A stretch of DNA of 64,000 nucleotides from Branchiostoma floridae (lineage: Eukaryota; Chordata; Leptocardii; Amphioxiformes; Branchiostomatidae), in the NCBI RefSeq assembly GCF_000003815.2, contig NC_049987.1, positions 19,812,614 to 19,876,613 of the forward strand, in the 5' to 3' direction. The translations under genes and the position numbers were made by a program. Below the pieces are notes generated by a model that saw nothing but the letters and a program-made list of their open reading frames with translations, had not been told where the DNA came from and ran no database searches. Below, one piece after another: positions 1 to 64,000 of this stretch (position 1 is its first letter; the number at the start of each line of letters is the position of its first letter).

Positions 1-240
1 TATAGGACCCACACAATGGATTATGGTCATGTTCACTTTATAATGACTCTATTTCCTAGCATTACCATCAGCCTGTGAGTTCGGATCTATGCTTAGTGTT
101 TGTTAATATATTATGTATTTTTGTTTGTTGACATTCTGCACGTATAAGTTTCTTTGTAACAAACCTACGCAATTCAGGGTATACCATGTGTGTATTTCCC
201 TGCCTATTTACGTTTGAGGAAAACATAAATAAATAATAAC

Positions 241-1045
241 TAGGCAAAGGAATTACACCTTACTTACCTGTATAATGCCCTATCTGGTCTATAGGCAAAG
301 GAAAGACACCTTACTCATCAGTTTAATACCCTATCTGGTCTATAGGCAAAGGAAAGACACTTTACTCATCAGTTTAATACCCTATCTGGTCTATATGCAA
401 AGGAAAGTTGCTTTACTCACCTGCATAATACCCTATCTTGTCTATAGGCAAAGGAAAGGCACCTAACTCACCTGTATAATACCCTATCTGGTCTATAGGC
501 AAAGGAAAGTTGCTTTACTCACCTGCATGATACCCTATCTGGTCTATAGGCAAAGGAAAGACGCCTTACTCGCCTGTTTAATGGCCTATATGGTATATAG
601 GCAAAGGAAAGACGCCTTACTCACCTGTATAATACACTATCTGGTCTATAGGCAAAGGAAAAACCTTACTCACCTGTGCGGTGTCTTACCTGGTCTGCAA
701 TCAAAGGAAATACACGTTACTCACCTGTACGGTGTCTTACCTGGTCTGTTATAAAAAGAAACACACCTTACTCACCTGTATGGTGTTTTACCTGGCCTGT
801 TATCAAAGGAAATACACATTACTCACCTGCACGGTGTCTTACCTGGTCTGTAATCAAAGGAAATACACGTTACTCACCTGTACGGTGTCTTACCTAGTCT
901 GTAGTCAAAGAAACACACCTTACTCACCTGTACGGTGTCTTACCTGGTCTGCTATAAAAGGAAACACACCTTATTTACCTGTACGGTGTCTTACCTGGCC
1001 TGTTATAAAAGGAAACACACCTTACTTACCTGTATGGTCGTCATT
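241..1045. repeat. 51-bp minisatellite array carrying splice-like signals
   Basis: About 15-16 tandem copies of a 51-bp unit; the phrase CTATCTGGTCTATAGGCAAA recurs every 51 bases from about 281. Because 51 is a multiple of three, the array stays open in several frames and mimics a 17-residue protein repeat, but nothing else supports coding. On the minus strand each unit contains a strong 5' splice consensus (CAG|GTGAGTAAGG) and a pyrimidine tract ending in AG. From about 680 the copies diverge (GGTGTCTTACCTGGTCTG). Confidence 0.9.
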
Positions 1046-2189
1046 TATTAAGAAGAGAAAAACAATTTGTTTGTCAATGTTAATAAAGGTACATTTTACA
1101 AATGAAATTTTCTACGTCATAACTAAATGTTATAAAACATTTCCTTTGTGTACTCAGAAGAGGAGCCCGCTCATGCCATGTTGCACCATTTTATTAGACT
1201 ATTAATAGCATGTGATTACATTTTTCTGCACACAAATAATGCAATTAATATTGTTTATGTGTCAACCCCTTCCAATACTTTAAAAAATATTTAGGAAGTT
1301 AAATGAAATACATTTTTGTATTTGAAATAAGTTTGTACACACTGTAACAGATACTCATCTAATCAAATCCCCGTTGTAACAATGTTTGTGTGATAAATAA
1401 AGATAAGAAAAGTCCAGTTTGGTGAAGAGTTATTATTATAATGTAAATAGTATTGTTAATAATGAATAGCTATGTTTTTTTAGTATTGGTTACCTGCCCC
1501 TAGTCAGGTTTATAACACAAATGTGTCTGAGCCTTTTGTACATAAATTGGGCACTGAGGAGAATCAATATTCATATTTGCACTAAGTTCCTCAAACTTGG
1601 GTAATTATAGCACAGAAAAAAGGACCACAATGTAAATATCAGTCAGATGATAGCACTATGAATTGAAAATCTTGTTCAGAATTCACTCTAAAATGGTTGT
1701 ATGATAAGCTATGCTACAACAGTCCCTCCCGCGATACTTATAGAACAGTCCCGCAAGGAGGTCACATGACTAGTGCCCGCCATTTTGAATTGCCATTGTT
1801 AATGTATGGCAGTATCGGCGCTGTACATTTTGACCAAAAACAGGGACTCAAAATGCTTGTAAAGCACGGAAACTCCGTACACATCAATGGGACACCATCT
1901 TGAACATGTTTGTGGCGGTAGGTTTAGGTGTCGTTGCGCGACGGCCGATATTTTTGTGGATATAGTGGGCATTCGCTAAAAAGACATTTTACTGGGCGTT
2001 CGCTAAAAAGACCATCGAGAATCGAAAACTTTGATTTATGTCACTTCGGGTCGATGGATTGACTTGAAACTCAAGATTAATACATGGGAGCACAACGTGG
2101 ACATATTCCAAGCAAAAAAAATGAGATTCGTGTAGCGCGGACTTCTCTAGAGTGGGCGTTTGTGGGCATTCGCTAAAAAGACCCTCCCT
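1046..2189. other. Non-coding, AT-rich; short direct repeats near the right end
   Basis: No supported gene. A short open frame at 1697-1903 has no recognisable content. The phrase GGGCATTCGCTAAAAAGAC (or with CGTTC) occurs three times, near 1968, 1995 and 2163, the last one abutting the truncated end of the outer LINE. Confidence 0.5.
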
Positions 2190-2596
2190 TTTGTTTCTAT
2201 CTCATTTGTTACGAGACCTTTGATGTCTGTGTTACTCCTGATTCTAATAGCTAGTAATTCGACAGCCACAATAAAAAGATAGGGTGAAAGAGGGCATCCT
2301 TGTCTTACCCCTCTCTGGGGCTGGAAAGGTTCTGACAAATTTCCATAATTGACAATCCTACTCGAGATATTGCTATAAAGAACTTGCACCCATTTGACAA
2401 AGGAGTTTCCAAAGTTGAAGAACTGCAATGCCTTTAAGATAAAGTCCCACCTAATGCGGTCAAATGCCTTTTCATAGTCGGTTACAAAAATTATTCCTGG
2501 TAAATTCTCTTCTTCATATTTTTCAATGATCTCCAAGATTCTGCGAATGCCATCTCCAATGTATCGTTTCTGCATAAAATTGGTCTGGTCACTTTC
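2190..2596 (-). pseudogene. Outer Tx1/L1-type LINE reverse transcriptase, 3'-side fragment
   Basis: Minus-strand translation gives a reverse-transcriptase core: a QTNFMQKRYIGDGIR block, then VTDYEKAFDRIRWDF (RT motif with catalytic-type D) and RGVRQGCPLSPYLF. The wording is typical of Tx1/L1-clade elements. The copy stops before the YxDD motif near 2190, so it is dead. It is one half of an element split by a younger insertion at 2597-5195; the other half is at 5196-5390. Confidence 0.8.
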
Positions 2597-5195
2597 ATCA
2601 TCATCATCATCTCCAGTACTGCTTATCCCACAACAATGTGGATTATTAGCAGCTGCGCATGACGTAGGTGCATGTGAAAACAAAGGGTAAAGGACATGGA
2701 CATGTGCAGACAGGACAAGTGATATTACAACACATTTATTTACACTATGTACAATGGACTGGGGGCAGCTCAGTGCAGCGAAGCCCGTCCCAGCTCAGTT
2801 TTGAACTGGGAGAGGGACTCCGCCTCCGCCACACTAGGCTCAAGTTCATTCCACTCTTTGATGGTACGAGGGAAGTACGAGAGCCTGTAATAGTTGTTCT
2901 TACTCGCGATGGTCTGCAGCTTGAAAGCATGATTAGTGCGGCGGGAGCACCGAGCTGCTGGGACGAGACTCGAGGTGTGTGGGACGGAGATGGTGTTGTG
3001 TAGGATTTTGTGCATTGTGGTCAGCCTGGCCATTTTGCGGCGTTCCGACAGTGGCTGCCATCCAAGGTCTTTGAGCATTGAGGTTACGGAGGCCGTACGC
3101 TGGTAGTTATTACATACATACCTGGCAGCTCTACGCTGCACAGCCTCCACCCTACTCACCTGTTCGGCAGTGTGGGGGTCCCAGACCGAAGCACCATACT
3201 CAACAGATGGCCTGACCAGTGCCATGTAGGCTCGTTCTTTTGCCGCCACACTGGCAATCCGCAGGTTTCGTCGTAGCAGTCCTAGTGTTCGGTTTGCTTT
3301 GGCAGTGATGTTGTCGACATGGCAGTTCCAAGAAAGGTTTGCAGAGATAGTTAAGCCAAGGTACTTTGCTTTACTTACCTTAGTCATTATGCTGCCGTGA
3401 AGTGTGTAAGGGTGATTGAGGGGTTTTCTTGATGAAGGGATGGACATAACTTCACACTTGGATGGATTAAATTGCATGAGCCATGTCCTTTCCCAATCAC
3501 AAATGCTATCTATGTCATGTTGCAATTTATCACAATCTTCTGGTTCTTGTACTGCCATCTGCAATATGCAGTCATCGGCGAATAGTCGAACCTTAGCATA
3601 TGCAGCATGGTTAGGCAGGTCATTAATATATGCCAAGAAGAGGATGGGCCCCAGGACAGTGCCCTGGGGAACACCCGAAGTCACTGGTACTGAGTCAGAG
3701 CATTCCCCTTCTAGTAGGACACGTTGGGTCCTACCAGTTAGGAAAGTCTCTATCCAGTTTAAGGCTTTACCCCTGACACCATAGTGCTCAAGTTTGTGTA
3801 AGAGTCGGCGGTGAGGAACCTTATCAAAGGCCTTGGCAAAGTCCATCAGTACAATGTCAGTCTGAATACCATTGTTTCTATTTGCTGCTAGGTCGTCCAT
3901 GAGTGAGAGAAGTTGTGTCTCACAAGACTTGCCATGTCTGAAACCATGTTGCATGTCATATAAGATGTCATTGGTGTCTAAGTGGTTCATCATAGCACTA
4001 GCAATAACATGTTCCATAAGTTTGCAGCATATAGATGTAAGCGAAATTGGTCGATAATTTTCAACTTTATACCTGTCACCTTTTTTGTAGATTGGTGATA
4101 TGTTGGCTTCTTTCCATGATTCAGGCATTGTGCCGGTATCTAGGCTTTTCTGAAAGATGACCTGTAAGATAGGACTTATGATATCACTAAGTTCTTTGAG
4201 TACATAAGCATGGACCTGGTCTGGACCAGATGCCTTATGTGGGTTTAAGTTCTTTAAGAGTTTGTGTACACCACTTTCCTCTATGGTGATGTCTGGCATA
4301 GAGGGGTGAGGGCTAGGCCCCATGTCAGGTAAGGGATCGTCTGTGGGTTCACGGGTAAAGACAGACTGGAACTGTTGGTTAAGGAGGTTCGCTTTTTCTT
4401 TGCTTTCGGACACCAAGATTCCATTGCTCTTAATGTGGTCGACACCAGACCTTTCGGACTTCATACTTTTAAGAAAGCCCCAGAATTTCTTAGTTCCTAG
4501 CTTGGCAGAAGACTTACCCTGATCATGATCACTAACATCAATATCCAGTACTACTGCTTCGATATAATTCCAGTAGCAGTCTTTCATTTTCTTATTGATT
4601 TCTTTCTTGAACTGGTTTAGTCTATCTTTTCTTTCGGGGGTGTTTTGGCCTATTGTCTTCCTGTAATAACGGTCTCGTTTCCTCATGAGCCGTTTGAGGT
4701 CAGGAGTGATGTAGGGAAGGTGTTTTCTGTCGTTAGTCGTTTTCGAGGGTACATATTTTTCCACGCAGGAGGATAGTTTAGATGTAAATTTATTGTACAA
4801 CTCATCTACATTTGTATCAGTATTTGCAAGCTCTAAGAATTGTGACTTGAAGTCAGTCATCTCGTCGCGAAACTTTTCCCAGTTAGAGCGTTTATATAGG
4901 TAGACTTTGCGTGATTTAGCTTTGTGTTTACACGGGTGGAGATCAGCTTCGACAAACACTAAGTCGTGGTCCCCAATAGGCGGTAGTGTACGTACACAAT
5001 TAACACAGTTCTCGTTAGACATGAGTACTAGATCTAGGGTGTTTTCATTCCTAGTTGGTTTGTCAACGATTTGTGACATATTGTAGTCACAAAGCAGATC
5101 TACAAACTGTCTGTGTAGCCCTGGGTAGGCACAGGATGGCTTTAAGACTGGTTGTTGGGGATCAGTCCAGTCCCAACCTGGAAGATTAAAGAAAA
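2597..5195 (-). mobile_element. 5'-truncated CR1/Jockey-group non-LTR retrotransposon
   Basis: A young LINE copy inserted into an older Tx1-like LINE. The six-base target-site duplication ACTTTC lies at 2591-2596 and 5196-5201. The element's 3' end, at the low-coordinate side, is a short (GAT)n tail. The 5' end is truncated inside the endonuclease: minus-strand translation starts at FNLPGWDW, the segment that normally follows GD in these endonucleases. The reading frame is open from there to the stop. Confidence 0.88.
2770..5079 (-). CDS. LINE ORF2: endonuclease C-terminus plus reverse transcriptase
   Basis: 769 codons from the first internal Met, without stops; the frame continues open upstream to about 5185. 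The first ~50 residues are the end of an APE-type endonuclease, including the GDHDLV motif. The centre is a reverse transcriptase with NYRPISLTSICCK, MDFAKAFDKVPH, SGVPQGTVLGPILF and the catalytic FADD box (RLFADDCILQ). The C-terminal region has the YFPRTIKEWNELEP signature common near the ends of CR1/Jockey-group ORF2. It would copy element RNA into the genome by target-primed reverse transcription. The intact frame implies a recent insertion, but the missing endonuclease N-terminus makes this copy non-autonomous. The exact clade within the CR1/Jockey group was not resolved. Confidence 0.9.
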   Translation of the reverse strand: MSQIVDKPTRNENTLDLVLMSNENCVNCVRTLPPIGDHDLVFVEADLHPCKHKAKSRKVYLYKRSNWEKFRDEMTDFKSQFLELANTDTNVDELYNKFTSKLSSCVEKYVPSKTTNDRKHLPYITPDLKRLMRKRDRYYRKTIGQNTPERKDRLNQFKKEINKKMKDCYWNYIEAVVLDIDVSDHDQGKSSAKLGTKKFWGFLKSMKSERSGVDHIKSNGILVSESKEKANLLNQQFQSVFTREPTDDPLPDMGPSPHPSMPDITIEESGVHKLLKNLNPHKASGPDQVHAYVLKELSDIISPILQVIFQKSLDTGTMPESWKEANISPIYKKGDRYKVENYRPISLTSICCKLMEHVIASAMMNHLDTNDILYDMQHGFRHGKSCETQLLSLMDDLAANRNNGIQTDIVLMDFAKAFDKVPHRRLLHKLEHYGVRGKALNWIETFLTGRTQRVLLEGECSDSVPVTSGVPQGTVLGPILFLAYINDLPNHAAYAKVRLFADDCILQMAVQEPEDCDKLQHDIDSICDWERTWLMQFNPSKCEVMSIPSSRKPLNHPYTLHGSIMTKVSKAKYLGLTISANLSWNCHVDNITAKANRTLGLLRRNLRIASVAAKERAYMALVRPSVEYGASVWDPHTAEQVSRVEAVQRRAARYVCNNYQRTASVTSMLKDLGWQPLSERRKMARLTTMHKILHNTISVPHTSSLVPAARCSRRTNHAFKLQTIASKNNYYRLSYFPRTIKEWNELEPSVAEAESLSQFKTELGRASLH

Positions 5196-5390
5196 ACTTT
5201 CTATAATGTTATGTAGCACTTTACACATTCTCTTCGCTAAACATTTGGACAGAATCCGAACATCACATGTTAATAAAGTTAAGGGGCGCCAGTTCGCCAC
5301 AACATATCTTGTGATAACGAACGACTTCCACAAGCTTCATTGATCTTGAACGATTTCTAAAGTAGATAATGCCCGTGGCCAGATTCACTA
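5196..5390 (-). pseudogene. Outer Tx1/L1-type LINE, 5'-side fragment
   Basis: Minus-strand translation contains NWRPLTLLTCDVRILSK followed by CLAKRMCKVLHNIIES. This is the RT block that directly precedes the DQTNFMQKRYIGD block at 2596 and below, so the two fragments join across the inner LINE at IIES/DQT. Upstream of about 5340 the frame is broken, and homology fades near 5390. Confidence 0.75.
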
Positions 5391-5996
5391 ACAAAATTTA
5401 ACGTTGCCGTTTGAGTAAGGCAGTCGTATCACTTTTATGAGCCACATGTAAGACAACAAATTGCCCTTTTTGTGAAGTTTTTACAGTCTTTCGTACCTTC
5501 TGTAGGAACAAGGAATGATTATTTGTTATCATGTGTAGCCAACATTGATAGGCAAATTGTTTTCAATACTGATCCCATTATTCGATGCTTTCTGCGTCAT
5601 TTCCTTTACCCGGTATAAGATTTCAAACAAAACTGTCAAGTTTCTATATATATGTGTTCCGTCTTACATCCTCTTATACTTAAACGATGCAGCCAAAATT
5701 GTAAATCATTTCGACGAGTAAAGCGAATGTTTATTATGTAAAACACCTTACCTTACCGGTAATGCTTATTACGTCTGCCTATGATACATAACAAATGAAA
5801 CATTGTTCCTAAGCAATAATGAGATAATCTATTTTTCAAACCTGAATCGAATAAGAGAATAGAGAATACCAAAAGTAATGCCCAAAAAAATAGCGTAAAA
5901 ATGCAAGCCAAAATAATCAGGATCTCATTCCGGTGACCATGATTGTTCTTTTAAAATATGCATGAGGTTGACCAGCACTTTCTCCCTTGTATACAG
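5391..5996. other. Non-coding stretch upstream of the GPCR exon
   Basis: AT-rich. I searched for an exon encoding the missing first transmembrane helix of the downstream receptor and found none. The last bases (TTGTATACAG at 5987-5996) form the probable 3' splice site of the GPCR exon. Confidence 0.4.
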
Positions 5997-6920
5997 GAAG
6001 CAGGAAATATCTTCCTGTGTGCCCTTGCGCTCGCGGACATGGCCCAGATACTGGTCTACGCACCCCCAACCGTTTACAACTTGGTGCACGGAGAGATCCT
6101 CGGTGAGGGCTGGTGTAGGGTACAAGCCTTCCTCATGAAGTTCCTACCCGTGCTCTCAATCTACCTACAGACGAGTCTGTGGATCTGCAGATTCATATAC
6201 ATCGCCTTTCCTCTCGACTATGCTTCAATCATGACCAAACGCCGCCTCGCCGTGGCGATGGCCGCCTGCCTGCTGATTGCCCTGGTAACACCGGTGGTTG
6301 GCCTCGCTCGTGTCGGCACGGTGCAGTCATGGACAGTAGATGAGTACCCCGGGGCCGTCGACATCGCACAGCCTATCAGCCTGATGCTGTCGTGTCTGTC
6401 GGGTGGAGCTGAAGTTGACAGCATGATGGCACTGATCTCCGTCGGCCTGACCATCAGCTTCATCACTGCGTGTCTCATCTACAAGGTGGCCTGGGATAGC
6501 GGGAAGAACCAAGAGAAGCTGACTGGGATCGCCAAGGATCAGCTCAAGCACAAGCTGGCAGCAGCCAAGACGTTGGGGATCATATTTGGAGTGCAGCTGA
6601 TAACGTGGCTTCCTTCGACGATCAACACATTCCTGTGGAAAACTGGAGTCATCGCACCTAACAAAGGTGTCATCGCTGCTGATATCTTCTTCATCGTCAC
6701 GATGACAAGCACATTCTTGGTGTTCGCCAATTCCAAAAACATCTACCGCCGAGCTCTGACCAGCATGTACTACAACATCAGGAAAATCATCCAGTGGGTT
6801 GGAGAAATCGAGATTATCCCGTTGGTCATGTTGCGCATGCGTAGACCAGAAAGCAACTCGCGACCGGACCCCGTCCGAAAGCCCATCCAACCCATCATAG
6901 AATATGAAACGACTGTGTAA
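5997..6920 (+). CDS. Class A (rhodopsin-like) GPCR, last coding exon, TM2 to C-terminus
   Basis: The frame is open from 5958, but the exon probably starts at 5997 after the acceptor TATACAG; it then begins at TM2 (EAGNIFLCALALADM, the usual LALAD-type motif). TM3 follows the WCRVQAF cysteine. The DRY position reads CRF (SLWICRFIYIAFPLDY), TM6 has ITWLP instead of CWxP, and the NPxxY position reads TFLVF before ANSKNIYRRAL. The tail is basic and ends at the stop 6918-6920. AATAAA at 6983-6988 is a likely polyadenylation signal. The N-terminus and TM1 must come from an upstream exon, which I did not find. It is a plasma-membrane seven-helix receptor by family; the ligand is unknown. The altered DRY and NPxxY motifs could mean unusual coupling, or decay, although the frame is intact. 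Confidence 0.82.
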   Translation, partial: EAGNIFLCALALADMAQILVYAPPTVYNLVHGEILGEGWCRVQAFLMKFLPVLSIYLQTSLWICRFIYIAFPLDYASIMTKRRLAVAMAACLLIALVTPVVGLARVGTVQSWTVDEYPGAVDIAQPISLMLSCLSGGAEVDSMMALISVGLTISFITACLIYKVAWDSGKNQEKLTGIAKDQLKHKLAAAKTLGIIFGVQLITWLPSTINTFLWKTGVIAPNKGVIAADIFFIVTMTSTFLVFANSKNIYRRALTSMYYNIRKIIQWVGEIEIIPLVMLRMRRPESNSRPDPVRKPIQPIIEYETTV

Positions 6921-6982
6921 TGTTACGGTCGCATTTGCACCGATGCCTGTGGGGGTGAAACCCCGGTCAGGTCTCTAATAAC

Positions 6983-6988
6983 AATAAA
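6983..6988 (+). terminator. Polyadenylation signal AATAAA for the GPCR gene
   Basis: AATAAA 63 bases after the stop codon of the receptor exon; a second AATAAA lies about 40 bases further on. Confidence 0.5.
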
Positions 6989-7429
6989 CAACTGAGAGTA
7001 GCGCGAAAACAACCGAAAACAAACAATAAAGGCAACATTTTCTCAAACATGCAGAATAACAACCGGAAACAAGCTTAAAAAACAAAAGCAAATTGAGAAC
7101 AACCGGAACCAAACGAAAATTGCCTACAATAATCTAAGATAAAACAATTATAACAAACAAAAAGCGCTTGGATATAGATGAAGACATTCCTAAATGAATG
7201 CCATCTTACTTTCATTTAGTGTTTTTCGGTTAAGTTTCAGTGAAATAATTCGTCATCATTATTTGCTTTCGGGCAGGATTCTGCGTTAGCTGGATTCAAT
7301 AACACCCATGTTATAAACGAAAATAGCTTTAGTAGGATCAAACTCGTGCTTACTGATTCGTGATCGGGGACTTCTTGGCAAACTCGCAAAGTAGTAAATG
7401 GATTTTTCACCACATGGTGCCGATTGTGT

Positions 7430-7830
7430 AGCATCTACCAGACTACGCGGATCGGTGTTCTAATTGTAGAAATTGGACAAATAGAGTCTATAGTACGGTA
7501 GGAGAGTCAGCCTAGTCTCTACCAGGCTCCGCGGATCGGTGTTCTTATTGTAGAAATTGGACCAATAGAGTCTATAGTACGCTAGGGGAGTCAGCCTAGC
7601 CTCTACCAGGCTCCGTGGATCGGTGTTCTAATTGTAGAAATTGGACAAATAGAGTCTATAGTACGGTAGGAGAGTCAGCCTAGTCTCTACCAGGCTCCGC
7701 GGATCGGTGTTCTTATTGTTTTGTAGAAATTGGACGAATAGAGTACGCTTGGAGAGTCAGCCTAGTCTCTACCAAGCTTCGCGGATCGCTGGTCTTGTAG
7801 AAATTGGACAAATAGAGTCTATAGTACGCA
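7430..7830. repeat. 84-bp tandem repeat, about five copies
   Basis: The phrase ACCAGGCTCCGCGGATCGGT recurs near 7437, 7521, 7605, 7689 and 7770, with units of about 84 bases (the last about 81). Each unit continues with TTGTAGAAATTGGACAAAT and AGAGTCAGCCTAG. There is no coding signal. Confidence 0.88.
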
Positions 7831-8600
7831 GAATGGTTCATTTTGATCTTTACAGTTGGAAAAATTGTAGTACCTAGTACATTTTGGCTTCTTTACTTAG
7901 AGTACACTTTCACATTTTGGGGTGGGTCATTAACCCTTAATCAAACGACCGAATGTCCGACTTAAAGAATTATGCCCGTTTGTCTACGCCCGCCTGAGTG
8001 AAGTATACTCGCTATATATACCACTGTGCTACTCATTGCCCAGAATACTGACGTTCATGCCTGCATGCATCCACCTTTGTCAGGAGCCGGGGCAAAGCCC
8101 CATGTACGGCGGATGCCAGGTGGCTCTCGGCTTGAGCCTGGATGCATTGATTGTTTCATAAAGGGCACCAGGAGTCAAGCACAGACACATTAAGGCGCCA
8201 TATGCCTGGATATATGGTTAACACTATGTCTCAAACGCTTACGGCGAAACTACGTACACAGGGAATTGACACATTAAAACTACGTACACAGGAGATTGAC
8301 ACATTAAAACTACGTACATATAGGGATTGACACATAAAATCTTACCATCTTAACATCCTCATAAGTTTCCTGTAAATGTTTCGTAACGCTTTTTATATTC
8401 TATCTAAACAACACCGACTGGGCCTAAATGGGCAGCACGCCCTAGAAAGTAAATCTTTACTTTGGTACATCAAGGATATGATGTTATATATTTATGAACG
8501 ATGTCAATTTTCTATATAAATATACATAAAACAATTTCGGAGACTGGAAAGGACGACATTTTACTAATGCCAGCATGTACTTACGTATGTATGTATGTAT
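7831..8600. other. Non-coding; short repeats and a TATG microsatellite
   Basis: The phrase AAACTACGTACACAGG..ATTGACACATT occurs three times at about 8246-8330. A (TATG)n microsatellite lies at about 8583-8605. No gene is supported. Confidence 0.5.
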
Positions 8601-8605
8601 GTATG

Positions 8606-8830
8606 TGCGCAATACTGTAAATGTATTTTAAGTTCGCGGGGAATTAATTTCGCAGCAGCTGGACAATGTAGTGTTCGTGGTGGTTTTGAGTTCGCGGTAG
8701 CGCCACATACTGTAGTCACATACTGTAAAGGATAATGTTCGCGGTGGTTATGAGTTCGCGTTGAGGCGGCCGCGTGAAAACAGTGAACATAAAACCACCG
8801 CGAACATTTCTGCATTTACAGTATGTGAGA
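8606..8830. mobile_element. Palindromic MITE-like element with TTCGCGG arms
   Basis: The left end reads ATACTGTAAATG...AAGTTCGCGG, and the right end reads CCGCGAACATTTCTGCATTTACAGTAT. These ends are inverted repeats, and the centre holds further inverted TTCGCGGTGGTT pieces. There is no open frame, so it looks like a non-autonomous DNA transposon remnant. Confidence 0.6.
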
Positions 8831-11800
8831 CCGCGTGGCGTGCGTGTTTGACCGAGAGGTCCTGTGTTTGAATCCTGTCGTGTCAGCGTTCTTGTGCCCT
8901 TTGAAATGGCACTTAACACGGCTTTCATCACTTTACTCAGGTTGAAATGAGTACCTAGCTTCGGCTAGGGCCGTTCCTCGAATAGGACGTTATATGGAGG
9001 TCCCGTGTTTTGGGAGAGCTACACCATACACACGTAAAAGCACTTATCGAAAAGAGTAGAGGACCTTCCCGGTGCGAGTGGATCAAATCATTCCAGCCAA
9101 AATGGTGTAGGGAATCTCCCGATCAGCCTTCGTAACGCCTGCTTTGGTATATCTGTCGATTGATTGCTAGTTGGTTGTCTCCTGAACTGGAGAGCACTCA
9201 TGGCAGAGAATTCAGTTCCCAGACAAAGTCACGCAATTCAGCTTTGGATCTGTAGTCGATGTCTGTGATCACCCTTCTAAATTACTTAATCTTGAATTGT
9301 GTTTCCTTATTAATTGTACGAAAATCAGTAGGTCCTGAGTTCGATACTCGCCATACCCCTGCCCCCATGACGGTGGAGTGACGCCCACCGAGCCTCACGG
9401 CTAATCTGTCTGAAGGTGCCAAAAACACCTACGGATTTGGTGCTGCTAGTGTGGCAACATCTGTACAGTTGCCACTAAGACCCGTGAATTTATTTAGTAA
9501 CTGATTCTAGTGTTGTAAGTCATGCCTCAATTCAGTTGTATTATGGTTGCTATGGTATTGAGTGTGACTAGAGTAAATAAGTGGGTCATGTATCTAGTCA
9601 AAGATAACATGAGTAGATATGTTTTATGGAGAGAAGCAAGGGGCATGTCACTATAAAGACACTCAGGATATTGGTGTCTACTGAGAAAGGAAGATGTACC
9701 TTATGTTCATATTGATATAACTTCATTACTCAAGTTGGTTGTATATTAACTTGCACAATTATGTAGCTGCCCATCTATGTTTAGTATATCATCTTAGTTG
9801 TTGGTCTATACCATTTATATAGTTTCTTCGCTTGTATATTTATGTTACTTGTATATCTATATTGTTCGTATACCAATTTTAGTTGTATATCTTAGTAATT
9901 TGTATATCTTTCAGTGAATATTCTTTGCATGTTAATGCCTATAACATAGTCGTATCATGTCAGCTAAAACAGTATGGGTGGTATTCGTGTGTACTAAGGA
10001 TAGTCAGTTCTCCTCAATATATAAAGGAATCAACGTTATCTTCTTATTCTAGCATATATGTTACTTGTATACATGTATGTATATATTATGCGGATATATG
10101 TCTTGCATTAAAATCTTTGTTGCTTGTGTCAAGGTAATGTAGGTTCGTTGAGTTCTTAGTATACGGAAGGAATCGATGTGATGATGTTGTACCAGTATAT
10201 AATGTTTAATTTACATTACGCGGATAGATGTATTTCATTAATCTTTATTGTTTAAGCCATGAAGACTGGAAACTTATTGAGGGCATGGATTGGATCATTG
10301 AAATTTGTCGGAAGGCATTATTGCCATTAACGTTGAACGGTGAGCCCAATGAACGTCTACTGGTTTGGATTTGCAACGTTTGAAGGAAAATATATGTTGT
10401 CAAGATATCTATTGACTTAAATAAACGTGACGTGTAAAAATTACACTTGGGAATTATGGATTTCTTTTACCGCCTCCTGTAGATGGTAGCCCGCAAACAA
10501 CAGCATGTTTTTAAGTAAACCATGAGATAAAGCAGAAACCATAGGATGAAACAGGGTCAGATGAATAATAAGTTATCTCATGGCATGGCTTTATTTCTGC
10601 GTTCAGAACAATTATTCATTCAAGTTATAGTATTACATTGACTGACAGTAAAATGAATATACTCTACTGTAATAAAAAAAGGTTCTTGGATATTAGTCGA
10701 ACGGGTCTATATATTGCTGATCTTGCGAATGCCGACTTTCAACTTGAGGTTTTCCTAATGAGCATGCGCACAAAACACTTAACATATTATAGAAAGAAAG
10801 TTTATTTGCAAGTTCTTGCCCAAGGGCTAATTGCAACATGGGGCATACAGAATACATAAAATAAAAGACTTTCGTATAGATAACAATGGTGACAAGTGGA
10901 AACAAGCGACTATTCTAGCAATAATTTGGACTGTTGAGAGCAACGATCTAAGCATTTATAAAAAGGATTCTGAAACGTACATCAAAATGTACATTGACAC
11001 ATGTCAAACATATGTATTAGATGCTAGCTATGTAATGATGCTTCGCCCCTAAGCTGATAGCTATTTTACATTTATCAACATGGTAAGCAGGATGATTAAG
11101 AATAACAAGAGGGTAACATTTACTTTTAGATAGTCAATCAAGGTTCGATATAGAAATCATGTCAGCTCATATAACATCTGACATTGACTCTGTACCATAT
11201 ACTTTATCTTGGATGTAGATTGGATGGCAGGTTGATTATCGCACACTAAAAAAACTGCCACAGCCTTCTACTTATGAACATTATTCCACGGGACGAACAG
11301 TGATCGAAGATAAGCACTATGTAGACCAAGCTGTGGTTCTGGTCATGACGCATATAGAAACGAGTTATTAAAGAAACCCTACTGTAGCTAGTAGCGAGGG
11401 GGAAGACGAGCTGTTCTCTGTCCGCGGCACTCGACACTCCACGGACATTGTTTCTGCATAACACAAATTAGTTCTGAGATTTGGTAAGGTTATTTGAATG
11501 TATATTAAGCACAGAAAGTCACGACAAGCTAGAGGTACTAGCTTATTATTGTCTTGCTACTTACAAAAGACATGACGCTAAAAGCAAGGCTAAGCGACCA
11601 GGCAAAACATTAACAACACGATTGTACTTTCTCATTCATCTCAAGAACATCTGCTGCAATAATGATATTGACGAATAGCGGGTTTGTAATAAGCGTAAAT
11701 GCATTAAAAATGTCTGTCAGTTATACATAAGAGTATGGAAGAAGTGGGCCCATTTGTAGTTACCTTAAGTTTGTCTTCCTGTCGTCTCTCTACTCCCCTG
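8831..11800. other. Intergenic, repeat-rich; possible tRNA-derived SINE pieces
   Basis: No gene is supported. Two short stretches resemble Pol III B boxes: GAGGTCCTGTGTTTGAATCC near 8855 and AGGTCCTGAGTTCGATACTC near 9330. This hints at tRNA-derived SINEs, but I could not see a convincing A box. The interval also holds one copy of the TTTATTTGCAAG repeat at about 10798, and AT-rich sequence with many short chance frames. Confidence 0.4.
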
Positions 11801-14800
11801 TCATTCATTGTTATCCGCAGTGCGTTCGCCTCCACTGCTGCTGCTGGCATCTTGGGCTGATTCTGAAGTCTCAGAATCTGACGCCTGGAGAAAGGAGTGC
11901 AATAGACACCTTTTCAGTAAGTAATTTGTATCGCAGCCACAAGAGTAACCATGAACAATTGTCTACAAACATGGAGAAATAACTGCAGCAATACTTGCAT
12001 ACTGAGGCCATTTTCGCTGAAACACATACGGCGATCGCGGAGCAACCTTACGACAGCCAAAAGTATACAATGTAAGTGACCATTTCGAATGATTTCATAA
12101 CTGGAGTATAACGCAAGATCTAAATGAATGACTTTCAAAGCTTTCGAGAGAACCTAAATACTTGAATTTGAAGAAAAAATAATGAGCATAGGAAATGTTA
12201 CCATGATTTGAATAACTTAACTTCTATCCTACCAGCTTGGCCCGGATTACCTGTCCAAAATCCACCTGTATACAAATGTATTTTTTTCATATTCTATGAT
12301 TTCGTTTGGTTTTACTCAACATTATGTTTGTTATATTTTCTTGTCTGTTATTGTTTCAATGTTCGTTTGTACTCTCAGTTTTTGATAACGGCATGAAAAT
12401 AAGCGTGTTGAGCTTGAGTTTGTCACCATAATGTTATGTACTTATGTGTTACAATAAAAAAAAAATGTTACCATTGGATCGGATCGGAAGCGGAACATGT
12501 ACGGGTTGTATGGCATGAGGCGAGAAGCGCCGGGGGCCAGGGGCGCACAGCTGTACCGGCCGGTCACCATCCTACCGCAGTAGTACCCGCGGGGGCAGTC
12601 CGAGTTCCGCCGGCAGCTCGGCAGGCTGGCCAGGAAGTGGGGGAACAACTACCCACAGGGAAGACAGAGTCAGGCATGTAAGCAAACGTCCGTGACTGTG
12701 TGTATAAATCAGCAGAATTCAGCATCATGTCCTGTATTTTGAAACCAGAGATAGATTGCCAAAAAGCAGCTGGATATGATTTTGGAAACCGTCAGACGTT
12801 TCAACTAGCATCCACTAGTTTTCGTCAGTGCTTTTTGGCATATTTTATTACCTGGATGTCTAACCTTCATCGACAGAGATAAATCTAGATTGATTGTAGT
12901 TGTTTACCGTGAGGTTAACTCCCTTGATTGATATAAAAAGCATGCTAATATACAACAAACTGCAATAGTTGTGTATGGATAACGAAATTTAACACATTGA
13001 CCCATGCATTACTGTATCTTCACTATTCAAAAGGCAGCGTATTGATATTTGATAGTACCTAAAGGGCAACTAAAATGTTCAGATACCCCCTTACAGCTTG
13101 AGCATATTTACCGGAGTTTGAGGGCGCAAAGCAGCCGCCTATTGAAAAAACACATTCATTGAAACCGACAGCGTAGACACACACATTGAAACATTCATCA
13201 ACACGCACACATTGAACATTGCCATCACTGTAACTATTAGATTCAACGAATGTTTCGATAATGCAATACACTCTCCAAAACGCCCAAATAATGTCAGGTA
13301 CATTCATATTGTTTAAGTATATTTACCGGAGTTTGGGGGCGTAAAGCTGCAGCCTATTAAGGAAAGTGAAGATCAGTTGAAAATGGTTAGGTTGATTACA
13401 TAAAAGGAAATACAGTCAGGTTCATTTGTCGCGGGATTGTTAGATGGATATACATACCTTAGGTAAGGTGCGCTCACACCGCACTTGTGACAAGCTTGCG
13501 TCACTACGGGGTTCGAAAGAAACTCAACGAATCTCAGAGATACAGAGCGAATTGTCTTAATTTTTGTGTTTTTTGTTGTGTTCTAAGTCATACTTTTACG
13601 TATTACTAAATATCTAAATTATTTTTTTTAAACGGAGAAAATAACAAAACAGTGACACAGTGACGCAAGCATGACACAAGTGCGGTGGGAGCGCACCTGT
13701 AAGGTTAAATGACAATCATACTATCATGGTTCGTAAATAGACAGAGAGAGAGAGAGAGACATAAGACATGTAAAACAAAGGACAGGTAAAACTAAGATGA
13801 TATCGCAAATGATTACATTGGATTACATTGTCAGGTTTCTGTATAACTTTCTAACATATCCCACTAGGTCATAGTCATAATCTGTGCTTGGTTTTAGAAT
13901 AGAGCCAAGGTGGTAGCTGATGAAGATTATTTATTGGTGTTGAAAATTGAAGAACGCATCCGTAAATAACTTCATCAGGTTGGCAATTGTTCATATAGTA
14001 AGGTTCTTTAGGCACAACTTACTTCCAACGTTTCGATGTCTATTAGACACCATCATCAGGGTAGAAAGACTGGAAACTACTTCTTGCTGCTATTTATAGC
14101 CGATGTAGTTTCCAGTCACTCTACCCTGATGATGGTGTCTGATAGACATCGAAACGTTGGAAGTAAGTACTCCTTGGTTGTGCCTTGAGGGCATCCGCCA
14201 GTGATTCAATATACAATCTCTTAACAATGGGTTCCTATGCCAAAAAGAGGAGAAAGCAACTGTTAATAACTCAACTTTCTCGGACGTTACTGGCACACAA
14301 ACATGCCCTCATTTGAAAGCCCGACATCTCAGCTATCCAAACAAACACATCTCGGCATGAATCTAACGGCACAAACTTCCGGGAAACTGAAAGATTGACC
14401 CATGACCTCAAAACCGCACCACAACCCAGTGAGGAGGCCATGTGCTTGGGCAAAAAAGTTCCAACTTTAAACCCCCTAACAACCACAAAAACTCAGCTTT
14501 TTGGCCCTAATCAGAAAGTAGAAACCCTCCCCTGTCACACCCACCTCAAAACTGCCAGGATTTCTACCCATCTACCAGAAAAAAAATCTTGAAGTTTTAG
14601 ACCCTGAACTATATTCGACCACCATCAATTTGCATGGCGGATTGACTGGCGGATCCCCTAAAGAACCTTACTACTTTGTATATGCATGTTAATGAGAAAA
14701 GCGTGTCGTACCGCGCTGTTGACATAGTGAGCAGGCAGTCCGCTGACGCTTCTCGGGATGCAGAGGTGAGTCTGCCCCAGGCCGCGGAAACTCTGACAAT

Positions 14801-14858
14801 AGTCTCCGGGAAGTCGGCAGTCCCCGTTACTCTGGCAGGTCGTCGTCAGAAAGGGAAC
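11801..14858 (-). CDS. Cassette D: secreted cysteine-rich protein, three exons
   Basis: Exons (minus strand): 14858-14712, 12648-12472 and 11884-11801 (stop TGA), all phase 0, 408 nt, 135 residues. Exon 1 carries a 4-Cys module (CQSNGDC..GDYC...LC). Exon 2 carries a second module (CRRNSDC..YYC...SC) and an MPYNPYMFRF end. Exon 3 is short and acidic/Ser-rich (ESAQDASSSSGGERTADNNE). Acceptors TTCCAG, GGGTAG and CTCCAG and donors GTACGA and GTAACA fit. It is exon-for-exon paralogous to cassette C. I found no signal-peptide exon beside it; it may use the one at 33682-33747 or an unseen local one. Function unknown; probably extracellular. Confidence 0.65.
13466..13698. mobile_element. MITE family 2, copy a (AGGTGCGCTC termini)
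   Basis: The termini AGGTGCGCTCACACCGCACTTG and the inverted CAAGTGCGGTGGGAGCGCACCT are flanked by the three-base duplication GTA (13463-13465 and 13699-13701). There is no coding capacity. Three-base duplications and the family's TAA/TTA sites suggest a PIF/Harbinger-type non-autonomous transposon. Confidence 0.8.
14018..14168. repeat. Long near-perfect inverted repeat (about 63-bp arms)
   Basis: The left arm is 14018-14080 and the right arm 14106-14168, with a 25-base spacer. The arms contain CCAACGTTTCGATGTCTAT and CACCATCATCAGGGTAGA and differ at only about three positions. Weaker pairing continues outward (GGCACAAC at 14011, GTTGTGCC at 14176). The transcript would form a strong hairpin inside the first intron of cassette D. 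Confidence 0.8.
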
Positions 14859-14935
14859 CTGGAACAAAACACAAATCGGTTAGGGCATGTACATCTTCAA
14901 AGAATGGCATTAATAAAAAAGCAATAACTGTTTAT

Positions 14936-15080
14936 TGAAGTTTATTTGCAAGTTCGTGCCCGAGGGCTAATTGCAAGTACATGGTATAAACATAGTACAT
15001 ATACAAGTGGAAACGAACAGTATTAAATAATATTCTACTCTAATGTTAGTGTTAGCTATTTATAAACAGGTTGGGTTTGA
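14936..15080. repeat. Dispersed repeat, TTTATTTGCAAGTTCGTGCCC family
   Basis: GAAGTTTATTTGCAAGTTCG then CCCGAGGGCTAATTGCAAG and GGTTGGGTTTGACTT. A nearly identical copy lies at 49430-49565, with shorter diverged copies near 10798-10845 and 43722-43770. It resembles the tail of a retroelement, but its class is not clear. Confidence 0.7.
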
Positions 15081-16584
15081 CTTTTCTTTTGCAATGACAA
15101 ACGCTGATGATGAGTTGAATAAAAAAATCATCAAAAAGAATGAAACAGGCACATTGTTCATATAAGTTTACATGCCATATTCAGGAAACAAGTTAGATAC
15201 AATGTAGCATTGCATTTTGATATGTAATGTTTGCATTGACACAAAACGTGTACATGAGTTCTGTAAGGGTATGGGTTACATTAGAAATATCAACAAGACA
15301 ATGTGAATTGTTAATCATTAAAATTTTAAAGTAATTAATTCCGTGTTAACTGGGGAGAAGAGGGTGATATTTTGTTATTTGTTGTTTCTTGGATTGGTAA
15401 TTCAATCATACGCCGTTTGGTTAAACACGTATAGCCAGAAACGTAACTGAAGCAAATAATGACAAAGAGAAACCCATTAAAAACAAACACCAAGATGATT
15501 GAGTTTAGTGAGACATGGGGTATGTTAATACATGAGGTTTGTGTTGGGACGCTGATTGGAGACAGACATCTTCGTCCATACCTTCGCCACAGTCCTTTAT
15601 TCTTCTTCCTCACTTGTGGCCATCGTTGGAAGGTTTTGTTTTATAACCAGTGCAGTTCATTCTGTTTGCGTCCTGTTGAAGGTCGCTGCTGTCTGCATCC
15701 TCTCTCAAACTCACAGAAACCACGTAATGAGCGTCGCTTTACCAAATGAATGTTCTATTAAATTGTTATCCTTATGTCTCACTTCGTACACCTTGTAGGC
15801 TGTTATAATTTGCTATTCATTCCGTCAACACCGTTTCACTTGGAAATGTACACTACATACACTTAAGCGAGGGTAAGAATGACATGCGAATGATGAAAGG
15901 ACAATTTGGTAATGTTCTGATTATGATTTTATTAAGATGATCTCAAAAGTCCACAGCCGGTCCAGGTCAAATTTCTGATGAGGTTCCATGTCTTAACGTT
16001 AAGTCTATATAAATAACATAGCATACAGTTCGAAAATATAAACGAATAGATATGATAATTACTTCGGGAAAATGGACTGTATGTACTATGTACTGTATCT
16101 GGGACAGAGTACTTGTCGAAAACTAGCAGCAGCTGTTTTCCTGGTGATTATATTAACATGTTATAAAGGCCTTGCTGTCCGTTTTATCTAACAAAGCGGA
16201 GGTATACAAATTTCACAAATGTAAAGCCTCATGACGCCAGAGGGGCACGGACAGTTGCAGACCGTTTCCCCGCGTTACCTACTCGTCCCCAAGTTCCCGT
16301 CGTCGATGCTAAACATACTGTACTGTCCCTAGACTCAGTATCTACTGATTAATTACTTTAAGAGGCTAAATTCGTGATTGCATCGCGTCCCACGCCTGGT
16401 AGGTCTTCACTTGCCGCCGATTCTACGAGCTGCAATGAAATAAATGATGATTGGAATGATTCATTGTAGAGCAAACTGTACGAATTGGTTGTTCATTATT
16501 TACGGGTAGATACGAATAAAGCTCACAATGTTTGATCTACCTTAATTTAATTGTCAAAGCAAAATCTGCATCCGCAAAAACTAA

Positions 16585-16831
16585 AGGTGCACTCTCACTG
16601 CCTTTACGTCAAGCTTGCAAAACTGCGGGGTTCGAAAGATGAATTTCAGAGAGAAAGAACGAATTTTTCTTAGTAATAATACTTGTTGCTGATTTTTGTC
16701 ATCTTCTTAGTCAAATTTCTACGCATTAAGCAATATCTAAATGATAAATAGGAGAATATAACAAAACTGTGACGCAGTCGACGAACCCCGCAGTGACGTA
16801 AGCTTGACACAAGTGCAGTGAGAGTGCACCT
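16585..16831. mobile_element. MITE family 2, copy b
   Basis: The ends AGGTGCACTCTCACTGC and GCAGTGAGAGTGCACCT are inverted and flanked by TAA (16582-16584 and 16832-16834). It lies 25 bases downstream of the cassette C stop, so probably in its 3' untranslated region. Confidence 0.82.
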
Positions 16832-16855
16832 TAACGCCTTCCAGATAAAGAATTG

Positions 16856-19084
16856 TTACGAACCGAGAAGCCCAGGTGGTCCCCTGGAAGCCGGTTGGCC
16901 TCCTCCCCGCCCCGACTCGGCCTCGTTCCCCTGCTGCTGGGCAGACTCACCGGGCTGGCCGGACTCAGAATGAGGGTCAGTAGCCTTAAAGTAAACATTT
17001 AAAACAGGCCATTAATGATTTATGTCCTATAAAATCAATACATTGATAATAATGCAAATGACTGAAATGTTTTCTGATATGTGTTGGTACAAATGTGCAC
17101 AGAGAAGAATCGGTGGACTTATCAGAGCTCTTTATTCACATTAATTCAGATATCTAGTATCTAAAGAAAACAACAAACGTTAGGACTGATGACAATACGT
17201 CTACAGGTACTTACTTCTGTCCGGAAGAGGAATGGGTTGTAGAGTCCATACGGGTTGTACAGCCCGTAAGGGTGAGGGTAGAAGGGTGCCCCGCGCGGCG
17301 CACAGGCCAGTCCCCCCGCCACTACGCTGCTGCTGGCACAGTAGTGAGTGGCAGGACAGTCGGCGTCGGTCACACACGCCCTGCCGCCGGCCAGAGCCAG
17401 AGCTGCCGCCGTGGGCAGGTAAGGATACTGCCGGAGACAAGGTAACAGGTTGGTATCATTTTCACCATTACGAAGAAGCGAGGAGAAGCCGAACTTCTGT
17501 ATTACACAAGATTTGTGTTACTTTTATACAACACATGTATGTATATATGTTTTGACTTGTTGTGACCCTACTTGGCTCGGTCGGGCAAAACTGTACAATA
17601 AAAGTCTTCATTCATTCATTAATCCTTGCTATCCCTGATTTCACTTCGACAACATAAAAGGTCAAACATATGTTGCCGTTATTTTCGTATCCAAGACTTC
17701 ACTCACTATCACCTTGAGCTCTTAGCTTTCTTCCTTCCTTCCTTAAGTAGCAACCATGTTTCAAATAATGTCAGCAGAGGATAGAACTCATCAAATGTAT
17801 GATTATACTCTGCCCCCCCCCCCCCCCAAAAAAAAATTCTGTTGTGGGTTCAAGGCTCACATAATTTATGTTCAAACTATCGAGAGTAACGATGGAGTCA
17901 AAAATTATCAACGATAGGTGGTTCTTAAACTTCACAAACTCCACACTGATGGCTGTATTGATTCAAAACACCCCCGTAAAGTGGAAGCACCCCCGTATTG
18001 TAAACATATTTACCGGAGTTTGAGGGCGCAAAGCAGCAGCCTATTGAAGAAAACATTCACATTCATTGAAACAGTGTAGATTGCCCATATACAGAGAAAC
18101 ACCGTATATATATATATATCTATCTAACACTTTAATCCAGGAACTATTCATGCAGTTCGATTAAAGGTATCATCGTCGTTACCTTTAACTGGATTTCTAG
18201 AAATATGGCTTCATATTCAAACATGATTTCAAAGACAAAAAAACGTACAAAGGTCAAATCACATACACCTTTTTATCAATGAAATTTCGTTTAATATACG
18301 AGATTTTGGTCTCACGACAGTTGCCGCCTCAATGGAAAGAAGCATCAGTGATTCCGATTTATGTGAACATGTCGTATATGATTCTTCAGTTCATTCAAAA
18401 TATATCTACTGCTAAACGGAGAGCAAGAGACAGTTTGATTCAAAACGGAGAGCAAGAGACAGTTTGATTCAAAACGAAAAGAAAAAGTTTGATTCAAAAC
18501 GGAGAGCAAGACACAGTTTGATTCAAAACGGAGAGCAACAGACATATCTTGATTCAAAACGGAGAGCACGAAACAGTTTGATTCAAAACGGAGAGCAACA
18601 GACATATCTTGATTCAAATCGGAGAGCACGAAACAGTTTGATTCAAAACGGAGAGCAACAGACATATCTTGATTCAAATCGGAGAGCACGAAACAGTTTG
18701 ATTCAAAACGGAGAGCAAGAAACACATCTTGATTCAAATCGGAGAGCACGAAACAGTTTGATTCAAAACGGAGAGCAAGAAACAGTTTGAATTGATTCAA
18801 AACGGAGAGCAAGAAACAGTTTGATTTGAAACGGAGAGCAAGAAACAATTTGATTCAAAGATTCAAAACTGAGAGCAAGACACGGTTTGATTCAAAACGG
18901 AGAGCAGGAGACAGTTTGATCTACTCACGTAGTTGGGGACATAGTGCCGGGCCAGTCCGCTGACAGTCGCCGGGACGCAGACGCCCGTCTCCCGTAGACC
19001 GTGGAAGGTCTGGCAGTAGTCGCCTGGTATGGTGCAGTCCGCGTCCGAATTACATGTCACGGTGAAGAATGGTCGACCCTGGGC
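16856..19084 (-). CDS. Cassette C: secreted cysteine-rich protein, three exons
   Basis: Exons (minus strand): 19084-18929, 17427-17215 and 16963-16856 (stop TAA), all phase 0, 477 nt, 158 residues. Exon 1 starts AQGRPFFTVT and holds one 4-Cys module (CNSDADC..GDYC...VC). Exon 2 holds a second (CVTDADC..HYC...AC) followed by a YNPYGLYNPFLF segment. The last exon is Gly/Gln-rich (ESAQQQGNEAESGRGGGQ). A GTGAGT inside the last exon at 16950-16945, after SGQP, could instead splice in phase 1 to 16429-16407 and end as ARRIGGK-stop. Read-through is favoured by the match to cassette D's last exon. The 'AQ' start is what one expects just after a signal-peptidase site. Function unknown. Confidence 0.68.
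18411..18922. repeat. 29/31-bp minisatellite abutting a 5' splice site
   Basis: About 16 copies of a unit containing GATTCAAAACGGAGAGCA, alternating 29 and 31 bases so that a higher-order 60-base period is visible. On the minus strand the array starts only about six bases inside the intron that follows exon 19084-18929 (donor TAC|GTGAGTAGATC). Thus the first intronic bases belong to the repeat. Confidence 0.88.
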
Positions 19085-20127
19085 CTGGTTAAGAAATTGT
19101 GAACGTGTCCTTTAATTTGGAATCGCTCTCTTTTGATGATAAGGCACGAATCTGATTACAAAGTGTCCACACACTAAGCTGTCATAGATCGTGATGCCGG
19201 TAGGGCAGTATGCGTTTCAACAATATAAACAGAGTAAAACATGAACAGTGCAACATTAGACAAGTATTAAGAGACGTCACATATCAAGAAAGCCATACAA
19301 CAGCAAAGCCACAGATAACATCGATTCTAAGCTGATAATTAGATGGCGAATTAAAACGGACCACACCATCATACTTCATATTTGACAACGTCAGATGTTA
19401 CAAGCATTAGGAACGTGGGGAGATGAGGGTTAGGGGACCTTTGATACAAAGTGAGTTTTGATGAAAAACACCGAAGCGAGGGTTTTGGAAGCCCGAATTG
19501 ACTCAACATACACATGTGTTATTGACGAAACGGGCAAGATTGTCATTATTCAACACCAGTTTTGCGACACGTAAAACTAAATCATACGAATCATACATAG
19601 AACTATGTACCACACAGATTAGTTCCTATTCACACAATTAGATACTACGTTAAGTTTATTAATTCAGGTTCAAAACCACACCAAAAAAGAACAAGACAGT
19701 GTTCATACCTTCGATCGAACAGTTCTTCCAAAATCAGCCGAAGAGTCTCAGATCATGAGCCTCAATTCAGCACCTTCCATCCAAGTGGACGGGACACATT
19801 CTTGTACACGAATGGTTTACCTTCCTATTGCATAATTGTGTCGTGTGGAATTATGTAAATTCAAGCAAGATCTTCCAGTCGCTGCAATGTTTTATTGTAT
19901 GCAGCAGAACAATAGACTATTTACAATAACGCATACTTTTACTTGCAAAGTACCGTGTACAAGTATGACAATTCATTTTAGCTGTTTTCCCTACAGCGGT
20001 TATACTTAGACTCTGATTAGTATAAGTTTATTGTATTTCATGGTATTAGATTGATCATTTTAAAGTTAAAAGCGTAAAGGGACACATGTGAAATAAACAA
20101 GCAAAATATATAATTTCTTCTAAATAC

Positions 20128-20133
20128 TTTATT
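20128..20133 (-). terminator. Polyadenylation signal AATAAA for cassette A
   Basis: AATAAA on the minus strand, 337 bases downstream of the cassette A stop codon. Confidence 0.45.
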
Positions 20134-20469
20134 GTAACAACTTTATACACTGTTTTATTTTGATTGCTTCACATCAAATAGCTTGCATATCTCCGCATGT
20201 CTACACTCTATGGTCTCCTTCAATTGATGTAACATTCGCATGGCAACAACTAAGCACGATGGTAATCTATGGGTTAGCACAGTTTCTTAATTCATCACAT
20301 CATCACTTATTATTGATTTTATACTGTTTACCAGTTAACAGTGAAACTAGTAGATTTCAGAGTGATACAGGCACACACATGACTCTGCGTATACGTAGAT
20401 CTTTCAATATCATACTACAATGAGATCGTATTATTCATCTGTCAATCAATTGTCTTGCTGTCGGCTTCT

Positions 20470-22827
20470 TCAGTCTTCAGCGATCCCGCCTTCAAAGTTA
20501 GCAACTATCAGAGAAAAAAGATGGTTTTATTTATGTTTTGTTATTTTTAAATATTTTTCCAGATTTCTTATAGGGGAAGGCCACTGACGATACTTGTGTT
20601 ACACAGTCTATGGATGCCTGGGGAACCCTTCCAAGATCTCGTGGCCATACCCTTCTAACTTGAGATAAGCGTTCACAGAACTACCAATAGGACCTCAGGA
20701 TTCTTCATCACTATGATAATCAGTCAAGAAGGAGCTCAGTATTTTCTTTCACTATTGAAACTGGTCATCAAAGCTTGTATTTAGTGGTGCTAAGTCTGAC
20801 AATGATTGGTCCAAGGTGGCACATATGCAGAAATCACTAAGATATTCCGGATTCTCCTGACTCAGGCGTACGTCACATTTCCAATGCGGGCCGACCGGGC
20901 AGCTTTCGGGATCAAAAAGTATGATAGGAAAGACACCAAACTACACAAGACGTAAAGACATTAGTTGTAGGCATTATTTGTGCATATTTTTACGTACACA
21001 TTTCAATTTTTCGTTTCCACAAATATTCCGGTTTGAAAATGTGACGTAGGCCTAACCAATGGAAGGGCTGCTAAAAGCGTATTTCAGACATTCTAATGTG
21101 ATACTCACCAGGCTGTTTCTGTGGGGGCTGCTGTCCTCTCGCGGCTTGCGGGGGGATCCAGGGCCCCTGCATGACCGGTGGCATCTGCCCCTGACCTTGC
21201 CCCTGCCCGGGAACTTGGGGAGGAGGCGGGAACCGGTTTCCCCCCATGGGCACAATGTCGTCGTTTCCAGGCTTTGGCCCTTCTCCGCGGGCCACGTTCT
21301 CCCAGAACTTCTTCATCGCCTCCTCAGCCTTCTTCCTCATCTCTTCGTGCTTCGCCCTCATCTCCTCCTCCTGCTCCGGAGTCAGGGATGGGGGAGTGCC
21401 TGCTCCGGGAGGAGTGCCTGCTCCGGGCTCACCGGTCCCCTCGCTGACGTACTGCGTATCAATATTTCACAAATGATCACTTTTGAATTGTTACAACAAT
21501 CAGATACAAAATAAGTATTTGTTTGAACCTTTGTTTAGTCATTCAAGCTCAAATCGGCCTGCAAGCCGCTTTTCATTGAGGTCATGAGGGAAGAGGCAAG
21601 GGTCAGACAAAGTATATAACAGAGATGCAATGTATATAGTTTAAAGTCCTTATGAGTCTCATAATTAACTATGGTTCCCTAGATTGAGCTGTAAAACGTC
21701 TGGCGACACCTTGGAGGAAGCTTGCAATAAACAGGGTTGAGTGTAAGATCTGAAGAAAGACTGATTGCAGCTGCAGAGTGTACATACCATGCACAGCAGT
21801 AGAACACAGTGGACTTAAACTACTACATCTTGTCCATGAAATATCTATGCACTTCCAAGATTCTTTGCTTGCTCAGGCGGACCGGTACCTGTTGTTTCAT
21901 CAAACATCCTGAGAAACATGTCCTGTTGTGTTCTTCAGACTTATGAAGTATAATAGAGTATATGTACGGCCCCCATTCCACTTGACGGCGCTCTCACCGC
22001 GCTCCTATGGCGACCTTGGCGATCCCACTGCGCTCTCAAAGCGATGGTCACATTTGCCATCACCGTGAGAGCGCCGTCCCAGTGGAATGGGGGCATTACA
22101 GATGGATCAATTAATCTATTCAACCCAATAAAAGCAAAACAACTCACCCCAAGGTAGGGGTGTCCGTAGTATGGGTAGGCTCCGTAGTGGTAGGGATATC
22201 CGTATCCGTAGCCACTATAGCCGTAGTTGTAAGGATAACCGTAATTATAAGGGTATCCATAGCTCTGGAGAAACAAAAGGAACAAAACAATAAATTTGGA
22301 TGCTACATCAGAAAGGTGCCATCTCTGGTTGATATATTTGGGAAATAGATTTGATATCATTGTAGTTTTGTCGAGGTTATCATAGGCACTGAGTAGGTAG
22401 ATAGATATGATGGGAAGGACTAGCGGATACATGGCACAATTTTCCATTTCAATCCAGCTGAGCTCTGCACGACACATCCAAAACTGTCCAAAGAATGTCC
22501 TCACTTCTTCCGTACGACATATGTGACATATGTGACATGTGATAGTTCAGAAGCTAAAACAAAAAAAATTATAAGAAAAAAGTTTTATGATCTTACGTAT
22601 GGGTATCCGTATCCATATCCGTATCCGTAGTAAGGGTAGGCATAGCCGGCCCCACCGTAGCTGACGTAGGAGCTGGGGACGCAGAGGGCCCGTCCCACAG
22701 CCGGGAACTCCTGGCAGGTGTACCCGCCGCCGTTGCAGTCTTCGTCGCTCTCACACGTATTGGAGAGGGCTGGGTGGGACCCTGTATACCCGTACCCGTA
22801 TCCTCCATAATACGGGTAATACTGTGC
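20470..22827 (-). CDS. Cassette A: Tyr/Gly-rich secreted protein with one 4-Cys module
   Basis: Exons (minus strand): 22827-22597, 22264-22148, 21451-21109 and 20504-20470 (stop TGA). Total 726 nt, 241 residues; the phases (0,0,0,1) agree at every join. Exon 1: AQYYPYYGGYGYG, a 4-Cys module (CESDEDC..GYTC...LC), then a YGYGYGY run. Exon 2: 17 Tyr in 39 residues. Exon 3: EGTGEP start, a SLTPEQEEE / AKHEEMRKKAEE charged helix, a VPMGG motif and a Pro/Gln-rich end. Exon 4 ends ANFEGGIAED. It is paralogous, exon by exon, to cassette B. The composition suggests an extracellular structural protein that could be cross-linked through tyrosine, which is inference. No local signal exon was found. Confidence 0.75.
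20868..21054. mobile_element. MITE family 3, copy a
   Basis: The ends GGCGTACGTCACATTTCC and GAAAATGTGACGTAGGCC are inverted repeats. The interior shares GACCGGGCAGCTTT with the copy at 62796-62997. It lies in the last intron of cassette A. Confidence 0.7.
21967..22096. mobile_element. Short MITE related to family 1
   Basis: The ends GGCCCCCATTCCACTTGACG and the inverted CGTCCCAGTGGAATGGGGGC enclose about 90 bases rich in GCGCTCTCA-type motifs. The TIRs clearly resemble family 1 (CCCCCTTTCCACTAGACGG) but the body is much shorter. It sits in an intron of cassette A. Confidence 0.75.
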
Positions 22828-24169
22828 CTGTAGAAAAGCCAGACAGAACCGTGTAAGTGGCGCTCAAGCAAATGTTGTACGAGGAACGGGGTAAGATAGA
22901 ACACTACAAAGGAGAAAGGCTCTGAGGCCATCTATGGTTAACATTGGCTCAACCGCAAAATATTGGAAGGCCCAAATTTGAAACTAACTCGTGAGGAGAA
23001 GAGGGTAACTCCATGAGGCAGTCCAGGTGAAGTTAGAACTTATATAAGATATAAGACTTTTTCACCGGCAAATAAAGAACTTTTTTCGAAGGAAGAATCG
23101 TTGTAAAACATGGTGCGATAGATCTAGACATTGCCGCTAAGTCTATTCATTTTGGGGCATTTGAGGGGAGTTTAATTGATATTTTTCTTCATGATGCAAT
23201 AACACCGTCTATTTCTGTAATATAATGCGCATTAGGATTCACTATATCTTTTATTCTATCACAGCTCTATTTCAAGTAATCAATAATCATGTTTTAGGAC
23301 CTATCTACCGTCTTTACGATAACGGCAGTAACACAACAAAAGGAACAAATTGCAGCATACCTTCAGGGGGCATTCCGAGGATGCTGCGGCCAGTCCAGAA
23401 CAAAAAAATCTACACCACAGAGTCAACATAGGGGCGGTGCGAAATGATATCACACCAGGTTTGAGCCAATTAAAGATATAGCAACGGATGTAAGGCTCAC
23501 ACTCTCACAACCATCCTGCAGATAATACACATTTGTATGTTCGATCAAAGAATACAATCATACAGCCTCGACTAGCATCGTCATCTGCAAAACAGCAGCT
23601 TTTATTTCAAAAATCATATACATGGTTTGAAACCAGGTGGTAGTCCGTGAGCACACAGCAATAATAAGAGCGAGAATATCTTCGTTTATGATACTGACGT
23701 ATGACGCAAACTACGTACGCAATCCACATTTCTTTTTCCACATTTGTATAAGACACGTAAAGAATACATGTATTTTGTATCGCAAAATATCATGCGTTCA
23801 AATTGTATTTTCCCTTTGTCAACGTCCGTACCAGAATGAACATGATGATTCCTATTTGATTAATTTTGACTTATTCCTTATCAATTGTACACTAGATTTC
23901 AGCAGTTGTAATCGACACGAGACTGTCAATCTTTGGGAGCTCTATGTCAAAGGGATGACTTTTAAAATCCACATCAGATTCTTGTTAAAATGGCTTGTGA
24001 TAATCTTAATCAGTCACACATGCTATGCTAAAGATCACCCACACATTGCATTGCTAATCAGCAGGCTTTGCTGGCAGTAGAAATTAAATCAGTGTCCTTG
24101 TCCGGTCTGAGTCTTGTCATCATTTGTGCAAGTAGAACAATCACTGTCTTCAACAACTCCCCTGTGTCT

Positions 24170-27100
24170 TTAATTCACTGCGACTCCGTCGTCGTTTACT
24201 ACAGAAAAAGAATTTTGAAAAAGATGTCATTGATGAGTAGCAAGCCCTTCAAAAGAAGGTTGCTACATAAAACCGTGTTGCCACAGCCGAATATCCCATG
24301 CCAATGTGTAACGAAAATCCAATACTGGGGAAATCAAAGAAAAGTTAGAGTTACCTTACCTCTATTGCAAACGTTATGGCGTTATGATTATCTACTAAAT
24401 GCATTTTGTGCGTGCGACAGCATCAATCAACACAAGCTACGTTACCTTGCTCCTCTGTAGCAGGCCTCCGTCCCCTGGGCACGCGGGGCGGCATCCACCT
24501 CCTCCTCTCCTCCTGGTTACCTTGGTTACCCTGCTCCCCCTGGGGTGGGGGCGGCGGTGGAGGGAGCCATTCACCTCCCATCGGCACCACGTGATCCTCC
24601 AGGCTCTCTCCGGGCTTCAGCTGCTCCTTGCCTTGCCTGTTCCTCCAGAACTCTTCTGCCTTCTTCCTCATCTCCTCGTGTTTGGCCTTCGCCTCCTCCA
24701 GCTGCTCGGGTGTGAGGGTCGGGGGAGGGCCCTGCCGTGGCTCTGCCGTGCCCTCGCCGGTGTACTGAAGTGTGACCGGCAAAATGTGGATTTTCAACAA
24801 CTATACCTACCACAAATGATAGATTTACCTTCCTTACGATTTGAAAGATGAAAGTGAAGATACTTACCCCAACGTATGGGTGACCATAGTACGGGTAGTA
24901 GCCGTAGCCGTAGCCGTAGCCGTAGTAAGGGTATGAGCCGTAGTAGTTGTAGTAGGGGTAGTTATAACCATAGTACCCGGATCCGTAGTAGTCGTAGTAG
25001 TTGTAGTAGGGATATCCGCCATATCCATAGTATCCGTAGTACTACATTCAGAACAAAGAGAAATTTCATTAAGAATAGAGACACAAACTAAGCAATATTG
25101 TCGATGTCGCCTGTTGCTGAAAGGGGTTTTGCTACGTAACATCAAATTGCAATGTGGCACAGACAATATTTTGAACTAGAAAGGCCGACATTTGCTTAAG
25201 AGCAAATACAGCATATTTCAGCCATACCCCTTCCCACGCAACATTGGACTGTTCCAAATCACCCCTGCGCAAAAATGGAACATCCTCTTAACAGTACATT
25301 ATCCCCCAAAGTGGACTGGTATTATGAATTGATTCCAGGTAAAAACAGAGCTTGTTTCTATTTTTCAGAAAATGACAATAATCACACCTTCCATTCAGAA
25401 AATTTTCATCATGACTGAAAATTGTTGAATGACTTCATGTAATGTCATTAACAATTTTCAGTACGATAACTAGGTGTAAGTTTAAAAAAGTATAAGCTCC
25501 TTGTGATGTGGGTACATTCATTATTGCAGTGAACTTTTTTTTATTCAAGTAGGGCATACGATTTAATAATTATCAAGCAGGTGCAGGTACTGTAGGAGCG
25601 TTTGTTTTCTTCAAGCTGTAAAACTGTTAAACTGTTTTACTTTGTATGCAATCAGCCATCGAGCCTATTCTTATTTTAGTTTAACAACTTCCTGCCAGAC
25701 CCGGAAGATACGATTGAACCTTGTTCGAGGATTTATTTTCGTCTGTCTGGTCAGTCTGTTCATACCCTCGAGGCTGGCGCTGAGAGTGTTTTATTGGGCT
25801 GAAACTCTGGCAGTTTAAAGTTACTTACAATTTAAATGTTCAAAGTTTATGTCAAACAACAACAGCACTAGGAAATGTGGCCACTATAGACAGGTGGTCA
25901 CTATAGAGAAAATGCTGATCTATTGACTAGGAGCCATACGTTACACATGATCATTAATCATATAAACATTGCACAGGTAAGCCAATTGTTTAGATGTACA
26001 ATTAAGTTCAAATAATTCTGAACAGAAATATTGATGAGAAAATAATCATTCTCGCCACTGTCTAACTTATAATTACGTATCAAAACTAAACGCAGATTTT
26101 CTAACTAACGCACCTTTCGCCGACTTCATCAAAGGACCGCCGGCTATCAATCAAACACGGCTGTTGATTAGACTTAGAGTTTCAAACAGCCATGTGCTGC
26201 CAGTTGACAGCGAACTTCATGCTACGTGATGTTTTACATTGCTTGGACCTTCTTTCCTACAGCGGTGCTTCTACAAAATATTTAGACTGTAACACTGAGT
26301 CCCACATGTTTTATAGAATAGAATTTGACGCAGAACAGCGTTTTTTGCTGGGTATTTTTCTTGAAACATGTTCGTGGGAATATCAGCGAGGCGGCGACGT
26401 AGGGATATCAGACCGTCAACAAAAGTCGCACGGCGGCTAACGGCGCATCGAAGATACTAGCGCTATAAATAAGCGCTTCAACTAAGGATGGCAACCCGTA
26501 CAATATTTATGTATACTGTTGAGCTAAGTAAAGTTTGTTGTTTATGAGGTTTTAGTTGTCTTTGAAGCTTTGACCCGAAATATTTTAAAGTCAAACTGCT
26601 GAAGAGAAGTAAGTGACTGCTACGATTATCGTAGATATGGCCCTAAAAAAACTGATAAAAGAAGCCTTCTCAATAGTCTAAAATGCAAGAGCTTCCGGGG
26701 GGGCTTCCCCCCCCACACAGTGGCCCTGGACCCCGCCAGGGACATTCGGCGGCCCCCGGACCCCTGTCCGACGCTTTGAAAAAATCCTGGCGAGAAGTCT
26801 GTACGGCCTGAGTCTTCAAGTTAACGTATTGTGTGGTCCCGCTTATGAATATTAATTAGCCTTCGCTGATTGGCCGAACCATTAATTGAATTAACTCTTC
26901 CTGCCGGCTAGACGCAGGTGCAGATGTCGGCTCTGTGGGGTGAACGTCCGAAAGATCATGGCATGGAGAACGAAAGAAAACCAATTTCCCCTAAAAAAAG
27001 TGCTGTAATTAAGCCTTTTACAGTACTTTAAGCCAAAAATTTTACTTGGATCATTTTACCAATTATCTTATGCCTATCTATACCAAATGTTACTCATACC

Positions 27101-28906
27101 AGGGTACAGGGGTGCAAAATATACTGTTATAAGACCGTCAACAACAGTCGCACGGAGCTAACAGCGCAGCGAAAATACCATCGCTAGCGTTTCATCTTCG
27201 GATAACAAGTTATAAGTACTGTTGAACTCAGTAACGTTAAAGTTTGTTTTTAGTTGCCTTTGACGGTTTGACCTGAAATAGTGTTACGCTAAACTCCTGA
27301 AGAGAAGTTAAGTGACTGCTGCGATTATCATAGATATGCCCCTAAGAACTGATACAATATAAAGCCTTCTGAATAGTGTAAAATGCGAGAGCCTCAGGCG
27401 GGCTTCGCTCCCCCTGGCGGGAACACTGCTATATACGGGATCATGAGGCCCCGCTTATGAATATTAATTAGCCTTTGGCCTCCGCTTCGCTGATTGGCTA
27501 GGTCTTTGATTCAATCAACTCTCCGGCTGACGCGCACAGGTGTGGCTCTGTGCGGGGTCACGGAAGGTCACGTCAGGAGGCCAAAAGAAAACAAATTTCC
27601 CCTCAGAAAAGTGCCAAAATTAATCATTTAAAGTTGTTTATGTCAAAAATTTGACTTGAATCTTGTTACCAAGTATCTAATGCCTATCTATACCAAATTT
27701 CAGGTCATTTAATTGTAATACCAGGGTACAGGAGCCAAAAGTGTCCTTTTTTGGTCAAAAATTGGCCAAAAATCGCAAAAAATAAGCCTTTTGTTGCACT
27801 GTACACCAAAAGTGTTATTGAATTTATATGAAGGTATTATCAAGGCACATCTGTGTCAAATTTCAGCTCATTCGGTTGCAATACCAAGGTACAGGAGCCA
27901 AAAGTGTCCTTTTTTGGTCAAAAATTGGTAAAAAAAATCGCAAAAATAAGCATTTTGTTGTACTGTACACCAAAAGTGTTATTGAATTTATATGGGGGCA
28001 TTATCAAGGCACATCTCTGTCAAATTTCAGCTCATTTGGTTGTAATACCAGGGTACAGGGGCCAAAAGTGTCCTTTTTTGGTCAAAAATTGGTCAAAAAA
28101 TCGCAAAAATAAGCATTTTGTTGTACTGTACACCAAAAGTGCTATCGAATTCATATGGGGGCATTATCAAGGCACATCTCTGTCAAATTTCAGCTCATTT
28201 GGTTGTAATATTAGGGTACAGGGGCCAAAATATACAGTTTTGGTCTAAAATTGACCAAAAAAATCTCAATAAAATCATTTTAGAGGCAGATATGAAAAAA
28301 CTGAGAAAAAAGCATCAAGGTATTGGCCCATTCTACCCCTGTGCCAAATTTCAGGTCATTCGGTCCAGGAACGGCGGAGATGAATCACTTTGAAGATTTG
28401 ACAGGAGAAAGAAGAAAGAAAGAAAGAAAGAAACATTACGAATACAATATATTTCACCATACTATGTATGGCTGAAATATAACAAAACTTCTGAAACATC
28501 ATTACATCAGCAATTCTGCACCCAGAAAACGGAATGACAGTAATAAATTGCCAACCAAAATGCGACATGCGTTACCGTTTACGTCATGATTATGAGCTTT
28601 TTCGACCACCAGATTAGCTTGTATTATGTCCATGTCTCTGCATAGTCCGTCTATAGTTAGCCTTACTGGAGACGATAGTAAAAAGATAAAACAACGTACA
28701 TCATATGGGTATCCACCGTATCCGTAGTAGCTGCTGTACGGGTATTGGTACTGGCTTGGCGTGCAATAAGACTTGCCGCTGACGGGCGCGAATTGACACC
28801 GGTACCCGGCGGACCTGCAGTCGCTGTCACTCTCACATTCGGTTGCGTGACCGGACACACCATAGAACTGGTTGTACCCTGGATAACCCGGATAACCCAC
28901 CTGCGC
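24170..28906 (-). CDS. Cassette B: very Tyr-rich secreted protein with one 4-Cys module
   Basis: Exons (minus strand): 28906-28700, 25041-24868, 24764-24446 and 24198-24170 (stop TAA). Total 729 nt, 242 residues; the phases agree. Exon 1: AQVGYPGYPGYNQF, a 4-Cys module (CESDSDC..GYRC...YC), then Tyr/Ser/Gly. Exon 2: 58 residues, 31 of them Tyr, the rest mostly Gly, Pro and Asn. Exon 3: EGTAEP start, a TLTPEQLEEAKAKHEEMRKK charged helix, a VPMGG motif and a poly-Pro/Arg-rich end. Exon 4 ends VNDDGVAVN. Donors GTACGT, GTAAGT and GTAACG, with pyrimidine-AG acceptors. It is a tandem paralogue of cassette A. Probably extracellular and structural; no family name recognised. The signal peptide is either the shared exon at 33682-33747 or unseen. 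Confidence 0.75.
26405..28435. repeat. Repeat block: 0.7-kb tandem duplication plus 164-bp repeats
   Basis: Two related ~0.7-kb copies (from about 26409 and from about 27126) share AGACCGTCAACA..GTCGCACGG and ATGCCTATCTATACCAAAT. They are followed by about four 164-base units starting near 27714, 27877, 28042 and 28205 (CCAGGGTACAGG, CCAAAAGTGT, AAATTTCAGCTCATT). The block ends in a (GAAA)n run at about 28408-28432, typical of a retroelement tail. All of it lies in the first intron of cassette B. Confidence 0.75.
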
Positions 28907-31046
28907 CTAGAGGGGGACGAAAGTCATGAAATACCAGCGGTCAAAATGGTGCGTCTGACAACTGACGCTGCTGGACGGCAGTGCGCTAGGAGGGTCATCG
29001 CAGACCTACCCATACATGGGGGAGAAGGGGGTGATGAAAGGACTACTCAACGTCTACCCAGAGGTGGATACACGTTATGGATGGAGGAAGGGGGCTCAGT
29101 CGTTAAAAAGAAATGACAGCATTCATTTGGTGCCAAATGTTTGTGGAATTTCGATTTATATAAAGCCAGGCATTTTCTACGTTCAACTAACTACGTGACA
29201 AAATCTATGTCTAAAGGTGTTGATCTGAGCAGTGTTTCTGACCTTATGCACAGGAACTTTTGAACGTAAATAGAACACAAACAATCAGCTTTAGATGTTT
29301 TCTTATTAATTAAGCCATATACAACATGTTGGAATGTATGAAAATATGTAATACGGGGTAATCATGTGACGGTGGTCTCAAATGGTGCCTAGGATGAGCT
29401 ACCTTAAGATTTAAGGGCATGAATTGCTTTTTTGTCAAAGTTAATTTTCAGTCATGAAACATTGATCAACCCAAGGTATGACCATAACATGCTGCTCTTC
29501 CTGGCCTACCTACGCTACTGGACACGCCCCACATCATGTGTCGTGTAATGTTAAACCTGATTTGGTTCTCTAAACTGGCCTGCGAAAAGCAAGGAGAACA
29601 GTTTTGAAAGTTTTCAACTTACCAGAGTTTCCGTGTGGTGTTTTGTACTCAGCGGGGACCAACCTCTCCGCAGATAGACATGCCACAGCCGAGTTCGGAT
29701 TATTGTTGAATCAAGTCAATGACAATATGCGGTACATATAATCGTGTCCCTACTTCATTTTTAACGAATCAGAAATGAAGAACTAAGTATTTCTCAGAAA
29801 AAAAGAAATGCCTACATCAGTGACTAGATCATTTTATTTTTCGTACTAAAATATTTTACAAAAATGACAGCTTTCATGCTAGAATATTTTACAAGTACTG
29901 TAATCTTACTGTAATGCTGTTGCATACACATTTCCTAAGTTTTGTTGTTCTATGTTGGATATGTATGATGACTTTGTGTAATTTCTACATGACAATGTCT
30001 TTATAACAGTAAGAAATCCAGCTTCTTCTTTCCAATAAAGAATCTTTCGCTTGAACACATTCTTTCCTTTCATTAGAAGCATTATAAAAGATCATCAGAG
30101 TATCTATGAACAGTTCGGATCGATATGACATAAACAAGAACTATTAAGGGAAAAAAGTGTGCACAATTATTTCTCATTGATTTCCACAAGCATTGTTATT
30201 GCAGCATAACCATCAATATAAAGGGTTTTGTATTATATTTTTGATTTCTTTCAGACTACTGACATTCCACGAAGCCATGGCACGGCTTATAGCATCTCTA
30301 GCAGCCAAAACATCAATACGTAAAATTACAGAAACGCAATTGAAATCTTGTGCTTGATTTCACAAAATCACCTCCTTACATGCAGACGGCATGATTACAG
30401 GTCGCCTATCGATAATCCATTACAAAAGGTAACTAGTGTGAGAACTGCTTTGCACAACTACATTCGCCTCACCTGTTACTGCGGATATTTCAAAGTTGTG
30501 GTCCCATTGTATACACTGTTGTACTCCAGGGCAGATAGCTCTTCGGAGTGAAAAACCTAGAATCGTTACTACTAAAATCTGTTGATGAATTTTATGACAA
30601 AGCAAGTCTTTAAATAGCATTACCTGTCCTTTCTGACATTAGAATGATCATAGCAGATGATGACAAGTTAAGTCTTATCAAATATATAAAACATACGTCA
30701 ACAAAAAAATAGCACCGAGATAAGATTCTTACATTCAACGTTGGACGGTTGACTTTTTCACTAAAAACTCGCTTTCACTGAACGGTAGTTGCAGTTATAT
30801 CCACAACGACAATTTCGAATTTCACTGTGATTGGTTGTCTGTAAACTTCCCCGTGACTGTGGGCAAAATCACTCAGCCATAGTATCCAGACCCGAGGTCC
30901 TACAAGTAAGCAAAGAACGGAACTCTGTAAGTATCGTTGGACATCAAAAGTTTACACCGAAATGTACTGCTCATTTCATGCTTGTCTGCAACATCTTAAA
31001 AACAACAAAAGGAATAAAAGGTTTAAAAATTCAGCATAAAACTTAC

Positions 31047-33763
31047 AGGGGGTCCTGGTCTTCCCGCGGGAACACGGCTTGGTCTTCGTACTCTTCCTCC
31101 CCGAATGCAAACTCCATAATGCCGTACGCCCATGCCAAATGAGTAGAATGTATCGCAGTAGCTGTTATCATAGTCGTCGCAGTCTTGATCCCGGTAGCAG
31201 TACTGAAACTGTCAAACAGACGATATACGTAAGACCTGACAGCAAATGATATAGATGGTTCTTGAAAATTGACAAATAGTGTAAAGGATATAAAATGAAC
31301 ATGCTTTATTATAGAAAATCCTTACCCGACATAGCCCATAGTCTTGGAACAAGAATGAATGTTTGTCACAGACTTTTGCTGCATCACAATCACTGTCACT
31401 GTAGCAATAGGGCTGGTGGGGACCAAGAAACACAAACAAGTTTATCAATAAAATAAAGATATTGGGATGATTTACATGTTTTTGGCCTGGATATAGAACA
31501 CTTGAAATATATATTTAACTTTCTGTTTACTGAAGGCAAACGCCTCGGTAGACGAGACGTCAGAGCATGAGTGAGGGCAGGATAGGAATGCTTTAATCTT
31601 TAATCCTCAAACATACAGGGACCTGGTTGTCGTCTTCATGTTGAAAGGCCTACAGATCAGAAAATGAAAACATTGCGAATATGCCTACATCTTGAGTCGT
31701 CTAGGTGAAGAAGAAAATACCTACCGATCTTGGCGACCTTTTACATAGTCCATAGTTGGTGTCCCTGTAGTAGTCGCAGTAGGTATTGCCGTCGCAGTCC
31801 GCATGGCTGTAGCAGTACCGAGGCTGATAGGAAAATTAAATCATTGATAGATCAATCAACCACATAAATGGAGATAATGCAATAACATAAAAAGAATATT
31901 TCTCTTTGCATGCTACAGTGCTTTCTAATCAATACATCAAATTATACCAACTTGGCTTAACGTCAGTGACTGACAATTAGTTAGAAAGAGGATCCCTTTG
32001 AAAGCCATTTATCAAGTTTTCAAGACAACTGTTCTCAGTAACGTCAGCAAATCTTACCCTGCAGATTCCTCCACCAAAGTAGAATCTTCCATATGTTATT
32101 GTGTCGCAAAATGTAGATGGGCCACAATCATTGTCCGAGTAGCAATAGGTCCTCTGAAAACCAGCAAAGTAATTTGATGTAAACGACGTTGAATGATGAG
32201 CGTGCAACCTGTAACATCTGAACCTAAGGAAAACTCAGAAAGCTACAATTAGAGCTAAGGTCTAAGAAATTTAATCAAATTGGAATGGAAGGAAATGATC
32301 GTCAAACTCTAAATGAAAATGTTTTTGTATGAGGTGCGCTAGGGGTATTGCTGGGGTAAATAGCAAACCCTTAGTCTGGTTGGGCGGTCACTGTTCCGAA
32401 CACACGTTCCGTACTGGCCGAAGATCTGGGCGTCACAGTAGCTGTATGCGTCACAATCGACGTCGCTGTAACAGTATCGGGCAGCCTGGCAGAAAACATA
32501 GTACAAAGCGAGTGAAACGGAAGCAGGGTTAGTGCTTGCAAAGTCACATTGTGTCGTTAGAAAGCTTCTATGTCGAATAAAAGCTGAGCATGGAGAGTGT
32601 TAGGTTGCTTGCTTGTTTGTTCAGCGTACATTCTGGTCGCTAAGCGCTGAATTCTAGTGGAAAACATCGGATCGCACAAATAATAGAGACGAAAATTGAC
32701 TGATACTCACTTGAGGTGATAGCTGTTCCGAAGCACCACCGCGAGGCTACCGCGTCACTGCGCTAAATCGGCCATCTTTTCCAGGAGGACCCGGATGTAG
32801 GACCCGGATGTTCTTACCACAAAACTTCGTTTCCGAGGCTACGTCATCGAACGGGGCGAGGAGCTGTAACGCTGTGCCTTACACAGATGTAGTTGAGTGT
32901 AAAAAGAAATCTTTGGAGAGGACTCCGCCGAAACCTGCAGCTATGTCCGCCATATTGTGGTGCAAGGTGAGGAGGAATGTGACCTGAAAGCAGCTGCCAG
33001 GTTTGCGGTCCCTTCCAAAACGCGACATCACAGCAAACATGCGGTTGAGCTTCGGTACAGCCATAACCTTAAGTGATTGCTAGATGTTAAGTTCTAGCAT
33101 GAGAAGTAAATAGTCTACGATCCGTACCTCCAATGGTATGTTCTTCAAGCAGAGGCACTGGCCTAGTCAAACTCAGCTTGAGAACAGATTTTGTAATATG
33201 ATATCTATGCACATATCTTGTAACACTGAAAACTGGGTCATGGAAGGTTTTTTTCCTGCTCTAACAAGGGCAAGTTTAAAACAAGTTAAGAAAATCTTTA
33301 TCATGACAATTTCCTTATTTTTCTTTTAATCTTTTTTTGGGATATCACCCTCTTCTCCCCATCGTTCATGTATAATCAATACACATTATAGGTGCCAATA
33401 TGGCGGACATGCTTGTATTTTTCTGCACTGATTCATTTACTTTTACTTCGTATCACTTGCTGTTCTTTCAGACGTAAAACTTTATCGTTAGATTCCATTT
33501 CGGTTAACGTAATCAATCATGAAATACATACCAGTTTATAAAACTATAAAAGATATAATAGTTTTTTTTTTTTCATTTTGAAGAAATACAACAGCAAACT
33601 TGGACAATTAAAAGCAACAGATGCTGCATTCAATGACAATGTACATCTATCTTTCAGATGTGTGGCTGGAAGACGTCTTACCGACACAAGCTGTGCCGAT
33701 CCCACCACAACAGCCGTCAGGAACAACAGTAATCCGCAGGTCCCCATGCTTCTTCTTCTTCTT
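31047..33763 (-). CDS. Signal-peptide exon plus five single-module 4-Cys exons
   Basis: Exons (minus strand): 33763-33682 (ATG at 33747), 32485-32396, 32153-32058, 31823-31725, 31412-31326 and 31208-31047. All coding joins are phase 0. The first gives a typical secretory signal (MGTCGLLLFLTAVVVGSA, then QLVS) and follows the acceptor TTCCTTCCAG, so an upstream 5'UTR exon is expected. Each further exon is one module of about 29-54 residues: YCYSD-x-DC, then YC/FC/VC, then GxC(R/K). The last exon continues into a basic Arg/Pro/Gly tail. Exon 32485-32396 lacks a GT after its expected end (CGG|AACAGT). The chain may continue into cassette B at 28906, or end at a tiny exon 30994-30971 (MLQTSMK-stop) after a 52-base intron. 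Secreted; function unknown. The pattern loosely recalls the start of Dickkopf-type cysteine domains, but this is only suggestive. Confidence 0.7.
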
Positions 33764-34886
33764 CTGGAAGGAACGATAAGAAATAAAGCAATGTTGTTAT
33801 AATGAATTATGAATTGTCAAATCGGAGAGGATTCTGAGCGGCTGACCCACGAGTATGATTAATGAACTTGCGCAGGAGATCTACATTCTCGGAGATGATT
33901 TCTGTGTGCTCGCCAGTTGCGTTTTCGACAGTCGCCAGACGGTCAGAACCCTATCTTGCACCCCCAAAAATGTCACTGTTTGCACTTCACATGGAACCGA
34001 TGTCTCTGAGCCCGCGACCTTGTCAGAGTCGAGCTTGAGGATAAAATTAATCGGTCTCCACTCGACACATCCTTCATGTCAGACCAAAGCAGACGATTTG
34101 GTAGACAATCGTCGGCGCAACGACAGCGCAACGACAGCTTCGATGATGATGTTGGTAAGGGGTCTTAAGGGATTGTAAGAATCGTTGCTACGTGTTGACT
34201 TTTGTCTCCAGGTGCACAACTAACTCTTTCTTTCATATACGGTAAGAAATTGTCACCAAACCTTTGAATCTTATGGTCCAAGACGGCGATATGGCGCGAC
34301 AATGCATGTCGATATGGCATTTGGCATGGATTTGCAGAGAAATTTTGGCATCTCCGAAACTTACACTGTCTGCCTAAAATACATTTTACACCGCCTCGCG
34401 AACCAGTGGAAGCTGCCAGCTCACAAGTTTATTTTGCGTACCTACCATTTTTCATCGGGTCACTACAAGATGATGATCCAAAATATTTTATAATTAAATG
34501 CATAATGCTGCTTCTGCTTGGTAACATTGATGACGCCTCATTTAGTACATAAGTAAATCAACTCCGACATAAACTATGTTGGATGGCATCCTGGCTAGCA
34601 ACTAGAGACTATAGGACATTAGGACGTTCATGTGGTGTCATTACAGCAAAAATAAACGTAAGAAACAAAAGCTGGAGCGTTGATCCCTGAACACTTGGTA
34701 GGATACGAGTTGAAGAAGCATGGCGGTTCTAAACGTGACATCTACTTTATTCTGTAACCCGGAGTAAAAGAGACGCCTGGGTTAACATTTACAGTCATCT
34801 TTTCTGATATCTTGAAACAACCGCTGGATGACAATTCAAGACTTATGTTAACGCTGAACATTACGACTAAAAGACTGAACTCCTTA

Positions 34887-35130
34887 ATACCCCTTTCCTA
34901 CCAGAACGGCGCACCCGCCGCGCTCTCTCTGCGACCTAATATTTTACAGATTGCTCAACGAATTGTACAGAAAAGAAACGAATCTCTTTACACTTTGTGT
35001 GTTTTTTTGTCTTCTCAGTCACACTTAGACGTTTTGTATGATATACACAGTGTAAAACCGAAGGTTATACATACCCTATTTAGGTCGCAGTGGGAGCGCA
35101 GCGCGATCTCCGTCTAGTGGAAAAGGGGCC
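34887..35130. mobile_element. MITE family 1, copy a
   Basis: Terminal inverted repeats (ACCCCTTTCC.ACCAGAACGGCGC and GCGATCTCCGTCTAGTGGAA) flanked by TTA on both sides (34884-34886 and 35131-35133). The interior contains AGTCACACTT and is non-coding. Confidence 0.82.
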
Positions 35131-38100
35131 TTACTGGGTCCACGAATAAAATAATACACCATAGCAGTCCCGTTTGGCGTGTCTAATAGTGTGTATGGAG
35201 ATCACAGATACTTGCTGGCGATGAACGTTCCTGAACAAGCAAGTTCCTTGAAGTCACATCCCTCCTTAAAGAAAGATAAACATATGATCTAAAGCGTGGT
35301 GTTTGCCTTGGCAGTGCAGTAGTATATCATGATATCGAGAGGAGAAAGACGATCTTCATCCCTTCAAAAGTCGTTTAGAAACTACAAATAAGTCTGTTTC
35401 GTCTTCACATGTTACACCGGCAATGCCAAAACCCCTTTGGATCGTCTGGCCGAGTCTAAAACCCATCCGCTACGAACTGCATTAGATAGATTAATTGTCA
35501 TGGAAGAAGCCTGTAGTTTCTAAGAAAAATCTTGTGCTAGCATTATCCCTATATTATGCGCTGTGTATTTCATCTGTATTGTTAAAACATTTTTTTTACT
35601 ATCCGACTGCAGTTTGCAGGAATGACCAGTAGACTGTTTCTATGACCTTACTTTATGTAGACAGAACACGTGACTCAGACACCAGTAGGTTATAAGTTGC
35701 AGGTCGTCTATGGCGAAGCCCCCCCCCCCTCCCAGAAAATTTTGATGAGTGCAAATTGTGGGTGGGGCATTACGAGTTTAACTTTGGTTCAGAACAAGAC
35801 ATTTTGTGTGCATGAGGCTTGGAAGATCTCACTTAGAACGTTGATCAACTCCAATGATCTATATCCAATGAGTTCCGTCCATAAAGGAAGGATATTTCAA
35901 TATTTCAAGACACCCTCCGTGATACGAGACGGTGAGGTATGTCTCCTGCTGGTCCTTTAAATACTTGGTCTACCACTCAGACCAAAAACATTTATAAGAA
36001 AAACGTATCACTTACCGCAAAGTTAACTCGTGTCCCTGTCACAACAAACTTTATTTTCAGAGAGAGGATTCAATTAGTTGGATTAAAATGCCACTGAGGT
36101 CAAGAATAACATCTCAGGGGTAAGAATCTGATGGACAAATATTTCGGCCAACTGTGAGTTGCACGCAACAGCATTTCTAACTCTCATCTACCTGGTGCAT
36201 CGGCAATCACAAGTGTGCGGCCGCTTTTCTACAACTCCTAGGATACCCATAGCATACATAGCATGCCTAGGACAGTTCTGTTGCAGTACCAAGGTCACAC
36301 ATCAGGGCCCACAATTAACTTTGACCATTGTCTTCCCAACCGCCGTCCGCATCCCAAATGTCATTACATTCCATCTGATGTTCTTAAGTTATGCTGACCA
36401 CAAATATTGCAAATAACACACATCAAAAACAATGACTCAATCTCAAAGGAGGTAAAAAGCATAGCACAAAGAAAGAAACTATCATTTCACATTCAAGGAA
36501 CTTTAGTTATGGAGGCACGACGCTCATTTCTAGGAACAGGTACAATTTTTAGTAAGCCAGCATTTATGTAAAACTAATGCCACATTGCGCATTTACATTG
36601 TAATGCTATCCAGACAGTCGTGGCCAAGGCTTCCTGACCATTTCCGCTTCTGTTCAAAATTCGGTGCCAAAATCATCCTCTACCTTTCAGTCGGGACGGA
36701 TTTTGCGTGCGGACTTGGCGAGAGACGCTTTAGATTTGCACCGTATGACTAGTCTCTCCCTGTGCTTAACATGCTCGGGAGAGTAAATGAGGATGTCGGT
36801 AAATATGACCACTGTTACATTTGCTTTGCGTCTTTCCCAAAACGACGAAATGCATGTTTCGTATATACGCCACAGAGTCGTGGACTGTTATTTTCACTTA
36901 TTCCATGCGACTTAGATATATAAAACACTAACAAGTATGATGAACTATGCCATTATCCTTAATGAGACAACTGTTTTAGAGCCTGACTGTGATCTAGAAT
37001 AGATTGGAATATTCAAAGTCATGCACATCAATATCCAAGATACAACGAAACCTTCGTCTTGTCTAATTTCTCACACTTCCTTTATGCTCTATTATCTCCT
37101 CAGCAAATTGTCTTTCTGTTTGACTTGTCTATCTAAATCGAGAGCTATGTACTGAGACCATGAAGTTGTGAAAACAACCTTCGTTTAGTGGCCATGGCAG
37201 ACATTTCAACCATGTAATGTATGCTGGCGAATGGGATGCTATGTCCTGGAATAGAGGCACGTACATACTGTCTCGTTCCATGTTTGTTCATGTTGGCCAA
37301 ACAATGAGGAACTTTCACGAAGTCTTCTATCCTCTTTTGTGTCACGTTAGCTCCTTCCTATGAATGTCTAAGCTGACCGTGTGATGTGTTAAGCAAGCTT
37401 TAAGGATATCTTGCATATACCGATTTCAATACAAAGCCATTGCATTATAATCCAATGTAAAATTTTAGCGTTGTGTATTTGCGTTGCTGCAGTCGCCAGA
37501 CTTGGTTGAATGGATGTTTAAAAGCAAAACATTTCTGTAGCACTAATAGTTCCGAACGGAAGTTTACCATGGAACGTCGTCAACATCAAGGCAGAAGCAT
37601 CAACCGAACTCGTGTTTATTTGCGGCAACGGACTTTTTGACAAGCCGTGAAGCAGTCGCAAGCACGTGTCAGACTGTTTTCCAAACAACAGTGTGGTGTT
37701 AGGGCGGCTAATCTGGTCACTACCCGCCGGTGCCGAGCCATGGTCTGCACTCCACAGTTTCCCTACCAATCTAACCATATCGCACCAACAACTTTGCATG
37801 TATAACACACAGAGACTAAGATATCTTACAGATGAGACGAGACCACATTATACTGCAGTGGTATCCATCTAAGCGCACAACTATGGCCCGACTCTTTGAT
37901 GTCGATTCAAAATCCATCCGGCCCTCCCTAAGTCAACTGAAGCACGGACTCGGTATGCGAGGGGCAATATTGCTTTTCGGTAGGAGCGTTTGGTGACTGT
38001 GGAAATCTTTTAATTTCGCAGCAAACATATAAAGAAACCGATGATCTGGCTCTTAAACCTCATGCAAGCTTTCGGGCAGCTATCACATACGATAAAGCAA

Positions 38101-38579
38101 CACCACTTGTTCTCCTCATATTCAGCAAAATGAAGCGATCAAAGTTTAAAGAGAGCATCTTTGAAACGTAGAACCTTACTGTCCATAAGACATAAGGACT
38201 AACATTTGTGTTCTCAGAAATAACGTTTTGATGGGGGACACTTCACAGTGTGCTCATCATTTTTCAAGATATTGCCAAGAACGCCCAAACAAACATTCTA
38301 AATGGAAAATTTCACAGACTTTTTAGAGTGTACGGTGCAGCTTGATAGCTGGATGCAATCTTCTCAAGTGCGTTTTAAAAGAGCAAGAAATCAGAGAGAG
38401 TAGCGCCCAGCGCTCGTTCATACTCCAATCTTAAGCTACCAACAAAACGATCAGCATCAACTAAGAGGTAAATTTAACAATAGCGCTCAGGTAGTTGCGG
38501 AAAATATCAGAGCTACCAACTAAATAATGAAGAGACCGAAATGTTAAAACAAATTCACAGCACAGACTAAAAATCAGTG

Positions 38580-38830
38580 GAAAGAAACCACTACTTACCC
38601 TTGCAGCCTGTACGGAGAGGAGCACAAGTGGTAGAGACCTTCTCTTCTCGGCTACAAGTCAGTCGTTCTGTGCACTCAGGCTGCGGACCTCTAGATATAC
38701 TCCCCCAAAGAAAACACCGGCGCGAATTGGCACCCCCGCCAGGCACCTATCCTCTCCAGGAGCCTGCGCGTGCTGGAACTTGACCTCCTGATGGCTATAA
38801 ATGGTGCTGCGGCTTGGCACCATGTGCAGG
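38580..38830. promoter_or_regulatory. Possible promoter / 5'UTR exon
   Basis: GC-rich segment. TATAAAT at 38796-38802 would suit a plus-strand start; the minus strand reads TTTATAG there. On the minus strand, sequence from about 38770 down to 38597 ends at a near-perfect 5' splice site (AAGG|GTAAGTAG). This fits a non-coding first exon for the signal-peptide exon at 33763. Orientation is not settled. Confidence 0.3.
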
Positions 38831-41800
38831 ATTGTCGCGTGACCTGCCTGCCAAGATGAGAGAAATTTAGCCTTTCCTCCGTCAGGGGTGGCCGGGGAGA
38901 CCACGCCTCCACAGCTCGGCGCGCGGGTAGCCTTACAGCGCACACAGGGGCGAAATGTAGACCTCAGGTGCGAAGGCACAGCTATGTCGAAATCGCGCGA
39001 AGTTAGCGGCTGCGGCGTGGTTGGACGTCTGGTATTACTGGGTGCGGGGTTTGCCCGTCCATATGCATCGCAGCGGCCTTAAACTTGACTTGAACTCAGT
39101 ATGTGTGGTCATAAATCCGACGAAGCAGCAGACGCAAATCCGTGATGCCCCACACGTCTACTTGACAGTTGTGTACAAACTGGTGACAGGCAGTCTCAAA
39201 GTGAATGTCAAATCACCGGATATGGGTTATTCCACCATCATCTTGTTGTTGTGATGACTTGGTAATTAGAAAATAAACACAGAAAGAAAACATGACACAA
39301 TCCGATTGGATTGTGCATTTGCACAGGGAAGAAAATGTGGCACTGGTTTCATTCGTGACCGCTGACGTTGTTTCCACTGAAGTGATTAATCACTTCATGC
39401 CGATTGATGGATATATGGCCTCTGAAGTAGGCGAATCTTCATGATAGCGCTATGGTTCTACATTCCCCTTTCTGTTTGGCTTCAATACTTGCTTGACAAG
39501 CTTATCTTAATAGAGAGCCTTTAACGTAATTCGGCTGGCTAACGATTTCCCCTGTAGATTGTTGGGTGATATAAGAGATCATCTCTTAGCTGAAACCACC
39601 TCATCTTTCCTTCCGAGTCACTCTCATAAACTTGGACCCACAAAATACTCTGATAGGTGAGATTCAAACTTCATCACCTCAGAAAGGTATTTCTCTACAA
39701 CGTATCTGTAATGGTCTTCATTTCGTATAGTAATACCAACCATGTCTAAATTCTAGTTCGTAACAACAGCTCCACATCGTCTATTGCTAAATAGTCTACT
39801 TCGTGAGTCTTGGTACAGAGGACTGGGCAGATAAACGAGTTACAACTACAAGTAATTGAAGAATACGGATAGACAGCGAGTACAAAGTTAGCCCTCTGCC
39901 CCGCAATAGTGGAAAGTTGACCATCTACTCAAGACATGAGAGGTGAAAAAGACAAGAGATTACGAGTACGACAGATTATACCAAGAGATCTCAACATCCA
40001 TAGACATTACGCAGTTACACAACATTCAACTGGCTAGTCCATAGTTTCAATTGGTACATATTGCCTTCATATTCGTACTTTGTGTGGAAAGTCTGAAACT
40101 TTTGAATTTCATCTGAATGTAGCGGGGGAACGGTAGATGCTTCATTAAAAACTGGACGGAAACATGTATCTATCACATTATGAACCTCATGAACATTATG
40201 AAGATCGTTGTTTATGTTGTGGTATAAATATAGCACTTTGGTCGCGCTTAAAATACTGCTTCTTCAAGTAAATGTTCAGAAAGGCATGATATGGCAGTTA
40301 TACCTCTTTAATATCCTTAAATCAAACCCGCTGACAACCGCTTATCTCTGTAAATATCCTTTATCCCTCATTTCACTCTCTAATTCAAGTTGATCGGTGT
40401 GTTACCGCAAAGAAACATCCGATGTTGTGGTAACTTTAACCCCTGCTCAACCACACCACGAGACGTGTTTATATCGTCCACTAGTGGTGGAACTAGTCTG
40501 TTGCTACAGATTACGGCGTTGTCATCTTTTCACTCCTCGTGGTTACAGCGCAAACATGCGGGGCTGTTGGTGCCGGACTCGGCGTGGTAGATAGATGAAA
40601 GGGTCTCTGTGTGAGACAGGGGGACGTGTTTGGAAGTATGTCAGTCATCTTAGCTTTAATTCCAGGAGGAAAACATGGAAAAGAACTTCTAGGCCTCCTC
40701 TGGGAATCTTCTATTAGACTGTTAAGTGCAGGATAAGACAGATAGCTTTCTGGAATGTCGGGTTCAGTGAATGTAGATTCTTGGTATCGCAGTATTTGTG
40801 GGTTTATTTGTGGGCTTTACATTTGAAGCTAACATTTGGCTTCAAACACCTCAAACCCAATCCGTCTTTCCAGATTTTTCCACAGAACTTAAAAGTGTGC
40901 TATATCTTGTGGATGATCCCATACCTTGCAACATGAGAAATTTTTTATTACCCTGACCTTTTTTGCACTATAATGATACTTTAGATCGTACAACAGATGC
41001 ACACAGGACGTGCTAGACCTCACATGAAACACATAGTCCATCCCCTGCTGGGAACAGTCTGCAGTGAAAGTATCTTTAGCCTCTACCTATCTATCCCCTG
41101 GAGTGAGAGTCACTCATCTCTCATCATTAATTTCCTGTTCCTGCTTATGTAAGATGTTTTTCCTCGTCAAGACTACGTGTGACGCAGGAAGGTGTCACTC
41201 ATCCTCCCCCGCCTCACGAGCGCGGCAACATGTAGAAGTACAAGCTTTACAATACAAGTAAACCTTTATTGTACAGCCAGCAACTAGTGTAAACTTTGTC
41301 TTGCAACTTTTGATATGTTGGTTAGACATCCTGGTATTAAGATACGGAATGTACATGTGTAACAGTTTCTCAAGCAACTTGATAGTATCCAGTTGCTTGA
41401 GGAACTTTTCTCTTAAATAGGTAGGTGTCCCTGAATTATGGATTTGGAAAATGCTAAATTGGAACAGAGAATCAACAAATGTACTCGAATCATGCATCTC
41501 TTGCTATTATGTATTTTGTACAATGTATGTAGAATTGCGTATATAGGCTTATATTATAAGACTCATTAGGACCTTATACTGTATCTGCATGTGTTATATG
41601 AATTGTCCGACCCTTGCCTCTTCTCTCTTGCCCCAATGACATTTTTTCTTAAATTAGAAGTTGCCCTTCCACAAAGATTTACTGTAATAGCTTCCAATTA
41701 GACATCTTCTCGGTTGTAGTCTTAGTATATGTGGTTATATGTAGGGCTGATCATGACGACTTTGGAAAAACGATTTCAGATAAAATACTTAGATCATCAA

Positions 41801-42151
41801 GTCTAGATTTGTTAGCTTCCTGTTAATAAAAAATATACGAATGAATAAATGGCCCACTTATGAAGACATCTGAAGGTTACGTGGAGTATCTGGTATACAG
41901 ATGTTGTAAAATACTGTGAAACACACTGTGTGGCATTCTTTATTCACGTGTTCCATCCGAATAATGTGAAGTGCAAACTGGTAACACTAGAATATGAGGT
42001 TTCGGTAGTAGTTAACGGGGTGTATTTAATTCTAATTCATATTTGATTACTCCATCTTCCGACTGAAATTTCGGCTGGAAATGCGAATTTGCTGGAAACA
42101 TTTTGGAGCAACACTTTATAGCGAACATTTTTTGTTAAATCATCTTGGTTA

Positions 42152-42394
42152 TACCCTCTTTCCACTAGGACGGCGCTCTCGCCGCGCTCTCTCTGCGACC
42201 TAAAATTTGACAGATCCTTCAACGAATTCTATAGAAAAGAAACGAATCTTTTTACACCTTGTGCGTTTTGTTGTCTTCTCAGTCACACTTTTATGTTTTG
42301 TATGATATACCAAGTGTGAAAGTGAAGATTACACATATCCTATTTAGGTCGCAGTGAGAGCGCAGCGCGATCGCCGTCTAGTGGAAAGGGGGCC
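42152..42394. mobile_element. MITE family 1, copy b
   Basis: Ends ACCCTCTTTCCACTAGGACGG and CCGTCTAGTGGAAAGGGGGCC, with TTA at 42149-42151 and 42395-42397. It lies just downstream of the decarboxylase stop, within its presumed 3'UTR. Confidence 0.85.
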
Positions 42395-42519
42395 TTACAA
42401 TTAACCATTGAGGAATAGCTGGTCAAAACATTTGAAGTCAAATTAACTCTTAATCTTGAAAATGCCAAACCTGTCCAATAATGTTTGTAACATTTTAACA
42501 TTAGATTTTACCTAAACGC

Positions 42520-45500
42520 CTATTGTTTTACCTTGCTAATACATTCCTTGATGACACTGAGGCAGAGATCAATGTGTGCGAGGTGTGTTCTAAACGTGAG
42601 GACACAAATACGCAGACAGAACACCTCATCTACAGTGGTGGACGACAGGAAAATGCGGCCATCTTTCAAGATGGCGTCCAGCAGCCGCCGGTTGAAGTCA
42701 TCTGCACTCCCCCCTAGCGGAGTGTCGTGGTAGTAGAACACAACTACTGAAAGGTCGGGTGGCTTCAGGGTGGTGATCCCCGGGATGTCTGTGGTAACAA
42801 GGAGTCTACATCATCTAACAAACATCTTCGCATGAAAGTTCATCTGTGTTGGTAGATATATTTTAGAAAATTGCCAACACTTAACATTCAACACTGGAAT
42901 TAATACTATAGGGACTTAAGGTACACTCTCACTGCACTTGCGTCAAGCTTGCGTCACTGTGGGATTCGTTCACTGCGTGACTGTTTTGTTATTTTCTTTA
43001 TTTTTATACAATTTAGATATTAATTAATACATAAAAGTATGACTTAGAAGACGACAGAATACACAAAAAGTAAGAAAATTCGTTCTTCATCACTGAAATT
43101 CGTCGAGTATCTTTCGAAGTCCGCAGTGACGCAAGCTTGACGCAAGTGCGGAGTTCGTCCGAAATTTTAGAGGTGTAAAGGTGTACTCTACACCTACACC
43201 TCTAAATTTTCGGACGATCTTCGTCGACCTTGTTCAACGAATGAATGTCCATTATATCTCCAGCAGTGACGACAGGAACACACCACTTTTTCAGAAGAGG
43301 TTCATTCTGTGAACAGATTCGACGGATAGTCCCTATTGTATTAATTCCAGTGTTAAATGCAAAGTGTTACCATATTTTTATCTAACAAACATGTCACACT
43401 AGGCAACTGTACCTATGATTGCCAAATCATCACATTTGGTGATACGAATTGACTTGGCGAATGTAACAAACCTTGAATCTTGTAGTAGAAGTACTTGGCT
43501 AGTAGCAACTTCTCTTCTAGGGCCGATCTGAAGGGTTTCAGTCCGAACAATTTGAGAGGAAGCCACAAACGCGGGGCCCTAAAGGGCAAAAGGATTAAAA
43601 TAAAAAGCTACCCTTGGAAGATTATATACAAAATTCCACATCATAATGAATCTCGCAGTCGTGTTCAGATAAATATCTGTCAGCTTCATGTAAGTCTTTT
43701 AAATTTGAATAAATAAATTAATGTTTATTGCAAATTCTTGCCTGTGGACTAATTGCAGGTAACATGAGAGATTCAAACAATATAAAAACAATATCGCAAG
43801 TGTCTACTCTTGTCTGAAACTAGTAACTAGTAAAAGCTAACTCTATATACTGAGTTATTGTGTTCGACTCCTTTTTCGAAGATAGTGGAAGACAAAAGAT
43901 CCCACCTTTTTCTATTATGTGTGGGTTTTGTGATGTTAGAGGGAGAATTGTTTTTTTTTCGTCAGTTCTTTTCTTTCGTGATCATAAAAACAGCAGTTTG
44001 ACATAAAATGTTTTTCGTCTTCCACCATGTTTGACGTGCATTGTTTGTACGTTCTTTCATACACAGGTAGCTTCTTGTACTAAATTGCTTTTTTCTTGAT
44101 ACTTGAACATCAGCAAAAACCGCTGCCCACCATGCTGCCCACCATAGGTATAATGATTACCTGAAGTGAGTGGTCAGTTCGAACGATAGCTGGAACGGCG
44201 ACATCGCCTGACATCGTTCCGTAGCGTCCTGTACATAGAGGCCGGGACTGTGCGCCGTGTTGGACCGCAGCAGGAGATGACCCTTCCGGACAAGCACCGC
44301 CCCCGTCCCGTAAGGTAGGAACAACCCTTCGAGGGAAACACAAAACCGGGAAATGAAGAATTAAGGTTAATGCCAATAGAGTTACACAAAGCATGCTGTT
44401 TTGTTGTCTTTTGTATCATACCGTTTGTTCCCCAGGCTGCCCTGTCGGGCAACTTTGTAGAAATGTGACGTGAGCCTTTGTTAAATAGGTGTCTAAATTA
44501 TAAATGCCACACTAGCCTTTCGCCATGTTTAGCTCCCTTTCCACTAGACGGTGATCGCGACCTAACTAGGATGTGCAACCTTCACTTTCACATTGGGTAT
44601 ATCATACAGAACGTAAAAGTGTGACTGAGAAGATCACGAAACACACAAAGTGTAAAAATGATTTGTTTCTTTTCTATAGAATTCGTTGAGTGATCTGTCA
44701 AATTTTAGGTCGCAGAGAGAGCGCGGCGAGAGTGCCGTCCAAGTGGAAAGGGGGTATTATATATCAAACATTTCTGCCTTAGGTGGATAATTCTCATCCA
44801 CCTTTGTGAGGATCGACGACGATAGAGTCGCTCCTCTCCGCCCCGCTGAAGAAGTGCCTGGTGCTGTCACACAGGGAGAAGAACCCGCCGTACGCCGCGT
44901 CCAGGTGGAACCACGCACCTGGAAACAACAAACAATTAATCTTCTCGGCAATCTTCTGAACCAACTAAGTAAAATGCCGTCAAAAAATCAAATATCTGGT
45001 TCGGAAGTTGGAACATTGCTATTATAACACTTTTTGTTCGAGGGCACCAAATTTGTTCAACTATTGCATCAAAACATGGGTTTTCTCAGGTGGGTATGAC
45101 ATAAATAGAATGCAACACGGTGTATTGCGCAGTAATCTAACGTTATATGTACTGTTGATCAATAAAACAAACAAACACACACCGTGGCGCGCCGCGACGT
45201 CAGCCAGAGCGTCCACTGGGTCCACCGATCCCACATCCGTGGTGCCGATGGTTCCGATGATCATAAAAGGGATCAAATCGTTCTTTAAAGAGATAGAACA
45301 AATCATGGTGTTATTCGCAATGGGCTTTATCACAGAAGCATGGCATCAACGACTAAGTGATTAGGCAAGGTACATGTAGAATGTTGCTCAAGATTCGTGA
45401 CATAAAATGGATACTGCAATTCTCAATGCGGTTTATCAAGAAAAAAAAAAGCATATGTATATATATAGAGAGAGGGGGGAGCGAGACAGACAGAGGGACA

Positions 45501-47972
45501 GAGTGAGACACAGATGCGGAGAAAGACACAGACACAGAGACACAGGCGCAGAGACACAGGCACAGAGACACAGGCACAGAGACACAGGCACAGAGACACA
45601 GGCACAGAGACACAGGCACAGAGAGAGACACAGGCACAGAGAGAGACACAGGCACAGAGAGAGACACAGGCACAGAGAGAGACACAGGCACAGAGAGAGA
45701 CACAGGCACAAAGACACAGACACAGAGAGACACAAAGACCGGGTAAAAGGAGAGAGAGAAATGTTAACATTCGTGAAAAGACCATTAAGAAATGACACAG
45801 TTGACATATGTTACTTTTATGTCATCCTTTATGAGTCCATCCAGCCTGGACGGATCCATTCTGTAGCTGCTGTCCATAGGAACCTCCCTCCTGACGCAAT
45901 GGTACATTCCGATGACGTTCAGCGCCTTTGCGTAGCAGTGATGAGTTAGCTTAGTGACGTAAACCACGGCCCTAAAGACAAGTCAAAACATATATTAAGT
46001 AAACATATTTTTAAGTCTTGATAAAGTACTTCTAGTTCTTGGACAGCACGTCTGCTCATCAGTCTCTTCCAGAGTTGTCTTTTAATGATGCATTAAGGCC
46101 CCCTTTCCACTAGACGGCGATTGCGATGCGCTCTCACTGCTAAATAAATAGGATATGTGTAACCTTTGATTTCATACTGGGTATATCATACAGCATATAA
46201 AAGTGTGACTGAGAAGACAGCAAAACACACAAAGTGTAAGAAAAGAATTCGTTTCTTTTCTATACAATTCGTTCCAATCTTTCAAATTCTATGCCACAGA
46301 GAGAGAGCGGCGAGAGCGCCGTCTTAGTGGAAATGGGGGTATCAAGAAAGAAAGCTAAGGAAAATTAAAACAAAAATGTCCAACCGGTGAAAATCCTTGG
46401 AGTGTAGTTTTCTCGCGTCTCTTGCTGTTGCCATGGCAAGGAGGATGGCTGCTGTGCCACCGGAGGTCAAGTTTCCCGCGTGGCCTTCTGGGTAGCCAAA
46501 CAGAGTTGCCATCCACTTCAGCAGCATGTTGTTCATCTGCACGCCGCCAGGGCTGGTCGTCTCGATCGCTTAAAGTAAAGTAGACGACATAAACCGTTCT
46601 CCATTTCAAATATTTACAGAGACCAGGGCAAATGGATGTCGCATATTTTAATCTTTAAACTCTCTTTTTGCCCCCGTGATAAAATTTGTAATCAGTTCGT
46701 GTGTCTGCTTGTTTTTTTGTTTGTTTTCTTGTGTTGGAGTGCAGTACGCAGTCATGTCCAAATTACATTGCGGCAGCAAGTAGTGTAGAAGAATACTTGA
46801 ATTCTTTGGGCTCATGTCCAGTTGGTTTGTTTCGGATTCAATGGTGCTGTCCAAATGTAGTTTAGAACCAGGATGGCTCATGAAATTTACAATGCTTAAA
46901 GCTAGACATGTATGAACTGTATGTACATCATTTTTTCCACAATCAATATTTACGTCCTACCAGAATAAGGGTTGAATGAAGCGGCCAGGAAGTCCCCCAG
47001 TGCAGAAGGGAACACCCCTCCTGTCCCGATGTACCCGACGTGCCCCCCATGGCCTGCTCTGAGCCCCACGTCACCGATGGTGCTCCTGAACTCACGTAAC
47101 AGGTGGTCTACACAAAAGGGCAAACAACTTGACCCACAGATGACTGGTGTCAAACTCCACGAAGTCATTGCTTAGGCCCCCTTTCCACTAGACGGCGATC
47201 GCGCTGCGCTCTCACTGCGACCTAAATAGGATATGTGTAACCTTCACTTTCACACTTGGTATATCATACAAAACGTAAAAGTGTGACTGAGAAGACAACA
47301 AAACACACAAGATGTAAAAAGATTCGTTTCTTTTCTATAGAATTCGTTGAAGGATCTGTCAAATTTTAGGTCGCAGAGAGAGCGCGGCGAGAGCGCCGTT
47401 CTAGTGGAAAGGGGGTATAACAGTATTACCGATATACCATGTGTGTTGATCAAGTTATTGTGCACAACGTACCTGTAAAGGATGGATTCTGTATTTATGG
47501 ATTTAAGGATGCATACGCTTTAGCCATAACTAGGTCACTCAACCAGTCGACCCTGCGTAAAACTTCTATCTACACATTATCAAAAGGTATTCGTAATATG
47601 TGCAACCTGTGGCAACCTATTTAAGGTATTGGAAAACCCTTAGATCGAACGTATATCTATTGAACGGCATTGCATGTTACGTCTACTATAAGTATAGTAA
47701 ACACAACCAAAATACACCCTTCATATAGACAAGCATGAACCTATGTCCGTTGGCCCATCCTGTATGAACCCATCCTGTAATGTCCGGAGTTGTTCCGGTT
47801 CCGGGTGAAGATAGGCCTTCTCTGATGGAGCGTCCAGCGTCCCCAGGTATTCCTCGGCGCACCTGCTGACTTCTGCCGTCCACTGGCGCCTCCGGTCCGG
47901 TCCGGGATCGAGCAGGGAAGCCTCGGCCTCCAGTTCTGTGATGGCTGACACAAGATCACCTGTGCAGGCCAT
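42520..47972 (-). CDS. PLP-dependent group II decarboxylase, nine exons, 492 aa
   Basis: Exons (minus strand): 47972-47741, 47107-46961, 46568-46385, 45971-45815, 45282-45183, 44918-44802, 44326-44161, 43578-43472 and 42788-42520 (stop TAG). Total 1479 nt with every phase matching. Markers in order: [38 protein letters not shown] (the His that would stack on the cofactor); [26 protein letters not shown] (cofactor-binding Asp); [15 protein letters not shown] (Schiff-base Lys); RLWLPLK; and a CVLTFRTH end. The length fits aromatic-amino-acid and related decarboxylases. The [13 protein letters not shown] box differs from animal DOPA, histidine, glutamate and cysteine-sulfinate decarboxylases (NPHK-type) and is closer in style to bacterial members. 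Substrate cannot be called; there is no targeting signal, so probably cytosolic. The first donor (ATAG|GTTCAT) is weak. Confidence 0.88.
42919..43150. mobile_element. MITE family 2, copy c (right end disrupted)
   Basis: The left end AGGTACACTCTCACTGCACTTG follows TTA. The right part has GTGACGCAAGCTTGACGCAAGTGCGG, then departs from the family into a hairpin sequence at 43150-43214, so the terminus is damaged or replaced. It lies in the last intron of the decarboxylase. Confidence 0.7.
43150..43214. repeat. Perfect-class hairpin beside a MITE end
   Basis: GTCCGAAATTTTAGAGGTGT and its inverted copy ACACCTCTAAATTTTCGGAC are separated by a few bases, giving arms of about 27-29 bases. Confidence 0.75.
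44532..44756. mobile_element. MITE family 1, copy c
   Basis: CTCCCTTTCCACTAGACGGTG and CCGTCCAAGTGGAAAGGGGG inverted ends, with TTA at 44529-44531 and 44757-44759. In the intron between decarboxylase exons 6 and 7. Confidence 0.85.
45468..45760. repeat. AGACACAGGCAC-type short tandem repeat
   Basis: Runs of AGAGACACAGGCACAGAG, 12-16 base units, about 0.25 kb in all. It opens spurious frames on both strands. Lies in a decarboxylase intron (exons 4-5). Confidence 0.9.
46096..46341. mobile_element. MITE family 1, copy d
   Basis: GGCCCCCTTTCCACTAGACG and GTCTTAGTGGAAATGGGGGT inverted ends, with TTA at the left and TCA at the right. In the intron between decarboxylase exons 3 and 4. Confidence 0.8.
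47175..47417. mobile_element. MITE family 1, copy e
   Basis: GGCCCCCTTTCCACTAGACG and CGTTCTAGTGGAAAGGGGGT inverted ends of about 45 bases, with TTA at the left and TAA at the right. In the first intron of the decarboxylase. Together with copies c and d it puts one family in three introns of one gene. Confidence 0.85.
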
Positions 47973-50900
47973 TCTTTAACTGGACATTGTCCTGGGCCTA
48001 TCATGCACATTCACACGCTGTCAGGTTGTATAAAGTATAGCCGTGGGCGTGGACTCTTCCAAACAGGATATATACGTCGGGCGACCCGCTCTTGTACGGG
48101 ACAGGTGAAGCAGTTTAAGGTTGATATTCGACAAACTTTCAAGCAAGACATACAAACAACTGCAGTTCGTATGTAGCTTGGGAAGCTTTCGAGACGCAGT
48201 CTGCCTCTTTATGAACCCGGTGGTAGAGCTTCATTGTCACGTGACGGTATGTTTAACCTCAAAGAACTCGTGTGCATGCATGAGGTCAACCGTCGGTCAG
48301 GCGTCACATGCTGTATTGTCAAAATAGTTGTCGTCGCTCTGCCCACAACAGACAGAAGGTTTGATCTTACAAGAAGTTACTTAACTTTACTTTACTTGGA
48401 ATTGCAACAAGTGATGTATACAATGGGGTCACTATAGGCTATCTATCTATCTATCGATCTATCTATCTATCTGATATTGTGACCACACACATATTGAGTA
48501 CGAAAATGAAGAAACCGTAAGAAAAATCAAACAGTAATAAAAGTAAGTAGTATTTATGAGGTGGAATAAAATAGTAAACATATGATTATATACAGTGGCA
48601 GTCGGAACATGTATTAAACGTAGTTACGTATGGACATCACCTAAATTCAAGTCATGAAACTTGAAATTTGCGAATTTTGATGTTGGACAAATGTAACGTT
48701 AAATTGATAGCAAATATAGGTGCACACTAGATATCGTCATTTTTTCTGTTATGTATCTCATCTTCTACACATACATATTGAGATAAAGTATCATTTTTTA
48801 CGTACGTTCTGTACCAACTGGTACACAAATTCGTAGTTTATATGAAAAACACATGATCCTACATCTGCTCGGAGATAACATCTGTGAAGTTTGAGCAGTT
48901 CAGACTGGTAGTCACAAATCACGGTGACTTTCTTTACCTTCTGTCTGTACTGTGTATGTGGCACTGAACACTGTACAGGCTTCAGAAGTTAATAGCATGA
49001 GTGCAGCATTGTCCTCGTCTGTCCAAAAAGCAAGTGGTGAAGTCATTATCTTAATGGAGATATTGAGGTGCTAGAAGAAAGTGAAGGGAGGACCCTCCGA
49101 TGGCAAAGGTCCACCCACTTCCCGTCAAATCTGCACCTACCTATAGATATAAATACAACCACAGTCACAGTCATAAAGTCTGAAATTTCAGGAGCAGAAC
49201 ATCTTAGCCATGAGTTAGAATAACTGGTGTTTGTGACTCCTCACATGACACAACATTACTTTGGTATTTGACGCTTTTTAAATCTTTTAAGTCTGTGATC
49301 GGAGGGTATTGTGCTAAAGAATGCGTTTGGTGCCCTAGTTACAAGATCCCACTTTAGACGAAGATAGACCATAGACTCGTGTACACACACGGCATGCATA
49401 TGAAAGACAGATAATTATTATTGAAGAAGTTTATTTGCAAGTTCGTGCCCGAGGGCTAATTGCAAGTACATGGTATACACATAGTGACAATGGACAGTCA
49501 TAAACAATATTCTAATCTAATACTAGTATTGGCTATTTCTAAACAGGTTGGGTTTGACTTCTTCTTTTTTGGAAGCAGAGGGAGACGAAAAGCCCCACAT
49601 TTTCTAAAATTTGTGGGTTCTGCGTTTTCAAGAGAAAAGTGGCTTTCTGTTCGTCTGTCAATGTGGGGAAGTTGGGATAATTTGGTCTTTTATAATTTGG
49701 GTTTGAGCAAAACTTTGTGGTGTGTTTCACAGAACCACTTATCTTGCATACACGTTCTCAAAAGTTGGCACACCCCAAGGACCAGTTTATTACTAGCCAG
49801 TGCGTACAAAGTCAACATATTCTCAAATATCAAATGTCGATTCATAATGCTAATCTTTTGACATTAAGACTTTCAATGTGCTGTATCTTATTCAGTGGAT
49901 AGAAGATGGCTCATTTGGAGCTGTTTTTTCTTCTTTATCCAGTCAGGATGGGTATTGTACATAACCATCCATGCAAGAATCCGGTACCAATATATGTCAA
50001 ATGAAGCTCTAATTTCACTTCAATAAAGCTTAAGATGTGGAACCAGTTTGATGGAAACAAAGTACGTCATTCACTAGATACTCTTTGATCTATCTGTCAT
50101 CTATTTCTTTTATAGTCGCGATTCAAAGAACGAATCTAGTCAAATATGGTAATTATGGTATAAATGCTTTCAGTCATTTGCATTCACTGAGAACATCGCA
50201 ATGAGTAATGGTGACGTACGTAAAAGAGCTCTAGGCGAGAAGTAAATTACTTTTCACGTCAGCGAGGTGATTTTCCCGTCTGCTTCAAGCTGTGTGGGGC
50301 AATGGAGTTCTTGCCTCCTTTTTGGACTAAGACATGACTGACGAAGGACGGCGGATGCTTCCAAAACATCTGACCGTTCCCAAAACTTATCCAGCTGCTT
50401 GAGTAACTTTTAGAGCTTTCTATTAATTTTGATGGACCATGGGGACAGAAATTATCGCGTACACAGTCAACTAAAACACTTTCATGTATAAAAAAAGCAC
50501 ATTAGCGACGGGTATGATTCGCCGCGAGCGGTTACTTTGGAACTTTTCAAATTTTGTTTGATGTAGAGAAAAGGCAGTTTTGTTAACTACAGACAGCTGT
50601 TGATGCGGTAAATAAAACAAACACGTGCAGGGCCTTTACTGTTGTGAGGTGTCTGGTGCGCAAGGAAAGGGTTTTGTTTGTTCTCTTATTTGCTTTGTGG
50701 AGTTGCGCCGCATTTCTAAACTTAGGTCCAGTATCTATTGACTACGCTGTTGTTGTTCTTTGCAACTTACCGTAATGACAAATCCTATGTATATATGGAT
50801 ATGGGTATTAGAATAAAGCGACCAGAGAATAAACTGTATTTATCATCATCGTGGTATATCGTAGCGTATACAGTGTCCCGAATCATGGGAGACGTCAGGC

Positions 50901-51327
50901 ATAACAGTACCAAACTTTTGTTCTTTGCTATAATCGTGACATTCAATAACCTTCCCGGCACCGCCAATCGTCGTGTATTACAAAAACGATTTCTCTACAA
51001 AAGAATCCAATCTGATATTTTCCTCGGGCAACTTTTTTTCCAACAGGTTTCAATAGCGTCCCATTGGTTCCCAGATGAATATGAAATTTCGTGTGATGGG
51101 AGTAGTTAGTCCGAACCAGAGGGGACGGTGCACTGAATGGGATAATTTGCTTCTCCATTATGTGAGCACGCGTTACAGGCCGTGGGTTGTTAAGTGGTAT
51201 GACGTTCCACCCTGCCCGTAGGTGTGTCTGCTTTGTGATGCTGGTGCTTTATAATGCGCGCTGGGGGCAGAAAAGGTTTACGGAGATGGAATTCTACAGC
51301 AGTGCGGTGTCCGGTGTTCTTCGACTG
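47973..51327. other. Intergenic, no gene seen
   Basis: AT-rich. It contains a (CTAT)n microsatellite at about 48440-48472 and a good copy of the TTTATTTGCAAG repeat at 49430-49565. TTTATAAT at 51248-51255 could be a TATA element for the following gene. Confidence 0.45.
51248..51255 (+). promoter_or_regulatory. Possible TATA element of the prokineticin-like gene
   Basis: TTTATAAT 80-100 bases upstream of the two candidate start codons. Confidence 0.3.
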
Positions 51328-52417
51328 ATGTCGGAGAGGAGAAGAGTCGTCATGATGTGGAGTTTCTGCTTGCTGCTCTTTCTACCCGTCAACATGGCTA
51401 TCATAACTGGGGTACGTACTGTCTGTTGAGTATGTTGGTGACAGTTAACGGCGGCTTTTCTATAGTTCGTGGAAGTCTTTGTTACATAGATAACAATTAC
51501 AATAGGCAAGCTACAGGGATTTGGATTAATTAAGTATTGCTTCCCATGCATGAAAGAGGCTTTATATCACTGCGGTTAGAATCCTTCTCATGTATTTAGA
51601 TAAAGCGATAGCGCTAGAAAGGAAAGAAGCATATTTTGTTAAAGAAGGCAACCCGCAAAGATTTTCAATGGTCCTGTACTCAAACAGTTCAGAGAGAAAA
51701 AAGAACGCTCTTCGCGATGCTGCATTATATTATTTCTGTCAGACAAGTATTTCCAAATCTGTATACGTACATTTTGTTTTATATACTTTATTGACTCTTT
51801 TTTTTTTCGCAAATCACAACGTGTCTACCTTATAGATGGTGTTTAATATCTATTGATCCATCGTAACGTGTACAGTATTTCTGGGAAAGATAACTCTATT
51901 TCAGTTGTGAAAAGCTTACTTAAGCGTCATACCGCAGTAGATTTCTTCAATACGCATTTGTATATGGTGCAAAATCTGTTCACGTACAATGAAATATATA
52001 TATATATATCGACACAGTCCACGCAGGTATTATCTTTACTCTTCCACATGTAGCTATGTAAGGCTGACAGTGTACAGTTTTATGTTTTTGTTTGCTGTAC
52101 CTGTTGCGTCTGTAAAGCCCGCCCAGTCTTTTTTTAAATTTTTATGTTACTGGGTATAGGTCTGTAAGGCTGACGTGGACTGCCGTTCACACGTTGGGTT
52201 CGGGACGTGCTGCGCCCCTTGGTTCGGCGGGTTCCCCGTGTCCGTGTGCAAGCCCCGGGGGAAGCCTGGAGACCCCTGCTCCCTCCTGGAGGGCGTGATG
52301 GAGGACTTCAGTCCGGAGCCGAACGGATCGTCCCGGGTGTTCTGGCTGTGTCCCTGCCAGCGAGACCTGCGCTGTCTGCCGAGCAGCAACAACCAACTCC
52401 TCGGGAAGTGCGGATAG
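51328..52417 (+). CDS. Prokineticin-like secreted hormone (AVITG family), two exons
   Basis: Exon 1 ends at 51411 (ACTGGG|GTACGT). Exon 2 is 52160-52417 (acceptor GGGTATAG, stop TAG). The start is 51352 (105 residues) or in-frame 51328 (113 residues). Exon 1 encodes a hydrophobic signal ending MAIITG; exon 2 opens VCKADVDC. The mature chain would start AIITG, matching the AVITG N-terminus needed for receptor activation in prokineticins. Ten cysteines follow the family order: C, C, CC, C, C, CPC, C, C. The break directly after the AVITG-type motif is also the vertebrate gene structure. Expected role: a secreted ligand for a prokineticin-type GPCR; the target is unknown. The loop after the sixth Cys is long and contains an NGS glycosylation-type site. 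A colipase or Dickkopf relative is less likely because of AIITG. Confidence 0.87.
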
Positions 52418-52878
52418 GAGCCGGCACGTCGGCAGCGTCAACAGAAACACAAATGTAAGGAACGGACAATGCTGAGTCTCACTTTGACAAGAAGGCATGC
52501 CCTTTACATGTTAGAAATAGGCGGCAACGCTTCCAAAGTCCATTCAGGGGCAGTATAAAATGTACTGTTGTAAGCATACGTCGATATGTATAGTAGATTT
52601 TCATTTAATCTTATCTCATTTAGTTCGGCTTATTCGTTTCGTTATGTCTGATTATAAGGTATAAACTTTTGATGCATCTTAAAATTGCGTTAGTTGATTA
52701 CAATATAGCCAGTGGGCACAAGATGATAGTTCATTATATCTCTGATTGCACGGATGGAAAAAAAACGACGGACCACAGGACCTAATTATGCAAAATTGGC
52801 AGCCACTATACCGAAGAATGGGACATGTCCTGATATAAAATGTATTAAATATAAGCAATACATTTTCAACAGAACTTC

Positions 52879-52884
52879 AATAAA
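52879..52884 (+). terminator. Polyadenylation signal AATAAA, prokineticin-like gene
   Basis: CTTCAATAAAGACTT, 461 bases after the stop codon; no other gene intervenes. Confidence 0.5.
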
Positions 52885-55243
52885 GACTTAACGTTTCATC
52901 ATGCGTTCATTCGTATCTTTGTCATTAACATAATGGACATGGTCTTTGCTATTTTCTTCCGTCCTACAACCATTAAACTGCCCGATAATACGCCATTGCA
53001 GTTTTGTGCAAGTTCCTTAAAGCCCCACAAGTTCATTATCATATACAATTCCGAAGTGAAAATATATGAGTGTTTCCAAAGAAGAATATCTTGATAGTTC
53101 TCCTATCTTGCCAGCCTGGAGTGTGATTAACTGATTGATTACCAATAAGATGATATTTCCAAATAGGTGGGTTTAATTTGATATCATGGTGTTTCTAAAT
53201 CAACGAACCTTGTGCAGTTATCTTTTTTTTATAAAACTCACGAACACTAGGAATATGAAATTATGACGCAGATATGCTAAAACCTGTTGTTTAGGTCATT
53301 CACATAACTGTTTGGCTCTCAAAAATATTTTCAAATTGGGTCCAAAATCTTACATAGCGTACCTTAAAGACCCGACTAGTCGATGGGTTTGATCCACTCA
53401 CATCGGGGTGGGCCCCTATTCTTATCGGTAACCACAATTGTAGGTTCTTTGGCGTCCTCGATGCTCCTCCTCAAACAGAGGACCCCCGACACAAAGTCCC
53501 CTTCCAAGGACCAGTAGGATTTACAGCAGTTGTCAAGTCCAAGTCTATCTTTCCTTTTATTACCAGACACTGTAAACATTACTCCAAAAGAGCAGCAGAG
53601 AGTAAAAAGGACTTGAGGTAGTGATGTAGAGATGAAACTGACTCATTTCCTATTGCTTAGAAAACATTTGTATAAGAACTGATAGCGGCAACCTATCAAG
53701 CTGGTTGTTGTATTATGCCGGCCGATGGCCTACGGGTGACTCTTTAGGCCACAAAAGGTAAATTCTATGGATCAACGCGCTCATTATCTTGTCACTATAA
53801 TTCAAGGTACAACGCTTATAGTGCATATTTTGAAAATTTAGCCGTCTTGTTTTTTTATAGCCAATCTTGTTTTTTTTTTTTCGCCGTATCTCATTATTTT
53901 TGCCGTCTGCATAAAATGTCATCCATAGGATTTACTTGCTGTGTGACCTTATAGTAATTATGTAAATATGATAGAATACTCCTCGCGACAATACCTATGT
54001 ACAGAGTGCTGGAGCCTATTGGAGAGTCTGTGGCCAGGTGTGTGAGAATCAAACGTATCAGTCCCTTCTTACACAGCATATACTTACAGCAGAATATCGG
54101 TGTGCTGCATCTGGAAATTTGCTTTGCTTTATTCGGCTCTATAATGCAACCAGGGCTACCCAACAAGCCGGAGACTATTATCAAAGGCTAGCTCTGGTAA
54201 AATAAAATATAGAATAACATCGTTAACCGATACATGAGGTCTGTTTTTAGAACTGGGTTAGTGCAATTGATAAGATATGCTCATCATATATATGTTACAT
54301 TGTAAATGAACATATCCAACACATTCAATGCGAAAAAAAATCAGTGCAGGGAAAAAGACATGCTCTTTCCACAGCAATACCATGTCCAAAATGTATTCAC
54401 ATTTACCGAGTAATCATATTCAGATCTTCGTTTTCGGCTTTAAGGTGAAAACATAAATGTATCAAGCTCACACATGCATACAGTGGATAAAGATCCTCGA
54501 AAAAAATCAGTGATCAACTGAGCTGCTTGCGTCTTGTGCAATTCCGTGTCAGATGTGCTGTTGAATCTAACTACAAGTACCATCTACGAAGTTCAACACT
54601 GGTAGGCTCTGATGGGAATGAGAGGTATCTGTACGTATGTGCACGGTCAGTGTCAACTCATCGGGGTGTATCTAGAGTCGTTAAGTACCCTACTGCATGA
54701 TGACGTAGACAATAGGGACTGCATAGTGTCGCTCCAATAAGCAATAAAGAACGAAGTTGTGAGTTTTGATCTACGGAGCGCCGGGGACCACTTAAGTCAT
54801 CTTAAGGTGGAGTTAGGTGAGGCAAACCATGACAGCTGACGATGAGACCTATTCCTGTACAGAGTGTGTGTAAGGCACGACCAAGATAATAAGAAATAAG
54901 ATGTGGGCGCCAAGGTCATCTTTCTACATCTTGGAGTGGGGTCACCCCCATGTGTCTACAGCCGTGCGTTATGTTGTTCAGCAAGTACAAAACGACCCAG
55001 CAGTCTGTTTGATGGCTTCTTGTTATAACCGGCTAATGGCAATACAATTTTCTTTTTCAAACACTTCTCGCTTCAAAGAAACCTTCTTATCCCGCACCGA
55101 TATCTGCATGACTCATTACATATTGGGATCCCGGAATTTTTCTCCATTATTGCCATACATCAAACCGCTTCCTGTTGTACAGTATCATATGATTTTAAAC
55201 ACACAATCATGACTCAAAACAAGATGTGAACATCATCGTTCAT
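52885..55243. other. Intergenic, no supported gene
   Basis: Convergent gap between the prokineticin-like gene and the myosin gene. A minus-strand frame at 53376-53579 has two adjacent Cys but no splice or homology support. No clear repeats. Confidence 0.45.
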
Positions 55244-55249
55244 TTTATT
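55244..55249 (-). terminator. Polyadenylation signal AATAAA for myosin heavy chain
   Basis: AATAAA on the minus strand about 550 bases after the myosin stop codon. Confidence 0.45.
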
Positions 55250-55800
55250 GCTGTTACAACGTTCAAACTACTGTAAAAGCATCATTTACGAATACGCAAG
55301 CAAGCATTTCATGCGCGGAGAAGGTAAAGAGGAGTCCAGTGTCAATCAGTCCATGTTTCGGAGAGTTTTCGTCGGTGACCAGCAGACTGTAACGGCTGAA
55401 TACAGAAAACAAAGATACATGGAAAGTGAATGACAGTTTCACAACATTGGCTTCAATAATATATCTGTATACAATTTAGACAAACGTGGATGTTAATATC
55501 CATGTCTACCTAATACCCCAACCACAAGGAAAGACCAAGGGACCCGGTAGGTCAGTAGATATACTAGTAAACATTTGTAGCCGACCTTTATATTATACAT
55601 TTCGTTCAACAAAACTGCCCGACCGGGCCCCTGTCCTGATTTAAAATGTGAACTGAAACTTGACGGAGGAACTATAGTACACCCCTCCCCGCCAGTGACA
55701 CATACGAAGACTGATCTGATGAGGTCATAGGTCGAGGGTCAAAGTTCGTGCATCTAATTTTTGTTTTGAGTGGCGAACAAAACATCCCCATTTCCTCACC

Positions 55801-58800
55801 TTAGTCCTCATCGCTGGAGGTGACAACCCGGCGGGTGGTGCGGGTGACGGTGCGCCTCACCACGGTGGTGCCACCAGCTCCCTCATCCCCGTACACTTGG
55901 CGGGAGGTGTGGGTGGAGCTGGAGCTTCCGCCACCGATGGACAGATGTGCCCCACCGCCACTGGTGTAATGTGCCCCACCGCCGCCGCCGCTGGTGTAAT
56001 GGGCGGAGTGGCCGCCGCTGAAGTGGGCAGAGGGTGCGGCGGAACGCACGCCGGAGCCAACATGACGCCTGGTGACCACGTGGGTCTCGGTGGTGCGGGA
56101 GCGCATCTTGTTCAGCGAGGCCTCCGCCATCTCCATCCGCTCCACCGCGTCCTCCAGCTCGTGCTGGGCGTGCCGGTACTTGGACAGGCTCTGGCCCGCA
56201 CTGCTCTCCTGCAGAAACAGAGATGGGGCGCTTAGAATCTTCCTGGCACTTCCTTGGTCATTTAAACCTAACCTAATGAAGGCCGCAATGATTTGTTTGT
56301 CTACTAGAATGAAAGCACTTTTGGAAGTAGTGTTTGTTCAAACACAAACAAATACGCATGCAAATACAACACACACAAACATATTCATATACATGCACAT
56401 TCACAACACGCACAAGGCACGCACACACAGACACGTACACAACACACACACAACACACAAGTACAAACGTCTATCTACCATTACAAGTGAACAGTTTCAA
56501 CTTCCAATTCTTCAAACAATTTCCCCAAATTCAACAACATGCCGTGAGGATCACATTACTTTTGTACACATCGCTTACTTACCGCCTCCTCCACCTGGCG
56601 TTTGTACATCTTGATCTTGCTCTGAAGCTTCTCGATCAAGTCCTGAAGGCGGATCTGGTTCTTCTTGTTCTCATCATCCTAAAATGTAGAAGTATCCAGG
56701 ATTCAATCAGTGTTTCTTCATGGCATCAATGTTTAATTAGTTCAATTAGCGTTTTACCAGGCAATCAGTACGTCAGTCAGTCTTTACTTAAGCAGGTCAA
56801 AACCAGAAAAGATATGTTCATATAACTAACATACCTATGTCCCATATCTCAGTGCTTGATGTCAACATACATGTATAGTACATGATCATAACTCATAGAT
56901 CTAGTTATGAGAATTAGCAGACCGAAGTTGAGCACTGATGGGACTAAATTGCTTAACGTTTGGAATAGTTTGTGAGAATAACATCTTGTTTATCCTAAAT
57001 TGTTTGATGCCTACGTCACAGTCGTGCATTGGTGATTGGCGTATTCACGGAGATCCTAATAAAACAAACAACCAAACAAACAACCAAGAATAACGGAGTT
57101 CCTTTGGAGATTCCTTGTGAGTGTCCGTACCTGTGGGGTTGACTATGGGACTGACCTAGCCTGACCTGTACGTACCTGTGCAGCGAACTCCTTCAAGGAG
57201 CGGTCGTTCTTCCGCAGAGCCTTGACGTCGTCCTGGTGCTGCTTCTGGATGATTGACAGCTGCATCTCAAGTTCACGGATCTGCCAGGGAAATACAAAGT
57301 ATGACCATCAAACATCATAAAGAGAAACTTATTACAAATTTAACAGAGAAATGACAAAATATTTTCTCCTTTCTCACTAAGTAGTTCTGATGTCTTACGC
57401 AGATGGTGGTGAATGTTACTTTTGATAATGATGAAGATGATGTTGTTGATTTTGATGCTGCTGATGCTGATGGTAATGAAGATAATGATGTAATGATGAT
57501 GATGACGACGACGATGATGATGAAGATGATGATGAAGAGGATGAGACTGCCGATGCTGATGATGACGACGACGACGATGATGATGATGATGACGATGATG
57601 ATGGCGTTGACGACGATGATGATGATTGAACGGCAACATGTTTCTTACCCTTTCCTCCACCTTTGCCAAGGCACGTTTGCCGCCCTTCAGGGCGGACTGC
57701 TCAGCCTCCTCAAGCTGTTGCTGGAGATCCTTGAAGGTCATCTCAAGGTTGTGCTTGACCTTCAGCATGTGTTGGTTCTGATCTTGTTCTGTGCGAAGTT
57801 CTTCGGCCATGCGCCCAGCCTGTAGATGACGACAGTACATTACAATAAATGGGACACTTTTCACGGTTGACACCTGCAGGACTGGAATAAGAGTCGCATT
57901 TGTGGCTCCGTGCATGAGGTTACTTATAATGATACCATTCCGTCAAACTTCTGCGCGTAACAAAAATAAGACTTTTCGAGAAGAGTTGACACAGTAGGAG
58001 GGTTTGGTGGGAAATGCTTAAGGTTGCATGAATAGTCCTGGGAGTAAATTCAAGTTATGTGGATCACAGTTCATTTCAAACAATCAATTTGGATATGGTT
58101 GTTCAGCTAAATGTTATGAGAAGTGAATGACATACGTCGCTGACAGCCCTCTTGGACTTCTCTTCAGTCACGCGGAGTTCGTTGATGTATTCTTCAAGCT
58201 CAGCCCTGAGCGTGTCCAGATCACCCTCGAGTTTGCGCCTCTGGGTGACCAGTCCCGAGGTCTGGGTGGTCAGTTCGCTCACGCGGTCATGGGACTCGGA
58301 CAGGCTGGCGTCTGCAAGCTGGTTTGAAATACATGTGATATAAATTCATTCATTCATCTATGGGTTGACTCAATCTTTGTGGGTAATGATCAATAACTAC
58401 GTACTGTGTGTGTACATAATTTTCAGCTGTAGAGACGAGTCTCACCTCTTTTTTTTTTATTTTTCACGGCAAAATCATTTCAAGCCCACACAAAATGACA
58501 TGTCAATGCCGGCGCCACTATTAGCAGGATCTATTAGAACGTTTCTTTTGCCAAGTTTTGGTTTCAACCAGACATTCATTTATTTGCTCCGCAGATACAT
58601 GCAAGCCGACAAATAGTAAGAGATTGTGTCACAAAATTTTCAGTATGTTTGAGAACTATTCTTTGCAAAATTCTAACTTCTACCAGACTATCGTCCATTT
58701 TCGTCACAGCTTCATGCTGCGGCATGTCCAGTTTCGCTAACAAAAGGAAAGAGATCTGCTTGTGTCACCTTTCTGGCCCGGTCGGCATCCTCCAGCAGCC

Positions 58801-61009
58801 TGCGGACCTCCTCTATCTCCGACTGGATGGTGCTGCAGTACCGGTCCTTCAAGCCCACCTGGTCACGCATGTCCGACCGCATGCGCGAAGTTTCGTCCAG
58901 AGTCATCTGTAAAGGTCACGGAATATAACTCAATACCTGGAGAGGTGTTAGTGCGTTATCGTCAGTTTTAAAACAAAGAAGGGCGAGGTCACATAGACCG
59001 CCGTATGATTTGATGATTTTCAAGAAGACTTTGACAGAACCAACCGGCGAACCGACCTCACGAATGTGACCGCTAGTAACCCATTACTACCTAACGAGCT
59101 AAGGGCACGGTCAAATGCGTCATGAAATCGTCGTACGGTTTTGATGACGTAGGATTTACAAGCAGGTTGTTACGACCGACAGGGATCTTAAGACACCCTA
59201 GCCCTTTTGTGTAGTAATACGGCTGAATTTTTCAAAACAGATGCATGTCCAAAACATTCCCAAAGTTAGCAATCGTACGGCGTATGTAACTGTGCCCTTA
59301 CCTGAAGCTCCTGCAGCTGTGTGTGCAGTTTCGCCAGCAGCTTTTTGGCGTCGTTGTTGGCCCTGGTGGCGCCCTCCAGGTTGATCTCGAGCTCACCCAG
59401 CTGGCCGCTCAGCACGTTGTTCTGACGCAGAGCCTCGGCCCGTCCCCTCGACTCCACATCGACTTGCTCGTTCATTTGCTCGATTGTGCGATGGTGCATT
59501 TTTCTGCACAGAATAAAGTGAGGTTCCGTCACTTTACTGTATTGGTTGCATGCAGCATGTCCGATTAAGGAGATATTGCATTCTTGAAGTAATACTCTTT
59601 CAATTCGGGTCTTGTACAATATAAGTCTTAAAATACTTCATTAACAGAACGTTGCGATTTTGGACAACGGTTTTGATGCTAAATCTGTAACCTACGGTAG
59701 AAAAAAAACACAGTTATTTTCTTTTAACTATAGACGTTTGCCATCAACGAGGAAAGCTCAGCAACAGTTTTCATATTTTTTTCTGAATCTTCACCATGTC
59801 CATCATCGTTCTAAATATACAAGAAACTAAATTGGAACTAACATGGTTGACTCGAACTCCTCCTCCTTCTCGGAAAGGCGCCGGTCGATGTCAGACTTCA
59901 GCTGAGTCAGCTCCAGTTGGATCCTCACAACCTATGACAGGTTAACCAATCATCAAGACCTCTTAATCTAAACAATTGTTATTGTCAACTACAAAGATCA
60001 TGAAAGGCAGCACAACAAAAATTGTTGTTTTTTTCGCGGAATTTTTCGGCGAATCAATTGCAAAACAGGGCGTCACAGGACCAACAAACTACTGGCTACT
60101 TTTTGCGTCAGAAGGCAGCTGAATTCTCTGCGACACATCCAAGCTGTCCCAGGGATATTTTCCGTGTGCTAGTGTGGTGTTTAGCCATAGCCGATGTTGT
60201 TGAGTTGACGTTAATTGGAAATTCAACATGGTCAATACTGAAGGGCGGTGGCAATATTGGTTGTTGTTCATGTATTGGATTTATTGGAATAGCATTTGGA
60301 CTCTTCGTATGAGGTAAATACGTCTCTCCATCTTTATCTCTACTTTGTCCCCCCCAACGACCAGGAGGTAAGGGATTAGGTAGGTAGTTAGGTAGGTAAA
60401 TACTCCTTATGGTCGTTAGATGGCGAACATGGTGGCATACCTTTCCTTGCTCGATCTCGAGAGCGCCCTCTGCCTCGTCCAGTGCGCTCCGCAGGTCCTC
60501 CAGCTCCACCTCCAGGCGGCGCTTGGCTTTCTCCGTCTCGGACACCGCTCTGCCGCTGCCCGACAGCTGGTCCTGCAGGTCCGAGCAATCCTCTGAAGGT
60601 AGAAAAGAGCTTTATTTTGAAATGCTTGCCTAAAGGATAGTTAGAGCATGGAACACTATGTTGAAACCGTACGTAGACATGTGAAGAAGAGACTAGTCCA
60701 ATAAGAGTCTCTAGTTAATGGAGTACAAACTATACTTTTTGGGGTTTTGCTTCTCTGTAAAAGGCTAGGAGTAAAGGAGGAAGTGTCTCTTTTCTTCTGC
60801 ATTGAGTGAGGTTTCTGACCTTAACAAGTACGTAGTTGTAGACCACTTATGAATAGAAAATATAAATGAAAAGTAACGTTTGCTTAAGTATAGATAGGCT
60901 AGCGGAATAGTTGTAATATGAAGAAAAAATGGTTACATTACGAATCATTTATCATTTCAATGTTTGGATCTACTGGTCTTCCTAAGAAATGAAACACAAA
61001 GACTAAAAG

Positions 61010-61061
<52 letters not shown>

Positions 61062-64000
61062 ACGTTTTGTAAGGTTAATGAAATGAATTGCGAGAAGTGG
61101 TTCACGTACGGTGAAGAACCCTCGACTCCTTCCTCTGGATCTCAATAGCCTCGCTGATCTCCTCGATCATGGACCTGAGCTTGAGCATCTCTGCCTGGTG
61201 CGTGCGGCTCTCCACCTGGGACCTCTCCAGGGTGATGGACAGCTCTTCACTCTTCGTCTTCCACTCTATGATCTGTCTGTCCACCAAGGTCTGCTTCTTC
61301 TCCAGCTGAGAGGCAAGGGTGTGGGCCTTCTCCACCTCAACCTGGCGATAGACAAGACACATGCTGGTGTAAATACAGGTATGTTTCATTCCATCTATCA
61401 CCATGGTGAAGGGAGCTCGATACTAGTGTAGGAAATACCATTACAAGTTACACACCATGACAATATCAACAATATAGGTCCATGTCATATACAGTGAGAA
61501 CATTGTTACGTGGTAGGCAGACCCATCACTTATTAGAGTCCCGCTAAAAGCAGTGAGTTGTCTGCTTACATTCTTCTACAAGGGGAGATATTTGTCAACT
61601 ATGGCCTCAATATACATGAAGTCCAGCAGCGGCGTACGTCAGCTTTGCTTTACACTGTATTTGGACGATGTAAGCATCCAACCGATCGAGATGCATGCAC
61701 TTCTTTGCCTTACAGAGTAAGAGGTATCATAGATGACGTACATGGAAGTCCTCCACTTCTGCTGCCAGCCTCATGCGAGTCTTGTCCAGACTCAGGCATC
61801 TCGCGTTCGCCGCGTCCAGAGCCTCCTCAGCCTCCGCCAACCGGAGAGCCATCTTCCGCTTGATCTGGGAAAATACGTCAGACGTATGTCATTCTTGAGC
61901 AGGTAGAACGTATCTATTTGTCTTAGTGAAAAGTGATCCCCCATAAAATCATTTGTACGGCATATACATCTTTGTCGTCTTCCACAACGAAAAACCATCA
62001 AGAACATTGTCCTCTATGGCTTGCTGACTGAATGTTAATTCCGTGTCAAGGCTGAACAATTGGTACACAGTTGGCAAGTCTGGTTTAACATAAGGTTCCA
62101 TAGAAGAAATCGGTATATTACTAGTGTACGCTAGAGGCAGATATCTTCTTCAATTATCTTCATATTCCTAATGCAATTGGATAAACTATGCGTTATAGTT
62201 CCACCTGTCCTTACATTTACAAGTGTCTAAAGAAGAGAGAAGAAGCTGGACATGTACGTACATGTACTAGCATACATTATTAGATGTAGATGTAGTGAGA
62301 TACCGCATCATACTGTAATCAATCCCTGCTTTCTCACTATGACCTGTACTTAGCTTAACCTGTAAGAGCATTAACGGCTTCAGTCAAGAGATTCCATGCC
62401 ATTATGACAAAATAAATTTGAACATAGGAGAGTGTGTGTGTGTGGTACAAAGATCTTGTTACTCACCTCCTCGGACTCCTCCATCTTGCCGGAAACCTCG
62501 CTCTCGTACTTGTTCTTCCACATGAGCACCTCGGCGTTGAGCTTGGAGAGTTCCCTCTGCATGCCCGCGCGGCTCTCCTGCTCCTCCTCGATGGCCTCCT
62601 GGAAGCGGAGCAGCTCGGCCTGCACCGAGCGCAGCTGAGCCATCGTGTTGTTCTTAGCCTTGATCTCCTCGTCCAGGGAGCGCTTAGCCTCCTCAACCTG
62701 CAGGGAAATGTTAGCTGATGGTTATTCCATGACTTTTGTTCACAATGGTTTAACTGCTCGGGCGCACAGCTAGTAGTGCCTAACATACCCTGTTAGGCTT
62801 AGGTCACATTTAAAAAAAAGGGGCCCGGTCGGGCAGCTTTTGGGAGCGAAACGAGTGATATAACCGACATCAAAATGCACAAAATCTCAAAATAAGATTT
62901 AAGGGTATAGTTTGTGTATTTTTCTAGGTATATGATTTGATTTTTCGTTTCTTAAAACATCCCGACCGGTCCCCGGTTTGGAAATGTGACCTAGGCCTTA
63001 CAATGGCAAAGACAAGAACAATAGAACTGGAATTGAGACTTTAGCTTTACAATGTATCCGTTTATAGTGTGCCTAATCTAACCACTCCCTTGAATTCGTA
63101 CGCACATTTGCATTCACACACGACAGTTGGACCTCACAACTTCTCAATATGTTGTCTGTCTGTCTATTCAATGTTTTGCTGTCCGAGTATGCCTTTTATG
63201 CCTGCTGGTAGGGCCAAATTAATATTCACCCAAGCCAACCTTCCAGTCACTTTAATCCTATATTCCGCTTCGCAACCTGTCACCTTACATTATTCAAACA
63301 ACCGACACGCACCAAGACAAACAAACAAAATTAGGTAACAAATTAAAATAATATTAACCTGAGATTTGAGGATGGACTCGTTTCGCCTGAGAGCGTTGAC
63401 GGTGGACTCCGACTCCTCCAGGCGGCGGGTCAGCTCGGCGTTCTCGGCCGTCAGACGAGTCTTGAAGGACTGCAGCTCCGAGATGATGTGAGTGTGCTCC
63501 TCGATCTTCACCGTCACGCTGATGAAGGTCGACTCCAGATGTTTGTTGGCCTTTTCCAACTGAAGCTGTAAAATGAGTAGTCGATCGTCAATGTGGTATT
63601 GGTCAACACGTGTGGACCTAATGTTTCTAAAACATGTATTTATTGGATATGGGAGAATTCTTCTTCACAACCAGTAGATACTAACTTGACTTACGTTTCG
63701 GAAGCATTTATGCATTGTATCTATAAATTCGTACATGAATCTAAAACATAATAATCTGTACCCGATTCACTATACGTACTTGACTTTGTTGAGGTCTCTT
63801 ATATAGATTAAGCGGTCGACCCTTGGGATTCTTCGTCTCTCAGTATATGAACGACAACAGCATATGGAATACATTATCAAGATGCCAGCGCCTACCATGG
63901 CCGAACCCATCGTCGGAGGCCAATGATATAATTACTATATTCACGCGTTTCAATTGTTAAAAGTTCCCAAACAAGTACCTTCTGCTTAGACAACGCCTCG
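55801..64000 (-). CDS. Myosin heavy chain (class II), 3' part: rod and tailpiece
   Basis: Fourteen exons (minus strand), the first cut by the window end: >64000-63979, 63565-63359, 62697-62467, 61864-61742, 61341-61110, 60592-60441, 59931-59843, 59503-59302, 58906-58769, 58318-58136, 57819-57649, 57280-57176, 56678-56583 and 56208-55801 (stop TAA). Phases agree and give about 785 residues. The sequence is heptad coiled coil with myosin landmarks: EEAKRSLDEE, ALRLAEAEEALDAANARC, EKAKRRLEVELEDL, HHRTIEQMNEQV, ALKGGKRALAKVEER, ENKKNQIRLQDLIEKL, YRHAQHELEDA and MAEASLNKMRSR. The rod dimerises and packs into thick filaments. After the rod comes a tail of about 97 non-helical residues, Gly/Ser/His-rich and ending SSDED. 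Head, neck and S2 lie outside the window. Muscle-type is likely; paramyosin is excluded by the myosin-specific C-terminal blocks. Confidence 0.93.
57420..57630. repeat. GAT/GAC trinucleotide repeat in a myosin intron
   Basis: An imperfect (GATGAC)n/(GAT)n tract of about 0.2 kb just downstream (minus strand) of exon 57819-57649. It produces a false Met/Asp-rich frame on one strand and a His/Arg-rich one on the other. Confidence 0.9.
61012..61057. repeat. (TA)n microsatellite in a myosin intron
   Basis: About 23 TA dinucleotides in a row. Confidence 0.95.
62796..62997. mobile_element. MITE family 3, copy b
   Basis: The ends GGCTTAGGTCACATTT and AAATGTGACCTAGGCC are flanked by TTA (62793-62795 and 62998-63000). 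The subterminal GGCCCGGTCGGGCAG and CCCGACCGGTCCCCGG are also inverted. A partial relative (GCCCGACCGGGCCCCTGTCC) lies near 55616. In a myosin intron. Confidence 0.8.

Follow-up and report, generated by a model that had tools for sequence, protein, structure and literature searches.

What kind of protein does a run of short minus-strand exons rich in cysteine, tyrosine and glycine encode in a lancelet genome, and do these exons belong to one gene or to several? Lancelets are the reference for early chordates, yet little is known about the proteins that make up their extracellular materials other than collagen. The exons lie in a stretch of 64,000 nucleotides from Branchiostoma floridae (contig NC_049987.1; hereafter the window), and a comparison based on the sarcoplasmic calcium-binding protein likewise indicates a Branchiostoma-like genome. 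A search by title and abstract start, of partial coverage, found no description of the locus in the literature; the public gene annotation may well contain an entry for it labelled "uncharacterized". We give an even chance to the reading that these exons form a gene locus of the lancelet lineage which encodes modular structural proteins for secretion, based on a signal exon, 11 modules, phase-0 exons, duplicated cassettes and an array of similar modules on another contig (C19).

The initial annotation proposed twenty modular minus-strand exons, comprising five single-module four-cysteine exons and the cassette pairs B/A and C/D. This layout is borne out: all of these elements were found, and 21 minus-strand exons were re-derived between positions 11801 and 33747 of the window, with AG/GT at every internal exon border:

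33682..33747, minus strand: E1, start and signal-peptide exon (MGTCGLLLFLTAVVVGSAQLVS), phase-0 donor
32369..32485, minus strand: E2, four-cysteine module exon
32058..32153, minus strand: E3, four-cysteine module exon
31725..31823, minus strand: E4, four-cysteine module exon
31617..31649, minus strand: E4b, possible 33-nt acidic linker exon, a weak candidate proposed from splice signals alone
31326..31412, minus strand: E5, four-cysteine module exon
31047..31202, minus strand: E6, four-cysteine module exon with a basic/Pro tail
28700..28906, minus strand: B1, four-cysteine module between Tyr-rich arms
24868..25041, minus strand: B2, Tyr/Gly-rich exon, 53% Tyr
24446..24764, minus strand: B3, predicted Glu/Lys helix and Pro-rich exon, phase-1 donor; read-through leads to a stop at 24423
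23361..23383, minus strand: B4, possible 23-nt linking exon, phase 1 to 0
23361..23429, minus strand: alternative to B4, which would be the end of this start exon (MLTLWCRFFCSGLAAASSECPLK)
22597..22827, minus strand: A1, four-cysteine module between Tyr-rich arms
22148..22264, minus strand: A2, Tyr/Gly-rich exon, 44% Tyr
21109..21451, minus strand: A3, predicted Glu/Lys helix and Pro/Gln/Gly-rich exon
20470..20504, minus strand: A4, terminal coding piece, (V)ANFEGGIAED, stop
18929..19084, minus strand: C1, four-cysteine module exon
17215..17427, minus strand: C2, four-cysteine module exon with a Tyr/Pro tail
16856..16963, minus strand: C3, Gly-rich terminal exon with stop
14712..14858, minus strand: D1, four-cysteine module exon, C1 paralogue
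12472..12648, minus strand: D2, four-cysteine module exon, C2 paralogue
11801..11884, minus strand: D3, acidic Ser-rich terminal exon with stop

The locus holds 11 four-cysteine modules, each on a phase-0 exon of its own (11/11). All exon joins are in phase 0 except B3/B4 and A3/A4, and all lengths are divisible by three except those of the same four exons (B3, 319 nt; B4, 23 nt; A3, 343 nt; A4, 35 nt), whose phases match pairwise. The claimed compatibility of lengths and phases thus stands: when concatenated, the 15 exons from E1 to A4 give 2103 nt and a single frame of 700 amino acids, whose lone stop is terminal. It should be noted that at least one 23-nt candidate like B4 was found in 15.5% of shuffles. 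Because almost all exons are in phase 0, they are freely combinable.

Whether these exons form one transcription unit or several genes is about evenly balanced, with a slight lean to one unit. The N-terminus encoded by E1 reaches a nine-residue hydropathy of 3.1 in a home-made scan, as befits a predicted signal peptide, and E1 was the only strong signal-peptide exon found in the locus by a scan that is blind to far-off exons or unusual donors, a point that the initial annotation does not mention. The presence of one strong signal exon despite three stop-bearing ends (A4, C3 and D3) makes a single unit with alternative C-terminal cassettes a serious reading, according to which the signal peptide would come from E1 and the choice of the A, C or D end from alternative splicing or polyadenylation. 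There is, nevertheless, close to an even chance that the locus consists of several neighbouring genes (E with B, A, C and D), which have their own first exons, arose by tandem duplication and encode secreted, structural proteins; this contests just the one-unit part of our reading. The three ends favour it, with a further stop at 24423 if B3 is read through, and so does the observation that the first residues of B1, A1 and C1, each following a phase-0 intron, are Ala-Gln, as would be expected of second exons behind a signal peptide. The candidate second start exon at 23361-23429, which has a good donor, would separate B from A, but its hydropathy is lower (1.79 vs 3.1 for E1) and its start context is poor. 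Also against several genes, a looser signal-exon scan returned zero phase-0 rows upstream of B1, C1 or D1 (one weaker, phase-1 signal-like row lies upstream of C1, and its phase does not fit), and no upstream ORF is shared above the level of shuffles: the best score for C1/D1 was 39, matched by 8 of 40 shuffles, compared with 169 for the true C1/D1 exon pair, and those for B1/A1 and B1/C1 were 35 (29/40 shuffles as high) and 39 (11/40). Poly-A signals after A4, C3, D3 and the B3 read-through stop (4, 1, 0 and 1, respectively) were uninformative, the background being 0.94 per 800 nt.

The four-cysteine modules are the part of the locus with the clearest relatives. A regular expression for them matched 11 times on the minus strand of the window, against 0-1 times in five shuffles, and all 11 modules contain four conserved cysteines. 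The same expression has one plus-strand match, at 52160, which is of another kind. Judged by sequence, the modules appear similar to the opening portion of the Dickkopf N-terminal domain (PF04706), with which they share C-x(2)-D-x-[DE]-C, then a cysteine that often follows an aromatic residue, and then G-x-C. Three window constructs matched Pfam Dickkopf_N with 24.0, 24.3 and 18.0 bits, all below the cutoff of 25 bits; the remaining four had no Dickkopf_N match in the Pfam search. Short stretches of the modules also match part of the DUF7107 (PF23416; E 0.0025-0.26) and Lustrin cysteine-rich repeat (PF14625; E 0.011-0.048) profiles, but all of these matches are below the curated cutoffs. No confident family for the proteins of the locus came from the Pfam, PDB-sequence and Rfam searches.

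A larger array of such modules lies on contig C19 (10.36-10.46 Mb), where the regular expression matches 37. Twelve are inside a one-exon ORF of 1139 amino acids, which passes Dickkopf_N with 45.8 bits (cutoff 25), and 25 are outside it; up to 18 modules occur in one chain. The arrangement of one module per phase-0 exon seen in the window does not hold for the 12 in this ORF. For the modules outside it, a phase-0 acceptor candidate exists in 21/25 and the nearest acceptor is in phase 0 in 18/25; no donor scored above threshold for 14 of the 25, and the first donor is in phase 0 for all 11 modules with a scored donor. One stretch of 17 modules has a single strong signal exon, in phase 0, upstream of it. 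With an HMM of the window modules, 29 of the 37 modules on C19 scored higher than the 99th percentile of shuffles with fixed cysteines, and 15 of the 37 (about 0.4 expected) under a stricter control in which the two acidic positions selected by the expression were also fixed. A query of E modules reached C19 weakly (E 0.017 and 0.76), and a query built from five C19 modules returned 14 matches, each of them on C19, and no window module at E<=1. In sequence, the two sets would therefore be linked weakly but above chance. A piece of the 1139-aa ORF gave 11 matches inside that ORF and one weak match at C19:15346490 (E 0.016). Genome-wide, the pattern C-Y-x-D-x-D-C matched 28 times, against nine for the backward control: three matches are window modules, two are in the C19 array, 16 read CYCDxDC and probably belong to other families, and seven lie elsewhere (contigs C1, C2 twice, C4, C10, C11 and C12), so that additional module loci are possible. 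The statement in the initial annotation that the proteins have no recognised family was thus too strong for the cysteine modules, given the near-cutoff Dickkopf_N matches and the C19 relative above it.

These likenesses raise two alternatives to a structural role. The modules could be host-defence or protease-inhibitor knots on a mucus-bound scaffold, which we consider unlikely. Tandem duplication of small Cys-rich modules, as seen here, is common in immune effectors, and there are weak WAP and knottin-like matches; however, WAP domains have eight cysteines and the window modules four, the WAP matches (15.0 and 13.7 bits) are below the cutoff of 20.8, and the paralogues look constrained overall. 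The other alternative, which we regard as quite unlikely, is that the proteins are Dickkopf-like or prokineticin-like secreted signals, whose modules bind receptors (e.g. Wnt co-receptors) and whose Tyr-rich parts are spacers. Dickkopf proteins bind LRP5/6 and antagonise Wnt; their N-terminal domain has ten cysteines and is accompanied by a second, colipase-like Cys domain. We take the DKK1 domain to look like two window-type four-cysteine units in tandem plus two extra cysteines. The near-threshold matches in the window and the C19 relative favour signalling, as do the scores of a DKK1 fragment with an HMM of all 48 modules (18.5 bits; 1 of 500 Cys-fixed shuffles as high) and with a C19-only HMM (18.5 bits; 0 of 500); a window-only HMM, in contrast, gives this fragment -0.5 bits, with 46 of 500 shuffles at least as high. 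Unlike Dickkopf proteins, the window modules are single four-cysteine units joined to Tyr-, Gly- and Pro-rich tails, and the second domain is absent among the Pfam matches of the window constructs. The likeness to the prokineticin/AVIT proteins, which have a colipase-type fold and 10 cysteines as opposed to four, concerns the N-terminal Cys pattern and a weak, non-significant fold match of the C1 model (mean pLDDT 63.6, modest confidence) to mamba intestinal toxin 1 (1imt; probability 0.82, E 0.34); Foldseek with this model gave nothing at E<=0.001. The profile matches to Bv8 (E 0.044) and mamba intestinal toxin 1 (E 0.21) are also non-significant, and the Prokineticin profile matched the C cassette with 10.6 bits (cutoff 21.6), with no match listed for the other constructs. 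Chains of up to 18 modules fit a structural repeat better than a signal.

The tandemly duplicated cassettes appear to diverge like coding sequence, leaning to synonymous differences. Between the B/A and C/D pairs, dN is 0.20-0.47 and dS 1.3-2.6, the latter near saturation, and the differences at codon positions 1, 2 and 3 number 109, 88 and 161 over 306 aligned codons; the bias by codon position did not reach significance when only the two gapless DNA repeats were considered (p 0.43 and 0.14). Global alignments gave z-scores against shuffles of 10.4 for B1/A1, 18.3 for B3/A3, 19.0 for C1/D1, 6.7 for C2/D2 and 7.2-9.0 for the five E-exon pairs tested, but only 3.7 for the low-complexity B2/A2 (score 135 vs a shuffle maximum of 133.5); those of B1/C1 and C1/C2 were 3.8 and 1.3. 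That the genes look functional, as had been proposed, is supported by open frames, intact splice sites and, for the five pairs of exons compared, this coding-like divergence, which together make it very improbable that the locus consists of decayed or non-expressed remnants, a view favoured by the lack of a recognisable start in some cassettes.

For the remaining cassettes the absence of a family held up: Pfam returned none at E<=1 for the Tyr-rich B2 and A2 and none for B3, with just one weak match for A3 (E 0.7). The structure predicted for A3 is one helix (residues 25-54; mean pLDDT 60.8). Matches of the helix/Pro-rich cassette in a genome search were confined to its two places in the locus; the B2 query recovered B2 and nothing else, not even the paralogous A2, which marks this second search as insensitive. 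The E1 signal peptide and the Tyr/Gly-rich makeup, with tracts of 44-53% Tyr, support the earlier suggestion of a secreted, extracellular-material composition. Gly/Tyr-rich extracellular proteins include molluscan shematrins and Tyr-rich oocyst-wall and eggshell proteins; the locus proteins share with them the very high Tyr and Gly content, low complexity and predicted secretion, a likeness of composition and not of demonstrated sequence homology, but their Tyr tracts lie between four-cysteine modules and a Glu/Lys helix. In a structural protein of this kind, the modules would fold as small disulfide-braced hairpins, the flexible Tyr/Gly tracts could be cross-linked Tyr to Tyr by a secreted peroxidase or oxidase (of which composition is no proof), and the helix and Pro-rich tails may make protein-protein contacts, giving an extracellular layer such as a cuticle, mucous net, egg coat or skeletal-rod matrix. 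An endostyle-related role, as an iodoprotein, is scarcely credible. A 2026 review (PMC13078365) states that the amphioxus endostyle can generate proteinaceous T4 without thyroglobulin expression, and an older study (PMC3464141) describes an amphioxus thyroglobulin-like protein.

In summary, the locus provides a defined candidate set for lancelet extracellular materials, built on a tiny unit that resembles part of the Dickkopf domain, and a clear case of assembly from phase-0 exons. Arrays of this unit exist at two or more chromosomal sites, and in this locus it is joined to strongly Tyr-rich and helix/Pro-rich cassettes, of which the genome searches, insensitive for the Tyr-rich B2, gave no copy elsewhere. 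These observations suggest a possible origin of the Dickkopf N-terminal domain by the pairing of smaller units.

Every exon type that the initial annotation had listed among its twenty minus-strand exons was recovered in the re-derived gene model, in which the locus comprises 21 exons with a 33-nt possible linker (E4b) and a 23-nt exon (B4) included. The exon joins are in phase 0, save B3/B4 and A3/A4. Joined from the signal-peptide exon E1 to A4, the last exon of cassette A, the exons encode 700 aa with a single, terminal stop, and the third-position GC of this model is 0.65, compared with a window GC of 0.42. The frame is likewise kept to a terminal stop when E1 is spliced to C1 or D1, the first exons of the paralogous cassettes C and D, either directly or via the single-module exons E2-E6. 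Judged from their alignments, the divergence of the paralogous exons is coding-like. In protein-guided alignments, with dS close to saturation, dN and dS were 0.46 and 2.6 for B1/A1, 0.20 and 1.9 for B2/A2, 0.40 and 1.8 for B3/A3, 0.39 and 1.3 for C1/D1, and 0.47 and 1.5 for C2/D2. Differences at codon positions 1/2/3 numbered 109/88/161 over 306 aligned codons, and two gapless DNA repeats, found frame-blind, gave 10/8/14 and 4/3/9, the same trend without significance.

Several repeats lie among these exons: a 29/60-bp minisatellite (18414-18920) that ends 8 nt off the low edge of C1, beside its splice donor; a tandem repeat of 163 bp in 3.6 copies (27694-28281) inside the B1-B2 intron; and an inverted repeat of 67 nt, 94% complementary (14017-14168), in the D1-D2 interval. 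A prokineticin-like exon on the plus strand (52160-52417) scored 20.3 bits, slightly below the Pfam cutoff of 21.6. Other features of the window are:

2770-5208, minus strand, retroelement reverse transcriptase, neighbour of the locus
5955-6920, plus strand, rhodopsin-type receptor exon, neighbour of the locus
62380-62721, minus strand, myosin-tail exon (E 1.1e-7, under its Pfam cutoff), neighbour of the locus

All 11 window modules share the same four Cys and a single Asp without exception. Pfam returned sub-threshold matches only, Dickkopf_N being the best. Although similar to a portion of the N-terminal Dickkopf domain, the window proteins do not pass any of the defining Dickkopf tests that were applied to them. 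A profile search of PDB sequences with the module gave no significant match (best, transglutaminase elicitor, E 0.035; next, prokineticin Bv8, E 0.044; mamba intestinal toxin 1, E 0.21). The predicted structure of C1, of modest confidence (mean pLDDT 63.6; core blocks 71-79), has two short strands, and its best match in a fold search, 1imt, was not significant (E 0.34).

Similar modules were found on another contig, C19, in a genome of 513.4 Mb and 431 contigs (a published B. floridae assembly is described as having 19 chromosomal scaffolds, which is consistent with it; PMC7269912). The window itself lies on contig C9, at 19812614-19876613. The genome is Branchiostoma-like, as the lancelet sarcoplasmic calcium-binding protein of PDB 2sas aligns with five consecutive pieces at C18:8125466-8131389, at 71-90% identity and with residues 1-35 unmatched. 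Queries with the E modules matched C19 weakly (E 0.017 and 0.76). A regular expression applied to 250 kb of C19 detected 37 modules, all within 10.36-10.46 Mb; five shuffles gave 0-2:

C19:10380374-10383790, minus strand, 1139-aa ORF with 12 modules
C19 10.432-10.454 Mb, minus strand, 17 modules
C19, plus strand, eight modules

By a looser pattern the 1139-aa ORF holds 18 four-Cys modules, with 82 Cys, and it scores above the Pfam Dickkopf_N cutoff. Among the modules outside it, 21/25 have a phase-0 acceptor candidate and 11/25 an above-threshold donor, the first of which is in phase 0 in 11/11. Against a profile of the window modules, 29/37 C19 modules exceed the 99th percentile of Cys-fixed shuffles, and 15/37 do so when the acidic positions selected by the regular expression are fixed as well. 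In a rough tree without support values the E modules are intermixed with C19 modules and C1/D1 are placed with modules of the 1139-aa ORF; the short length of the modules precludes finer resolution. When five joined C19 modules were used as a genome query, each of the 14 matches fell on C19, with no match in the window. Overall, common descent of the window and C19 modules is likely, though not proven; a genome-wide pattern added seven candidate matches on other contigs. On the plus strand of C19:10418500-10427000, four-Cys modules adjoin long Pro/Tyr/Ser-rich open frames (of the YPSPYPSPYPYP type), a different low-complexity partner of a similar module.

Whether the locus forms one transcription unit with alternative ends or several separate genes is about evenly balanced. 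In two home-made scans, a first one and a looser phase-0 one, E1 was the only strong signal-peptide exon. The first scan added two weaker candidates, one overlapping A1 and the other upstream of C1; their phase-1 donors mismatch the phase-0 acceptors. The looser scan yielded no candidate ahead of B1, C1 or D1; it gave six poor ones within the B1-B2 intron and another three that either precede or overlap A1. Comparison of the upstream regions of C1 and D1 revealed no common ORF above shuffle level. On C19, too, a single strong phase-0 signal exon (C19:10455500) precedes the 17-module stretch, whose five internal candidates are in phases other than 0. In favour of separate genes, a candidate exon with a good donor at 23361-23429 could be the start of a gene A. 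B4 lies inside it; as an internal exon, B4 is the sole candidate of its interval, and 15.5% of shuffles also yield one.

Genome searches with the helix/Pro-rich cassette matched two places, A3 and B3, those with C matched C1, C2 and D1 only, and A1 and B2 each matched only themselves; because the paralogues B1, D2 and A2 were missed, the sensitivity of these searches is limited and they do not prove that copies are absent from other loci. A scan of the C19 region for Tyr-rich sequence detected a single stretch rich in Pro and Tyr, but none rich in Gly and Tyr. Judged by searches of this one genome and of Pfam and PDB sequences, the combination of module, Tyr-rich and helix/Pro-rich exons appears to be lineage-specific. 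Secretion of the proteins is supported by the predicted signal peptide of E1. Tyr makes up 53% of B2 and 44% of A2, and A3 is predicted to contain a single helix and no further secondary structure. This composition, with Tyr tracts lying between disulfide modules, suggests that the locus may encode an oxidatively cross-linked extracellular material.
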